Shown here: piece after piece, positions 1 through 64,000 of the stretch | Numbering within the stretch: the stretch's first letter is position 1 | How the letters are laid out: each line of letters opens with the position of its first letter | Source: Primula veris | Lineage: Eukaryota > Streptophyta > Magnoliopsida > Ericales > Primulaceae | Assembly: GCA_963682055.1 (NCBI GenBank) | Contig: OY821743.1 | Location: 15,163,566-15,227,565 of the forward strand | DNA length: 64,000 bases | Direction of reading: 5' to 3' | Position numbers and translations under genes: made by a program | Notes under the pieces: generated by a model | What the model saw: only the letters and a program-made list of their open reading frames with translations | The model's database searches: none | Told to the model about the DNA's origin: nothing

Positions 1-474
1 GGGGACTTTTTGTGTGCATCTACTTGAATGAGAAACTATAAAGTACCTATACAACAAATAATAAACGTGGTGTGGAGTAAACTAAAATTTGAATTAAGCA
101 CTAGTTATTATCAATAGCCTTTTCAATAATACTTTTGGATTTAGTTTTCTTGAACATTTTGACTTAAGCATGTCAGCTCATGCTCGATAAAGCCACATCT
201 CTGTAGGCAGTTATTTGACCAATACAAAGGTACAGAACACCACAATGCACTTCAAAAGAAATTAATGTAACTTTTACCTTTTCTCAGACTGGTCAAAACT
301 AATGCATACTCCTAAGAGTTATTTTCAAACATGAGACTGAATAACTCCTGGTTAAATTTTCATATCCAAAATCCAGAATCCATAAAGTTCTAAACTAAAC
401 ATTATACATAAGCCTTCATAACAAGAGATGTGCAATAATTGTTGGAATACATAGTTCGCATGGGAGTTATGTGA
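1..474. other. noncoding, left edge (DP intron 2 or 3' flank)
   Basis: I see no coding exon here on either strand. If the DP gene continues, this is part of its second intron, because the exon after 1971 is not found down to position 1. Confidence 0.4.
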
Positions 475-482
475 GAACAGAT

Positions 483-967
483 CAATGTTTTAAAAATCGC
501 GCTATATAGCGCGAAATAGCGATTTTTGGGAAAAAAACGCAACGAAAAACCACTATTTGGCTGGAATTGCGCTAAAATCGCGCTATAGGGGACCAAAAGC
601 GCAAAAAGCGCGAAATTCTAGACCAAAAGCGTAAATAGCGAGTTAGGAAAAAAAACAGCAGATCTAAATAATTAATAGTGTAATTTTCATAAAAGTGTGT
701 GCAGTCCAGATGGTTGTGACAGTGCATTATTTTCCAGCAGACCCAAGTTCGAAACTCACCTACAACAAATTTTTTTTTTCGATTTTTTTTTATTACTACC
801 TAATATAACTATACATTTTATCTTTTATTGTTATATATTCTAAAGTTTAGTTCATATTTAGGCCAAAAAAAATTACACCGCAAAGCGCTATGTAGCAACG
901 CTATTTGCGCTTTTAGCGTTTCTCTAGAAAAAACGCTACGCTAGCGATAACGCTATTTAAAACATTG
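483..967. mobile_element. hAT-type MITE
   Basis: A 485-bp element bounded by perfect terminal inverted repeats (CAATGTTTTAAA) and flanked by an 8-bp target duplication GAACAGAT at 475-482 and 968-975. An 8-bp duplication is the hAT signature. The interior is rich in short GCGC/AGCGC palindromes near both ends and has no ORF, so it is non-autonomous. It lies in the presumed second intron of the DP gene. Confidence 0.88.
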
Positions 968-975
968 GAACAGAT

Positions 976-1970
976 GTGTGCTATGAATTTGAATTATTTT
1001 TCCTTATAATCATGCTATTTATTCATTGCCTTGGAACTATAACAGGCTACAAGGACTAAAAAAACTAGTAATTAGACAAATGGAACAATGTACATAAAGT
1101 CATAAACACACACTCAGACATGCACATGCTCAAACACACATTAATAAATGCATCATTGCACCTTTTGTTTCCTAATCTGAATCATAGATTAGCCTATATA
1201 GGGGCAGCAAAATGAAAAGGGGTTATTGTTAGAAAAAGTCTTTTGTGTTCATAATATAAGTGCGATTTCAAACATTTAGACCAACTCGTTGCAAGTTAAA
1301 ATATGTCAGGGACAGACTATGAAAAGTTAAAAGAATTACAATCCAACAACGGCGTAAACCCAACAACATTGTTTCAAGCTCTGTATAATTCTAATACTTT
1401 ATAAGAGGTTTATTCCCAATAGTAACCTACCCTTTTTAAGCCAAAGACATATTTTGTTTATGAAACTCATTTCATGTTGACACACTCTGGTCAGCAGGAA
1501 AAGACTGGTTAAAACCTGTTACTGTAGAAATTACGAATCCAACGACTGATCTTGAAGAAAAAAGAAAAATGAAGATAATATTTCGTCGTCAAAGTGGGTT
1601 CACACAACCTACAAATTCTACTAATGCAAACTAGAGTGATCTCCGTGAGACCAAATTTTAATAAGGCTGAAACAGTGATCTTCATTGAATTGCTACAAAC
1701 AAGAAACAATAACAACATAAAGTTGATTAAAACTAACCTCATTGTAAGTAGTTCTTCCCTTGCTTTCAACTTTCTCGCAAACTAGGGACAACGAAATACA
1801 GAAAAACCTATATATAATTAGCATCATAATACTAATTTTCAACGAGAAAGAAAGCTGTTTCTTTAAATCCAGGAATGTTCAAAAAGAGCTAGACAGAAAA
1901 AAAGGTTATTACTTTGGACAAGTATATTTGTTAAGTCAAGTAACGCATAATTTTTTTTAAGAATATGCAC
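976..1970. other. AT-rich noncoding, presumed DP intron 2
   Basis: No coding signal is seen. The short ORFs here look random. On the minus strand this follows the 5' splice site of DP exon 2 and would be intron. Confidence 0.5.
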
Positions 1971-2050
1971 CTTTCATGCTAAATTGGCGTAGTCCTCTTC
2001 CACTTTTGTCACCTGGAACTGCTCTTTGACCTCTTTTCTTCTTCTTACTA
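1971..2050 (-). CDS. DPB: E2F dimerisation partner (DP), exon 2
   Basis: Read on the minus strand, this 80-bp exon encodes a lysine-rich stretch, then GQRAVPGDKSGRGLRQFSMK, which is the start of the DP DNA-binding winged helix. DP proteins pair with E2F factors in the nucleus to control G1/S genes. The exon follows a CAG acceptor at 2051-2053 and ends in ATGAAAG before a GT donor at 1970-1969. It starts with the third base of a codon, which fits the phase in which exon 1 (10196-10392) ends; the join gives Gly-Ser-Lys-Lys. The family continues with a V-C-E-K motif, which I do not find between 1 and 1970, so the rest of the gene is outside the window or lost. The assignment rests on remembered family sequence. 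Confidence 0.85.
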
Positions 2051-2873
2051 CTGTTGGAAAATAACCAATAATCAGTATGAATTTCAGGAAAAAACCGAGT
2101 AATTGTTTTTTAGGTGTAATTTTTCTTTCTTTCTTTTACTACTATTTGATAGTCAAAACTCTTCGAGGGAATGGATTGAATCACTGTTCTTAAGCAAATA
2201 GAGGCTGTTCTAAAGATGATTATAGCATTAATAAAGTCTCAAAAAAAAAAAACATAACCGAAATAGATCACTTTGGTATTTTGGCAAAACCAACAAGTAA
2301 ATACATTATGTTGGTAACTAGCAAAGGATAATAAACAAATAGCAGGTAAGAAGTTTCTTCATGATCTTCCTAAAAATTTACAATTAGTCCACTGTTTTGT
2401 CGAAAAAATTTCTTCCTGTTTTTGATTAACTTCCTTCTTTTAATGCTAAAATATTAAATAAGAACTAGAAAAAACTGATCCATTTTTTTAGTTTTTCTAG
2501 CAATTGGGTATCCGCATCTCTAAGAAACTCAATACTAGGAATAAAAAATTCAATTATAGCAATTGAGTAAACCTTACAATTACATTAAAAAAAAGCATAA
2601 TAAGTGTGAAAACAATAATTAGAAAAAAAATGATCCATTTGTTGTTTGTCTAGCAATTGGGTTATCTCTAACAAACTCAATGTGAGGGGGAAAAATCAAA
2701 TGTTAGCAATTACGTATCTGTAAGAAACTCAAAACTAGGATAATTTTTTTTTTCAATTATAGCAATTGGGTATCTCTGACAATTTCATAAATATGATTAA
2801 CTGTACAAAAAATAAAATAAATTAGAAAAAAAAAACAATTGGGTAACAAACTCAATAGTAGTAAATAAAGAAG

Positions 2874-3600
2874 AGGGGTGGCATCGGGTCGGGTCCCGAC
2901 CCGAAACTATTGTACCCGAATCCCAACCCGAAAGGAATCGGATAGTGATTTTCCCTCCCGATCCCGACCCGAAAAATACCGGGTCCCGAAATTTCGAGTA
3001 CCCGAAATGTCGGGTACCCGACGGGTCGTGATTAGACAATCCCGATAATTCTTAAATTAGAAAATAAAAGATGATTGCACAAAATTTTCTATAAGTTTGC
3101 TTGTGTATATATATTTAAAAACAGAGCTAATTTAGTTGTGCTAGACAAAATTCTAGGTTCAAAATCGTGCTAACCAAAAAAAAAAAACAAAAAAAAAAAA
3201 CTGGAGATTATAATCGGCAACCAAACAAGCCGTGGGTATGAATGAAATAGAAAGTTTTTCTCAAAACTACATCATGTTCTATTACCTACCATTACAAATC
3301 CTTGTGAGGTTACGCTAACTCACAGTAAAGTAAAAATAATACTATATTTATTATTTAAATGGAGTAACGAATATTTATTATTGATATAATACATAAATAT
3401 TAGTATATTAGTATATAAGTAATTAAATATTTAATGTATTTAATGTCGGGTCGGGTCGGGTCGGGTACCCGACAGGTAACAAGTAGCACATCCGATCTCA
3501 ACCCCGAAACCAATCGGGTCGGGAGAGTACCCGACTGTTTCAGGACGGGATTGTGTCGGGTCGGGACCGGGTCGGGCTTCGGGATTTTTTCCCACCCCTA
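2874..3600. mobile_element. hAT-type non-autonomous element, GGGTCGG-rich
   Basis: A 727-bp element with ends AGGGGTGG and CCACCCCT(A), flanked by 8-bp duplications TAAAGAAG (2866-2873) and TAAAGAAC (3601-3608), one mismatch. Both ends carry many GGGTCGGG/CCCGACCC copies in opposite orientations, so the ends can fold on each other. The middle is AT-rich and noncoding. A relative lies at 59505-60096. Confidence 0.8.
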
Positions 3601-4583
3601 TAAAGAACTCAATTGCCTAAATAAGTAACAAAAAACAATTAGAAAAAAACTAATTCATTTTACTGCTTTTAGCAATTGATTATCTCTAACAAACTCAATA
3701 CTAGGAAAAAAAATTCAATTATAGCAGTTGGGTATCTCAAACAAATTCATAAACACGATAACTGTAAGAAAAAGTAAATTACATCAACTGGGTATCCCTT
3801 ACAATAACATAAAAAACCACCAATTAGAAAAAAAACACTGATCCAATTTACTTTTTTTAAGCAATTGGGTATCTCTACCAATCTTAATACTAGGAAAGAA
3901 AATATTCAGTTACAGCAATTAGGTATCTCTAAAACATTCATAATACGATTAACTGTAAGAAAAAGTAAATTACACTAACTGGGCATCCTTACAATTACAT
4001 AAAAAAGCATAAGAGTGTAAAAAAACAAAATTTAGGAAAAAACTGATTCATTTTTTTTCTAGCAATTGGGTATCTCTAACAAACTCAATACTAGGAAAAA
4101 AATATTCAAATGTTAACAATTGGGTCTAAGAAACTCAAAACTATTAATAATTTTTTCCTAATTATAGCAAATCGTATCCCTGACAAATACATAAATATGA
4201 TTAACAGAAAAAAGAAGTAGATTTCATCAAATACCCCTTTGACATAAGCAAGTAAAAAAAAAAACAAGTAGAAAAAAAACTAATTCATTTTAATGTTTTT
4301 AGCAATTGGGTATCTCTACCAAACTCAATAGTAGGAAAAAATACTAGAAAAACATATTCAATTACAGCAGTTGGGTATCTCTAACAAATTCATAATATGG
4401 TAATTATAGGAAAAAGTAAATTACATCAACTGGGTATCCTTTACAATAACATAAAAACATAAGAAAGTAAAAAAAAAAACAATTAGAAAAAAACTGATCC
4501 ATTTTGTTTTTTATTCTAGCAATTGGGGTATCTCTAACAAACTCAATACTAGGAAAAAAAGATAATCAAATGTTAGCAATCGG

Positions 4584-4738
4584 CAATGTTATAAAAAGCG
4601 CAAGGCGGACTTTAGGCGAAATTGGCTGCCTAGCGCCTAATCACCGCCTAATTTGCGCCCAATACGCTTAATCCGCCTAATCCCTTAGTCTTTTAGGTGC
4701 CGCCTAATTTGCGCCTAGGCGGGCCTTTTAGAACACTG
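4584..4738. mobile_element. small hAT-type MITE
   Basis: A 155-bp insertion with ends CAATGTTATAAAAAGCGC and, inverted, CAGTGTTCTAAAAGGC. It is flanked by GCAATCGG (4576-4583) and GCAATCAG (4739-4746), an 8-bp duplication with one change. Inside are repeated CGCCTAAT/GCGCCTAGGCG palindromes. It is inserted in an array unit, so it is younger than the array. Confidence 0.8.
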
Positions 4739-4914
4739 GCAATCAGGTATCTCTAAGAAACTCAATACTAGATTTTTTTCCCGGTATCTCTGACAAATTC
4801 ATATATAATAAATATGATTAACTGAAAGAAAAAGTAAATCTGACAAATTCATAAATATGATTAACTTTAAAAAAATGTAAATTACATCAACTGGGTATAC
4901 ATTACAATTACATA

Positions 4915-5149
4915 CTCCCTCCGTTTTCAATTAATTGTCCTCTACGAAATTACGTGCAATTTTGACCGGCTTATAACATGTATCAAAATTGTCGAAATGA
5001 AAATTTTCAAAACTAAATCATATATTTTAATGTTTGAACTATATGATTAAATTTTGAAAATTTTCATTCCGACAATTTTGATACAAGTTATTGGCCGGTC
5101 AAAATTGCACGTAGTTTCGTAATGGACAATTAATTGGAAACGGAGGGAG
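4915..5149. mobile_element. Stowaway-like (Tc1/mariner) MITE
   Basis: A 235-bp element starting CTCCCTCCGTTTTC and ending in the inverted form, flanked by the TA duplication at 4913-4914 and 5150-5151. The inverted repeats are nearly perfect for much of each half, so a transcript would fold into one long hairpin. CTCCCTCCGT termini with a TA target are typical of plant Stowaway elements. Confidence 0.92.
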
Positions 5150-7531
5150 TAGTAAAAAATCATAAGAAAGTAAAAAAACAAGAATTAGAAAGAAAAAGAG
5201 ATCCATTTTACTGTTTTTTAGCAATTAGGTATCTCTAACAAATTCATAGATACGAATAACAGTAAGAAAAAGTAAACTACATCAACTAGTTATCCCTTAT
5301 AATTACATAAAGAAGCATAAGAAAGTAAAAAAAAAAAACAACAATTGGGAACTGATCCATTTTTGTTATTTTTCTAGCAACTGGGTATTTCTAACAAACT
5401 CAAAACTAGAATAAGTTTTTTTTTTTTTTTTTTTGCAATTATAGCAATTGGGTAACTCTGATAAATTCATAAATATGATTAACCGAAGGAAAAAGTAAAT
5501 TACATCAACTGGCATCCCTTACAAAACAACAGTTAGAAAAAAAACTGACCCAATTTACTGTTTTTCTAGCAATTGGGTCTCTCTAACAAAAAACTCAATA
5601 CTAGGGGGAAAAAGAACTCAATTACAGCAATTGGGTATCTCTATTAAATTCATAAATACGATTAACTGTAAGAAAAAGTAAATTACATCAACTGAGTATC
5701 CCTTACAATTACCTAAAAAAGTAAAAAAAAGAAGAAGACAGACACTGATCCATTTAATGTTTTTAGCAATTGGGTATAAGAATCTCAATACCAGGAAACA
5801 AATATTCAGTTACAGCAATTAGGTATCTCTAACACATTCATAAATACGATAACCCTAAGAAAAAAGTAAAATTACCATCAATTCGGTATCCCTTACAATT
5901 ACATAAACAAGCATAAGAAAGTAAATTAAAAAACAATTAGAAAAAAAATGATCCATTTTACTGTTTCTTCTAGGAAAATAAAATAAAATTTCAATTATAG
6001 CAATTAGGTATCTCTAACAAATTCATAGCGAGTAACTACAAGAAAAAGTAAATTATACCAACTGGGTATCCCTAACAGTGAGATATAAAACATAAGAAAG
6101 TAAAAAAAAAAAATAGGAAAAAAAACTGATCCATTTTACTGTTTTTTAGCAATTGGGTATTTCTAAGAAAATCAAAACGAATAATTTTTTGTTTCAGCTA
6201 TAACAATTGGGGTATCTCTGACAAATTCATACATGGTTAACTGTAAAAAAAAGTACATCAACTGGGTATCCTTTACACTTGCATAAAAAATCATAAATAA
6301 ACAAAACAACAATTAGGAAAAACTAACCATTTGTTGTTTTTCTAGCAATAGGGAATCTCTAACAAACTCAATACTAGGAATAAAGTTCAACTACAGCAAT
6401 TACATATCTCTAACAAATTCTTAATATGTCAACTGTAAGAAAAAGTAAATTACATAAATTGGGCATCCCTACAGTTACATAAAAAAGGCATAAGAATTTA
6501 AAAACAAGTTGTTGGATTTTTTTCTAGCAATTGGGTATCTCTCTAACAAACTCAATACTAAATATAGAAAAATTCAACTACAACAATTAGGTATCTAACA
6601 AATTCATAAACACGATAACTATAACAAAAAGTAAATATATATATCAACTGGAATTCCCTAACAACTACATAAACAAAAAGCATCCAATAGTAAACTTAAC
6701 CAGCAACAATTAAATAAACAAACAACAATAATAAAAAAAACTAAAAAGTATTAAGTAAACAAAACAACAACTAGAAGGAACAAAAAGCTGATCCATTTTA
6801 CTGTTTTTTAGCAATTCGGTATCTCTAACAAACTCAATACTAGGAAAAGAAAATTCAATTACAGCAATTAGGTATCTCTAACACATTCATAATATGGTAA
6901 AATTAAATTATCTGGGGATCCCTAACAGTTCCATAAAAGAAAGTATCCAATAGTAAAACTAAACAGCAATAAATAAATAAACAGTAGCAATAATAAATAT
7001 GATTAACTGTACAAAAAATAAAATAAACTACATCAACTAGGAAAGAAAAAACAATTAGAAAACAAACCGATCCCCTTTACTGTTTTTCTAGCAATTCTCT
7101 AACAAATTCATAATATGGTAAAATTATATCAACTGGGTATCCCTAACAGTTAAATTAAAAAAAGCATCCAACAGTAAAATTATACAGCAATTAGAAAAAA
7201 ACTGATCCATTTTACTGTTTTTCTAGCAGTTGGGCACCTCCAACAAATTCATAATATGGTAGTATAAGAAAAACTAAATTATCCCTAACAGTTACATAAA
7301 AAAAGCATCCAATAGTAAAATTAACCAGCAATAAACAAATAAATAAACAGATAAAAAATAATAAGAAGAAAGTAACAACAATTAGAAAAAAACAAACCGA
7401 TCTATTTTACTGTTTATTAGCAATTAGGTATCTCTATCAAAATCACAATATAAGAAAGAGTAAAAATTAATCATCTGGGTATCCCTGTCCCTAGCAGTTA
7501 CATAAAAAAAAACACCCAATAGTAAAACTAA

Positions 7532-7912
7532 GAGTAATGCTATACGCACAGAATAGAATTGCACAAGAAATTATACAGAGTGAATTAATGGCTGAGGTTC
7601 AGCCACATCATAATTTATTATTTAAATCCAGCGGTATCTATCTTACTATCCTATAATACCAAAATACCCCTCCTTTCTCTGTTGTTCTTCATCTCCCAAA
7701 AAACTCACTTTGAGTAACCCCAAAACAGTTTAACCAATATTGTTCAAAAAATATAGAGGAAATATATAAGTTTAGTTTCATATGCAATCGTTTAAATTAG
7801 AAAAAAGAAAATGAGACGGACTTTTAAAATTTTTGTGGACTATCATAAAGGAACTAAGAATTCTGATGGGATTTTGATCACTCTGTAATTACAGTGCGTT
7901 AATACATATTAG

Positions 7913-7965
<53 letters not shown>

Positions 7966-8094
7966 ATATATATGAAGAGAGAGAGAGAGAGAAAAGGGGA
8001 AATAATCCCAAGGTGAGAATGAAGGATAAAGATGTAATTACTTCATTCTGTGCGAGTGTCTGTGCATAAACTCTCTGTGCATATATCATTACTC
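7532..8094. mobile_element. Mutator-like (MULE) MITE
   Basis: A 563-bp element with inverted ends beginning GAGTAATGCTATACGCACAG, flanked by a perfect 9-bp duplication TAAAACTAA at 7523-7531 and 8095-8103. A 9-bp duplication is the Mutator signature. There is no transposase ORF. The interior holds a (TA)(TG)(GA) microsatellite at 7913-7994. Confidence 0.85.
7913..7994. repeat. compound (TA)n(TG)n(TA)n(GA)n microsatellite
   Basis: An uninterrupted run of TA, then about 15 TG units, a short TA stretch and a GA run, inside the MULE MITE. Confidence 0.95.
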
Positions 8095-8200
8095 TAAAAC
8101 TAAACAGGAACAATTAAACAAAACAGACAACAACAACAACATAAACAACATGAATAACAATAACAATAATAATAATAAATTAAAAGTGGGGGAAGAGAAA

Positions 8201-8280
8201 GGGTACCCGAGAGACACGGCATCGTCGGCGTGGATATCGAGGTGGTTAAGTTTAAGGAACGTGCTCTCTCCTCTGGACGG
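8201..8280 (-). pseudogene. partial copy of DP exon 1 (3' half)
   Basis: This 80-bp stretch matches the 3' half of DP exon 1 at 10196-10275, from the splice donor side (GGTACCCGAGAGA on the plus strand) through the part encoding the LRLNHLDIHADDAGS-like segment. The 5' half is missing and array sequence follows directly at 8281. It is a relic of a local duplication. Confidence 0.75.
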
Positions 8281-8710
8281 TTTATTTTAAAAAAAACTGA
8301 CCCATTTTACTGTTTTTCTAGCAATTGGGCATCTCTAACAAATTCATAATATGGTAGTATAAGAAAAAGGAAATTATATCAACTGGGCATTCCTAACAGT
8401 TACATAAAAAATGCATCCAGTCATAAAACTAAACCGCAATAACTACATCCATTTGTTGTTTATCTAGCAATTGGGTATCTCTAAGAAACTTAATACTATA
8501 AAAAAAAACAAAACCAACTCCAGCAATTAGGTATCTCTAAGTTCTGAAATTTTTTTAATATGTCAACTGTAATAAAAATAAAATTATATCAATCGTGTAT
8601 GCCTAACAATTACATACAAAAAAGCATCCAATCGTAAACTTAAACAGAAATAAATAAACGAACAGACAACAACAATAATAACAATAACAATATTTAAAAG
8701 CAGAGGGGTA

Positions 8711-8845
8711 GAGAGGGGACCCGAGAGACCCAGCATCGTCGGTGTGGATATCGAGACAGAGTGGCCGGATAGTGACATGGCACCTCCTCCGACTCCCTTG
8801 GTGTAGGCCTTCGTCGCCGGAGGAGTCTTCTCTCTCACTCACCAT
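8711..8845 (-). pseudogene. internally deleted copy of DP exon 1
   Basis: It keeps the start (ATG at 8845, M-V-S-E-R-E) and the end (DIHTDDAGSLG) of DP exon 1 but lacks most of the middle found at 10196-10392, and the frame is broken. The 5' flank, with its CT-rich leader and the AT-rich segment after it, also matches the flank of the intact exon. So exon and leader were duplicated together. In minus-strand order it lies downstream of the intact exon, inside intron 1. Confidence 0.75.
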
Positions 8846-9935
8846 TGTTTAATTACCTATGTATTGTATCTGATTATATAATTATCTATATATATCTTTA
8901 CTATATATATATGGAAAGGGCTTTTTTGGCAGTTATTTAGTATGAAGCCGGCCAAAAGTTTCAAAGATTATATATATATATAGAGAGAGAGAGAGGGGGA
9001 GAGAGGAGTTGGATTAAAGATTAGTTACGGGTTAGTTTGTTTTTGGAAGGTTTTATGCTGATCCATTTAGGAAAAAAATCAATTAGGAAAAAAATGACCT
9101 ATTTATGCTGTTTTTCTAGCAATTGGGTATCTCTAACAAACTCATAAACACGATAACTGTACGAAAAAGTTAAAAAAAAAAAATCAACTGGTATTTCCTA
9201 ACAGTTACATAAAAAAAACAATTAGAAAAAAATTGATCCATTTACTATTTTTTTAGCAATCAGGAATCTCTAACAAATTCAATACTAGGAAATACAAAAT
9301 AAGAAAGTAAATTACATCAACTGGGCTTACAATTGCATAAAAAAACAACTAATTAGAAAGAAAAATAAACTCATCCATTTTACTTTTTTTCTAGCAATTG
9401 GGTATCTCTAACAAATACATAATACGGCAGTATAAGAAAAAGTAAACTACGTCAATAAGGTATCCCTTACAAGTTATAATTACACAAAAAGGTAAAAAAG
9501 AAACAATAAGAAGAAGAAAAAAACTGATCCATTTTACTGTTTTTTTTTAGCAATTGGGTATTCTAACAAACTAAAAACTAGTAAAAAAATCCAATATATC
9601 TCTAACAAACTCATTACTAGGAAAAAGTATTAAATTACAACAATTGGGTACGTCTAACAAATTCACATGATATCGATTGGGGATCCCTCCCTAACAGTTA
9701 CATAAAAAAACATCCAGTACTAAATTTAAACAGCAATAAATAAATAAATAGACAACAATAAAACTAATCCATTTTGGTATTGTTCCTAGCAATTAGGCAT
9801 CTCTGACAAACTGAATACTAGTAAAAATATATTCAATTACAACAACCAGGTATCTCTAACAAATTCATAATATAGTACCTATATATATCAACTGGGCATC
9901 CCTAACAGTTACATAAAATAATAAGAGCATCCAAT

Positions 9936-10003
9936 CAGTGTCGGAACCCGGATTGTGAAATGGGTGGTGCAGCCCCCGACTGTCCCCACCTAGTTACTTC
10001 CGT
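9936..10003. mobile_element. possible 68-bp insertion with 9-bp direct repeats
   Basis: A GC-richer 68-bp stretch starting CAGTGTCGGAACCCGG is bracketed by GCATCCAAT at 9927-9935 and 10004-10012. A 9-bp duplication suggests a Mutator-type footprint or a minimal deleted element, but the termini are not clearly inverted. Confidence 0.4.
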
Positions 10004-10195
10004 GCATCCAATAGTAAAACTAAACAGAAATTAGGCATCTCTATCGTATTCATATTACGGTAAAAATAAATTATCTGGGCATCCCTAACAGTTACATAAA
10101 AAAAGCATCCAATAGTAAAACTAAACAGCAATAAACAAATAAAGAAACAGATAACAATAATAATTATTAAAAAAAAGGGGGCGGGGGGACCCTAC

Positions 10196-10392
10196 CCGAG
10201 AGATCCGGCATCGTCGGCATGGATATCGAGGTGGTTAAGCCTAAGAAACGTGCTCTCTCCGCCTGACGGGGTCGCCGCCGTCGCCGCCGGAGATCCCACA
10301 CTGCCAGAGGTAGAAACGGAGTGGCCGGAGAGTGACGTGGCACCCCTCTTGTACGCCGTCGTCGGAGGTGTCTTCTCTCTCTCACTCACCAT
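10196..10392 (-). CDS. DPB: E2F dimerisation partner (DP), exon 1
   Basis: Starting from the ATG at 10392-10390, the minus strand encodes 65 codons plus two bases. After a short variable N-terminus come the segments SGHSVSTSGSVGSP and FLRLNHLDIHADDAGS, which are characteristic of the N-terminus of plant DPB-type proteins, ahead of the DNA-binding domain. The exon ends CTCGG before a GTAGG donor, and its phase matches exon 2 at 1971-2050. It is GC-rich against its AT-rich surroundings. Upstream on the minus strand is a CT-rich leader with a (CT)n tract. It is the intact member of a set of three; the other copies are at 8711-8845 and 8201-8280. Function of the family (E2F partner, nuclear, cell cycle) is established; whether this locus makes a full protein cannot be seen here. 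Confidence 0.87.
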
Positions 10393-10570
10393 TGTTTAGT
10401 TATGTAAATTATGTATCTATCAATATAATTATATAAGATTATTAATAAGATTAGAGAGAGAGAGAGAGATTGGTTGCGGGTAAATTTGTTTTTGGAGGGT
10501 TTTGGGATTGAAACAAATACTAGCTTCTTTATATTCATTTTTCCTTTTGCTATAGTGTAATCTAGCAATT
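10393..10570 (-). promoter_or_regulatory. DP 5' leader / proximal promoter
   Basis: On the minus strand this carries CT-rich sequence right before the ATG and a (CT)n tract at about 10450-10470. The equivalent flank beside the broken exon copy (8846-9060) has the same layout, which supports one duplicated promoter-leader unit. No TATA box can be fixed with confidence. Confidence 0.4.
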
Positions 10571-12430
10571 CTTTTTTATTTGTAAAAAAGCTGTTTAGTA
10601 TGAGATTATTACAGTTTCATGTATTACATAATAAACTTTACGATTTAGTACATTTTACTATAAAAAAATCCAATATAAGATCACTCAATTTAGTACCATT
10701 TACGTCAATTTGTTAACCGATTTTTGAAGGGTTACAGTTTTGGATTGAAACAAATAGTTTTCTATTTTCTTTTCTCCTAATGAGTTGCTTTTGTTATACC
10801 ATCCAAAAAAGAAAAAACTAGCTTTTTTGTTTATTCATCTGTAAAAAAAAGCCGTTTAGTATCCATTCTATCATCTTTTATTGATTGAATATCCATTCTT
10901 TTCTTTCCTTTTTTGTTAATAACTGGGTTTTTTTATACCCTCTAAAGAAAAAACTAGTTTTTTTTTTAATTTATTTATTTGTAAGAATGCCGTTTAGTGT
11001 ATACATTCTATCATCTTTTACTAATTGAGTATCCCATGTTACCAGTTCTTTTAATTTGTTTTCAAAAAAGTCGTTATTGTTTGTAGTTGGTATGTTTCTA
11101 TTGGGAAAAAAACCTCTTTTAGTCTTTGGTCCCAAGTTTGAACCAAATGACTTGGTTGAGTGTGAAATAGTCTGGTTGGGCAACAAACTGGAGAATTTGG
11201 TTTGTTGGGTACCTAGCTTCTTTTATTTTCCCGCTAAAGTGTAATATAAGTTTTATTTTTTATTCACAAAAGGCCCGTTTAGTATCAATTCTATCATATT
11301 TTAGTGATTGAGTATCTAGTTTAGTTTCTTATAGTTTGATACTCTGCCTAATTATTTTGTTTCCAAACAAGTACTTATTGTTTGTTGTTGGTTTATTTTT
11401 ATATGGCAAAAACTCGTTAACTATTTTGGTACCCGGCCTATAATGAAGACTAGATTCTTTTATTTATTTGTATAAAAGCCTTAGTATCCAATCTATCAGA
11501 TTTTACTGATTGAGTATCCAGGTTACTGTTTCTTTTATTTTTGTACTCTACCTAATTGCTTTGTTTCCAAACCAGTCCTTATTGTTTGTTGTTAGTCTGT
11601 TTCTATCTGGGAAAAACTCGTTTAGTATTTTCGTGCCCATCCTGGTAAAAACTACAGTAGTTTTTTGTTGTTGTTTTTGTGAAAAAGCCGTTTAGTATAC
11701 ATTCTATCACATTTTACTGATTGAGTATCCATCTTGTTATTTCTTTCGTTTTTGGTACTCTACCTAAGCGGTTCATTTCCGATTAACACAGTTGTGTTTG
11801 TCGTTGGTATGTTTCTATTGGAAAAAAACTCATTTAGTATTCTGGTACCGAACTTGAAATTTAGGCAACATTATTGGACCAGGTGACTTGGTTAGATATG
11901 AAATAGTTCGGTTGGGTAACAAACCGGATAATTTGGTTTGTTGGGTTACCTAGCTTCTTTTATTTTTCCTGCTAAAGTGTAATCTAGTTTTTTTTTGGTA
12001 AAAAAAAACCATTTAATATTATGCATTCTAATTTTCTATCATCTTTTTACCCATTAAGATTCCAGGTTATTAAATTTTTGTAATTTATCTAATTGGTATG
12101 TTTCCAAACAAGTCCTTATTGTTTGTTGTTGGTCTGTTTCTATATGGGAAAAACTCGTTTAGTATTTTCGTGCACGGCCTATTGTAATAAGGCTGTTTGG
12201 TATCCATTCTATCAACTTTTACTCAGAGAGAATCCAAGTTACCATTTCTATAATTTTGGAACTTTACCTAATTGTTTTGTTTTCAAACAAAACCTTGGTG
12301 TTTGTTATTGGTCTCTTTCTATACGGAAAAAACTCTTTTATTAAGTTGGTGCCCGACCTATAATGCATGTGATCAAACTAAAAAAACCGTTTAGTATATA
12401 TTCCGTCATCATCTTTCATCTTTTACTCAT
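10571..12430. repeat. second degenerate tandem array, upstream of DP
   Basis: A unit of roughly 220-240 bp recurs with the landmarks GCCGTTTAGTATCCATTCTA, TTTTACTGATTGAGTATCCA, TTTCCAAACAAGTCCTTATT, GTTTGTTGTTGGT and GGGAAAAACTCGTTTAGTAT. It differs from the intron array but shares its 'GTATCC' feel and its degeneracy. It continues at 13673-14105 beyond an inserted element. No convincing gene lies in it. Confidence 0.85.
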
Positions 12431-12951
12431 TTGTAATCGGGTTAATACCCAATTAGTACCATGTACTATCAAATTTTAACGATTGCTACCATATATTATG
12501 AAAATTCCCAATTTGTACTCTCTACTATTGAAATAAGTCCAATTAACATTATTTTGTTCAAAATTGATGACGTCATCAGACTTTAAGTGTCCTTTTACTA
12601 TTTTACCCCATGGATATCAAATAATCTGCAAAATTATTGATTCGCTTTTTTAATTAAATAAGAAAAATTAAATGTAATAAGGATAATAAATATATTAAAT
12701 ACTAAACTAATTAAAAAAAATTATATTGAACTTTAAAATACAAAAACAAATCAAAATTTTGAAAATATATTCAAATAAAGACATTAAAAAAATCCGCAAT
12801 TGCATAAAAAAGAATATATATTTTAAAAATATGTAAAACAAATTATATAAAAATTACTTTTAATAGTATATTAAATATTTTATATTTATAAATATATACA
12901 TCCATATATAAATTTGTACCAAAAAAATAGATGCATTTATAGATAATAAAC

Positions 12952-12968
12952 ACACACACACACACACA
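12952..12968. repeat. (CA)n microsatellite
   Basis: Short CA run inside the long-TIR element. Confidence 0.8.
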
Positions 12969-13057
12969 GTACATTAAAATTTTAAAAATGAATTTATTCT
13001 TTTTCAGTATTTCATTGAGTTTTTTTTCTTTTTCTTTATTTTATTGGTATATATATA

Positions 13058-13064
13058 TACGTAC

Positions 13065-13113
<49 letters not shown>
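13058..13113. repeat. (AT)n microsatellite
   Basis: More than 20 AT units after an ACGTACGTAC stretch, inside the long-TIR element. Confidence 0.95.
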
Positions 13114-13116
<3 letters not shown>

Positions 13117-13672
13117 ACCGTGCCCACACGTTGCGTGTGCGACACATAGTGTGAAAAATAGATATAAAATAAGTATGGAGATGATACAAATATGTGAAAA
13201 ATAAAAAAAGGGATAGAATATAAGACGAGAACACTTAATTTTTGTGTGTGTAATTAAATAGGGAGAAATCATGTTATTAGTTTTTAATTTTTTTTTGTAA
13301 TCAAATTTTTAATTTTTCTATTTTTTATGAGAATAGGGTAGTATGGTAATTAATATAAATTTTAGGTGTATTTTTGTAAAAAAAAAAGTGAAATTTGGTG
13401 GCTTTAATTTTTTTGTATATATATCATCTCAAAAAAGGAAGAGAGAGAGAGTGTTGAGAGTTTTTTTGGGTTCTATTTTGTTCTGAAATGACAAAAATAC
13501 CCCATCTTTAACGGAAAAAGATGACATGGCACTGATGACATCAAATATATGGACGGAAAAAACTAAATTGGGTCAAATTTTCTGCAGTATAGGGTATAAA
13601 TTAGGAATTTTCATAATACATGGTAGCGATCGCTTTACTTGATAATACATGGTACTAATTGGGTATTAAACC

Positions 13673-14105
13673 TGTATAATCTAGCTTTTCTTTTTATTTG
13701 TAAAGAAGCCGTTTAGTTTACTTTCTATCATCTTTTCTTTTTCTATTAATCTAGCTTTTCTTTTTTATTTGTAAAAAAAGCCGTTTAACATACATTTTAT
13801 CATCTTTTCTTTTTTGATAGTCAAGCTTTTCTTTTTATTTGTTAAAAATGCCATTTAGTATCCATTATATAAGCTTTTACTGATTGAGTATCCAGGTTAC
13901 TATTTATGTAATTTTGGTATTCTAACCTTAGGACTGTTTGTTGTTGGTATGTTTCTATACGGAAAAAACATGTTGCATCGGTACCTGACTATAATGCATG
14001 TGATCATCTAAAAAAGCCGTTTAGTATACATTCTATCATAATCTTTCATCTTTTACTCATTTGTTATCTAGTTTTTCTTTTTTATTTCTAATATAACCTT
14101 AGGAC
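13673..14105. repeat. continuation of the DP-upstream array
   Basis: The GCCGTTTAGTATACATTCTA and CTTTTACTGATTGAGTATCC landmarks resume after the inserted element. Units here are shorter and more degenerate. Confidence 0.75.
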
Positions 14106-16205
14106 CGGTCAACTGAAAGAGAAAAACATGAAAAATGTACATTTGGATCCCAAGGATAATAATAAAAAAAACATCAGGTCATAACATATATCAATCTTTG
14201 AAAGAACCATGTGAAAAATAATGCCGGTGTTAAAAATAGGAAAAATTAGGGCTTGGTCCAAAAAAATAAAAAATAAATTTAAGAAGCAGTTTAATTTAGA
14301 TCAAATTATTTAAGTTGTTGTCCAATTTTAATCTATATATAAAGTTTCTAAATTCTATTTCTTCAATTTGTTTGTCTATCTAAAACAACCCATCTTCCCC
14401 AGTGAGACACCATCACCACAGCCATCATCGTCTTTGGCGATGACAACGATTGCCGTCGCAGCTCCGCCCCTCGTAATCCACTCTCTCTACCTCTGTCGGG
14501 CAGTGTTTGTATCCCATCTATCTATCTATTTATGCACATATCTATATATCTCTCTCTATATATACTTATCTATATATATCTCTCTCTCTATATATATATA
14601 GTTATCATATCATACTATTAATATAAGTCAAGCCAAGAGAAATGAATCTGTCAAAATTTGTTAATGTTTTTTAAAAATGCTCATATTCTAATTTACTAAT
14701 TATTCATATACCATAATGCAATTCAAATACATAAATAAACAGACATAAATAAACAAGGTTTAGTCTATTTTGTTTTCGCTCAACAAGAAAGTGAAACGTG
14801 GCCGAGGTTAAGCGTGTCGCTTTTGTTCTCCGTGTGACAATGTTGGCTTTCTTTCTTTTAACACCAGCCATTTAAATATTTTGGATGCAATTACTTTTAG
14901 GTCCCATTAATTTTAAATAAAATAGCAAGGGGCCGAAAAAAGCTAAAAGTAAAACTGAAAATCCGACAAAATTGTAAAATAAAACAATAAAAAATGAATA
15001 ATATAAAAAAAGACAACCGACCCCTATATATATATATATATATATATTTCACTTTGAACAATAAACACACCAACCCAATAATATCGTTCTTACTGGTCCA
15101 AATCCATACTGTTAGAGGTGGTTCTGGTTAATTTTTCATGCTAAGAAATATGACGTATGCGGGTATTTTTGTTCCGAATGAAGAGTGTTCATTGCAGGTA
15201 ATTCTTATAAAACATTAAAAGCAGTTGATTTTAATGACTAAAATTTATTTTGATACTAAAATTGATTTTTAAGATAACGATAATTTATTGCACTCGATTT
15301 TATAACAAAAATATACCGAAAAGGAAGAAACTTAAATCTCGATTTGTATTAAGTCGACCATAATATCTCGTCATTCACTTCTATGGTTAGAATTCATGTA
15401 TTCAATCTTAAAAGGACATCCTAAAAAAGTAAGAAAAAAAATGGATCCTTAACAATTCATTTTAATGCACTTTGTTTTTTAATCAGGAGTATTCAAAACA
15501 CTTATTGTACACACCAAATAAAATTGTGTCTAGAAATATACAATGATGTAAAAGCCCCATGCAAGAGAATGTATACAGCCACATCTACTGACCAGGGGCT
15601 AAAATGTTTATGGATATTTTCTTGTAAAATCTTTTCTCATATATTTCCAATTTTCGTAATGGTCATTTTGTTTTTAAAGTTACTAAAAGGCTTGTGGGTT
15701 TTTAGGTATGATCATGTCGATTAGTTTGGTTGTGTCGTAGATGTGGATTAATTTTTCCTAAACTTCATTTGTTGTTTTGCACTTGGAGATTCAGTTAAGG
15801 ACGTTTAGCCCTAAGACTCTCTAGGATGAGTTTATAGTTTTGCAGTTAAGAATAAACTCTTTTTCGTTTATTCCAAGTTATATCTTCATTAATTGTTATT
15901 GAATTTTTTTCACGTACTTTAATTTTTCATTCATTACAATTATTTGTACTGATATGTATTCTAAACATTATTTTTTATTGGGCAAAGAATTCTCCACCTG
16001 TGAGTTTAACGGGGTTTGCCATGTAGATGTTTAGTTCTAAACTATTAGATTTATAATATTACCACGCTTTTACTCAGATACCACTTGTTTTCCGTTTTCC
16101 TAAGGAAAAACTAAGAAGTAGTGGGTTGAATAGGTGTGTGTATGTATATATACTAATTACTTGAATGAAAAGAGTGAAGTTTTATAAGGAAAAACTAAAA
16201 AGTAG
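14106..16205. other. noncoding, AT-rich
   Basis: No gene could be recognised. A short GC-richer patch at about 14400-14510, next to a TCTATCTATC/TATATCTCTC microsatellite (14515-14605), looks exon-like in composition but has no recognisable product. A (TA)n run lies at 15028-15050. Confidence 0.5.
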
Positions 16206-16932
16206 GGGGGTGAACTCAAGTTGGAGGTTTGGGGGTAGAAAGTACTAAGTTTTATAAATTTGTTGCATATCTTAATTTGTTTACATATTTATATAATTTA
16301 GATCAATTATAGCTTACGAAAGTTGCTTAATTTCTTAACTAAATAAAAGTTCTAAAAGGTAGTCAAACTTATTCAGCTCCCCCCCACCCTTTCTAGATTT
16401 GTTCGACAGACCAATAGTAGGATAATCAAACTCACAATTAAAGAGCATCACATTGCATGTTGGGAACATGTACAAAGAGATCGTGTCGGCCATTAGAGTT
16501 TCAATAACGGAAGAGCATGACATCATCTTCATTTAATAGGGGAACGCCACCATTTTTTGGGGAACGACATGGCAAGATTAAAGGAGGTGGAATAGAAAAG
16601 AGGTAGAATCTTAAAAAGCTAATTTTCTTTTTCTTTTAATAACCGGATATATATACATATAGAGAGGGACAGAGACAAATATACAGATATATATATATAG
16701 AGAGATTATGAAGACCTCTCTTCCCCGCATTGATCCCTTTCTCTCCTCCCCCTGTTTTTCTCCTAGTGTGGATCCTAACATAACCCTCTTCACCGCCTGG
16801 TAATCTCTCATTCTCTGTCATCGCGGTTATCCGTCCCAACAGATCAACATTCGTTATTGATGCTCTTAATAAGGCATTAAGATGAAGATGAAAATTAGAA
16901 ACATAAATCATTTTCTAGATAGCAAGCTCTCC
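16206..16932. repeat. direct repeat block, copy A
   Basis: This 727-bp block matches 20445-21172 at roughly 90% by eye, in the same orientation. It includes the shared run TTTATAAATTTGTTGCATAT, a GA/TA microsatellite and a GC-richer end. Copy B follows a MADS-box relic directly, so the block was probably the 3' flank of such a gene. No protein is convincing in either copy. Confidence 0.85.
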
Positions 16933-17022
16933 CCAAATTAGTTTGATTTTGGGCGAGCTTGGTATTTAGAAAATGATTTATCTTTTTACTTTTCTTCTTC
17001 ATCTTCATGACTTCTTAATGGT
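16872..17022. repeat. imperfect inverted repeat (hairpin)
   Basis: The end of block A (with CATTAAGATGAAGATGAA and AAATCATTTTCTA) is followed within about 10 bases by its inverted relative (TAGAAAATGATTTATC and CTTCATCTTCATGA). The arms are about 65-75 bases and the loop is very small. Copy B lacks the second arm. Confidence 0.65.
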
Positions 17023-17084
17023 TGTCGCTGCCTCTTTCTTAAGGGAATGTGTTCTTCTTTAATTGTGAGTTCATCTCTGCTCTT

Positions 17085-17291
17085 ATTGCTTTGCTAAACA
17101 AAACTAGAGGGGGGGGGGGGGGGTGTTAATTTGTTTGACTAACTTTACGATCTTAATTTATAAACAAAATAAATATGCAATGGACATTAATTATATAACT
17201 TGTTTGAGACTTGTTCGTGGGTAACTCTGCCCTTAAAGAAGATGACGTTTGTGGGTTGTTTTGCCTCTCAAGGAGAAGCATTTGTAAAGGG
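17085..17291. other. noncoding before solo LTR, with G-run
   Basis: A G15-type run lies at about 17109-17123. No gene is seen. Confidence 0.5.
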
Positions 17292-18737
17292 TGTTGGAAA
17301 AATAGGAAAACATGTAGTTTAAACATGTTTTTCCAAAGTGGTCAGGGACCAACTTTGAGTCAATTTTTAATGCGACTCCTCAGTTTTTCTGAGGCCATAC
17401 TCTATGCGTTTGAGTAGCTCGTGTGACGAGCTTCGCAACGGTATATCGCATGACCTATTCGGAGGAATGGTGTGAATGATAATTGGACTCGAATGTTGAT
17501 ACTCGAAAGAGGGAAAAAACCGAAATCTGGAAAGTGGAGTAGAGAGTGGGAATAAACCATGAGGGTTATCCCACATTGGAAAAAACAAGGTTGTTTTTTA
17601 CTCTATATATACAAGTCCATCCCATGTAGTTGGTAAACTAATAAAGTCCGCATACCCATGAGTGGGTTAGTGTGTACCACACACGCGCGCGCTCGCTCGG
17701 GTCTCGGGACTCGGAACTCGGGACTCGGGACTCGGGACTCAGGCCGCGGGATGCGGGATGCGGGATGCGGGGTTTGGGATTTGGGATTTGGGAAATGTCT
17801 CGGGTCTCGGGTCTTGGGTCTTGTACTAAATCTGAAAAGGGACTTTTGCATATTGGCAAGAGCAGTCCCTAGAGTTCCAGAAAGTTTGAAACTCCAGCAG
17901 TTATGGAGACGGATTCTGGGGATGTAACTCCCAGAATTAAATGACCACATTCAATTATGCGGTTTCAGAATCCTCTATAAAGAGGCAGCCATCCCTTCAC
18001 ATTTCATACACATGAAATCAGTATCTTCTCTCTAACAATTCAAAGCTGCATATATTTTTTATTCATAGCACTTAGAAACCAGAGAGAACCATCCACTAAA
18101 AGCTTGACTTAGACTCGTCGCCAGTTTCCGGCGAGTCTTCCGAGAGACGTTGTACCTTGGAATCGAAGCGCTAACGCAACCAGAAACCTTAAGGTGGTTG
18201 GGCGAATATCGGTTAGGGGCATACAGTTAACAGTAGCCTCGTCCGTTTAATTTTACATTCTGTCCGTTTTATTTTTTCGCATTTAAATTCAGTTTTTACA
18301 TTCTGTCCTTTCAATTCAGTATTTTAATTCAGTATTTAAATATTCTGTCCTTAGCTGTAGCTTTTATATTCTGTATTTACTTTTCTGTAATTAGTTTAAA
18401 GTACTGTTTCTATTCTGTAATTTCATTTCTGTATTTTAATTCTGTAATTAGATTAGTTTCTATTCAGTCCTGTAATTTAAATTCATAACAGAACAGTCCG
18501 GCTGTTAAGTCTATACTTTCCAGTCCGGCAGTTTCTTTTAATTGCAAATCAGTACATCAGATTATTAATTAATAATAATCTGATTACGTTTGTTTCTATT
18601 TACAATTCAGTACATACATGTTGTAATCAGTTTATTGTATTTCATTTGGAAATTAATAAAGATTACACTGGTTTTATTTAATTATCGTTTAGTCATTTAT
18701 TTATTATTAATTGTTATTTCGTACACGGAAACCAACA
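17292..18737 (+). mobile_element. solo LTR, same family as the Copia element at 25782
   Basis: A 1446-bp sequence from TGTTGGAAAA to AACCAACA, flanked by a perfect 5-bp duplication AAGGG at 17287-17291 and 18738-18742. No internal retroviral-type region is present, so it is a solo LTR left by recombination between two LTRs. It matches the Copia LTRs over both ends but is longer, because each of those has lost a different middle segment. A CTCTATAAAGAGG TATA-like site is at about 17973. Confidence 0.9.
17697..17790. repeat. minisatellite of 7-8 bp units in the solo LTR
   Basis: Tandem GGGACTC-type units, then GGGATGC units, then GGGATTT units, with drift along the array. It gives both strands long spurious ORFs. 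Confidence 0.9.
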
Positions 18738-18742
18738 AAGGG

Positions 18743-18928
18743 TAGCTATGTCATAATTCCTAATTAAAGGATCCGTGATCGGGTTAAATATAAAAAATCT
18801 CAAGATATGTGTTTGAATTGCAGATAGGACGTAGTCTCATGTTGATGCGAACGTGTATAAATCTTGTGTCAAGTATATTCTATTCCTTACTATTTATATT
18901 TAGGTCTTTAAGATACTTATATATACTA

Positions 18929-19020
<92 letters not shown>

Positions 19021-19302
19021 GCACATGAACGAGTATAGTTAAGATCATAGACAACTAGAAAATAAAAGATTAGCAACACACCCAGTCAGATAATTGTTCA
19101 CATTCAAAAGTACTTAATCAGTAGTTAAGAGTTTACATGAGATTCCCAACCATAAAGCTTAACCCCTCCCCCATAGTCAACATCTAAATCCTATTACCAA
19201 TCTCTGTCATGTTTTGATCCAACACCATCACTAGGTGGTTCAAATTTAAGATCCTCAAGTTTTACACTCATTGTCCCATCAAACACTGGTACATCACCTC
19301 CG
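18743..19302. other. noncoding with (CA)n/(TA)n microsatellite and MADS 3' flank
   Basis: A (CA)n(TA)n(CA)n run lies at about 18938-19020. The part from about 19140 on is the 3' flank of the minus-strand MADS relic and is similar to the flank of the plus-strand relic after 20302. Confidence 0.7.
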
Positions 19303-19641
19303 TCATCTATTTTCCTTGTTTTTTCCCACTTTCTTAATCTGTTCTACCGCTTTCACAATCCTTTGACTGGTGAAATTTCTTTGGTCCATCATTTTCTTGC
19401 TTTGCCCCATATATGTCATCATTTTGAACTTAAAAATCAGTACCCTCTATGCCGCTAGGATACTAAGCCAGACCTCAGGTTGGGTGTCATACAGACAGTA
19501 TATGATCGCACATGCCTCTATGCCACACAATGTCGAGAGCTCCCTTGCCTTTTTCAACAACCTCTTATTTATCTTATTGAATGATGCTTTTCTTGGGGAA
19601 TCATTTTCAATGAAGGCTAGTTTTAACTTCTTTCTAGCCAT
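19303..19641 (-). pseudogene. type I M-gamma MADS-box (AGL80-like) relic
   Basis: From an ATG at 19641, the minus strand reads MARKKLKLAFIENDSPRKAS and on to LLKKARELSTLCGIEACAI and YDTQPEVW, the MADS domain of M-gamma type I factors such as AGL80. Proteins of this group act in the nucleus of the central cell and endosperm. The frame stays open to the end of the MADS domain, meets a TAG at about 19447, then continues in the same frame through a K/Q-rich segment (SKKMMDQRNFTSQRIVKAVE) to a TGA at 19303-19305. So one nonsense codon separates this from a short intact protein of about 112 residues. A second, worse copy lies in inverted orientation at 19968-20302. Confidence 0.85.
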
Positions 19642-19967
19642 GCATTTCGACAAAGAAGTAAAGAATGATACTATTTGGTTTGTATGTTAATATTTTATTT
19701 TCTGGTTTTATTATACAAATGGGCAATGTTATTTATACAATCATCATGCTTCATAAGTAAATGCTCGATCAGAAGTATTCGAAACTAATGAATTCCTTAT
19801 ATATTTTTTAAGAATTATGTACATGTCTGAAATATCAGATCAATCATTTACTTGTTAGGCATGATGATAATATAAATAGCATTGCCAATTTGGACAATAA
19901 AACCACAAAAGCTCATATTCACGTACTAACCATAAACTCTCCTTCTTTACATCTTTAGTCGAATTCC

Positions 19968-20302
19968 ATGGCCAGAAAGAAGGTCAAACTAGCCTTTATT
20001 GAAAACAATGCCCAAGAAAGGCATAATTCAATAAGAAAAAAAAGGTCTTGTTTAAAAAGGTGGGTGATCTATCGGCCTTGTGTTACATTGAGGCATGTGT
20101 AATCATCTACAACGCATATGACACATGATGCGAGGCCTAATTTAGTCTTCCATCGGCATAGAGGGTGAATTCTAAGTTCAAAATGATACCAAATAAGGAG
20201 CAGATCAAGAAGATGATGGACCAACAAATTTTCATCAGGCAAAGATGTGTGAAAGTGGTCGAATAGATGAAGAAACTGACGGGAAAAAAACAAGTAAAAT
20301 GA
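19968..20302 (+). pseudogene. type I M-gamma MADS-box relic, inverted partner
   Basis: The start ATG at 19968 reads MARKKVKLAFIENNAQERH. A frameshift follows near 20030-20055, after which the MADS motif resumes in another frame (VGDLSALCYIEACVIIYNAY). Several stops then interrupt the C-terminal part that matches the minus-strand copy. The 3' flank resembles that of the first copy, and the 20445-21172 block follows. Plainly dead; together the two form a head-to-head inverted duplication about 330 bp apart. Confidence 0.8.
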
Positions 20303-20444
20303 TATGGCGAAGGTGATGTGTCGGTGTTTGATGGGACAAGAAGTGCAAAACTTGAGGATGGTCGATTTGACCTACTTAGGGATGGTGGTGTATTAAAGCA
20401 TGACAGAGATTTTGTAAAATGATTGCGATGTTGACTCGGAGATG

Positions 20445-21172
20445 GGGTTAACTCAAGTTGGAGGGTTGGGGTAGGAAGTAGTAAGTTTTATAAATTTGTT
20501 GCATATTTTAATTTGTTTATATATTTATATAAATAAGATCAATTATAACTTACGAAAGTTGCCAATTATTTTAACTAAATAAAAGTTCAAAAAGATAGTC
20601 AAACTTATTCACCTCCCCCATCCCCTCTAGATTTGTTTGACAGACCAATAGTAGGTTAGTCAAACTCACAATTAAAGAGAATCACATTGCATGTTGGGGA
20701 CCTATACAAAGAGGTCACGGTAGCCATTAGAGCATCAATAATGGAAGAGGATGGGATCCTCTTCTTTTAATTGAGGGAACAACAACATTTTTTGGGGAAC
20801 TACATGGCAAGATTAAAAGAAGAGGAATAGAAAAGAGGTAGAGGGTTAAAAAGCTATTTTTGTTTTTCTTTTAATACCCGGATATATATAGATATAGAGA
20901 AATATAGAGAAGGAAAGAGACAAATATATAGATAGATAGAGAGAGACGATGAAGACCTCTCTTCCCCGCATTGATCTCTTCCCTTCCTCCCCTTGTTTTT
21001 ATCCTTGCGTGGATCCTATCATAACCCTCTTCACCGTCCGGTATTATCTCCCTCTCTGTGATCGCGGTCATCCACCCTAGCAGATCAACGTCCGTTATTG
21101 ATGCTCTTAAGAAGGCATTAAGATGAAGATGAATAGTAGAAACATAAATAATTTTCTAGATAGCAAGCTCTC
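20445..21172. repeat. direct repeat block, copy B
   Basis: Same sequence as 16206-16932 with small indels; it begins just past the MADS relic flank. It holds a short (AG)(AT) microsatellite at 20881-20946. Confidence 0.85.
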
Positions 21173-22460
21173 CTTAAAATTAAAGATAGATGGGGGTTTA
21201 TCTTAGCAACCTACAACACCTATTTTTCTTCGCGATAGGTCACAGGGAGCAGACTCCTATTTAGTTTAATCTCATACCAATTTTGCCAGTAAAAGAGGGT
21301 GATGTGATGAAGATGAAGATGGTAGAAGGGTGTTGTTATAAGATTTTTCACATCAAGGCTAGTATGAAGGCCTGGGATGATTAATTGTTTGGAAAGAGAT
21401 AGGCCAAAGGAAAGCCCTTCACCAAATCAAAAATATGTTCCTAAAATCATTTAGAGGAAGATTCAATATCCCCAGTAACAAGAATGTTTGATTTTTTTTT
21501 TTGATAATTAATAACCCTCATTTGGAGGTAACCTGCTTCACAGGTGCCAAAGTTCGATTAGAAAAGGAGAGAGAAAGAAACCCAAAACAACTGACAAAAG
21601 GGAACCCACAAAGAGGAAGAAGAACCCTATATAGAACAAAAAGTAACTTTTATGGGAGAAAGAATTAAGAGGGGTGGCATGGGCAGTTACGAGATTTTGA
21701 GATGTGCCGTTTGAAGAAATGAGCAAAAAAAAGATGAGTCGAATTCAAATGCAAAGAAGCATTTTGGAGCCATCAAGAGGATAGAGTCAAACAAAAAGTA
21801 ACCAGAATTAATCGTTAGCCTATAAATAGAAAATCATGGACAGCCATAAAAATATATCATACTTACACTTTAAATCAAATTAACAATCGAGCGATTTTCT
21901 TTGGAAAGAATTAGTAATAGGTCATAGCAGTAATAATCATAACGTGGAAATTTGTATCAAACAATACAATACATTAATCTAACTTTTGCAATATTTACTA
22001 TTATGATCCCTCACTCTTGATATAATTTTAGATAAGTCATTAACTAAATCATTTCAATGGATTAAATTTGCATGTGTGAGTTGCATTGAGATTGATCGTT
22101 ATAACTTTGTTACTAACAAAGTGGTCTAGGTATTTTTTGTATATTAATAATTAAAAAGTTGGTAAGATAGTTAGAGTGAGTTCGGGTTTAACCAAATATA
22201 ATTGGCCGATTTTTTTTTAATTAAGTAACCAATCTATACAATTCTAAAAACCTAATTATCACAAACTCATAACACCAACCTTTCTTCCCAAAACATATAC
22301 TCCAAACAAAATAATTATCTCTCTTTTATCTCTTTATCTCATCCATCTCCATCTCCCTTCATTTCTCTCTCCTCCATCTTCCTCTCTTTCATCCATATCC
22401 CCTTCTATCTTCATTCCTCTCTAACCCATCGCCATATAACTGTCCTTACTTCAAATTTTT
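21173..22460. other. noncoding, low-complexity patches
   Basis: A T11-type run at 21490-21502 followed by TTGATAATTAATAACCCTCA could be the inverted tail of a LINE-like insertion, but no coding relic confirms it. A CT-rich stretch lies at 22316-22430. No gene is seen. Confidence 0.45.
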
Positions 22461-22462
22461 TT

Positions 22463-22830
22463 TAATGTTTTTTCCACATATGGTGGGTTTTATGGTTTTA
22501 TGTCCTTTATTAACCCATAGATTCGAGTTTTATTTGAAAATGGAGGTATTTGGGGATTTTAAATTGGTTGGTGGGGTTCTATTGGTTCATCAGAGGTGGG
22601 GACAACACCAGATCTAAATTTTAGTCTATCCTAATTTTGTTTTTTTTTCTTCATATATAGCAGGTTTTTGGAATTTTTTGTGTGCATTATTGACCCATAT
22701 ATTCGAATATAACATAAAAATGGAGATATTTGGGACTCTTGAGTTGATTGGTGAGGTCTATTGGCTCATCGAAGTTTGGAAAATCACTGGATCTCAAATT
22801 TCAACCGGGTTTAGCCATGGTAAACCCCGA
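22463..22830. repeat. two-unit tandem duplication, period about 179 bp
   Basis: TTAACCCATAGATTCGAGTT (about 22510) and ATGGAGGTATTTGGGGAT (about 22541) recur as TTGACCCATATATTCGAATA and ATGGAGATATTTGGGACT about 179 bp later. The units have clearly diverged. A longer ORF in the second unit is not conserved in the first, so I do not call it a gene. Confidence 0.75.
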
Positions 22831-23169
22831 TTTTGGTATGATTATCATCAAAATAGTTTGTTACTAGTCGTTATAGGAACTTTTTTAGATTTATCTGATT
22901 CTATTTTCAAAAAGTTAGCAATTGATATTTTATTGGGTGATGTGCTTTTATTAGAAAAAATTAGAAATGTTAGTTTTCGAGCATATCTCACTGAGTATGA
23001 GATTTTTTTACTTTTTAATTTAAAGATTTTGTCAATTATTTCATGTTTCTGAGTTTTTAATTCCGGTTTGTAGCGCATAACAAACGACACACACTTTTTT
23101 TTATATACATTATTCGGTTGACAATTTGATACTTTTGAAACATATACAAATTGATACATTTTTTTTTAA

Positions 23170-23345
23170 CTGCATAACTTGTATGCAATGCATTCCAGCA
23201 TGTATACACTTTCTAAAAGTGTATAGTAACTTCTATGAATTGCATGGAACTAGGTATGCACCTTTTGGAAATGCATAAATTTGCACTTGTTGAGGTGCAT
23301 ACCTAGATATATGAAGTTACATACCACCTCATATGTAGTGCATGT
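23170..23345. repeat. TGCATAC-motif cluster, left part
   Basis: Repeated short motifs of the type GTGCATAC / GTATGCA / AATGCATA occur every 15-40 bp, often after a CTTTTTGAA-like segment. The cluster is split by the solo LTR at 23346 and resumes at 24272. Confidence 0.7.
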
Positions 23346-24266
23346 TTTTGAACCGTGAGTTCAATAATTTATTTTGATAATAAGTGTGATTATAATTTTG
23401 TGATTTTAAGATTTTTCTATTCGATAATATAGTATTTGATCTTTTCCAACAAGCGAAAATGTATATTTTCAAGACAAAATGATAGAGTATTCAATAACGA
23501 AGTCAACGGTTCAAACGAAAATCAATTTGGAGTGCGAACGAGCAAGTTATGGACGTTTCAAAAAGTGAGAAAATTTAGCCAAAATACATGGCGACCAGTC
23601 AGCCATAGAGAAAATGCAACAATGAAGCAAAATGCACACCGATAATGCAAAATGCATACTGATAATGTAAATTGTGAGTCTCACAAATTAGTTTAGTTAG
23701 AAGAAAGCAAAGTTGTCTCTTTACTTTGTTGTAACAAAACTGTAAATAGCAAACTAATAAGCTAAATTGTGAGTGAGTGTTTGGGTAAAAGCTTATTAAG
23801 CAAGTGTTAGCTTAAAATCTCTAGCTCACATCATTTGGGATACTCATAGATTGAGGGCGAATTATTGACTCGTCTTTGTGAAGTCTTGCACTTGTATCAA
23901 GATTGTATACTCGGATAGAGGGTGCGCAAATCGATTGATTAACTCGTTAGGATTTGTAATATTGAATTGAAGATTATAGTGATAATACCTGGTTATAAAG
24001 CAATTCCGCGGAGAGTACTAGACGGGTTGTCGAAACTCTATATAACGTGGTGTCATCTCTACCCTACTTTTTACTTTCTGCATCTATATTATTGTTTGTG
24101 TGAATGCTTTAATTTTAATATTGATCATTATTGCACAAGTTCATTGATTGCTTAGTATATTCACATTAGTTGGGTTGTTAGTTGCTCTTATTTTTTAATT
24201 ATGCAAAAACAGGCTAAAATCTTATTTAACCCCCCACCCCTCTAAGGTTAGCCGCACGTGCCAACA
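23346..24266 (+). mobile_element. solo LTR, second family
   Basis: A 921-bp LTR ending CCGCACGTGCCAACA, flanked by CATGT (23341-23345) and CATGC (24267-24271). Its first bases have decayed from TGTTGAACC to TTTTTGAACC, judged against the better copy at 54323-55568. It shares with that copy the segments TTGCACTTGTATCAAG, AGAGGGTG and the final TAAGGTTAGCCGCAC. It splits the TGCATAC cluster. Confidence 0.82.
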
Positions 24267-24271
24267 CATGC

Positions 24272-24670
24272 AACCAAATATACACTTTTTGAAGTGCATA
24301 CTAGTTGGTGTGATGTTCATACTTCCATTTATTTATGAATTTTTTGAAGTGCATCGACTAACATGCAACATTACTATAGATATGCACGTTTTGAAGTGCA
24401 TACTTGTAGGTATGCAATTCGAAAAATTGAATTAACTTCAAAAAATGTTATGAATTGTAGTGTAAAAAAGGGTGTACATTTGAAAGTGTGTACCTTTTTT
24501 TTCCATGTTAAAAAAAGTTGACTTCTTATTTTGAACAAAATGATATGAATTTAACTACAAATAATAATGTACTAAATATTTTATTAAGTTATGCACTTTC
24601 TCAAATGCATACCAACAAGTATGCCTTTTATCAAGCACATAACAATAGGTATGCAACTATGCATTTTTGA
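24272..24670. repeat. TGCATAC-motif cluster, right part
   Basis: The TTTTTGAAGTGCATACT-type motif continues past the solo LTR, with both orientations present (GTATGCAATT, GTGCATACTA). Confidence 0.7.
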
Positions 24671-24779
24671 GCTACATCATTGTTGTGTGTTTTTCATATT
24701 TGAAAGATATTTAATAGAAGAATTCGGTAAGTCCACTTCCATTTTTTCTTTATTTTTTTAAAAATGATTTTGGGTGAAT

Positions 24780-25200
24780 GAAGCATTATCGAAGTTCTAA
24801 TTAGCATATCGGAGCACCGATGAGCCGTTTAGACCCTCCGGGTAGCTCAATAAAACTCTGGACATCTCATCAGAGTGTCAAGCATTTTTTGGGAGCCTCG
24901 AGCAGTTGTGCTGTGTCAGAGCTTGTTGGATCTCGGCTGTCTCTCAGTGCTCCGAACAATTTTTACTATCTCCGTGTACCTTTTCAGAGTGGTACGGAAC
25001 TTTTTCAAAGCCTCATCGTAGCTTTGATAAGCTCATTGGAGCTTTCAGCAACCTATCAAAACTTAAAACAACTTTTAGAAGTTTCAGACACCTCGTAAAA
25101 GTTGCTGGTAGCGGTTCAGAGACTCGTTGGAGGTGTGGCTATCTCGTCGTAGCTTCCGAGCTCGTTGGAGCTCAGCCAGAGCAGCGGTAGCAATGGATAG
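24780..25200. repeat. quasi-periodic GC-richer stretch
   Basis: Short overlapping repeats of the type AGCTCGTTGGAGCT and TTTCAGAG recur irregularly, giving about 420 bp of moderate GC content. Two overlapping ORFs of about 90 codons lie in it. They look like products of the repeats and resemble nothing I know. Confidence 0.45.
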
Positions 25201-25299
25201 GTGATTAGTAGTTGTGTGTGTTATTAGTGGTGAAGTTGTTGTGTATTGGGATGGAGTTCTGAATTATTTGTTAGATAGTTATACGTTTGGAAAAGAATG

Positions 25300-25781
25300 A
25301 TTTAGAACTAGGTAGCAGGGGTAATTCGGAAATGCCGTCATACCCGTACCGGATATGTACCGCGTACCGGATAAGTAACGGATACTTATATTTTCAAGAA
25401 ATATTGATATGATATATAAGATAGCAAAGAATACTAAAACGAAATAGTATATATTATTCATCAAATCCAATTAAGAGAGCGTTTATTTTTAAAATCTTTT
25501 AATATCTTTGTTTTTCATTGAAACAGTATACAACTAACTATGCACTCTTGTCATATTTTATCCGTACTAATGCTTTAAAATCAATAATATTTACTATTAG
25601 AACTAAAGTACATTAATTTGATTTATTTTTCTCTTTATATACAATTGTTATTATTTGTCTTTAAAATATTGATATATATAATTATAAATTATGACAAAAT
25701 AACTGTCGCATACCAAACGTACCATACCGATTTTTTTTGAAAAACAGGTATCGCCGTATTCGTATCGGACCGGGTACAACG
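25300..25781. repeat. interrupted TACCGG-rich repeat
   Basis: GC-rich ends of the type CCGTACCGGATATGTACCGC and GTATCGGACCGGGTACAAC flank an AT-rich middle, as in many non-autonomous plant DNA elements. The Copia element inserted in its right end, which probably resumes at 32514. Confidence 0.5.
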
Positions 25782-26605
25782 TGTTGGAAAAAAAATCATG
25801 TTTATAGTGTTTTCCGAATTGGTCACGAGTCTAAAAGTTTGGTAAAATTCCATGTGAAGAATCTAAAGTTTAGACTCCGTACTCAAATGGTTTGAGTAGC
25901 TTGTGTGACGAGCTTCGAAACAGTATATCCCATGACCTATTCGGTGAATGAGTGTGAATGGAAATTGACTCCGAAGTCGGACCATGTAGAGACGAAATCT
26001 GGAATTTGGGAAGAAAGAGTGGGAAAATAAAGGGATGGGGAAGTCACCCAAATGTTTATTTTACATCAAAGAGGAAAAACTATTTTGAATAGTTTATATA
26101 CATATTCACCACTAGAGAGTGGTAATAATATGTAGCCTCGTAGATGTGTGTGTAGGCAAGACCACCACACACACGCGCACTCGCTCGGTCTCGGGTACAT
26201 GCACGGGCACGGGTCGCGGGCTTGGGGCTTGGGGAATGTTCCTGTTCCAGTTATGTAATTTTTTTAAAGTACTGTTTCTATTTTGTAATTTCAATTATGT
26301 AATTTAATTCTGTTATTAGAAAAGTTTCATTTCAGTCCTGTAATTTCAATTTCAATCAGAATAGCCCGGCTGTTAAGTTTATACTTTCCAGTCCGACAGT
26401 TTCTATTTATTGCAATTTAGTATATCAGATTATTAATTGATAATAATCTGACTAACGTTTGTTTTAATTACTATTCAGTCCATACATGTTGTAATCTGTA
26501 ATTTCAGTTTCAATTCTGAATTAATAGACATTACACTAGTTTTTGATTAATTCTTTTTAGTCCATTATTATTGTTTAATTATTATTTCGTACACGGAATC
26601 CAACA
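25782..26605 (+). repeat. Copia 5' LTR
   Basis: 824 bp, TGTTGGAAAA to GGAATCCAACA. Compared with the solo LTR at 17292 it keeps the CTCGG-rich part but lacks about 0.6 kb of the middle, including the segment with ACGTTGTACCTTGG. Confidence 0.9.
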
Positions 26606-26973
26606 ATTTTAACCGATACCCTGTTGTTTCTTTCGTGTACTAATTAGTTCTATATTTTTTAATTTTAGTTAATAAGGAATAATTATTTTTTGCTGTCAAT
26701 TCTAAATCTTATTAGAATTTGATTTGCAGAGAAAAATTCCAAAAATAGTTTATTTTGTTTTAAGGATCTTGTTGATACCAACCGTATTGATATTCAAGAA
26801 GAATCGTTATTAATCTTTTTGATACCAATTGTATTGGTATTCAAAAGGAAACCGTTTAATTGTCTTTAGTCATTAAATAAAATTCTTTTACAAACCCAAA
26901 TTTCAGTTTTGGAGTTTTGTTTATAGAATTTGTTGTACACGTATCTCATACGTTTACTGTGTTATCGTTTCAG

Positions 26974-28130
26974 ATGACGAACACATCACCTATTAAGTTT
27001 CCTGACGGGAGTGAGGAAGACCTAGTGGTTGGTGGAAATATCCATAACACTGGGGGCGATGCGAATGTGGGGCCTAACGTGGAGGACGTAGCTGCAGCGG
27101 CTGAGGCCGCCGCGGCTGCGGCTATGGCAGATGCTACGGCTAAAGCCGAGGCTGCAGCTACGGCCAAGGCTGCAGCCAAGGGAAAGGCACCGATGTATTC
27201 GGCAGTGCCTACTTTGGCGACTTCTTATCTAGAGAAACTGAAAAAATTTAGGGGGGGAGAAATTCAAACGTTGGCAGCAAAAGATGCTATTTTATCTCAC
27301 CACCCTGAATCTGACCCGGTTTCTTAAGGAGACTGCTCCCGTCCTAAGCAAGGACGATCTGGACGAGCAGTCGTTCTCTGCGGTTCAGGCATGGAGACAT
27401 GACGACTACCTATGCAAGAACTATATCCTTTGTGCTCTAGATGACACGCTGTTCAGTGTTTTCGAGTCAAAAGTAACTGCAAATGAGCTGTGGGAAACTC
27501 TCGAAAACAAGTACAAAGTGAATAACGCTGGCACAAAGATATTTGTTGTCACGGACTTTCATGAGTACCATATGACTGACAGTAGGGGTGTCATGGAGCA
27601 AGTTGAGGACCTCCAACTCATTTACCATCGCCTTGAGGCTGAAGGGCTAGTGATTAATGAACCTTTACAGGTGGCACTCATGATTGAGAAATTGTCACCG
27701 TCTTGGAAAGACTTTCAAAACTACCTGAAGCACAAGCGAAAGGAAATGAGGCTGGAGGGCTCATTGAGAAGCTCAATATCGAGGTGAGCAACCGTCGTTC
27801 TGTAAGGAGAGGTGGTGGTGATAATATCTCGATGGCAAATGCCAATGTGATCGAAAGCTCCAACGTCAAGCGGAAACACTTTGACAACGGAGGCAGTGCT
27901 GTTGTCTCAAAGAAATTTGCGGGAACCTGCTTTATATGTAACAAGACCGACCATTGTGCCGCATAATGTTATGACAATAAAAGCACTGTTGAGCCAAAGC
28001 CCCCCCTGAAGAACTTCAAAGGAAAGCTCCAGCTCAGACACATCTGGCCGAGTGAGGACGAGATGATGACGACTTCACTGCTGTGGTCTCTGAGGTGAAT
28101 CTCATGGGGAGCAACCCCAAAGAGTGATGG
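26974..28130 (+). pseudogene. Copia gag, broken
   Basis: The ATG at 26974 opens a Gag with an Ala-rich tract (about residues 38-75). A frameshift at a run of seven G (about 27251-27257) separates it from the Gag core (UBN2-type, 27284-27787, with the typical LYHRLEAEG-like segment). A second shift leads to the zinc knuckle at about 27928, where CFICNKTDHC is followed by a stop before the last cysteine. Gag packages the element RNA in cytoplasmic particles. It cannot work as it stands. Confidence 0.85.
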
Positions 28131-31014
28131 CTGGATACCGGCGCCACAAGCCACATCTGCTCTAACCGGTGGATGTTCAAGACCTACGAGGCAGTAGAGG
28201 GAGAAAACTGTTTCATGGGGAATTCGGCTACTTCCAAGGTGGAAGGAAAATGAACGGTGGTCATAAACATGACCTCTGGAAAAGAGCTGAGGTTGACAGG
28301 GATGCTCCATGTACCAGATATCCGTAAGAATCTGGTATCCGGGTCTGTGATGGTGAAGAACGAGTTCAAGCTTGTTTTTCAATCTGATAAAATTGTAATC
28401 ACCAAAAATGGTGTCTATGTAGGCCGTGACTATATGACCAATGACATGTTTAAGTTAAATGTAGGGACACCTGCTCCCAATAAATGTGCTAAAGCTGAGG
28501 CAAGCACAAGGAATGTAATGACAGTTGCCCAAGAGGCCAATTATAAGAATTCTGATTTTGCTTGTTACTTTGAGTCATTTCATTTGTGGTTTGTTAAATT
28601 AGGTCACGTGAATTATAATTCTTTAAAGAAATTAATATCACTAAAATTAATACCAAATTTTGTCTTTAATAAGCAACACAAATGTGAGATATGTGTAGAG
28701 GCAAAATTAACCAAATCTTCATTTCAACATGTTGAACGAGAAAGTGAACCTCTCGGTCTAATACATACAGATGTATGTGACTTAAAGTTTGTACAAACAC
28801 GAGGAGGGAAAAAGTACTTTATCACATTTATAGATGATTGTACTAGAAACTGCTATGTGTACTTAATGAAAAGTAAAGACGAAGCAGTAGAGAAATTCGC
28901 TCTTTGTAAGACCAAAGTTGAAAATCAACTCAATAAAAGAATTAAAAGATTGAGAAGTGATAGAGGCGGTGAATTTGAATCACCGTTTGAGCAAATATGT
29001 GCTGAAAGCAGCATTATACATTAGATCATAGCCCCATACACTCCCGAGCAAAATGGGCTTGCCGAGCATTAAAATAGAACGCTGAAGGAAATGATGAATG
29101 CTATGATAATCAGTTATGGGTTACCCTAGAACATGTGGGGGGAAGCGATACTTTCCGTAAACTATGTTTTAAACAAGTTACCACATAAAAAGCGAGATAA
29201 AACTCAATATGAATTATGGAAAGGTCATCAACCCAGTTATAAGAACCTGCGGGTTTGGGGTTACTTCGCGATGGTCCTAGTTCCCACTCCTAAGAGGATG
29301 AGAATTGGTCCTAAATTGATGGATTGTGTGTTCATCGGATATGCACATAATAGTATTGCATATCGATTTCTTGTACAAAAGTCGGACAATCCCAATGTGC
29401 ACGTAGATACGTATATGGAAAGTTGAGACACCTCTTTATTTGAGGATATCTTTCCCCGGGCAAGTGAACTGACAGAGGAAGAGGAAGAGTCTCGGCGTAG
29501 CAAAAGGGCAAAGAAGGAAAGTTTTTTTGGACCTGATTTCTTAACCTTCATGGTTGAAGGTGAACCGGTGACATATAAACAAGCTATGTCAACACCGAAT
29601 TCCCAATATTGGGAAGAAGCTATCCAAAATGAGATTGAGTCAATCATGTTAAACCACACTTGGGAACTAGTGGTTCTTCCGCAAGGCTGTAAGTCCCTAG
29701 GTCACAAGTTGATCTTCAAGAGGAAGTTAAGGGTTGATGGCATGATTGAGAAATACAAGGCGAGACTTGTAGTCAAGGGCTTCAAGCAAACTGAAGGTGT
29801 CGATTATTTTGACACGTATGCTTCTGTCTTCAAATAAACATCTATCGGAACGTCATTGCTCTCGCAACATTGTTTGATATGGAAATACATCAAATGGATG
29901 TCAAGACGGTGTTTCTAAACGGAGAACTGAAAGAAGAAATTTACATGGAACAACCAGAAGGGTTTTTAGTTCCTGGTAAAGAGCACCAAGTGTGAAAACT
30001 TGTAAAGTCTCTATATGGACTCAAACAAGCACCAAAGTAATGGTACGAGAAGTTTGATAGAATTATGCTATCAAACGGTTTTCGCATTAATGAGTGCGAT
30101 AAATGTGTGTACACTAAATGAAGTGAAAGAGACTGTGTGGTAGTCTGCCTCTATGTGGATGACATGATTATAATTGAGAGTACTAATAGAATCAGCTCCA
30201 CAAAGAAAATGTTGTCACAACACTTCAATATGAAGGACCTGGGTATAGCTGATGTAATATTTGGTATGAATATTATCAAAACATCAGAGGGGTATTCCTT
30301 GTCACAAAGTCATTATGTTAAACAAGTACTAGACAAGTTTGACAAGTGCAGTAAGGCGATGTCCAGATCCCCAATTGAGTTCAACTGTAACCTAAAAAAA
30401 AACTTCGATAAAAGTGTGAATCAATTGGAGTTCTCTCGGGTCATAGGCAGTCTCATGTATATAATGAATTGCACTAGACCAGACATTGCAAACTCAGTAA
30501 GTAGACTGAGAAGGTACAACAACAATCCAAATGAGGAACACTGGAAGGCCATCATGAAACTTCTCAAATATATGAGGTTTTCAGCCGATTACGGGTTGCA
30601 CTATATCACAAGGTCCATGAGTGGATATGTGTTTATAATGGAAGGAGCTACCGTGTCTTGGTGATCCTCCAAATAGACATGTATTGCAAGGTCAACTATG
30701 GAATATGAATTCATAGCGTTAGACCTATCAACCGAGGAGGCAGATTGGCTGAGAAGTCTCTTGGAAGGAATTCCAATGTGGCCGAAACCTGTTCCCGCGA
30801 TAAGCATGCATTATGATAGTCAATCAACTATTACACAGGCATATGATCATATGTATAGTGGAAAGTCTCGACATATACGTCGGAGACATAAATCCATAAG
30901 AGAATTGTTTAATCCGTAAGAGAATTGTTATCTAATGGTGTGGTATCCTTAGATTTTGTGAGATCAAAAGAAATCATAGCGGATCCATTAACAAAAGGTT
31001 TGACTCAAGAATGA
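28131..31014 (+). pseudogene. Copia pol, broken
   Basis: In order: protease with the motif LDTGATSHIC (about 28131); integrase zinc-binding part (about 28570-28710) and core, with HTDVCD at 28760 and SDRGGEFE at 28955; reverse transcriptase from about 29550 with YVDDMIII at about 30152; RNase H around 30690-30900; and a C-terminal ADPLTKGL-type end at about 31000. Stops occur at 29023, 29068, 29130, 29425, 29835, 29992, 30038, 30118, 30661 and elsewhere, many of them TGA or TAG where Trp, Gln or Arg would be expected, which fits C-to-T decay. Not functional. Confidence 0.88.
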
Positions 31015-31624
31015 GTCGAAACGTCATCGAACGGAATAGAGTTAAAGCCCATTAAATTGGTGGCCCCCCCATAGGCAACCCAACCTAAACGGAATCTTTC
31101 CTGCTAGGTTCAAAGGGAAACTGAACTATGAGGGCAATCGAGCAAAACACTCAGAAACTAGTAGTTCCCAGCCCATTTTCACGATGACAGAGTCATTGAC
31201 CTATACCATTGTAAGGGTGAGCTTGAGGCTCTTAATGATCAAAGTAACTCGACAGCCGAGTAAGGTGAGTCAGGACACTTTCGACTTGGAACCACCTATA
31301 ACGAGTGTGTAAGGCCGGTACCATATGATGAGTTTGGGCTAAATCACTAGAGCACTCAGTTGAAGTTGCCAAGGCAGTCCAGGCCAAATATGGACAACAA
31401 CTAAAGGGCCTATTACATGGGTAGAAAGGGCACTGTGCGGGTATCATACTGGGATACACAAAGCTAAAAGCATCTATGCTACCTAATAGTAGTATTCCGG
31501 ATGATATTACGCTACGACAGGTTCAAGGCGCGCGCAACCTGACCTTAGACAGTGAACTTTTGCGGTTCTCTTAATTTGAATTTAGGGCATGGGATTTCGA
31601 GCCAATTGCATTCATGTGGGGGAT
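31015..31624 (+). other. Copia 3' untranslated region
   Basis: Noncoding, 0.6 kb, ending in the purine-rich GTGGGGGAT just before the 3' LTR, which would serve as polypurine tract. Confidence 0.7.
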
Positions 31625-32513
31625 TGTTGAAAAAAAACCATGTTTATGGTGTTTTCCGAATTGGCCATGAGTCCAAAAGTTTTGTCAAATTCCATGCGAA
31701 GAATCTAAAGTTTAGACTCTGTACTCAAATGGTTTGAGTAGCTTGTGTGACGAGGTTCGAAAATGAGAATAATTGCACTATTAATTCAACAGTTCCGATT
31801 GCTGAATTAAGTGACTATTATGGCTGAGATTTCAGCTTAGCCTATAAGTAGGCAGCTCTCCCCCACTCTCTAAACACATATTTTTACATTATGAAAATAC
31901 TGCATACTTTTCCCATAGCATATTAGAAAGAGAGAGAACCACCCACCAACGGCTCGACCTTGACTTGTCGTCAGTTTCTGGCGAGTCATCCGAGACGTTG
32001 TACCTTGGGATTAAAGTGCCAACGCAACCAGAAGCCTTAAGGTGGTTGGACGAATATCGGTTAAGAGCAGACTGTCTAACAGTCACCTCATTTTTTTATT
32101 TCTGTCTTTTAAATACTACAATTTAAATTCTGCAATTTATATTTTGTCTTTTCAATTATGTAATTTCAATTCAGTATTTTAATTTGCTGTACTTAGCTGT
32201 AATTTTCAATTCTGTCTTTTACCTTTGTGAAATTTATTTAAAGTACTGCTTCTATTATGTAATTTCAATTCTGTAATTTAATTCTTTAATTAGAATAGTT
32301 TCATTTCAGTCCTGTAATTTCAATTTAGTATATCAGATTATTAATTGATAATAATCTGACTAACATTTGCTTTAATTACTATTCAGTCCATACATGTTGT
32401 ACTCTATAATTTCAGTTTCAATTCTGAATTAATAAAGATTACACTGGTTTTTGATTAATTATTTTTAGTCCTTTATTATTGTTTAATTCTTATTTCGTAT
32501 ACGGAATCCAACA
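31625..32513 (+). repeat. Copia 3' LTR
   Basis: 889 bp, TGTTGAAAAA to GGAATCCAACA. Compared with the solo LTR it lacks the CTCGG minisatellite part (about 0.45 kb) but keeps the ACGTTGTACCTTGG part that the 5' LTR has lost. A CCTATAAGTAGG TATA-like site is at about 31841. Confidence 0.9.
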
Positions 32514-32666
32514 CAACGTACCTTTAGCCATACAACTTAGGTTTAGAGATATAAAATTTGATAATTTGGTTTAGCCCATTGTATGCTTTGTCATTGCCTC
32601 AATTCTTTTTTGTACATAATTTTCCATTTTTCATAATCTTCCTACCACCTTTCGGCTTTCTGTCTC

Positions 32667-32672
32667 TATAAA
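32667..32672 (+). promoter_or_regulatory. TATA box of the PEPC exon
   Basis: TATAAA in the context TCTCTATAAACC, about 204 bp before the PEPC ATG and about 155 bp after the Copia 3' LTR. Confidence 0.6.
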
Positions 32673-32875
32673 CCAGCAATGTACTACTCTTTTGTATCTC
32701 ACCAATCTCCCTTTCTCTTAACAACTCTCTCTCTTTCAGGTACCACTTTTTACTGAAGCTCAGAATCATTCCATACCTTATACTAGTCACCTATGATTAC
32801 TTTCCACTTGATATAACAACTCACAATATAAGCTGGTTGTTTTCTTTTTTTTGTCACGGAAAATAGATATACATA

Positions 32876-33049
32876 ATGGGCCTGAGGAGTCGTAACACGG
32901 AGAAGTTGGCTTCGATCGATGCGCAACTGAGGCTGTTAGTGCCTGGAAAAGTGTCGGAAGACGACAAGCTGGTGGAATATGATGCTCTTCTATTGGGTCG
33001 TTTTCTTGATATTCTACACGACTTGCATGGAGAAGATCTCAGAGAGACC
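32876..33049 (+). CDS. PPC: phosphoenolpyruvate carboxylase, exon 1
   Basis: The 58 codons from the ATG at 32876 match the N-terminus of plant-type PEPC, a cytosolic enzyme that adds bicarbonate to PEP to give oxaloacetate. The regulatory phosphorylation motif [11 protein letters not shown] keeps its serine (about residue 14), followed by [20 protein letters not shown] and the [10 protein letters not shown] end. A usually conserved Asp in LLLDRFLDIL is Gly here. The exon ends in phase 0 before a GTAATG donor at 33050, where the family goes on with V-Q-E. I find no further PEPC exon in the remaining 31 kb. So either intron 1 is huge, holding the Gypsy element and possibly more, or this is a cut-off gene fragment. 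Confidence 0.88.
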
Positions 33050-33357
33050 GTAATGTTTATTCTCTCATGACTTAGTTACACAAACGTTTGATTATTATTA
33101 ATTTTTTGTTTTAAGGTTGTTTTATTAAGATGACTCCCCAGAAATTATTATAACATTATTTATAACTTTCTGGTTTACCTTATATGTGTTGAGAATATTT
33201 AAGTGATAAAACATGGAATGTTATTTAAAGATTTAATGAGTTAGTTTTATAAGATATAATATCTAAAAGATTTTATCTTGGTTTTTATATTATGATAATT
33301 AAATATGCTATTCTTATGCAAGTATTTATCACATTTTCAATCTATGTTGATTAGATC
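33050..33357 (+). other. PEPC intron 1 start, up to the Gypsy insertion
   Basis: AT-rich and noncoding. TGTTGAGAATATTTAAG at about 33187 could be the start of an older, decayed LTR, but no end was found. The Gypsy target site AGATC is at 33353-33357. Confidence 0.55.
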
Positions 33358-33925
33358 TGATAAAGCCATAACTTTGGTGGGTCGCGTTAGGCTTTTCAAC
33401 AATGATATAATGGTAAATTAACCGTGAATAAAGGACACTTCCTGATCTTTATTATTGCTCGGATTATTATCCTTGTTCGGACTATTATATTTGCTCGGAT
33501 TAGTATTTCGGTTTTACAATTATGCTCGATATGACTATTTAATCTCTCGTCTTGATCTTTCTCCTCTTTTATTCGGTGCTCGGCTGTCTTTTCTCGGTTT
33601 ATTTCTCGAAGTGATATGCTTTGGTTAGTTTATCTCTTTTCTTAACTTCTCTCTATATTTTTTGGATAGATTTTCTGGTCCTTTTCTAGGAGGGGTAGTT
33701 GGCTATTTATAGGCAACTGCGCCTTCTGGGATATTGACAAATGTCTTCATCCCAGTGATTTTTCAGACATGGGTCCCCATTTGATTGGGCTTGGGCTTTT
33801 GGTAGTAACACCTCTATTCCTATAAAAAGTATGAGATGACCCATTTAAGCGTTGGATACCCATTTATAAAGTGGGTTGATTATTACCCGAATAAAACATT
33901 CGTCTCTAATTTTTATGTTCTATCA
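33358..33925 (-). repeat. Gypsy 3' LTR
   Basis: 568 bp; by eye it differs from the other LTR at about two positions (GGTGGGTCG for GGTCGGTCG near 33379, and CATTCGTCTC for CATTCGGCTC near 33900). Confidence 0.95.
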
Positions 33926-34168
33926 AGTGCTCCCTGACTTCCTCGGCGTGGTTTCCATGTCGGGGGAGTCATGTTTGGTTGGTCGATAACGTTACTTCGG
34001 TCTTGTCCTTCCCAATGCTTCATCGAGAAACGCAATAGACTTATGACGGTTCCCAGGGGGGCACATTTAATGTTTCCTATCTAATATCTTTCTTCGAGGA
34101 AAAATCCTATAAAGGGGTGTGCTCCCCCCATACTTTGGCATTTTACTTACTAATTTGCTCGTGACATA
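33926..34168 (+). promoter_or_regulatory. promoter region of antisense ORF 1
   Basis: It lies between the Gypsy 3' LTR and the first antisense ORF. TATAAA at 34108-34113, followed by GGGG, is 61 bp before the ATG at 34169. The minus strand next to the LTR (AGGGAGCACT) would be the polypurine tract region. Confidence 0.6.
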
Positions 34169-34489
34169 ATGGCTTCTTCAGGTTCTACTGATGAGAGCTC
34201 CTTTAATTATATTTCATATTTAGAAACGGAAATCAAGAAATCTCGTACCGCGAATAAGAAACTCGTGGCCAAGGTTTCAGACTACAAGAAAAGGTTGTCT
34301 AACATGGATTCTGATCATCATGTGACGATGGCCGATCGGGATTGGGCCTACGAGCATATAAAGAAGCTCGAGGCTAATCTGGCCAAACAGAAGGCAGCAA
34401 AAAGGGCCTATAAGCTTGCCTTCAAGGAGTTGCATGCTCGGTCTAAACCGAGTTCGGATGACGATGAAGAAGGCTCTTCCTCGAAATAA
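34169..34489 (+). CDS. antisense small ORF 1, coiled coil, 106 aa
   Basis: An intact ORF antisense to gag-pol. The protein is hydrophilic and mostly helical (heptad-like SYLETEIKKSRTANKKLVAK), with a Lys-rich C-terminal KRAYKLAFKELHARSK and then an acidic DDDEE-Ser tail. It has no membrane segment or known catalytic motif. A TATA box lies 61 bp upstream and AATAAA at 34569-34574, 80 bp past the stop, so it reads as a complete small transcription unit. ORF 2 at 34793 ends in nearly the same KRAYKLA-KE--ARSK segment, so the two are paralogues. I know no function for it; nucleic-acid binding or self-association would be guesses. Confidence 0.7.
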   Translation: MASSGSTDESSFNYISYLETEIKKSRTANKKLVAKVSDYKKRLSNMDSDHHVTMADRDWAYEHIKKLEANLAKQKAAKRAYKLAFKELHARSKPSSDDDEEGSSSK

Positions 34490-34735
34490 TTAGTCTTTTG
34501 TAATTTATGTCGTAATTTCTCTTGAATGGGGAGTCTTCTCCTCAGTTGTAATCGAAGTTTTTGAAATTAATAAAATATTTCCCTTTCCTTGTTCTTGTCT
34601 GTTTATCTTCTTGATGTCTTTTTGGATGACTTTAATTGGATTTAGAACTGTGGTTAATTCGCCTTAAATGCTCTTGGGAAGTTCAAGAGGTTGTATTTAT
34701 TTGAGATGACCTTTGATCTACTCCTTGTTTCTTCT

Positions 34736-34742
34736 TATAAAA
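34736..34742 (+). promoter_or_regulatory. TATA box of antisense ORF 2
   Basis: TATAAAA followed by GGGG, 57 bp before the ATG at 34793; same TATAAA-GGGG context as ORF 1. Confidence 0.65.
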
Positions 34743-34792
34743 GGGGACTGTCCCAGTATTCTTTATGCAGTTCATTCTTTATTAACGAACAA

Positions 34793-35131
34793 ATGGCTTC
34801 TCCTCTTGAAAACTATGGTGACAACCTTCCTGAATACGTTGCCCGTCTGGAAGAGGAAGTTCAGAAGGTGCGTTATCTCGAGAAGAGGGTTGCCCGGCTG
34901 TCGGTGGAAGCTCGTCGGGCCGCCGAACTAGACGAGCGATTGGATGCCCTAGAGAAGGAGCACCAGAGGTCTTTGCTCGACAGTATTCGTGCTCGTGCCC
35001 GGATCAAAGAGCTCGAGGCCTCCAGAGATAGGCAGCTTGCTTCCAAGAGGGCTTACAAATTGGCCCTTAAGGAAGTGTATGCTCGGTCGAAAAGGAAGCC
35101 GAATGACGAAGCGGGCCCTTCTATGAAATGA
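34793..35131 (+). CDS. antisense small ORF 2, coiled coil, 112 aa
   Basis: The ATG at 34793 is chosen because it follows the TATA box by 57 bp and starts MASP like its neighbours; the frame is open further upstream. The protein is a long charged coiled coil (YVARLEEEVQKVRYLEKRVA to about residue 85) with the C-terminal KRAYKLALKEVYARSK shared with ORF 1. AATAAA at 35193-35198 follows 62 bp after the stop. It is intact, unlike gag-pol on the other strand. No known family recognised. Confidence 0.7.
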   Translation: MASPLENYGDNLPEYVARLEEEVQKVRYLEKRVARLSVEARRAAELDERLDALEKEHQRSLLDSIRARARIKELEASRDRQLASKRAYKLALKEVYARSKRKPNDEAGPSMK

Positions 35132-35352
35132 TTTTATTGTTTTCATTGTATTTCCTCTTTGTGCTTCTTCTGTAACGAAGTATCAACCAATCAATAAAGA
35201 TTTCTTTTTCTTGTTTATATCTGAATTACTTTCCCAATGCAATTTATTTTGACTGCGCACGCTTGTGGCCTCATTAATGCTTTTCTTGGGCCTTGCGTTT
35301 GATCTTATCCATTGGACCTTCTTACTCTTTATATCTAGGGACCAATAGGATT

Positions 35353-35562
35353 TCTTGAGCCTTGTGCATAAAAAATCTTATTCACCAGAGTTTTCTTGAG
35401 CCTTGCGCAAAAGATCTGGGATATTTATTTGAACCGCTGCCCTTCCCAAAAACGACGCGTGTTTCAATGCCATTATTACTTGAGCTTTGTGCAAAAGATC
35501 TGGGATATTTATTTGAACCGCTGCCCTTCCCAAAAATGACGCGTGTTTTGCTGCCATCATTA
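35353..35562. repeat. 84-bp tandem duplication between antisense ORFs 2 and 3
   Basis: CTTGAGCCTTGCGCAAAAGA at 35395 recurs as CTTGAGCTTTGTGCAAAAGA at 35479, with the whole 84-bp unit repeated, including AAACGACGCGTG. A shorter first unit starts at 35353. Being upstream of ORF 3 it may be a duplicated promoter module. Confidence 0.85.
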
Positions 35563-35757
35563 CTTACTCTCTTTAAATATTGGTAAGAATCCAAACGTTT
35601 CTCGAACAGGAGTGGCTTTTAATTACTCACGCTCTTTAGAGTCTTTTGGGAATCCAAACGTTTTTCTTGAACAGACACCTCTTTTGAGTGCCATTGCTTC
35701 TGAATACCCATTGGCGAACGGTTGCGACTCTCAATCCCAGCCCTCATCTAATGGATC

Positions 35758-35763
35758 TATAAA
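35758..35763 (+). promoter_or_regulatory. TATA box of antisense ORF 3
   Basis: TATAAA in TCTATAAATACC, 92 bp before the ATG at 35850. Confidence 0.6.
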
Positions 35764-35849
35764 TACCTGCTTACAGCATGGTTACATCCACACTTCTCAT
35801 CATATTATTTTCCCCCATATATAGACCCTCATCTTATAATTTCCCTAAG

Positions 35850-36143
35850 ATGTCTGGTCCTTTCACCCAATCAGCATTAGCTTTGCAAGTGGAGGCCTTT
35901 GAAGCCTCCTATAACCATGTACAAAGGCTGTTGAGGGATGCCGAGGAGGAATTGAAGGTGATGCGTTATCACCATACCGAGATGGTTCGGGAATTAACTT
36001 GGCTAAGATCCGAACTGGCATACTGCCGACGTGCTCGTCAGGCTTTAGTCGAAGAGAATGAGATGCTAAGGGGGAACCCGACACTGAGGGACAGGGATGT
36101 CTCTGCCGGGCCCTCTCATCGATACCGATCGACTTCCCCCTAA
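35850..36143 (+). CDS. antisense small ORF 3, coiled coil, 97 aa
   Basis: Starts MSGPFTQSALALQVEAFEAS and runs as a charged helix with Arg/Glu heptads (LLRDAEEELKVMRYHHTEMV), ending in a Ser/Arg-rich tail. An in-frame ATG at 35778 would add 24 residues but lies at about the expected transcription start, so the later ATG is preferred. No AATAAA is near. A long T/C tract and a 20-bp tandem array follow. The MSGP start is shared with ORF 4. Unknown function. Confidence 0.6.
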   Translation: MSGPFTQSALALQVEAFEASYNHVQRLLRDAEEELKVMRYHHTEMVRELTWLRSELAYCRRARQALVEENEMLRGNPTLRDRDVSAGPSHRYRSTSP

Positions 36144-36144
36144 C

Positions 36145-36470
36145 CTTCCCCCTTCTTTTTTCTCCTTTTCTCTGCTTTTCCCCATCTTTTCCCATCCCTT
36201 CCTTTTTCTTTTTTTTTTTTTTTTATTTCTCCGTTTTCCATCATTTCTTCCTCTTCCTCTCTTGTGTTATTTTTTTTATACTCTGTTTTCTCGTACTTTT
36301 TATTTTTTTCTTTTCCCCTTTCTTTTTTGTTTCATTGACTTCCTTTTTAGTTGTCTGTCTCCTTCATCTCTTTATCTTCTTCTCATCTGTTTTTCTTATG
36401 TGCCTCCTCTTTCTTTTTCTTCATCTTCTCTCCCATCACTCTTTTTCTTTTTTCTCTTTTTTTGCACCAC
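36145..36470 (+). repeat. polypyrimidine (T/C-rich) tract
   Basis: More than 300 bp of almost pure T and C with CTTTTTC and TCTTCC units. It creates long spurious Phe/Leu/Ser ORFs. On the gag-pol strand it is a polypurine stretch. Confidence 0.85.
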
Positions 36471-36702
36471 TACGATGTAACAATCAGCCCTGTGATCCAA
36501 AGGGTTTTGTGTTACATTTAGGGTTGGTCATTTTTCTTTTTGACTCTTCTTTCTTATCACTTCTTCTTTTCTTGCACTCTTCTTCTTTTCCTCTTCTTGC
36601 TTTTCCTTTCTCTTTCTTCTTACTTTTTCTTTTTGGCGTCTCCTGCTCACTTGGTCAGCTGATATAGTTGATCCTTTGCCTGATCTTCTGTACTAGCTCT
36701 TC

Positions 36703-36860
36703 TCGGATGTAATAGATCTTTTCGGATGTAATAGATCTTTTCGGATGTAATAGGTTTTTATCTCGGATGTAATAGGTTTTCTTTTCGGATGTAATAGGTT
36801 TTTATCTCGGATGTAATAGACCTTGATGTAATAGACCTCGATGTAATATTGTCTATTGAT
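36703..36860. repeat. tandem array of 13-20 bp GGATGTAATAG units
   Basis: About eight copies of CGGATGTAATAGATCTTTT or its GGTTTTTATCT variant in a row, shortening to GATGTAAT at the right. It lies after antisense ORF 3. Confidence 0.9.
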
Positions 36861-37152
36861 GTAATGAACAATGATGTATTCCATCTTCATTAATGAAAAG
36901 TATTTTTGCCCTTTTATTTTTGCATTTCTTTTTATATTGTACCTGTGGTTTGTTGTTTGTCTGGAATCTAGATCTTTGAATATCTCGTCTTTATTTCTTC
37001 TGCACTGTAGTCTCAGATGTCAGTAGATGTCCCCATCACTGTCAAACATATGTGCATGCTCCCTAGTAGGTCAGGAAATGTGCATGCCCCCCAGCATGTC
37101 AGGAAATATGCAATTTCCCAAGCAAGGTCATAAAATATCATACTCTTCGTTC
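36861..37152 (+). promoter_or_regulatory. upstream region of antisense ORF 4
   Basis: Contains three spaced copies of GGTCAGGAAATGTGCATGC-like sequence (about 37020-37130), a plausible repeated cis-element ahead of the TATA box. Confidence 0.45.
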
Positions 37153-37158
37153 TATAAG
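37153..37158 (+). promoter_or_regulatory. TATA-like box of antisense ORF 4
   Basis: TATAAG in TTCTATAAGTAC, 103 bp before the ATG at 37256. Confidence 0.5.
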
Positions 37159-37255
37159 TACTTCTCTTTTCTTTGGTAGTTTATCATCTCTTTTTTCTTT
37201 TTGCTTCTCTCTTCCTCAGCCCTTTATTTTCTTCCGTACTAAACAATTTCCCAGA

Positions 37256-37735
37256 ATGTCTGGACCTGTGGTGAGATATCATGCTCAGATGAAGGGCTTG
37301 GACACTGAGGTATCTCGGGTCTGCCGTCGGATGGCAAGGCTTGAGAAAGAGTATGGCGTTTTGGCCTTGAGCTTGTTCGGCTCTTATCCCGAAGAGACGG
37401 TGAAGTGGACCGAGATCTCGGCACTGAGTCGCCAGCTCGATCACTTGTTGCTACAGAGAAACCATCTGGCCAACTCCTGGTATGATGCCGAGGAAATTTG
37501 GGACCATTCTCAAGATGAGTTTGACAACTCTCCTCAAGGCCTAGCTAGCATAATGGTAAAGAATGCTCGGCTCGTGGAGCGCGTCAGGGTTCTTACTACG
37601 GAAAACAACAGGCTCTCCTCGGAGAATGACGATTTGGTCGCCATGAACGATTCCTACCAAGCTCGGTTGAATTGTTCTGCTCGTATTTCTTTCTCTCGGT
37701 CTGGCAGTTCGGTTTTTCCACCCATTGATCCTTAG
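37256..37735 (+). CDS. antisense small ORF 4, coiled coil, 159 aa
   Basis: The longest of the five. It starts MSGP like ORF 3. There are two helical stretches (about residues 8-80 and 95-140, the second with VERVRVLTTENNRLSSEND, a leucine-zipper-like series), then a Ser-rich tail. It has no membrane segment and no recognised domain. The stop is followed by T-rich sequence without a clear AATAAA. ORF 5 starts 218 bp later with its own TATA box. Confidence 0.65.
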   Translation: MSGPVVRYHAQMKGLDTEVSRVCRRMARLEKEYGVLALSLFGSYPEETVKWTEISALSRQLDHLLLQRNHLANSWYDAEEIWDHSQDEFDNSPQGLASIMVKNARLVERVRVLTTENNRLSSENDDLVAMNDSYQARLNCSARISFSRSGSSVFPPIDP

Positions 37736-37878
37736 ATTGGGCTGGTTTTCTTATGTATTTCCCCTTTTGCCATTTGTGTTTTATCTTCTGTATTTGACGA
37801 ATCAGTTGTATCTTTTCGTATCTCGTGCCTGTCTTGTGAACCATTGTAACGCTTCGTATTTTGTGCCTTTTGATTCTC

Positions 37879-37884
37879 TATAAA
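37879..37884 (+). promoter_or_regulatory. TATA box of antisense ORF 5
   Basis: TATAAA in TCTCTATAAATGC, 75 bp before the ATG at 37954. Confidence 0.6.
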
Positions 37885-37953
37885 TGCTCCCTATTGCCTG
37901 TATCTCATTATCAATTTCTACCTCTCTTGTTTTATAATTTGCTTTTGCGTGAG

Positions 37954-38316
37954 ATGGCTCCCATAACTAGGTCTGCCTCCAAAAAGAAAGCCCTTATGGA
38001 AGAAGAGCCTACCTTTTTGCTACCTCATCCCCCTGGCTTTGGGGAGGAGGATTTGACTCCTCTTCAACTAAAAGAAATTGAGATGTCATGGCTGAAACAT
38101 GATCTCATGTGTGCTCGGACTGAAGCGAGGAGGTTTAAACAATATTGGGACGAGGAGGGCACTGCTCGTTTCAAGGCCGAGCAAAAATGCGAGTCTCAGT
38201 CTTACGCCTTGAAACAGGCTGAGATGGCGATTTCTCGTTTGGTTAGGGAGAAGAAGTGTCTGGAGGAACTTTTGGCGAAGAGGGATGTTGCTATGGGGGA
38301 TAGTTCGAAAAAGTAG
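37954..38316 (+). CDS. antisense small ORF 5, coiled coil, 120 aa
   Basis: Starts MAPITRSASKKK, a basic N-terminus that could be a nuclear signal, then a Pro-rich linker (LLPHPPGFGEEDLTPLQLKE) and a charged helix (about 50-110) ending GDSSKK. The ATG at 37954 is preferred to the open frame upstream because the TATA box is 75 bp before it. AATAAA at 38372-38377 is 56 bp past the stop. Intact. The MAPITRS start recalls retroelement-associated proteins, but I cannot place it in a family. Confidence 0.65.
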   Translation: MAPITRSASKKKALMEEEPTFLLPHPPGFGEEDLTPLQLKEIEMSWLKHDLMCARTEARRFKQYWDEEGTARFKAEQKCESQSYALKQAEMAISRLVREKKCLEELLAKRDVAMGDSSKK

Positions 38317-38377
38317 GATGGGTGTATTTTCTTTTTCTGTTGTATTGTTTGTGTTTCCCCCTTTGTGGATGAATAAA

Positions 38378-39018
38378 ACTTGTCTTGCATTTGATTCTGT
38401 CCTATTTTATTTCCTGTTTGCTTCTCTTTTATGTTTCTGAGCATACATCGAACAATATGCCCGGTTATCCCCCCGGAGAGCGTTGTTAGACTTGATGCTC
38501 CCTGCCATCAAGCTAGAAACGGTCTTCGTCCACCTTGTTCGGTGTGCCCTTGTGGTAAGGATTGGTTTGGGAGTCGAGGAACTTTAATCGGGGGATATTC
38601 TCGGTGTGATAGTAGTGGTAGCGTATGTGAGAAGCTTTTCGTGGTAGGGTCCACTGGCCGTTTATTTAGGTCTAATGATGTGAACTGCCTTGGGTAGTGG
38701 GATACGCGCTGACGTGGCGAAATCTGGAGCGTTTATATGTTAAAAAGAGCAGCGGTTGTTGATTTTTGTATGGTTGGAAAAAGGTAAACTTCTGTTACAC
38801 GAAAGGACGGTTATTATTTTATTCCTTTTGTGACTCCACTCCTTTCTATTATGCCAAGTAATCCTGTTTATTTTTATCACTGAATTTGCTGAAGAAAATA
38901 TCTCTCTCTCTCTAAAGCATATTCTTCCTGCCAAAAAGGAAAAGAATTCGGCCGCTTGATCTAGGGTTTCGTGGTTTTGTTGGAAGACTTGCTGCTGTTC
39001 GCGCTTGCTTGCTCATAA
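38378..39018 (+). other. gap and leader before the spliced antisense gene
   Basis: No ORF is convincing. TTTATATG at 38732-38739 is a weak TATA candidate, and (CT)n lies at 38900-38913. The stretch could be promoter and leader for the gene whose first exon is at 39019. Confidence 0.4.
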
Positions 39019-39159
39019 TGATTACTGTAAGTGATTTTTCGTTCTCCCCCCTTCCCTCTTTTAGGAGTTGTATTTGATTTGTCGTTGTGGTCATAGGTGT
39101 GTCGTTGGTATATGGTTCAGGTTATCTATATATGTCTGATGATTCTGATGTAATGTGTG

Positions 39160-39180
39160 TGTGTGGGGGGGGGGGGGTGG
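39160..39180 (+). repeat. GT/G-run in intron 1 of the antisense gene
   Basis: (GT)n followed by a run of about 11 G, then TGGTGG. Confidence 0.8.
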
Positions 39181-41466
39181 TGGCTCTCGTTCTATTGATG
39201 TGGTTCTGGTTTGTGTATTTGGTTAGTATATTGATGGACTTTTGATGATCTTTGGATAGGAAATTTTGACCCAAAGTGTGGCCCAAGTTGGCACATTCGT
39301 GGAAAACGATTTTAAGGAGCTTGCCGGAATACCTGACAACATACATATCCGGCTTCCTATTTCTGACGAGGAGGTGCTGGGATTTGTACCTGCCGGCGAG
39401 GTGGCTGTGCGCTCTTCGGCATTCTTCACTGGGGGTCTTCGACTGCCCTTTACAAACTGGGTGGCTTCGTTCTTTGAGGCCGTCCAGATTGCTCCGGCCC
39501 AACTGGCCCTAAATGGGTACCGTACTCTGAATGGTATCCAAAGGCTATCGGAGCTGTCCGGAATACCGATTGAACTGAAGGATGTCTTCGGAGTCTATAG
39601 TTTGAGCTTTGAGCGGCGCAGCTCGTATCTGAAAACCTTGCGTTCCTTTTGCCGGCTCGTCCTCGGATTGCCGGATACCAACAAAGAGCGCAATCTTGGT
39701 ATTGTTATTGCGTCTGGTGAATGGGCTTGTCCGGGACACCAGATCTCTGGGCCGGCTACCAATGCTCCCACTATGCCAGACCTCGGCGCTCCCAACGTAG
39801 AGGCTCTGTTAGCTCTTTGAAAATGGTGGGGGCCTGGACCTACGCCGGATCCTGCGAGTCGTACGGCTCCCATGCTGCTCGGTTACCCTATGGGGTCGGT
39901 GACCAGGGGGAATCCTGCACCCGAGATCCCCAAAGAGCCCTAGGAGGAATTCTTAAAGGTGGTCCAGGCTCGATGTGCTACTCGGCTTGGGAAAAAAGTC
40001 GTTCGTTCTAAGCGTCGTGCATCTGACCCTGTCGTTGAAACAACGAAGAGGGCTAGGGGAACCGATACATCGGTTACCGAGGAAGATGCTAACGTGGGCT
40101 CGGGCGAGGGGGTGTTTGCTGCTTCTCAAGGGGATACCGCCGAGGATGCCTCTGCGCCGGGCGAGGTATGTGTATATATATTATGACTTTCTTGTCTTTT
40201 GGTTGTTTGTCATTTTGTTCGCTAGTGCTTTGCTTTATTAGTCATCCTGTTTCAGCTACTGACTTCTCCATTGGTTACCCTCGCTCTTGCCCGGTCTATG
40301 GGTATTATTGTGTTTTAGGGGTCGATCGACGATGTATTCGGACATATGAACCTCTTGACTATCATGGGAGAGGGTACGATGACTTTGCCTGTCATCTCGC
40401 CTGTCCCCACCGAGGGTCCGATAGATTTGCCCGTTTGCTCGCCCCTCCGTACTGAGGAAGAGATCGAGCATAGGGCCCCTGAGATTGAGCAGTTGGAGGA
40501 GGACGTGGGGGTGGAAATGGAAGGCAGCGAAGAGAATGCCGGGGATGTTGTGACGGGTGTCGAGGATGAGGCTCTCGACGGATCCGAGAAGGTGTTGGTT
40601 GACGGGGTTGCAATGACCCGGTACATTGACCGATGTAGGGGTGAACTGCTGGAGCAACCGAGAACCTTGAAGATGGGGTATACGGCTCTGAAACCCCTTG
40701 TGTTCAAGGATGCAGAAAGACTATCTGCCCAATCTACAATGTCGGTTATAGGGCAGGCCCACGCGGATGCGCTGAGGGTACGTGGGGCTCGTATTTCACT
40801 ATATAGGTTTGGTACTTGTATTTTATTTGGAAACTAATGTGTTGAAGTGCAGATTGCTGTGAGTACCGTGGCGCTACGGGATCAGCTGGGAGCTCTAGGG
40901 GCTGAGAAAGAGAAGCTGGTGGCCGAGAAGGAGAAATTGGTCGCCGAGAAGAAAACCCTGGGCGAGAATTATGACAAGCTGTCGGTGGACTTTCTGCACC
41001 TGACCGAGGATGTCGAGAAATTGAAGGCAGAAAAAGAGAGCATGGCCGTTGAGTACGGCGAACTAGAGGAGGAGAACTTGCTCCTGGCTGAGGACGTGGA
41101 AGCCGAAAAGGCTAAGGTGTCTGCCCTGAAAACGGCAAATGCGGAGGAGCGGACAAAGTTAGCGATGATGGCCAACTTCTCTGTGTACTGCGCTCATGTG
41201 CGGGCGCTCAATTTCGCGAATGTTCCTTTGTCAGATAGGGCGTGGTCGGAGTTGGTGTATCCGTGTCCGCATGGTGCACCGCCGAAACCCTTGGACTGGG
41301 CGAATATTCGTGAAGAAGAGCTTCCTCGGCTACCGGGACAGACAATTTCGACAGCGCTGCGTCCTCACTCTATGCCGACCCCGTCCACTCCTCGACCGGA
41401 TGCTACTGTTGTTCCCCCACCAGTATCTCCTCAGGTGGAACCTTGACTATCTTTTTAGCAGTATGG

Positions 41467-41467
41467 A

Positions 41468-41498
<31 letters not shown>

Positions 41499-41500
41499 GG
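41467..41500 (+). repeat. (AT)n plus T-run in intron 4 of the antisense gene
   Basis: About eight AT units followed by about 14 T, between the exon 4 donor and exon 5 acceptor. Confidence 0.8.
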
Positions 41501-42284
41501 TCTCTTGTGTATCTAGAAACAGATTCTTTTGGGGAAGTGATAATATAGGTGCTGTGGTTTCTTTCTGTTGGGCTTTCTTGGGTTAATTTCTTTTGATGGT
41601 CGTCATATTTTGAAGGATATGAAAACAAAATATTGTCAGGTACCAAATAACCCCCTTGCCATGGTGGTCTGGTCCTCGCCTAGTCGTAGTGTAGGTGACG
41701 TAATGGAGGATTTGGAAAGGTCTAACGCGTCCCTTACCGCGAAATTGACTTGTGCTTATCAGGAAATCGAGGGTCTGAATGTTCATATTTCCAACTTGGC
41801 GATCCGGTTACGTGATTTGGGAGAGAAATTAAGTAAAAAGACCGCCCATTATACGGCAAATAAGGGTAAAGCAAAGGAACTTCTCGGTGCCCTACGACGT
41901 TCTCGTGATGAAGCCCGAGGTCGTGTGACGAGCTTGAGCTTGGTCCTTGGGGCCGTTTTCGAGGACGCGGATCTGCTGCTATCCTTTGCCAAAGCGTATT
42001 GGGCCCGAGCTCGCGCCTTAGAGGTGCTGGAGCATATAAAAGGAATGAGTGGTGTGTCCCGGGCAGAGCGCATGATGGATGCGAAGGCCGGGGTAACTGA
42101 AACCACTGTTGCCTTGAACCGAATCGAGGCGGTCATTCGTGAGCGTTTGGGGACGCAAATTAATTCATTGCGAGATATGCATTTTGCCGATGTAGTAGAG
42201 ACTTCGGCGTCTGTTGAGGGGTTGTCGGATTAATAAAATAGCTTGTTTTGTCGTTTTCTTTGTAGCTTGCATATAAAAAAAATT

Positions 42285-42420
42285 CTCTCCTTTTTTTTTT
42301 TTTTTTTGTAGCTTCTTGCTTCTTTTTGTTTTTTTTTTTGTTTTTTTTTTTTTTTTTTTTTTTTTATTTTTTTTTTATATTCATCTCTTCTCGTTCGTCT
42401 CCCCCCCTCTTTTTTTTATA
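42285..42420 (+). repeat. T-rich tract
   Basis: Long T-runs ending in TTTTTTTATAG, which would make a strong 3' splice site for the next ORF at 42422. A TATAAAA lies at 42272-42278 as an alternative promoter. Confidence 0.8.
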
Positions 42421-42421
42421 G

Positions 42422-43072
42422 GCACATGCTACTATGTCGCACCAGGCTGGTTCTCCATGCCTAGTTAACCCGGGGTTAGGACCTACTGGTGCTGCCCGGG
42501 ACGAGGTCTCATCTGGTGCGGCTAGTGAGGTGCATGACAGGTGGCCCTACATTGTTTTGATGAGCAAAAATGTCAAATTGATCGACCAATGTGCTCGACT
42601 GCGGACCAAGCTGAAAACCCAGGCGGCCTCTTTTCGAGAATACGTTCACCGTGCCGAGCATGCTGTTGAGGTTCAGGAGCGTCGTTTGGATCGATATTGG
42701 CGTGCAAAGGGCGAGTACTTCGGCAAATTAAAGTTGCTTGTGACCAAGGCCAACGTGTTGGTGAAGTATTTCCGTTTGTCCCGTGCCAGATACGATGTTT
42801 CCGCAGCTGTGATCGAAGCTCGCCGTAACCTCTCCTTTGACGATGATCGCCGTAAAGCGGCCTCGGATGCTCACGAGTTCGCCAAAGAAGCCGAGTTCAA
42901 CGCGCGGCTTCAGACGCTGACTTGTGTTGGGGCTCATACGACCAATTTTGATGCCCTCATTTCTGAGGAGCGTTTTGATGGTGATGAGTCTGATGGGTAC
43001 ACAACGACGGATGACGAAGAGATTGAGCTCGGTCAATTACCGTCGTGCTCCTCCTGCAGTAGCTCTTCTTAA
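42422..43072 (+). CDS. antisense ORF 7, coiled coil, last exon or separate gene
   Basis: The frame is open from the AG at 42420-42421; the first ATG is at 42434, giving 212 residues. The protein is charged and helical in the middle (YVHRAEHAVEVQERRLDRYW) with a short Ser/Cys-rich end (SCSSCSSSS) after an acidic stretch. It may be a sixth exon of the antisense gene by alternative splicing or its own transcript. I see no strong in-phase donor at the end of exon 5, which favours a separate unit. Intact. Family unknown. Confidence 0.55.
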   Translation, partial: AHATMSHQAGSPCLVNPGLGPTGAARDEVSSGAASEVHDRWPYIVLMSKNVKLIDQCARLRTKLKTQAASFREYVHRAEHAVEVQERRLDRYWRAKGEYFGKLKLLVTKANVLVKYFRLSRARYDVSAAVIEARRNLSFDDDRRKAASDAHEFAKEAEFNARLQTLTCVGAHTTNFDALISEERFDGDESDGYTTTDDEEIELGQLPSCSSCSSSS

Positions 43073-43366
43073 ATGAATCTCTTTAGTGTCGTTGATCTTC
43101 TTGTTGCCTCCGTAATGCGGGCGAGGACTATATATGTTATTTCTTTATTCCTGTTTTGTACCTTTCCATTGCCGTATTGCTATTTAATTGATTGGATCGA
43201 TTTTTCCTTGCTAAATCATTTGTTATTTCGTTATTCCTGTTTTGGAGATGCTTCTTGTTGATATTTTGTTGTTTAGATTGATTCTCCTTCATTGTTTTAG
43301 CCAATTTATATTGCATCGCCACCGTAATGTGGACCTGAATAATTCCTTGCATTGTACCTGCATATA
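43073..43366. other. noncoding spacer in the Gypsy element
   Basis: AT-rich, no gene seen; leads into the 86-bp array. Confidence 0.5.
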
Positions 43367-44293
43367 AATTTCATAGTATTCCTAGGCGTTCCTTCGGTAA
43401 CACGCCATGTTGGGAATTTCATAGTATTCCTAGGCACTTCGGCCATGTTGGGAATTTCATAATATTCCTAGGCGTTCCTTCGGTAACACGCCATGTTGGG
43501 AATTTCATAGTATTCCTAGACGTTCCTTCGGTAACACGCCATTTACGGAATTTCATAGTCTTCCTAGGCACTTCGGCCATGTTGGGAATTTCATAGTATT
43601 CCTAGACGTTCCTTCGGTAACACGCCATTTACGGAATTTCATAGTATTTCTAGGCACTTCGGCCATGTTGAGAATCTCATAGTATTCCTAGACATTCCTT
43701 CGGTAACACGTCATTTACGGAATTTCATAGTATTTCTAGGCACTTCGGCCATGTTGAGAATCTCATAGTATTCCTAGACGTTCCTTCGGTAACACGCCAT
43801 TTACGGAATTTCATAGTATTTCTAGGCACTTCGGTCATGTTGAGAATCTCATAGTATTCCTAGACGTTCCTTCGGTAACACGCCATTTACGGAATTTCAT
43901 AGTATTTCTAGGCACTTCGGCCATGTTGAGAATCTCATAGTATTCCTAGACGTTCCTTCGGTAACACGCCATTTACGGAATTTCATAGTATTTCTAGGCA
44001 CTTCGGCCATGTTGAGAATCTCATAGTATTCCTAGACGTTCCTTCGGTAACACGCCATTTACGGAATTTCATAGTATTTCTAGGCACTTCGGCCATATTG
44101 AAAATCTCATAGTATTCCTAGACGTTCCTTCGGTAACACGCCATTTACGGAATTTCATAGTATTTCTAGGCACTTCGGCCATGTTGAGAATCTCATAGTA
44201 TTCCTAGACGTTCCTTCGGTAACACGCCATTTACGGAATTTCATAGTATTTCTAGGCACTTCGGCCATGTTGAGAATCTTATAGTATTAGTAG
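43367..44293. repeat. tandem array, about 86-bp dimeric unit, about 10 copies
   Basis: Each unit joins a 48-bp half (ATTCCTAGACGTTCCTTCGG, then TAACACGCC) and a 38-bp half (ATTTCTAGGCACTTCGGCCA). Both halves begin with AAT-TCATAGTATT, so the dimer arose from a roughly 40-bp monomer. Copies in the middle are nearly identical; those at the left edge are less regular. It lies just past the end of pol, in the element's 3' untranslated region. Ogre-type Tat elements are known to carry such arrays there and to seed satellites. Confidence 0.95.
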
Positions 44294-44391
44294 ACAGCAT
44301 AATAATATATTTTATTCATTCAAAAGAAGAAAGATAATGCCATTAAGCAAGAAGGGTAAGGTAGCACCTGTACTTGTATTCGGAGCATTGC

Positions 44392-47322
44392 CTATACGTA
44401 GTACTTCTTTAAGTTAGCCACATTCCAAGAATTCTTTTCCCCTCGGCTGTTGGCGAACAGGTAGCTTTTGATTTTGTAAGAGACTGGACTTGTTCGCTTG
44501 ACGACTTCGTATGGGCCTTCTTAGGTAGGGCTTAGTTTGCCATGTATTTCGTTGCGGGTATAGACCGTCACTCGTCGCAGCACCAGTTCTCCTACCATGA
44601 ATTCTTTGGATCCTTTTACTCTCTTGTCATAAGTTTGTTTCACGCTTTGTTGGTATTTGGCTAGGGTAAGGGCTGCTATCTCTCGTTTCTCGTCTATCAT
44701 GTCGAGCTCTTCTCTCATTCTTTGTTCATTATTTCCCTGCTCGACCAACGTCGTTCGGAGCGTGGGTAGCCCGATCTCTGTCGGTATGACGGCCTCAACA
44801 CCGTATGCTAAGCTAAACGGGGTTTCCTTGGTGCCCGTCTTGGGTGTAGTTCGGCACGACCATAAAACGTTGAGTAGCCGCTCGGGCCACCTCCCCTTTG
44901 CCTGTTCAAGGGTGGTCTTGATGCCGTCTAATATTGTTCGGTTTGACACTTCGGCTTGCCCGTTCCCTTGTGGGTATGTCGGCGTCGAATAGAATTTTCG
45001 GATACCGAGTTCCTCGTACCACAGCTGTAAATTGGCATCTTTGAACTAGGTTCCGTTGTCGGCGACTATAGCGTACGGAATACCGAACCTAGTTATGATG
45101 TATTCCCAAATGAATTGTTTGACGTTGCTGGCTTTGATTTCTCGGAGGGGTTTAGCTTCGACCCATTTGGTGAAATAATCAGTCGCAACGATCAGATATT
45201 CCACATTCCCAGGTGCTCTTGGGAGTTTACCGACCAAATCAATTGCCCATTGAGCGAACGGCCATGGTGCTGATACCGGGGTCATCATAGATGAAGGGAG
45301 CCGTGGTATCTTGGCGAATCGTTGGCACTTGTCGCATCGTTGGACGTATGCATCGGCGTCTCGCTTGATATAGGGCCACCAATATCCTTGGGTCACTGCC
45401 TTGTTTGCAAGGGATCGCCCTTTGATGTGTGCTCCGCAAGATCCTTCGTGGATTTCCTCCAAGACCGGCAGTTGTAGCTCGGTCGGGACGCACAGTAGAT
45501 GTGGTCCCCGGTAACTGGATTTGTATAGTTTATCGTCCTCGGATAGCCAGAAGCGAGGAGCTTTTCTTGTAATTTTCAGCGCTTTTATCTTGTCGACCGG
45601 AAGCGTTCCACTTCGCAGATAATGGGTCATGTCCTCCATCCAACCTAGTTCGTACTGTATCGATGTCACCCGGTTTACCCTTTTTATTATGCTCGGGGTC
45701 GGCAGTAGTTCCACTGTGATCGACCGGGTGTCGGTCAATGTTAATGTCGAGGCTAGGGTGGCCAATGCATCAGCATGTGCATTCTCGGTGCGATTGATTC
45801 TTACTAACTCGCACTGTTCGAAGGTGGCCATCAAGCTTTGGACTTTCTCTTGGTAGAGGATCATTCTATCATCTTTCGCTTGGTACTCGCCGATGGCTTG
45901 ATTGACGATGAGCATGGAGTCTGAGCTTGCAATTAAGTGGGAGCATCCGAGGGACCGGGCAATAAGCATGCCATTTATCATGGCCTCGTATTCTGCCTCA
46001 TTGTTGGTAGCTCGGAAGCCCAGTTTTATGCTTTTTTCGATGATTGCTCCCTCTCTAGACTTTAGGACGATCCCTGCTCCTGATCCGTCCTTGGTGGCTG
46101 ATCCGTCGACATGTATCTGCCAGTGTGATTGGGGAGAGAGTGCCAAAGGCTCGTCATAGCCTTCGGTGAATTCTGCGACGAAATCGGCCAGGACTTGTCC
46201 CTTTATGGCATGGCGGGGTGCGAACTCGATATGAAATTGGGATAGTTCGACCCCCCAGGCGGCAACTCGGCCGCTAATGTCCGTCCGTCGAAGTGACTCT
46301 TTAATATGAAATTTTGTGTATACCCGGACCTGATGAGCTATGAAATAGTGTGGCAACTTTCTGGTTGCGACGACCAATGCCAGACACAGCTTTTCCAAGG
46401 GTAAATAACGTGTTTCGGCTTCGACCAGAGTCTTGCTGACGAAGTAGATCGGAAATTGTTCGCGACCTTCTTCTCTTAGGATAACTGCGCTCACAGCTGT
46501 AGTGGAAACTGCTAGGTAGCATGCCAGAATGTCTCCTTTGTTCGGCCTTACTAGCAGTGGCAGCGTCCTCAAGTACTCTTTGAGATTGTTGAATGAAGCT
46601 TCACATTCCGGGTCCCAGACGAATTTTCTATCCTTCTTGAGTGATTCGAAAAATGGCCGTCCCTTATCTGCGGATCGTCTAATGAACCTGCTCAGCGCGG
46701 CCATCATTCCCGTGAGCTCTTGTACCTGTTTCTTATTCTTGGGTGCTGCTAGGTTTCGTAGAGCCGTTATTTGATCGGGATTAGCCTCTATTCCTCGTCG
46801 GCTAACCATATGTCCCAAGAATTTCCCTTTGCTGATGCCAAATGCACACTTGCTCGCATTGAGTTTCAGTTTGTGCTCGCCCAGCGTTCGGAAAACGTCC
46901 CTGATATCTTGAAGGTGGGATGTGGCTCTTTCGCTTTTGACGACCATGTCGTCTATGTATACCTCCATCGTCTTCCCTATATGATCTCGACATACCCTTG
47001 TTATCATCCTTTGGTATGTTGCTCCCGCATTGCGTAGGCCGAACGGCATTACCGTATAGCAATAATTTCCCAAAGGTGATATAAACGAAGTCTTTTCTTG
47101 ATCTTCGCGGGCGAGGGGAATTTGATGGTATCCTGAATATGCGTCAAGGAAGGTCATCCGTTCTGCCCCCGCAGTTGCGTCCACCAGTTGATCAATCCTT
47201 GGAAGGGGAAAGTGGTCCCTCGGACAGGCTTTGTTGAGGTTTGTGAAGTCTATACATACTCTCTCCTTCCCGTTCTTCTTAGGGACGACAACCGGGTTGG
47301 ACAACCATTTTGGATAGTAAAC
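44392..47322 (-). pseudogene. Gypsy pol: RT, RNase H, second RNase H, integrase
   Basis: One continuous frame, interrupted by TAG at 45046-45048 and TAA at 44521-44523. In order: reverse transcriptase with VYIDDMVV (about 46940); the gypsy RNase H; a second RNase H of archaeal type with HVDGSA (about 46100), NNEAEYEA, SDSML and HADALA; the integrase zinc finger (HEGSCGAH and CDKCQRF, about 45440-45310); and the catalytic Asp in IDLVGK and VADNGT, with the last acidic residue in PQGNGQAE. A chromodomain is not seen. Dual RNase H is a Tat-lineage mark. The stops make it unable to yield a full product. Confidence 0.92.
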
Positions 47323-48690
47323 CTATCTTATGGCTCCAGCTTCCAATAACTTTTGTACTTCAGCGATTATAGCTGCTCTGTGCTGTACAGACACTTTCCT
47401 GCTCCTCTGTGCTATCGGCTTGTACTCGGTGTTTACACTTAGGTGGTGGCATGCCGTATTGGGGTCTAGGCCCGGCATATCTTTAGGACTCCAGGCGAAT
47501 TTATCAGTGTTGTTGAGAAGGAATGCTTTCAACTCCTCGGATTCTTGTTTTGGAAGGTTATCGCCGAGGAGGAAGTAATGCTCCTCGTCCATATCTGGTA
47601 TATACACCTTCCTGAGTGTCTCTCCTACTTGTTCTTCGACCACCCTTTCGGCTTTGGATATTTGGTTGATCAGCTTCTTTGTGCTGGTGGGTTGTTCCAC
47701 AGTGCTTCGTTGTTTTTGGAGAGTCGCGGCGATGTCCTCGCAGCGTTTTGAATCTTCTTGACATCCTCTGGCTGTCTCGATCGCTCCCCTATCATTTGGG
47801 TATTTGACCTTTTGGTGATAGGTCGAGGGTATGGCCTTCATGGCATGTAACCAAGGTCGGCCCAATATTGCGTTGTGCCCGGAGTGGTCGTCGACCACTA
47901 AGAACTCCACGGGAACCGACATGGACCCTGTTGTGACGCTGAGGACGATCTTACCCAACGGTTTGGTCGTTTCGGAGATGAATCCGATCAGTGTGACATC
48001 GGTAGGCTGTAGATCTTGCAGCTTGAGTTCCATCTTGTCGAATAGCTCCTTGTACATGATATCACAAGAGGCTCCTTGGTCGACAAGTACCCTGCTGACT
48101 GTGTCTAGGCCGATTTGAACACGGAGGTTAATGGCGTCTCCGTGGGGGTAAATCAACCCTTCTTCGTCAAGATCCGAGAAAGAAATGGGCGGATGTCGTC
48201 GTGGTGTGCATTGTCGTTTAGAGGTCGACGCCTGTGATGTCTTGGATACTTGGCCAAAGTGGGCCAGCTGCCGTTGTCGTGATCGTTCCCCGCCTGGGCC
48301 CTTGGGTCGTGACATATGAACGACGTTGATCATTTTGCCTTGCCGGTTGTCAGATCCCTCGATGGCCAGTTGTTTGCCTTTATTCCCAGCTCCTTTGATG
48401 AACTTGGCTAGATATCCTGCATCGCCCCACTGGTTCATTCTCCATCGCAGGTTACGGCAATGCTCAGTGAGATGGCCATGATCCTCGTGATATGCGCAGA
48501 AGAGCTTGGAATCTCTCTGATTGGGGGGAGAGATGATCGGTTGTGGTCGGGAATACCAACTTTCCCTGCATATATCCTTGAGGATATCTTCAGCAGATAG
48601 GTTGAAAGTGTATCGCAGCTCGACCGGTCCGAAAGTGTTTCGGTGTTCCCTCTCTTGGGGCCGAACCTGTTGAAATGGCTTGGGTGGCAT
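47323..48690 (-). pseudogene. Gypsy zinc knuckle, protease and RT start
   Basis: Same frame as gag before it and RT after it, cut off by a TAG at 47323-47325. It holds a knuckle-like CAYHEDHGHLTEHC (about 48510), and the protease with VLVDQGASCDIM, where the motif is DQGA rather than the usual D-S/T-G-A, followed by HNAILGRPWLHAM. The start of RT (AEVQKLLEAGAIR) comes just before the stop. Confidence 0.88.
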
Positions 48691-48702
48691 CGGGTAGGCG
48701 AG

Positions 48703-50310
48703 CTAGAGCGGTTTATGTTCGTTGGTCGGTGTTGGGTATGCGATCTGGAGCGGTTTGGGCTCTAGTGCTCGTGGTCGCTCTACCTTGCTATGGACCTCGG
48801 GCTCTTTGCCCTTTCTGGTCGGTTGGAATGCTTCTCCCTGGTTATTTCTAACTCTTTTGCGACCCACCTGTGCCTCACGGACCGACTCTCTTCTCGGTAG
48901 AGTTCGGTTGAGGAAACGCAGTTCGTCGTTTTTATCGGTGAGGTGGGTACAATAGGCTAGCAGGGAATCAGTGGTCGGGAAGTTTTTGCCTATGAACTTC
49001 CTTCTCGCCCAATAGCCATTAGGGATGGAATTGATAAAGTTTTGGATGGCTATATTATTGGCATATCGTGGAATCTGGTTTGCTACGTCGATAAAACGTA
49101 TGCAGTAATCGCTGAGCCTTTCATTTGGCATCATCGTCATTTTAAGAAGGGTTTCGATACTAACCTTCTTTTTCCGATGAGCAGCGTATCGGGTGGAGTA
49201 TGCTCTTAGCAATTCTGCCCAGTTTCTAATGGAGCCCCGTGGTAAGTTATGATACCATGACGAAACCTCTTGACCCAAGCTGTTTTTGAAAAATTTGCAC
49301 ATCAGTGCATGGTCATCACTCCACAGTTCCATCTTTGTCTTGTAGTGCCTCAGATGGTCGATAGGGCAACTCTTCCCATCATAGAGCCTGAATTCGGGGA
49401 TGACGAATCCCATAGGATTGCGGTACCGCGTGATCTGTTCAGCACACGGGGTTTCTTGGCATACGTTCCAAGCCTGTTGGAACGCGTCATCCGTGACTTG
49501 GTAGGGGGGAGGGTATCCTCCCTGATGTGGTGATGGGCCATATCCCTCCCCGATCCTGTATTCGGGATATCTATCGTCCTTCGTGTTTGTGTGGACACGT
49601 TCCATATGAGTGTTCGGATGGACGATAGTTATTGGGACATTGCCCCCTTGGTGGGGGACTCTTGTATCGGGTCGCCGACCCGCTGCCTCCAGGGCGGCCC
49701 TGTAGGCAGAATCTTCCACTTCATGGCGTGGGTCTTTGTCGGGTTGGATAACTGGCAATACGATGCCGGCCGCTGTCATGGCCGTCATGCATGCCGCCAG
49801 CTGAGCTTGTAGCTGGGCGTAGTTCCTTTCATCGGCTAATGGAACAACATGTTGTACCTCCACCGTGGGTGGTGTAATCATCCTCGGAGAATTAGTCGGT
49901 AGTCGGGGCGACTGTCCGAGTACATGATCCTCGGGCATGCCAAACTGATGAGCTTTGTCCGTTTGTAAACGAGCACCGGAGTTGACCGAGGCTGTAGGCA
50001 AAGGGACTCTTGAGCTCGGCCCTGCTTGGGACCCGGTTAAGAGTCTTCGTGCACGCCTTAATACAGGCACGTCTTGTTCGTCCTCCGAGGACGAAAGGTG
50101 TTCGTCGACAACCCCTTCGATGAAATGTCGGGGTGGTTCGACCGGTTGTTCTTGGTTGACGTAGGAGGTTGTTGGTTGGTTTCCGGATTGGATAGCTTCA
50201 TATCTGTTGCGGATAGCGAGTAGATCGTCGAGGTCTTGTTGGCTAATTTGCGTGTTTTGGTTATTGGTTTCTACTATCTCGGGATGGGTTTCCTCTACAT
50301 TGGTAACCAT
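48703..50310 (-). pseudogene. Gypsy Gag
   Basis: 536 codons from the ATG at 50310, ended by TAG at 48703-48705, after which the same frame continues into protease. The N-terminal third is low in complexity and variable. The Retrotrans_gag domain spans about residues 310-450, with FFKNSLGQEVSSWYHNLPRG and the WAELLRAYSTRYAA segment. A basic C-terminal part follows. The ATG is about 60 bases inside the primer site side of the LTR. The stop after Gag could be a normal gag/pol boundary or decay; as the same frame has three more stops, I favour decay. Confidence 0.88.
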
Positions 50311-50389
50311 TGTCGCTCGTCTGGCAGAGTATTGGTATTCGAATTCTAAACTAGTTGGGAACTAGATGATTCCCGGAGACGGCGCCATT
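50311..50389 (-). promoter_or_regulatory. Gypsy leader and primer-binding site
   Basis: On the minus strand, two bases after the 5' LTR end, TGGCGCCGTCTCCGGGA (50387-50371) resembles the tRNA-Asp primer site used by Athila and Tat elements (TGGCGCCGTTGCCGGGGA). A short leader leads to the Gag ATG at 50310. Confidence 0.85.
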
Positions 50390-50957
50390 TGATAAAGCCA
50401 TAACTTTGGTCGGTCGCGTTAGGCTTTTCAACAATGATATAATGGTAAATTAACCGTGAATAAAGGACACTTCCTGATCTTTATTATTGCTCGGATTATT
50501 ATCCTTGTTCGGACTATTATATTTGCTCGGATTAGTATTTCGGTTTTACAATTATGCTCGATATGACTATTTAATCTCTCGTCTTGATCTTTCTCCTCTT
50601 TTATTCGGTGCTCGGCTGTCTTTTCTCGGTTTATTTCTCGAAGTGATATGCTTTGGTTAGTTTATCTCTTTTCTTAACTTCTCTCTATATTTTTTGGATA
50701 GATTTTCTGGTCCTTTTCTAGGAGGGGTAGTTGGCTATTTATAGGCAACTGCGCCTTCTGGGATATTGACAAATGTCTTCATCCCAGTGATTTTTCAGAC
50801 ATGGGTCCCCATTTGATTGGGCTTGGGCTTTTGGTAGTAACACCTCTATTCCTATAAAAAGTATGAGATGACCCATTTAAGCGTTGGATACCCATTTATA
50901 AAGTGGGTTGATTATTACCCGAATAAAACATTCGGCTCTAATTTTTATGTTCTATCA
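50390..50957 (-). repeat. Gypsy 5' LTR
   Basis: 568 bp, TG...CA, with TATAAAAAGTATGAGA-like promoter sequence on the plus strand and a TATTTATAGG site. Nearly identical to the other LTR. Confidence 0.95.
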
Positions 50958-50962
50958 AGATC

Positions 50963-52311
50963 TTTTATGATTCAAATATATTGGAAATATATATGGAGTT
51001 ATTTGATATTATACAAAATATATTTTATCTTCAATAGATAATATTTTATATGTTTCTTTTAAAGGAAACAATAGCTCCTATATTCAAACAAGTTATCTCG
51101 TGTTGACTACAAGAAGATTGAGCTCAATATTGCAGAAAGAATTTCGTGCATACAAGTAAGTTTGAGATCAATCAAAGCTACAAAGATTCAATTAAGAAGA
51201 TCTTGAAAAATAAAAATAGAAGAATAAATATTTATGAATATTTTAAAAGATTGTATTTTTGCCATTATAAATAGCTTTTGTGTGTTCTAAAGTATAAAAA
51301 ACTCTAACTTAGAGAGATATACGAGAGACACACGTGAGAAACTTAAACAGAAAAACAATGATGCGATGTCATTGATATTTGAGTGGTAGTTATATAGTAC
51401 GAGCAATATACAGATAGCTAGAAAAATCTAGATGCAGTATGCGAGTTTTTTCATAATATTTAAATTATGTATTGTAGGCTTTTATAATATCACTAATCTA
51501 ATACTCTGTTCAGTTGATCAATATACTTATGTTGCAACTGTGGTTACAACTCTAGTTGCAACTGTGGTTACAACTGTAATGGCAACCTAAATGCGTAACA
51601 AGAACTAGAACACCGGATATTAATTTCAAAAATCATGCAAGTGAATTGGTATGGTTTTTTTTTTTTTTGTTTTGTTTATGATAACTGGAAATTTGCAGTT
51701 TGTAAAATGTCTTTAACTACTATAAAAAGAAAACTATGATCAAATAGAATTATGTTCGAAGAATGGGGATCCTCGATCGAACTAACCGTATACTTTTCGG
51801 TTAATACTTTACACTGCTTCTCAATTTGCATAAACATATAGACTTGCGGTTTGAGTTTAGACTGAGTGCGTAACAATTAATGATAATAGTAGATTCGAGA
51901 TCATAGTAGAAAAACCATTCCAAGATCACCGCGTTAGATAACTTTGTTACAGTAAATGCTAAATAAAAATAAAATTGAGTTCCTAGTAGAAAACTCTTTT
52001 CGAGATCACCTGTCTTGTGATTGATACGATCAGAAGAATTACAGACCACTTCATTGCAAAATGTTAAAAGTTTTATAACTTTGGGATCCATGAATTCAAT
52101 TGAATATTAACTGACATCAGATGATTAGAGTGACAGCCTTTTATGCTTACACTTTGATTTGTGATCCCTACTAGTCTTTATGGCAAACCTAGAGGAAGGC
52201 GGGGGGTTGTTTCAATAGCCTTACAACTTTGATAACTTTTCTTTCAGTTTATAAAAGAGTGTGGTTATATGTAAATCAGATCAACACCTAGCCAAACAAT
52301 AGATACAATCA
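50963..52311. other. noncoding right of the Gypsy element
   Basis: This is the continuation of the pre-insertion sequence. AT-rich. No PEPC exon is visible. A 24-bp tandem duplication (GTTGCAACTGTGGTTACAAC at 51531 and 51555) is the only clear structure. Confidence 0.55.
51531..51578. repeat. 24-bp tandem duplication
   Basis: Two units of GTTGCAACTGTGGTTACAAC followed by TCTA or TGTA. The unit is itself partly palindromic. Confidence 0.9.
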
Positions 52312-52480
52312 CACTACAAAAAAGGTTCCGACGGCCAAATTTGTCACAAATAGATCGCTAAATAATAATATCTGTCAGTAAAAGTAAAATCCGTCCCCAT
52401 GCATGTGGTATCTGATTACGGCATTGGAAAATAAAATCTGTCACTATTCCCGTCTGTGATCTAAACTTTTTTTTAGGGTC
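52312..52480. mobile_element. possible CACTA-type end or MITE fragment
   Basis: CACTACAAAAAAGGTTCCGA is a typical CACTA-type terminus. The matching inverted end is not seen within the next 400 bp, so this is a one-ended fragment at best. Confidence 0.4.
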
Positions 52481-52741
52481 ACATGGTATATTATCACACC
52501 CAGCTATATATTTACTTTAACAGAGTAGTTGACTTTAGATACCCACTGATTTATCCTGTTATCGACAAATTGACAAATTAATAAATTAAATTATAAGTTA
52601 ATTCAATTCCTTTGATTCGTACTATCCAGCTAATGATGAATAGATTTTTCAATCAATGAATTGATCTATGCGTATACTTGTGTTTGCTTGTTTGTTTGAA
52701 GTCAACTATTTCTGTTACATGTTTAACCCATTCAATACCAT

Positions 52742-53897
52742 TTTTTTTTAAATAATTAGTGGGAAGCCCACATTTTATTAATGAAAACCGGAGGGAAAAA
52801 TAACCCCACGGTGAAACAAAAGTAATTGTGAAGATATTTACAAACTTTATGACCCCAAAAATATAAAACCAAACTATTACACTCAATTGAATTAATAGAA
52901 ACTTAAAATCCGAAAACTGAGAAGCTTGGATTCAATAGCATAGTGGAGTAAACTTGAGGGACTAAAGTGATAATAGATGTAATAATAACATCTGTCTTCT
53001 CCACCTCTTCATTTCCACCTCTTCATTTTTCTGAGAAAAGAACCCAAGGAGAGAGAAACTCTCCCTCTCCTTTCTTCTCCAACTTCATTTGACCCTTATA
53101 TTAGAAAGCCCTCTTGCCTCCGTTAAAATAATCCCTTTCAATAGCTTTGGAAAATCATCCAGACAAGAAGAAATGAGGTCTTTCTCCCAATTAGCAAGTA
53201 AATCAGCAGCTTTGTTACCTTCTCGCATGACGTGCCTGAACTGCTATTCTCCATCCTTTAGCAATTCTTTGATATAATAAAATAAGTCTAAAATCTTTCA
53301 TGGACATTTAATTTTACCTTCTATTATATTAATTAATTGAAGAGAATCACTCTCAATAATTAACTGTTTTTTTGGAGAGAATAGAAGGCCATAATAGAGA
53401 GCTTGAAACTCAGAAAAAAGACTTGAATTGCTGTGTATAGACCTAGAAAAACCCTTCATAAAAAGTCATTTTTCATCTCTTATTAAACCCCCAATACCAT
53501 TAAGGACCCCTGATTGTTGAAAACAGCCATCTATGTTAAGTTTCAAAAACTCAATAGGAGGATGAAGCCACTTAATAAAGGTGACTTTTTTAATAATCTT
53601 TTTGCCACTGAAAATAGAATAGGAGAAATCCTTCTCCCTATAACCAGATTGAATAATCAACTCTTCAGAATTTCTGATAATACTGCTAGTCTTCATTTTG
53701 ATGTTCTCAAATTTACATGAACATCTAGATTTCCAAATATTCCAAATAATAATAGAAGGTAGAACCTGGCAAATCTTTTTACCAGAAAAAGTCTTTTTCT
53801 TAATGATATAAGACCACCAGCTGTTAATTCTTCCATGTAAAGAATTATTCTGAATAATTATTCCCCATTTTCTTTCAAAGTAGTTCCGGACTTCAAT
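52742..53897 (-). mobile_element. inverted second copy of the LINE 3' end
   Basis: The minus strand of this 1.15-kb block matches 57339-58490, from just inside the zinc-knuckle region through RNase H to the A-tail (T8-type run at 52742). It includes the RNase H start LNIDGCFQQSGVLNGIGGLI and the TGA that follows RDEK in the right copy. The TGA seen at 57499 in the right copy is TGG here. So this arm shares one nonsense codon and lacks the other. Confidence 0.9.
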
Positions 53898-53977
53898 TTG
53901 GAGCTATTGTTTGGATAAGAAGGAAGCTATTCTTATAAGACAATATGGAATATCCAAAGTAGCTGTTTGTCTTTGAT

Positions 53978-54317
53978 ATGGAGCTCAATAAGAAGGAAGC
54001 TATTCTTAAAGCTAAACTTAGTACAGAAGAGAAATATTGGGCCCAAAAAGCTAATTTGAAATGGGTTTTACAGGGGGATGCTAATACCAAGTTTTATCAC
54101 AGTATAGTTAAGAAAAGAAGAATGAAGTGTGCTATTGGTGAAATTGAATTAGAAGATGGTTCTTCTATTAGAGATCCAGAGGCTATTAAAAGAGAGGCTA
54201 TTGTTTATTTTCAAAGCCTATTAGCAGCAGAACAATCTCAGTGTTCTGAATATTTAAGTTTGAATAAAATTCCTTTATTAATTTCTGAAGAGTTCAATAA
54301 TCTATTGGACAAATATC
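53978..54317 (+). pseudogene. LINE linker between endonuclease and RT
   Basis: The frame reads EEKYWAQKANLKWVLQGDAN, then TKFYH, typical of the segment ahead of the RT domain in plant LINEs. It is cut by the LTR insertion at 54323, after which the same frame resumes at 55574. Confidence 0.85.
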
Positions 54318-54322
54318 CATCT

Positions 54323-55568
54323 TGTTGAACTTAGAGTTCAATAATGATTTTGATTATAACCTTGATTATGTTTTAATGATTTTACTATTTCTCTATTTCA
54401 TTGATATAATGCTTGTCTTTTCCAAAGAAGAGAAAATGTACATTTCAGGTCTTTAAATGATAGAGCATTCGATAACGAAGCCATAGGTTCAAGCGGAACC
54501 AAAATCGGAGCTAAAACGAAGAAGTTACAAGCTTTCGGAGAAGACCGAAAAACTGCCAGAATTACAGACGACCGATCGACTGGACAAAAACGACCGATCG
54601 TTTTTGGTCCAAAATATTCCAGTGAGCAGGTCGAAAAAACGACCGGTCGAAACTCAGAAACGACGGATCGTTTTCTGAAAACGACCGATCGACTATAGAG
54701 AACGACCGATCGTTTTCTGCAGTTTTCGAAAACAGCTTTTCAGCAATTTCTGGGAAATAGCTTAAACCACTGAAAAATAGCCATAACCACTTCCAACGGT
54801 CATATACAGAAAAACAGACTGTTTGGCATATATATACCAACCAAATCTCTCTCCCAAATCAACCAATCACAATACCAATCAACTTCCTTCAACCTCTCAT
54901 TAAAACCCTAATATCACCATTTTGGTGCATATATATTCGAGAAAGAGAAAAATAAAAGAGAAAGAGATTCAAGCTCGATCATCATCAACAACTCACAAAT
55001 TAGCTTTTTAAGAAGCAATTAGAATAGTGAGTGTAGTTACATTTTTGTAACAAAATTTGTATCGAGTGTTTTATAAACTCATTTGTGAGCGAGTGAACGG
55101 GTAGAGGCTTTGTAAGCAAGTGAAGCTTAAAAGCTCTAGGTTTTTCATTCGGGTACTCATAAATTGAGGGGGAGTCGTTGACTCATAGTCGTGTTCTCTT
55201 GCACTTGTATCAAGACTAGGAACCCCGGGTAGAGGGTGAGCCAATCGGTCGATTGAGCTCGATAGGGTTTGTAAAATCCGAAAGAAATATTTTAGTGAAA
55301 TACTCGGTAGTACCGAGAAGAGGACGTAGGCGCGTTTGCCGAACCTCTATAAATTACGGTGTCATTTTCTTCCCTTACTTTTATTTTCCGCAATTATTTA
55401 TTCTTGCTTGCGTTTAGTACTCCTAGCAATTTATTGACTCTTGTTAAAACGCTTAAGCTTAAGAATTGCATTAGTTGGGTGGTTAGTTGCTTAGAATTTT
55501 AAATTAGGCAAAAACGCCTAGAAACCTTATTCACCCCCCTCTAAGGTTTAGCCGCACACGGGCCAACA
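54323..55568 (+). mobile_element. solo LTR, same family as 23346-24266
   Basis: 1246 bp, TGTTGAACTTAG to CACGGGCCAACA, with a perfect 5-bp duplication CATCT at 54318-54322 and 55569-55573. The upstream part holds six ACGACCGATCG-like motifs (54565-54715). It interrupts the LINE reading frame, so it is younger than the LINE. Confidence 0.92.
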
Positions 55569-55573
55569 CATCT

Positions 55574-57265
55574 AAAGATGAGATAAAAGAAGCTGTGTTT
55601 GCTCTTAGTAAATCTAGTGCACTAGGTATTGATGGTTTCACAGGACAGTTCTTTGTTTCATGTTGGGACCTAATTGGAGAAGATGTCATCCAAGCTATTA
55701 CTCTTTTTTTTATGGGTAATCTACTACCTAAATCTCTCTCTACCACTGTCATTGCTCTTATTCCAAAGAAGGTAAAACCAAAGAAGTTTGCTGAATTTAG
55801 ACCTATCAGCTTATGTACATTCTCCAGTAAGATCATATCTAAAATTATGGCTTCTAGATTTGCCTATGTATTGCCTTATATTATTTCTGAAAATCAAAGT
55901 GGTTTTGTCAAATCTAGAGATATAGTGGACAATATTCTCCTAGCCCAGGAGTTTATTTCAACTCTTAGTAAAAAGACTAGTGGTAAAAATATTGCTTTAA
56001 AGTTAGATATGAAAAAAGGTTATGACAGAATATCTTGGCATTTTCTCATTTCTACTTTAAGGAAAATGGGTTTTTCAGAGAAGGTTATAGACCTAGTATG
56101 GAGAATTATATCTGGAAATCATACTTCTATATTGGTGAATGGATATCCTACTGATCTTTTCATTCCCAGAAATGGTCTTAGACAGGGGGATCCTCTATCC
56201 TCTAGTCTATTTATTATTTGTTCTGAAGTGTTAAGTAGGAACTTAAATTATTTAATTGACAACAAAAGGTGGGCAGCTTTTAAAGCTCCTATTGGAAGTC
56301 CTATTATCACTCACCTGGCTTTTGCTGATGATCTGATTATATTTAGCTCAGCAGATCTCCACTCCATCAGACAGATAAGCAACACTCTGCAATGTTACAA
56401 TAAAGATTCTGGTCAAGAAATAGGTTTAGACAAAAGTTCTGTCTATTTATCAAAGAGTGTCAGCACAATTCAAAAAAGGAAAATTTGTAAAGTTCTGAAC
56501 ATTACAAGTAAGAATCCTCTTTTTACTTATCTTGGCTGCAAATTATATTCTGGGCATAAAAAGTGTATACTGTTTCATGAATTAATTCTAAAAGTTAGAA
56601 GTAAGTTGTCTACTTGGAAGGGTAATTGGTTAAATCTGGGTGGAAAATTAATTTTGATAAGACATGTTCTTCAATCTATTCCTATATATACATTGGCAGC
56701 TATGAACCCACCTCTACAAGTGATTAAAAGAATAGATCTTATATTATCCAATTTTTTCTGTGGGAATAAAAATGGTAAAAATAAGTTTCATTGGGTTAGA
56801 TGGAGCAAAGTTTGTACACCTGTGAAAGAATGGGGTTTGAATGTAAAAAGCTTTCATGATATATCAAAAGCATTTGCTATGAAACTTTGGTGGAAATTCA
56901 AAACAATAGATTCTTTGTGGTCCACATTTATGAAGGCTAAATATTGTAGAAATAAGCTACCAGAAGACATTCCTATTAAAAAAGGAAATAATATTTGGTG
57001 CAGAATGCTTCAAGTTAGAGAAGTGACTGATAATAATACTACTACAGTTGAAAATGGGGTAAAATCTATTTGGAAACCTAATACTCTTGGGAATTTTACT
57101 ATTAAGTCAGCATGGGAAATTGCTAGAGAGGTAGGTACTGAAAACTGGAGAAGCAATTTTATATGGAACAGAATGATACCTTTAAAAGTCTCTTGTTTTA
57201 TGTGGAAACTCTTTAAAAAGCTGTATCTCTGGACTGCAACCTGTATAAATTTGGTATTAGCATAG
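55574..57265 (+). pseudogene. LINE reverse transcriptase
   Basis: Over 550 codons are open after the LTR. RT motifs are in order: SSALGIDGFTGQFF, ALIPKK, FRPISLC, NGLRQGDPLSSSLF (about 56170) and the catalytic FADDLIIF (about 56320). The frame is lost at 57265 just before the zinc knuckle. RT copies the LINE RNA at the target site. The domain itself looks intact; the element as a whole is not. Confidence 0.9.
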
Positions 57266-57270
57266 CTTTT

Positions 57271-58149
57271 ATGTGTGGTTGCTGTAAAATGTCAGAAAAG
57301 ACATTTGACCATCTATTTAGTACTGGTAAAGTTGCAAATGAAGTCTGGAACTACTTTGAAAGAAAATGGGGAATAATTATTCAGAATAATTCTTTATATG
57401 GAAGAATTAACAGCTGGTGGTCTTATATCATTAAGAAAAAGACTTTTTCTGGTAAAAAGATTTGCCAGGTTCTACCTTATATTATTATTTGGAATATTTG
57501 AAAATCTAGATGTTCATGTAAATTTGAGAACATCAAAAGGAAGACTAGCAGTATTATCAGAAATTCTGAAGAGTTGATTATTCAATCTGTTTATAGGGAG
57601 AAGGATTTCTCCTATTCTATTTTCAGTGGCAAAAAGATTATTAAAAAAGTCACCTTTATTAAGTGGCTTCATCCTCCTATTGAGTTTTTAAAACTTAACA
57701 TAGATGGCTGTTTTCAACAATCAGGGGTCCTTAATGGTATTGGGGGTTTAATAAGAGATGAAAAATGACTTTTTATGAAGGGTTTTTCTAGGTCTATACA
57801 CAACAATTCAAGTCTTTTTTCTGAGTTTCAAGCTCTCTATTATGGCCTTCTATTCTCTCCAAAAAAACAGTTAATTATTGAAAGTGATTCTCTTCAATTA
57901 ATTAATATAATAGAAGGTAAAATTAAATGTCCATGGAAGATTTTAGACTTATTTTATTATATCAAAGAATTGCTAAAGGATGGAGAATACCAGTTCAGGC
58001 ACGTCATGCGAGAAGGTAACAAAGCTGCTGATTTACTTGCTAATTGGGAGAAAGACCTCATTTCTTCTTGTCTGGATGATTTTCCAAAGCTATTGAAAGG
58101 GATTATTTTAACGGAGGAAAGAGCGCTTTCTAATATAAGGGTCAAATGA
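57271..58149 (+). pseudogene. LINE zinc knuckle and RNase H
   Basis: After a frameshift: CGCCKMSEKTFDHLF (zf-RVT type), then an RNase H domain with the acidic residues in LNIDGCF, SEFQALYYGL, ESDSLQLI and KAADLLANW. Two in-frame TGA codons (57499-57501 and 57766-57768) stand where Trp would fit. The second is shared with the inverted copy at 52742-53897. Confidence 0.85.
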
Positions 58150-58490
58150 AGTTGGAGAAGAAAGGAGAGGGAGAGTTTCTTTCTCCTAGGGTTCTTTTCT
58201 CAGAAAAATGAAGAGCTGGAAATGAAGAGGTGGAGAAGACAAATGTTATTATTACATCTATTATCACTTTAGTCCCTCAAGTTTACTCCACTATGCTATT
58301 GAATCCAAGCTTCTCAGTTTTCGGATTTTAAGTTTCTATTAATTCAATTGACTGTAATAGTTTGGTTTTATATTTTTGGGGTCATAAAGTTTGTAAGTAT
58401 CTTCACAATTACTTTTGTTTCACCGTGGGGTTATTTTTCCCTCCGGTTTTCATTAATAAAATGTGGGCTTCCCACTAATTATTTAAAAAA

Positions 58491-58795
58491 ATTATCCAAA
58501 CAGCACTCTTGAGCTTGAGGTTTCCATAGCTGCTTCCTTTCGTACTTCTGCTAGGCCTTTCATTCTCTTGGTCGTTTCTTTTTAGCAGGCCCCCTTTACC
58601 CTATTTGGTTACAACACCAAATAGAGAACCTAACAAGAAACACAAAAAAACAGCAGTACCTTGCAAAACAAACAAGTAGGATGGTAAAGCCAGCTATACT
58701 GAAAAACAGATTACCTGTATCATAGTAAGATAAAACGGAGACAACTCTCTTATGCCCTTTGATCTCAATAATCATCATTTTTTAAAAATTTATCA
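58491..58795 (-). other. noncoding, probable 3' region of the minus-strand LINE relic
   Basis: No ORF. It precedes, in plus coordinates, the zinc-knuckle relic at 58796. Confidence 0.4.
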
Positions 58796-59203
58796 TCAAT
58801 GCACTGGGCTTCTAGGAATATTTAGATTCCTATTGCTTTTTTCCACTTTCCTCAGCTGGTTAAGCCTAACCTTCACCATAAAGTGAATTTTTGATATGAA
58901 GCTTGGCACATCACAAATAACTTCATGTCTTCTCCCATTCCTTTCTCTCCAGATCTTGTATACAGAACTTGGGAAGATTAATTTCCCCAATTTCACGGCA
59001 AGTCTATTCCCTTTGAACCTTATGATAGACCACTCTATACAGTCTCCCCAATAGGTCGGATAACCATAAAAACCAGCCTTACTCAGTAGACTATGAATTA
59101 TTCTGAGGGTATAATTACAACTAAAGAGGAGGTGGTTCAGGTTCTCATAATCACTTTTACATAGAACACATGTTGTGTCCAAATTTAGGGACCCCGTAGC
59201 CAT
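58796..59203 (-). pseudogene. LINE zf-RVT relic, minus strand
   Basis: A 135-codon open stretch with TTCVLCKSDYENLNHLLFSC, the zinc-knuckle domain of plant LINE polyproteins, followed by VYKIWRERNGRRH, the usual boundary ahead of RNase H. The sequence before the ATG also translates as LINE (WQAVLRKL) with stops. It pairs with the RT relic at 60569-60919 in the same orientation. Confidence 0.85.
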
Positions 59204-59428
59204 TTTATCACAAGTAGGTAATTAACTTCCTTAGCACAGCTTGCCAAAGTATTACGTTACACTTGGTTATTTTTATTCTTTAACCCTAGCCCCCTTCATT
59301 TATTGGTTAGTTTTCCAATCTACTCTTGTATTTTTTGAGTTTAAAGCATTTCCATACCATAAGAAGCAAAAGAAAATGGAGTTTATTTTATTTATAATAG
59401 CAGTAGGGAGAATGAAATAGGAGCCCTA

Positions 59429-59514
59429 GAAAATAATGATACTATAAAACACAGATATTATTAGGGGTGGAGAAAATAATGATACTATAAAACACATATA
59501 TTATTAGGGGTAGG
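59429..59514. repeat. 43-bp tandem duplication at the edge of a hAT element
   Basis: GAAAATAATGATACTATAAA starts at 59429 and again at 59472. Both units end in ATTATTAGGGGT, the start of the adjacent hAT-type element, so the flank plus the element's first bases were duplicated. Confidence 0.85.
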
Positions 59515-60096
59515 CTAGGGTCGGGACCCGACCCGTAAATGTTCAACCCGTATCCCGACCCGATTACTTTTGGAATTGAAAAAAGAAATCCCAATCCCGA
59601 CCCGACAAAAGTCGGGACCGACTTTTTCGGGACCCGAATTTTCGGGATTCTGTAGGGTCGGGATATATTTATCCCGAATCTCCCAACATTTTTTTTTTTA
59701 CGACGACGTCATTTTTTTAAACAATTTTCATTTGAGAAGTCTAAACATGTTATTAACACGAAACATAATCCTAATTTAATATTAATATTTCTAATAAATG
59801 AAAAAAGAAATTAACATGTAGTAAAAAAAATAGTGTGAAATTACAAATAATGAGGTAGATAAAAAAATTGATACGTTTTTTATCAGATTCTTTTAGTATT
59901 AAGTTTTATTCACACAAACAACAATTATCATATTAAATGAGATACATTATCATTATAATTTGTATCATAGAGGTATAAGGTTTGATTCTCATCACTTGCA
60001 TTTAATATACATTAATTTAGATATTATATAAAATATAAATTAATTAAAAAAAGGGGTCGGGTCGGGTTGGGATTTCGGGATTTTTTCCCAGCCCTA
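59505..60096. mobile_element. hAT-type non-autonomous element, GGGTCGG-rich, second copy
   Basis: 592 bp, ends TAGGGGTAGG and CCAGCCCTA, with GGGTCGGGACCCGACCC-type palindromes near the left end and GGTCGGGTCGGG near the right. Flanks TATATTAT and GATTTTAT match at six of eight. Same family as 2874-3600; it sits inside the minus-strand LINE relic. Confidence 0.72.
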
Positions 60097-60301
60097 GATT
60101 TTATGAGCTGAATCCTACTAGGCATAAGATAAAAATCTACCAATCGAGCTAGTTATTCTACTAACGATCTTATTAATCAGACTTTACAATGAGAATCCTT
60201 AAGTCTAGAGGATAGGAGAGGGACCCCAAAGTACCTCACAAGAGGGAGGGTCATCTTTGTACTTCAGATGCTCTCTAATTTCTAGCAAATCCTCCTCATT
60301 A

Positions 60302-60434
60302 CACTATAAGAAAAAGTTCATTTAACATCATAATTTTTTTCCGGTTATTTTACTAAATTGGTTGTGGCTAAATTTTAGCAACAAATTATGTTGTTATTTG
60401 TTGCTAAATGTTAAATGAACTTTTTCTTGTAGTG
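60302..60434. mobile_element. CACTA-type MITE, 133 bp
   Basis: Ends CACTATAAGAAAAAGTTCAT and, inverted, CACTACAAGAAAAAGTTCAT, with the similarity running about 27 bp. The 3-bp target duplication is TTA at 60299-60301 and 60435-60437. CACTA ends with a 3-bp duplication define the superfamily. Confidence 0.92.
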
Positions 60435-60568
60435 TTAATAGCACCCTGGAGAACATACTGCTCTTGTTCGGGTTAGGAGTGAGAACAGAGTATTTAGAAA
60501 AGAGACTTAAAAGCATTGTTAATGACTTTGACACACTTAATATTACCATAGCTGAATAAGAGCAGACA

Positions 60569-60919
60569 TCAGCAAAACAAAAGACGGGTAATCAAGAGTT
60601 TTTTACGCTTAACATGGTAAGTGAAGTCTTTATAGCCACAAAATTTATCAAGAATAGAAGAGAGAACATTCATACACATTACACAAATGTAAGGGGAAAG
60701 GGGATCCCCTCGCCTTATAGCTTTTGCCCCTCTTAAAAATCCATTCATGCCTCCATTTATCATTAGAGGGGGTATTATAGCAAGTTTTAATCCACTCTCT
60801 AAAAGAGATAGGAAACCCCATAAGCTGAAAAACATCATTAATAAAGGACCAATTGCGAGTAAAAAATAAATCGTTGACAATTTAGAATTTTTGTTACCGA
60901 TGACACATCTTAGCAACAC
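60569..60919 (-). pseudogene. LINE reverse transcriptase relic, minus strand
   Basis: An open stretch of 116 codons containing FLRGAKAIRRGDPLSPYICV, the RT motif usually written G-L-R-Q-G-D-P-L-S-P-Y. It is followed by the start of the next RT segment, then lost. With 58796-59203 it forms one LINE copy, split by two MITEs. Confidence 0.85.
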
Positions 60920-60947
60920 CGATTCGCTTATTCATACAATTTTGTTG

Positions 60948-60948
<1 letters not shown>

Positions 60949-60998
<50 letters not shown>
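60949..60998. repeat. (CA)n(TA)n microsatellite
   Basis: CA and TA runs; the solo LTR at 60999 inserted into the TA part, which resumes at 62912. Confidence 0.95.
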
Positions 60999-60999
<1 letters not shown>

Positions 61000-61376
61000 G
61001 TAACACCCCGTATTTTTATCAATGGTTTTATTTATGATTTAATTTATCCAAAAAAGTTTTATACAAAATTTTACCAAAAACCGGTCACTCGACTAATTTT
61101 TAGCCAAAAACCGAAACTCTTCTGAAAAACTTTATTTTAAAAACCTGTTACTAATTTTACTAATAAAAATGACCCAATAGATTTGTTTCTAAATATTTGT
61201 TATTTTTGAGTAGTTAAACAATATTTTTGGATTTAGAGTTAACTTTTAGAATTTTGGGGACCAAATAGTTCGTTACCACAAACTATCTAAAAACAGTTTT
61301 TCTAAACCTATTTTTCAGCCACTTTCAAAACAAAAAACCAGCCAAATACAAGAGAGAAAAAAGAGAGAAAAGAGAG

Positions 61377-61450
61377 AAGAAGAAGAAGAAGAAGACGAAG
61401 AAGAAGAAGAAGAAGAAGACGAAGAAGAAGAAGAAGAAGAAGAAGAAGAA
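61377..61450. repeat. (GAA)n microsatellite with GAC interruptions
   Basis: About 24 triplets, GAC occurring at regular spacing, which suggests that a longer unit was duplicated. Confidence 0.95.
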
Positions 61451-62026
61451 ACCACGTTAGCGGGTTCATACCGGAAGCATCTCCTCTACGCTCTAAGGTA
61501 ACGGAGGTTATCCATTGCACCTAGACGAGGGTGTGTTAGGTTTTGGTTTTGTGTTTATTATAAATTGGGGGGTTTTTGCCTTTTATCTTAATTATGTTCT
61601 TAAATTGATAATTGGGTTTATTTGTAGTACGTTTAATTCACTTATTTGATTTTGGAGTAGTTGAGGATTTAGTCTTTTAATTTTGGCTTAATGAGGATAT
61701 TAATGGTTTGCGTGTTTTATGCGTTGATTATGTGTTATTATGGATGTTGATAGAATTGGGTAAATTATTGTTGAATAATGATGGGTTTTATATTGCGTAT
61801 ACAAGGTGTTTGTTAAAATGCCTGAATGGAATTTTATATTGATAGAGTTGGTTGGCTAGTTGTGAATCTAGTACCTATGCTTATTTGCTTTGTTGAATTG
61901 CGTCAAAGTGACGTATGAGAATGTGTTATTTGCGTGGATTTATATTATTGGCCGATGCCGTATGAGATGTGATTAGTTGAATGGTTTTATATTATTGGCC
62001 GAGGCCTTGTGATTTAGCTGTAGTGG

Positions 62027-62390
62027 CAATGGTCTATGTCTCTTACTAATTCTGAGGACAGAAGACGGCCATGGGGATAGGGAATGACTCGTCTTACGGA
62101 CTGGGGCGAGTGGCATGAGAGGTCCTAGTGTGCACTATATTTATTTTATGTTAGCTATGGTCTCTGTCTCTTCCTAATTCCGGGGACAGTAGACGGCCGA
62201 GGGGATAGGGAATGACTCGTCTTACGGACTGGGGCGAGTGGCATGAGAGGTCCAAGTGCGCACTTTAAATCTATTTTTATGTTAGCAATGGTCTCTGTCT
62301 CTTCCTAATTCCGGGACAGAAGACGGCCGAGGGGATAGGGAATGACCTACCTTACGGACTGGGGTAGGTGGCATGAGAGGTCCATGTTTG
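62027..62390. repeat. three-unit tandem repeat, about 130 bp
   Basis: GGTCT-TGTCTCTT, GACGGCC-GGGGATAGGG and GGCATGAGAGGTCC recur at about 62032, 62158 and 62289. It lies in the middle of the solo LTR. Confidence 0.9.
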
Positions 62391-62916
62391 CTATAGATGT
62401 TTATTTAATTTATTTCGTTGTTCGATGTTATTATTAGTTCTTTTATACGTTGATTATCGTAGTTGTTGTTTGTGAGTTCTTGCATTTATGGGACGGAGTG
62501 ACGGTATTTGTGGTGCCGTCCCGTCTAGGTATGTGCGTGGGACTCACCGTTACAGTTTTGTATTTCAGGTACAACTTAGGCTGAGGCGTTTGGTTAGGAG
62601 CATTAGCAAGATATCGCTTGGGCTCGGGGCTTCTTTCTATTGCTTTCTTTTTCTTAGACTATCTTTTTAAGGTTGTAGCCTACGGGCAAGTTACATTCGT
62701 TGTTTTTCTTTTCTTTTAACTTTGTTAAAATCATTACGTTTTGTAGCCGTGTTTGGCAAACTTTTTTTTTTTATGTAATTGATTGATTGTTTCTTTAGCT
62801 CGCAAATGTTTTCTTTTAAAAAATTCAATTTTGTACCAACAGGTTTCGTTTTCCTTTTATTTAAAAAGGTCATAGCTCGATATCCGTGTTTATGGAATTT
62901 GGGACGTGACAATATA

Positions 62917-63240
62917 TATATACTAGTACAAGTTGCCCACGCGTTGCGTGTGAGACGCGTAATGACATAAATATCGTAATATATTTTATTTTTAACATAA
63001 TATTCAGATTTTGTATAATTTATTATAGTTACGGAGGTTAAAACGAATTGTTAATTAATTTAGGGTACATCCGTAATTAGTAAAATATATTGAGGACAAA
63101 TATTTAATTAATTAGATTATGTATATTGGTAATTATTAAAATAGAGTGAGGGTATTTTTGGAAAAAAGTGGCTAAATTGAGCAGATTTTTCTTGGGTTGT
63201 GTTATTATAATAGAATGATATATATATAATATTTACAAAT
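62917..63240. repeat. dispersed repeat with GTTGCCCACGCGTTGCG motif
   Basis: ACAAGTTGCCCACGCGTTGC at about 62927 and the later segments GGGTATTTTTGGAAAA and GTGGCTAAATTGAGC match, loosely and in order, a part of the long-TIR element (13117-13420). So the two stretches belong to one dispersed repeat family. Class unknown. Confidence 0.55.
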
Positions 63241-63594
63241 ATAAAATCGCATACTAATTCACATTATCAAAAACGTAACGAAATCATTCAATTTAGTTAA
63301 AAAAAACATGATTTTATTCATTCAATCCATTCCGTGACAAAATACTAAATTAAATAAATGAGAAAAAGACAACTACCGAACATTCAAATATAACTGCAAA
63401 CAATAAAAACTCAAGGAAACAAAACTAGCATCCTAAATCTAAGAAAGATCATGACTTCAATAGACTTGTCCTGCAAAAATGAAAAAAATTGAAATATAAG
63501 GGTATTAGTTAAACAAAATAGTTCTTATAAAAGTAATCAAACGTCGAGTGATTTATGCATAATATGTACCTTTTGAGTGAAATTGTTAAACAGA
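63241..63594. other. noncoding, probable 3' flank of right-edge fragment
   Basis: AT-rich, no ORF. Confidence 0.4.
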
Positions 63595-63935
63595 CTCAAA
63601 CTCATGTCCTTCGAAGATCCACCTGCAAACACAAAATTCATAAATCACATTTGGCACCTTTTCATATCTTCAAGGATCCAATCTCATTGTTTTGTGTCAT
63701 GTAAAGCGAATTTATCCTCATATTCTTGACTTCTACTCCTAAGAGTTTCAATCTCAGATTTTAGCTAGCCATTATCGTGCCTATTTGATACGCCGCTCAA
63801 ATTATTCTTGGATGATGACTTCATGCTAGGTCCCAATCCTTTCAAGTAATATTTTTTTTCCGAAAAACCATCTTCGATAGTTCCTCATATTCAATTTCAA
63901 GTTGTTCCAGCATACCATGTGATTTAACCAAAAAT
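63595..63935 (-). pseudogene. coiled-coil gene fragment at right edge
   Basis: On the minus strand GMLEQLEIEYEELSKMVF (about 63925-63865) reads as a coiled coil. After a one-base frame change it continues through KGLGPSMKSSSKNNLSGVS, a TAG, and LKSEIETLRSRSQEYEDKFA, to a TGA at about 63692. A small downstream exon could be WIFEGHEFESV after a TTTGCAG acceptor (about 63630-63595). The first segment resembles plant myosin-heavy-chain-related (NT-C2) coiled-coil proteins, but this is weak. The gene would start beyond 64000. It may be a pseudogene or I may have missed an intron. Confidence 0.4.
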
Positions 63936-64000
63936 TAGCAGTTGTTAAATAAAAAAATAACAATAAACTATGATCATGGTGTAATAAAGATGATGAAATA

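Follow-up and report, generated by a model that had tools for sequence, protein, structure and literature searches.

Antisense open reading frames (ORFs) between pol and the 3′ LTR have been described in several plant retrotransposons. Grande (with its gene23), RIRE2, Retand and PvRetro13 carry accessory ORFs of this kind, and Grande gene23 is reported to be transcribed from a promoter of its own, located upstream of it (PMC7264820). A survey of Retand, which counts ORFs of at least 600 bp plus shorter ones with TRP28, gives 104 antisense ORFs in 63 clusters, and an antisense TRP28 (PF04195) ORF between pol and the 3′ LTR in 97% of the clusters (PMC11963269). The function of Tat antisense ORFs is stated as unknown in these sources (PMC11963269, PMC7264820).

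Here we analyze a window of 64,000 nucleotides from Primula veris, in which a preliminary description had proposed five separate small antisense genes as a new type of cargo. Our overall reading, to which we assign a probability of about 0.75, is that a Tat-lineage element carries them as an array of accessory genes: genes under selection, in antisense position, with TATA promoters of their own, and with products that would act as helpers. We regard them not as a new type of cargo, but as a variant of the known Tat/Retand antisense accessory ORFs.

The element and its antisense arm

The host is a complete 17.6-kb Tat-lineage Gypsy retrotransposon (33358-50957) in minus orientation, with the 3′ LTR at 33358..33925 and the 5′ LTR, located by LTR comparison, at 50390..50957. 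The 568-bp LTR pair is mismatched at 2/568 sites, which makes the element young, and the TSD AGATC flanks it on both outer sides. Adjoining the 5′ LTR is a probable primer-binding site, TGGCGCCGTC. From gag to pol there is a single frame on the minus strand (44394..50361, ending near 44394), with gag, protease, RT, RNase H, an extra RNase H and integrase; it has four in-frame stops, as the preliminary description had said. Domains in the pol frame are RT_RNaseH (271-363), RVT_3 (405-523) and Integrase_H2C2 (612-669). The mark of Tat elements is a second RNase H domain (aRH), which in angiosperm Ogre and Retand lies between RH and integrase (PMC6317226); this element has the second RNase H, and belongs to the Tat lineage of Ty3/gypsy.

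The interval from pol to the 3′ LTR holds five ORFs, all intact and all on the plus strand, antisense to gag-pol. They are O1 (34169-34489, 106 codons, starting MAS), O2 (34793-35131, 112 codons, MAS), O3 (35850-36143, 97 codons, MSGP), O4 (37256-37735, 159 codons, MSGP) and O5 (37954-38316, 120 codons, MAP), and their coordinates and frames agree with those first proposed. All five proposed TATA boxes could also be located by motif scan: at 34108..34113 (−61 from O1), 34736..34741 (−57 from O2), 35758..35763 (−92 from O3), 37153..37158 (−103 from O4, reading TATAAG) and 37879..37884 (−75 from O5). An AATAAA follows only 3/5 ORFs, and these are the expected ones: O1 (34569..34574, 79 nt beyond the ORF), O2 (35193..35198, 61 nt) and O5 (38372..38377, 55 nt). 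The GC content is 50% in the ORFs vs. 36% in the DNA between them. O2 and O3 have extra in-frame ATGs upstream (for 141 and 121 codons), located before the expected start sites. The same region has a sixth long plus-strand ORF (36097-36480, 127 codons, T-rich), which is outside the O1-O5 count, and one minus-strand ORF of 110 codons.

The preliminary description had limited the arm to 34108..38377, but it is longer. It had noted that Tat relatives carry a large antisense ORF, and a counterpart is present here at 39018-41446, a TRP28-type gene with four proposed plus-strand exons. For exon 1 (39018..39026), the donor GT is present in 7/7 alignable copies. Exon 2 (39260..40165) has a weak Transposase_28 match (PF04195, E=0.005, 17.5 bits, under the cut-off of 26.2), with place and strand as in Retand; it has two in-frame stops in the window copy, and it is present in 7/8 other copies, 5/7 of them stop-free (one of these with a +1/−1 gap pair). 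Exon 3 (40319..40777) is without stop in 7/7 copies, and exon 4 (40853..41446) in the six copies aligned from the exon start, one with a 1-base gap. The ends of the three proposed introns are GT or AG in 41/42 cases (7 copies, 6 sites). Behind this gene come two further plus-strand ORFs, T4 (41661..42233, 190 aa, open in 5/7 other copies) and T5 (42434..43072, 212 aa, open in 6/7), the start of the latter being preceded by a pyrimidine tract and AG, like a splice acceptor. The antisense arm thus probably has eight genes in total: O1-O5, the TRP28-type gene, T4 and T5. An array of 86-bp tandem repeats (43367..44295) separates it from pol.

Contrary to what had been supposed, the five products do not form one kind. 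O1 and O2 are the only detectably related pair, so that O1/O2, O3, O4 and O5 make four groups. A Pfam search of O1-O5 gave no match at its cut-off, and protein searches gave two relatives per query, with no informative name among them. Structure prediction suggests a single long helix in O2 (residues 12-100) and three helices in O4; a structure search with the O4 model gave nothing at E≤0.001. The proposal that all are coiled-coil proteins is plausible, O2 and O4 being the ones predicted as helical.

Conservation and selection in other copies

Close copies in the same genome keep the ORFs. Among 20 other copies, O1 is complete in 17 and intact in 16, and O2 complete in 19 and intact in 18. Including the window copy, O3 is found in 28/30 loci (26 intact) and O5 in 30/30 (28 intact). 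O4 is without stop in 148/150 scored copies, which were ranked by O4 match, and open in 11/12 complete copies in a sample chosen by RT; it is present in many copies (a first look gave 1706 candidates, a loose count). By row count, a gag-pol open frame of 1989 codons is found in 27/150 scored copies, and a frame of at least 1978 codons in 32/150. This survival predicts 91-93% survival for O1, O2, O3 and O5, and the observed intact fractions are close to this. Thus, that the ORFs stay open while gag-pol has four stops, offered earlier as evidence, is a length effect and no evidence.

If variants are treated as independent, an assumption that related copies do not fully satisfy, the variants shared among close copies are 20 nonsynonymous, 28 synonymous and 0 stop, vs. 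an expected 35.1/48 protein-changing (p 4.7e-6), a ratio of 0.26. Private variants are 97 nonsynonymous, 84 synonymous and 3 stop, vs. 134.8/184 expected. By themselves, the O1 shared variants (6 nonsynonymous, 4 synonymous, p 0.20) and the O2 private variants (p 0.12) are not significant. Gap events per 100 bp number 0-0.34 in O1-O5 vs. 1.3-5.5 in 6/7 promoter and spacer segments; the seventh segment, 169 bp after O2, has 0.

The same genome has diverged arrays, and in 8/8 sampled the order of O1-O5 is identical. Three of them are mosaics with window-like O1-O3 (83-97%), so that the diverged type of O1 and O2 is carried by five arrays. Relative to the window copy, dN/dS is 0.19-0.35 for O1, 0.12-0.36 for O2 (0.50 in one 4-codon fragment), 0.13-0.23 for O3 in 5/8 comparisons (synonymous sites being saturated in the other 3), 0.10-0.17 for O4 and 0.06-0.26 for O5, while dS of the diverged genes is mostly 0.4-1.2 or saturated. 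In nucleotide alignments to four of the eight arrays, made without imposing a frame, differences at codon positions 1/2/3 number 59/58/108 in O1, 60/49/132 in O2, 60/37/104 in O3, 78/56/222 in O4 and 54/41/154 in O5, most of them at position 3. O1 and O2, which have diverged from each other to 38% identity, are both open, where a point-mutation simulation leaves ~2% open. For O4 alone, which is 78-80% identical to the window copy in the diverged arrays, 15% of simulations of neutral point mutation would still leave the frame open at 79% identity. Truncations occur in the eight arrays, affecting O2 in three of them, O5 in three, O1 in one and O4 in one, and one O5 has ATA as its start codon.

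The preliminary description had named a lack of conservation between copies, with dN/dS near 1 and frequent stops, as refuting; instead, dN/dS against the diverged arrays is 0.06-0.36 (the 4-codon fragment apart), the shared-variant ratio is 0.26, and stops are few. Because the set is conserved, dN/dS is low, and the shared-variant ratio is 0.26, we conclude that O1-O5 are very probably selected protein genes. One result points the other way: with codon usage trained on this gag-pol, only O2 and O3 of the five have their true frame at the top of the six.

Putative promoters

In the eight diverged arrays, a TATA box lies 55-107 bp upstream of 40/40 genes, including the box before O1 in 8/8. Across the four arrays that have diverged most, the hexamer of the window copy is kept in 4/4 for 4/5 genes, the fifth reading TATAAG in the window copy and TATAAA there (the O4 box, TATAAA in all 8 diverged arrays); other hexamers of those stretches are kept at a mean of 0.15, with 9% kept in all four. 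TATAA[AG] occurs seven times on the plus strand of 34000-38420; five occurrences are the named boxes, and two are inside O1. For each named box (5/5), the first ATG 27-73 nt after TATA+30 opens its ORF. The same scan finds this layout in 0/7 boxes on the minus strand of the region, and outside the element only 2/144 boxes have a first ATG within 80 nt opening an ORF of at least 90 codons. Among close copies, the box sequences of O4 (CTATAAGTA) and O5 (CTATAAATG) are exact in 27/29 and 28/29 close loci, respectively. The TATA 9-mers are no better kept there than other 9-mers (share kept equally well or better, 0.15-0.55). Judging from these sequence patterns, each of the five genes quite probably has its own promoter and would be transcribed separately, in line with the battery of separate small genes first proposed.

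Competing explanations and comparison with known systems

We propose that RNA polymerase II would transcribe each gene from a TATA promoter belonging to that gene, and not from the LTR. The antisense position may be what permits this: when they lie on the antisense strand, poly(A) signals and introns would neither truncate nor splice the genomic RNA, which is required in transposition. The proteins could then be produced during silence of the LTR promoter. The least certain step is what they do: they may be small helical, oligomerizing proteins that assist the element's cycle inside the nucleus, its chromatin or its silencing being the likeliest target. By analogy with known systems, a nuclear or chromatin role is a tentative suggestion.

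Alternatively, the whole arm could be covered by a single long antisense RNA, or by transcription with the 3′ LTR as antisense promoter; the ORFs would then be expressed by splicing or re-initiation, the TATA boxes being incidental. HTLV antisense genes are described as using a promoter in the 3′ LTR (PMC7264820), T5 has its splice-acceptor-like start, three introns are proposed for the TRP28-type gene, and boxes in close copies are kept no better than background. We still consider this unlikely, given the boxes before all 40 diverged-array genes, the rarity of the box-to-ORF layout outside the element (2/144), and the AATAAA after O1, O2 and O5, which could cut a long transcript early. If instead the antisense RNA were what counts, as small RNAs or in RNA regulation, with the ORFs as bystanders, a parallel would be the pairing of antisense transcripts with genomic RNA, discussed as an alternative in PMC7264820; but RNA function would not favor synonymous change, and the frame-specific codon-position constraint and dN/dS of 0.06-0.36 make this very improbable.

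That four groups without detectable relation sit in one place could suggest that host genes were captured, or that an element is nested here, and that this cargo has hitch-hiked and is now in decay; plant LTR elements are known to capture genes (PMC7264820). But the full set predates the split of the diverged arrays, with constraint on both sides, so decaying cargo is quite unlikely; recent capture is refuted by the dN/dS and dS of the diverged arrays, while host genes may have been captured long ago and have served the element ever since. Chance ORFs in an element too young for decay are the explanation we find hardest to credit. With LTRs differing at 2/568 sites the window copy alone says little, but conservation in the diverged arrays refutes chance, and controls also count against it: in Markov sequences modeled on the region, 1000 of first order and 1000 of second order, ATG ORFs of at least 97 codons averaged 0.35 and 1.09 per strand, respectively, with a maximum of 4, never reaching five.

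The accessory array that we favor resembles described systems in several respects. As in Grande gene23, RIRE2, Retand and PvRetro13, its ORFs are antisense between pol and the 3′ LTR (PMC7264820), and as in the Retand survey, where tandem repeats often lie in this interval and copies are recently inserted, the interval has tandem repeats and a TRP28-type gene and the copy is young (PMC11963269). They fall in the placement class of the eORF-3′R of plant LTR retrotransposons, most of whose proteins are without known domain (PMC6317226). On the other hand, O1-O5 are only 291-477 bp, below the 600 bp count limit of the Retand survey (PMC11963269) and the 250-codon minimum of the eORF-3′R survey, which leaves all five uncounted (PMC6317226). 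The pol-3′ LTR interval (~10.5 kb, 33926 to 44393) exceeds the 2,933 to 6,566 bp of the Retand survey, a range of 2.9-6.6 kb that is the survey's span and not a definition (PMC11963269). The review passages compared here, on the Grande, RIRE2, Retand and PvRetro13 ORFs, describe no row of small antisense genes, unlike the five small TATA-preceded ORFs and the three larger antisense genes or ORFs of this element (PMC7264820). A candidate functional analogy is VANC of Arabidopsis VANDAL, also an accessory protein of a plant mobile element, which counters host silencing; VANDAL, however, is a DNA transposon (PMC5735166, PMC10398659).

Given survey cut-offs of 200 and 250 codons (PMC11963269, PMC6317226), antisense genes this small may be common but go unnoticed. 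The high copy number makes transcription, protein interaction and silencing effects testable within one plant. A bolder version, which we hold to be rather doubtful, is an antisense accessory genome of ~8 separately promoted, partly intron-bearing genes from several unrelated families, acting jointly against silencing or on chromatin, and independent of the LTR promoter. If true, complex retroviruses with their multi-gene equipment would have a counterpart among retroelements, one placed on the strand harmless to genomic RNA. Compared with known Tat elements, what this one adds is a larger antisense set, with five short separate genes and measurable selection on each.

The element and its antisense arm

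A complete LTR retrotransposon of 17.6 kb lies within the window (33358-50957). Its two LTRs, of 568 bp each, show 2 mismatches to one another; the insertion is flanked by a 5-bp target-site duplication (AGATC), and TGGCGCCGTC, adjoining the 5′ LTR, is a probable primer-binding site. The gag-pol gene is on the minus strand (50361 to ~44394) in a single frame with four in-frame stops. Its Pfam domains follow the order gag, protease, reverse transcriptase (RT), RNase H, RVT_3, and integrase, where RVT_3 is an additional domain of the RNase H type. An extra RNase H at this point, after the first and before integrase, identifies angiosperm Tat elements, as the relevant section of PMC6317226 describes.

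Between pol and the 3′ LTR there is a stretch of ~10.5 kb, and the antisense genes described here are all on its plus strand. Five of them are small: O1 (34169-34489, 106 codons), O2 (34793-35131, 112 codons), O3 (35850-36143, 97 codons), O4 (37256-37735, 159 codons), and O5 (37954-38316, 120 codons). The preliminary description proposed that these are separately transcribed, each with its own TATA box, and that AATAAA follows three of the five; when rechecked in the sequence, the ORFs, their boxes, and the three AATAAA signals are all as claimed. Could such a layout arise by chance? In 2 × 1000 Markov simulations of the region, no single strand ever carried five such ORFs. The plus strand of 34000-38420 has seven TATAA[AG] in total, five that precede O1-O5 and two inside O1, and taking the start site as the TATA box plus 30 nt, all five genes have an ATG-free leader of 27-73 nt. 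For only 2 of 144 boxes elsewhere in the window does the first ATG fall within 80 nt and begin an ORF of at least 90 codons, and on the minus strand of the region none of 7 boxes shows this layout. The GC content is 50% in O1-O5 and 36% in the DNA between them. Codon usage scored against gag-pol ranks the true frame first in only 2 of the 5 ORFs.

The same strand has a sixth ATG ORF of 127 codons (36097-36480), hydrophobic, in T-rich DNA and overlapping the end of O3, which is probably a chance ORF. Between O3 and O4 (36693-36890) there is a run of short repeats around GGATGTAATAGGTTTT. Outside the element, the window also has an inverted repeat (arms 52743-53898 and 57336-58491, each 1156 nt, 98% complementary, 3437 nt apart) and, at 2734-10143, many loosely repeated and diverged units of ~85-130 nt (families D2-D6, D10, and D11).

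Beside O1-O5 is a larger plus-strand gene (39018-41446), for which a four-exon model keeps the frame continuous across all junctions, with two in-frame stops in the window copy. Its second exon has a weak match to Transposase_28 (TRP28), with an E-value of 0.005 and 17.5 bits, below the cut-off of 26.2. It is followed by two more antisense ORFs, T4 (41661-42233, +) and T5 (42434-43072, +), the latter with an 86-bp tandem repeat after it. For these three we compared eight other loci from the same genome, one of which (L053) aligned with no segment. In the 7 of 8 that can be aligned, 41 of the 42 intron ends are GT or AG. Exon 2, located in all 7, is stop-free in 5, and the other two have stops at positions other than those of the window, one with a 2-base shift; exon 3 is stop-free in 7 of 7, and of 7 copies, five have an open T4 and six an open T5. 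The antisense arm probably consists of eight genes: O1-O5, the TRP28-type gene, T4, and T5.

Against the seven other copies (within L051-L058), identity is 92-94% for exon 2 (39260-40165), 94-98% for exon 4, and mostly 97-99% for exon 3, T4, and T5; judging from exon 2 versus exon 3, T4, and T5, the window element looks like a mosaic. The leader of the TRP28-type gene (38900-39020) has CT repeats and TAGGGTTT, which we take to be a telo-box-like motif. This 8-base string is found in 8 of 8 fetched arms, and its recurrence is possibly due to chance, because L053 has the string yet matches nothing else.

Selection in close and diverged copies

An O4 protein search of the 436.5-Mb genome gave 1706 first-look candidates, and of the 150 scored, ranked by match, 148 are stop-free. 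For the 30 loci with the best O4 match (the window copy included), O4 intactness is biased by that ranking; O3 and O5, on which the loci were not selected, are present in 28 and 30 and intact in 26 and 28. O1 and O2, also not selected on, were read in pieces (L031-L050) from 20 of these copies (L002-L021), where 17 have a complete O1, 16 of them intact, and 19 a complete O2, 18 of them intact. A less biased sample takes every 7th RT match (ranks 7 to 105, 15 copies, 2.4 kb each). In it, O4 is found in 13 and complete in 12, with 11 of those 12 open. As for O5, 9 copies carry it complete and open and 2 carry a broken version, while in 1 it runs off the edge and in 3 it was not seen.

The preliminary description also saw evidence in small ORFs that stay open beside a gag-pol with stops. 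That argument does not hold, as the difference is an effect of length. An RT search of the genome gave 3213 candidates, and the gag-pol frame reaches at least 1978 codons in 32 of the 150 scored, a loss of 7.8 × 10⁻⁴ per codon. This rate predicts 91-93% intact copies for O1, O2, O3, and O5, in agreement with the observed 16/17, 18/19, 26/28, and 28/30. Once inserted, the small genes decay like gag-pol, and it is selection before insertion that keeps them intact. A gag-pol frame of 1989 codons is kept in 27 of the 150 scored copies, so autonomous copies of the element may exist.

The evidence for selection comes from the kinds of changes observed. We calculated expected changes from the mutation spectrum of the spacers, and omitted copies of non-window length (one each in O2, O3, and O5). 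Variants shared by at least two copies comprise 20 nonsynonymous, 28 synonymous, and 0 stop changes, where 35.1 of the 48 would be expected to change the protein; the ratio is 0.26 (p = 4.7 × 10⁻⁶, taking variants as independent, which in related copies they are not fully). By gene, the shared ratio is 0.58 for O1 (not significant by itself, p = 0.20), 0.24 for O2, 0.20 for O3, 0.22 for O4, and 0.25 for O5. Single-copy variants (97 nonsynonymous, 84 synonymous, 3 stop) have a ratio of 0.43, nearer neutral and still constrained. Such a contrast would be expected were constraint to act during transposition and fade after insertion. Gap events per 100 bp are 0 to 0.34 in O1-O5 and 1.3 to 5.5 in 6 of 7 promoter and spacer stretches; the seventh, the 169 bp following O2, has 0.

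A database protein (P0002) 79% identical to O4 pointed to a diverged type of O4 within this genome, with 1439 first-look candidates, of which 150 were scored and 127 are stop-free. We took eight such arrays in rank order, ignoring integrity, and all eight have O1 to O5 in the same order. Relative to the window, O4 is 78-80% identical in all eight. Five arrays have O1 at 55-64% and O2 at 72-80% identity, and the other three have them at 91-93% and 83-96%, respectively. O3 falls into three groups, of 58-61% (three arrays), 83-85% (two), and 92-97% (three). O5 is 73-79% identical in five arrays and 88% in one, with a frame break splitting it in the remaining two. Because three arrays (L062, L063, L066) combine window-like O1-O3 (83-97%) with an O4 of the diverged type (~79%), they are mosaics that arose by recombination within the array. 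An open frame from the ATG is present in 31 of the 40 genes; one O1, three O2, one O4, and three O5 are broken, and one further O5 starts with ATA.

Against the window copy, dN/dS is 0.19-0.35 for O1, 0.12-0.36 for O2 (0.50 in one 4-codon fragment), 0.13-0.23 for O3 (three comparisons saturated), 0.10-0.17 for O4, and 0.06-0.26 for O5. Nucleotide alignments without an imposed frame (4 of 8 arrays) place differences mostly at third codon positions in every gene, with chi-square p-values from 1.9 × 10⁻⁵ to 1.8 × 10⁻³⁰ in four comparisons that are not independent. The spacers are themselves alignable (0.70-0.87 identical over aligned columns, with free gaps), and therefore the argument for constraint rests on codon positions and gaps. 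The ORFs are constrained between copies, both in the shared ratio among close copies and in the low dN/dS of the diverged arrays.

The TATA boxes are conserved no better than background among close copies, and their conservation is informative against the diverged arrays only. There, a box precedes 40 of 40 genes, 55-107 bp upstream. In the four most diverged arrays, TATAAA is kept in 4 of 4 before O1, O2, O3, and O5, and the TATAAG before the window's O4 is TATAAA; the mean conservation of other hexamers in these stretches is 0.15, and 9% of them are kept in all four.

Are these arrays from a distant family? RT, sought in pieces beside four of them, was found in three (L082, L084, and L085, beside L059, L066, and L062), in antisense orientation to the array and with 94-95% protein and 88-91% DNA identity to that of the window; O4 dS in the same three is 0.7-0.9. 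By these identities the diverged arrays belong to related elements, not to a distant family; the array is more diverged than RT, and the two seem to differ in history or in rate.

The proteins and why they may be antisense

O1 and O2 are paralogues (BLASTP 2.8 × 10⁻¹¹, hhalign probability 99.3). All other pairs among O1-O5, the coiled part of the TRP28-type gene, T4, and T5 have an hhalign probability of at most 2.2 (the last three as single sequences). A common origin of O1-O5 is rejected, as the match is limited to O1 and O2. In an HMM search with the five proteins no Pfam family reaches its cut-off, and no relative was found in viral-contig scans with O4, pol, and O1, or in a scan of bacterial and archaeal genomes with O3. 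O2 is predicted to be a single helix from residue 12 to 100 (pLDDT ~97 over most of it), and O4 to have three helices at moderate confidence (mean pLDDT 73); a structure search with the O4 model had a best E-value of 0.25 and was not used. Charged residues make up 36-42% of O1, O2, and O5. The models of O2 and O4 suggest that these are likely small coiled-coil proteins that would pair with themselves or with partners.

Why carry such genes antisense? A retroelement would require uncut genomic RNA, which poly(A) signals or introns on the sense strand would truncate or splice; on the opposite strand they would go unread. Antisense carriage may then be best for a cargo with several promoters and one intron-bearing gene, because signals placed there would spare the genomic RNA. 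The cost would be antisense RNA that could pair with the genomic transcript and supply small-RNA silencing, which PMC7264820 discusses as an alternative.

Comparison with known antisense genes

Antisense ORFs at this position are known from Grande, RIRE2, Retand, and PvRetro13, as the corresponding section of PMC7264820 describes. According to the Retand results in PMC11963269, 97% of clusters with recent activity carry TRP28, in the same position and on the same strand as the weak TRP28 match in the window. The ORF counts reported there use a threshold of at least 600 bp, and those in PMC6317226 one of at least 250 codons, and because of these thresholds both would miss O1-O5. Passages of PMC11728184 mention a Retand-2 ‘ORF3/4’ as well as several extra ORFs of Tat/Athila elements in Arabidopsis. 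A literature search, thin on subscription journals, did not find such an array described. The antisense array is real, multi-gene, and under selection. As far as we have checked, what is new is the gene number, the five small separate genes, the TATA box before each, and the selection on a per-gene basis.
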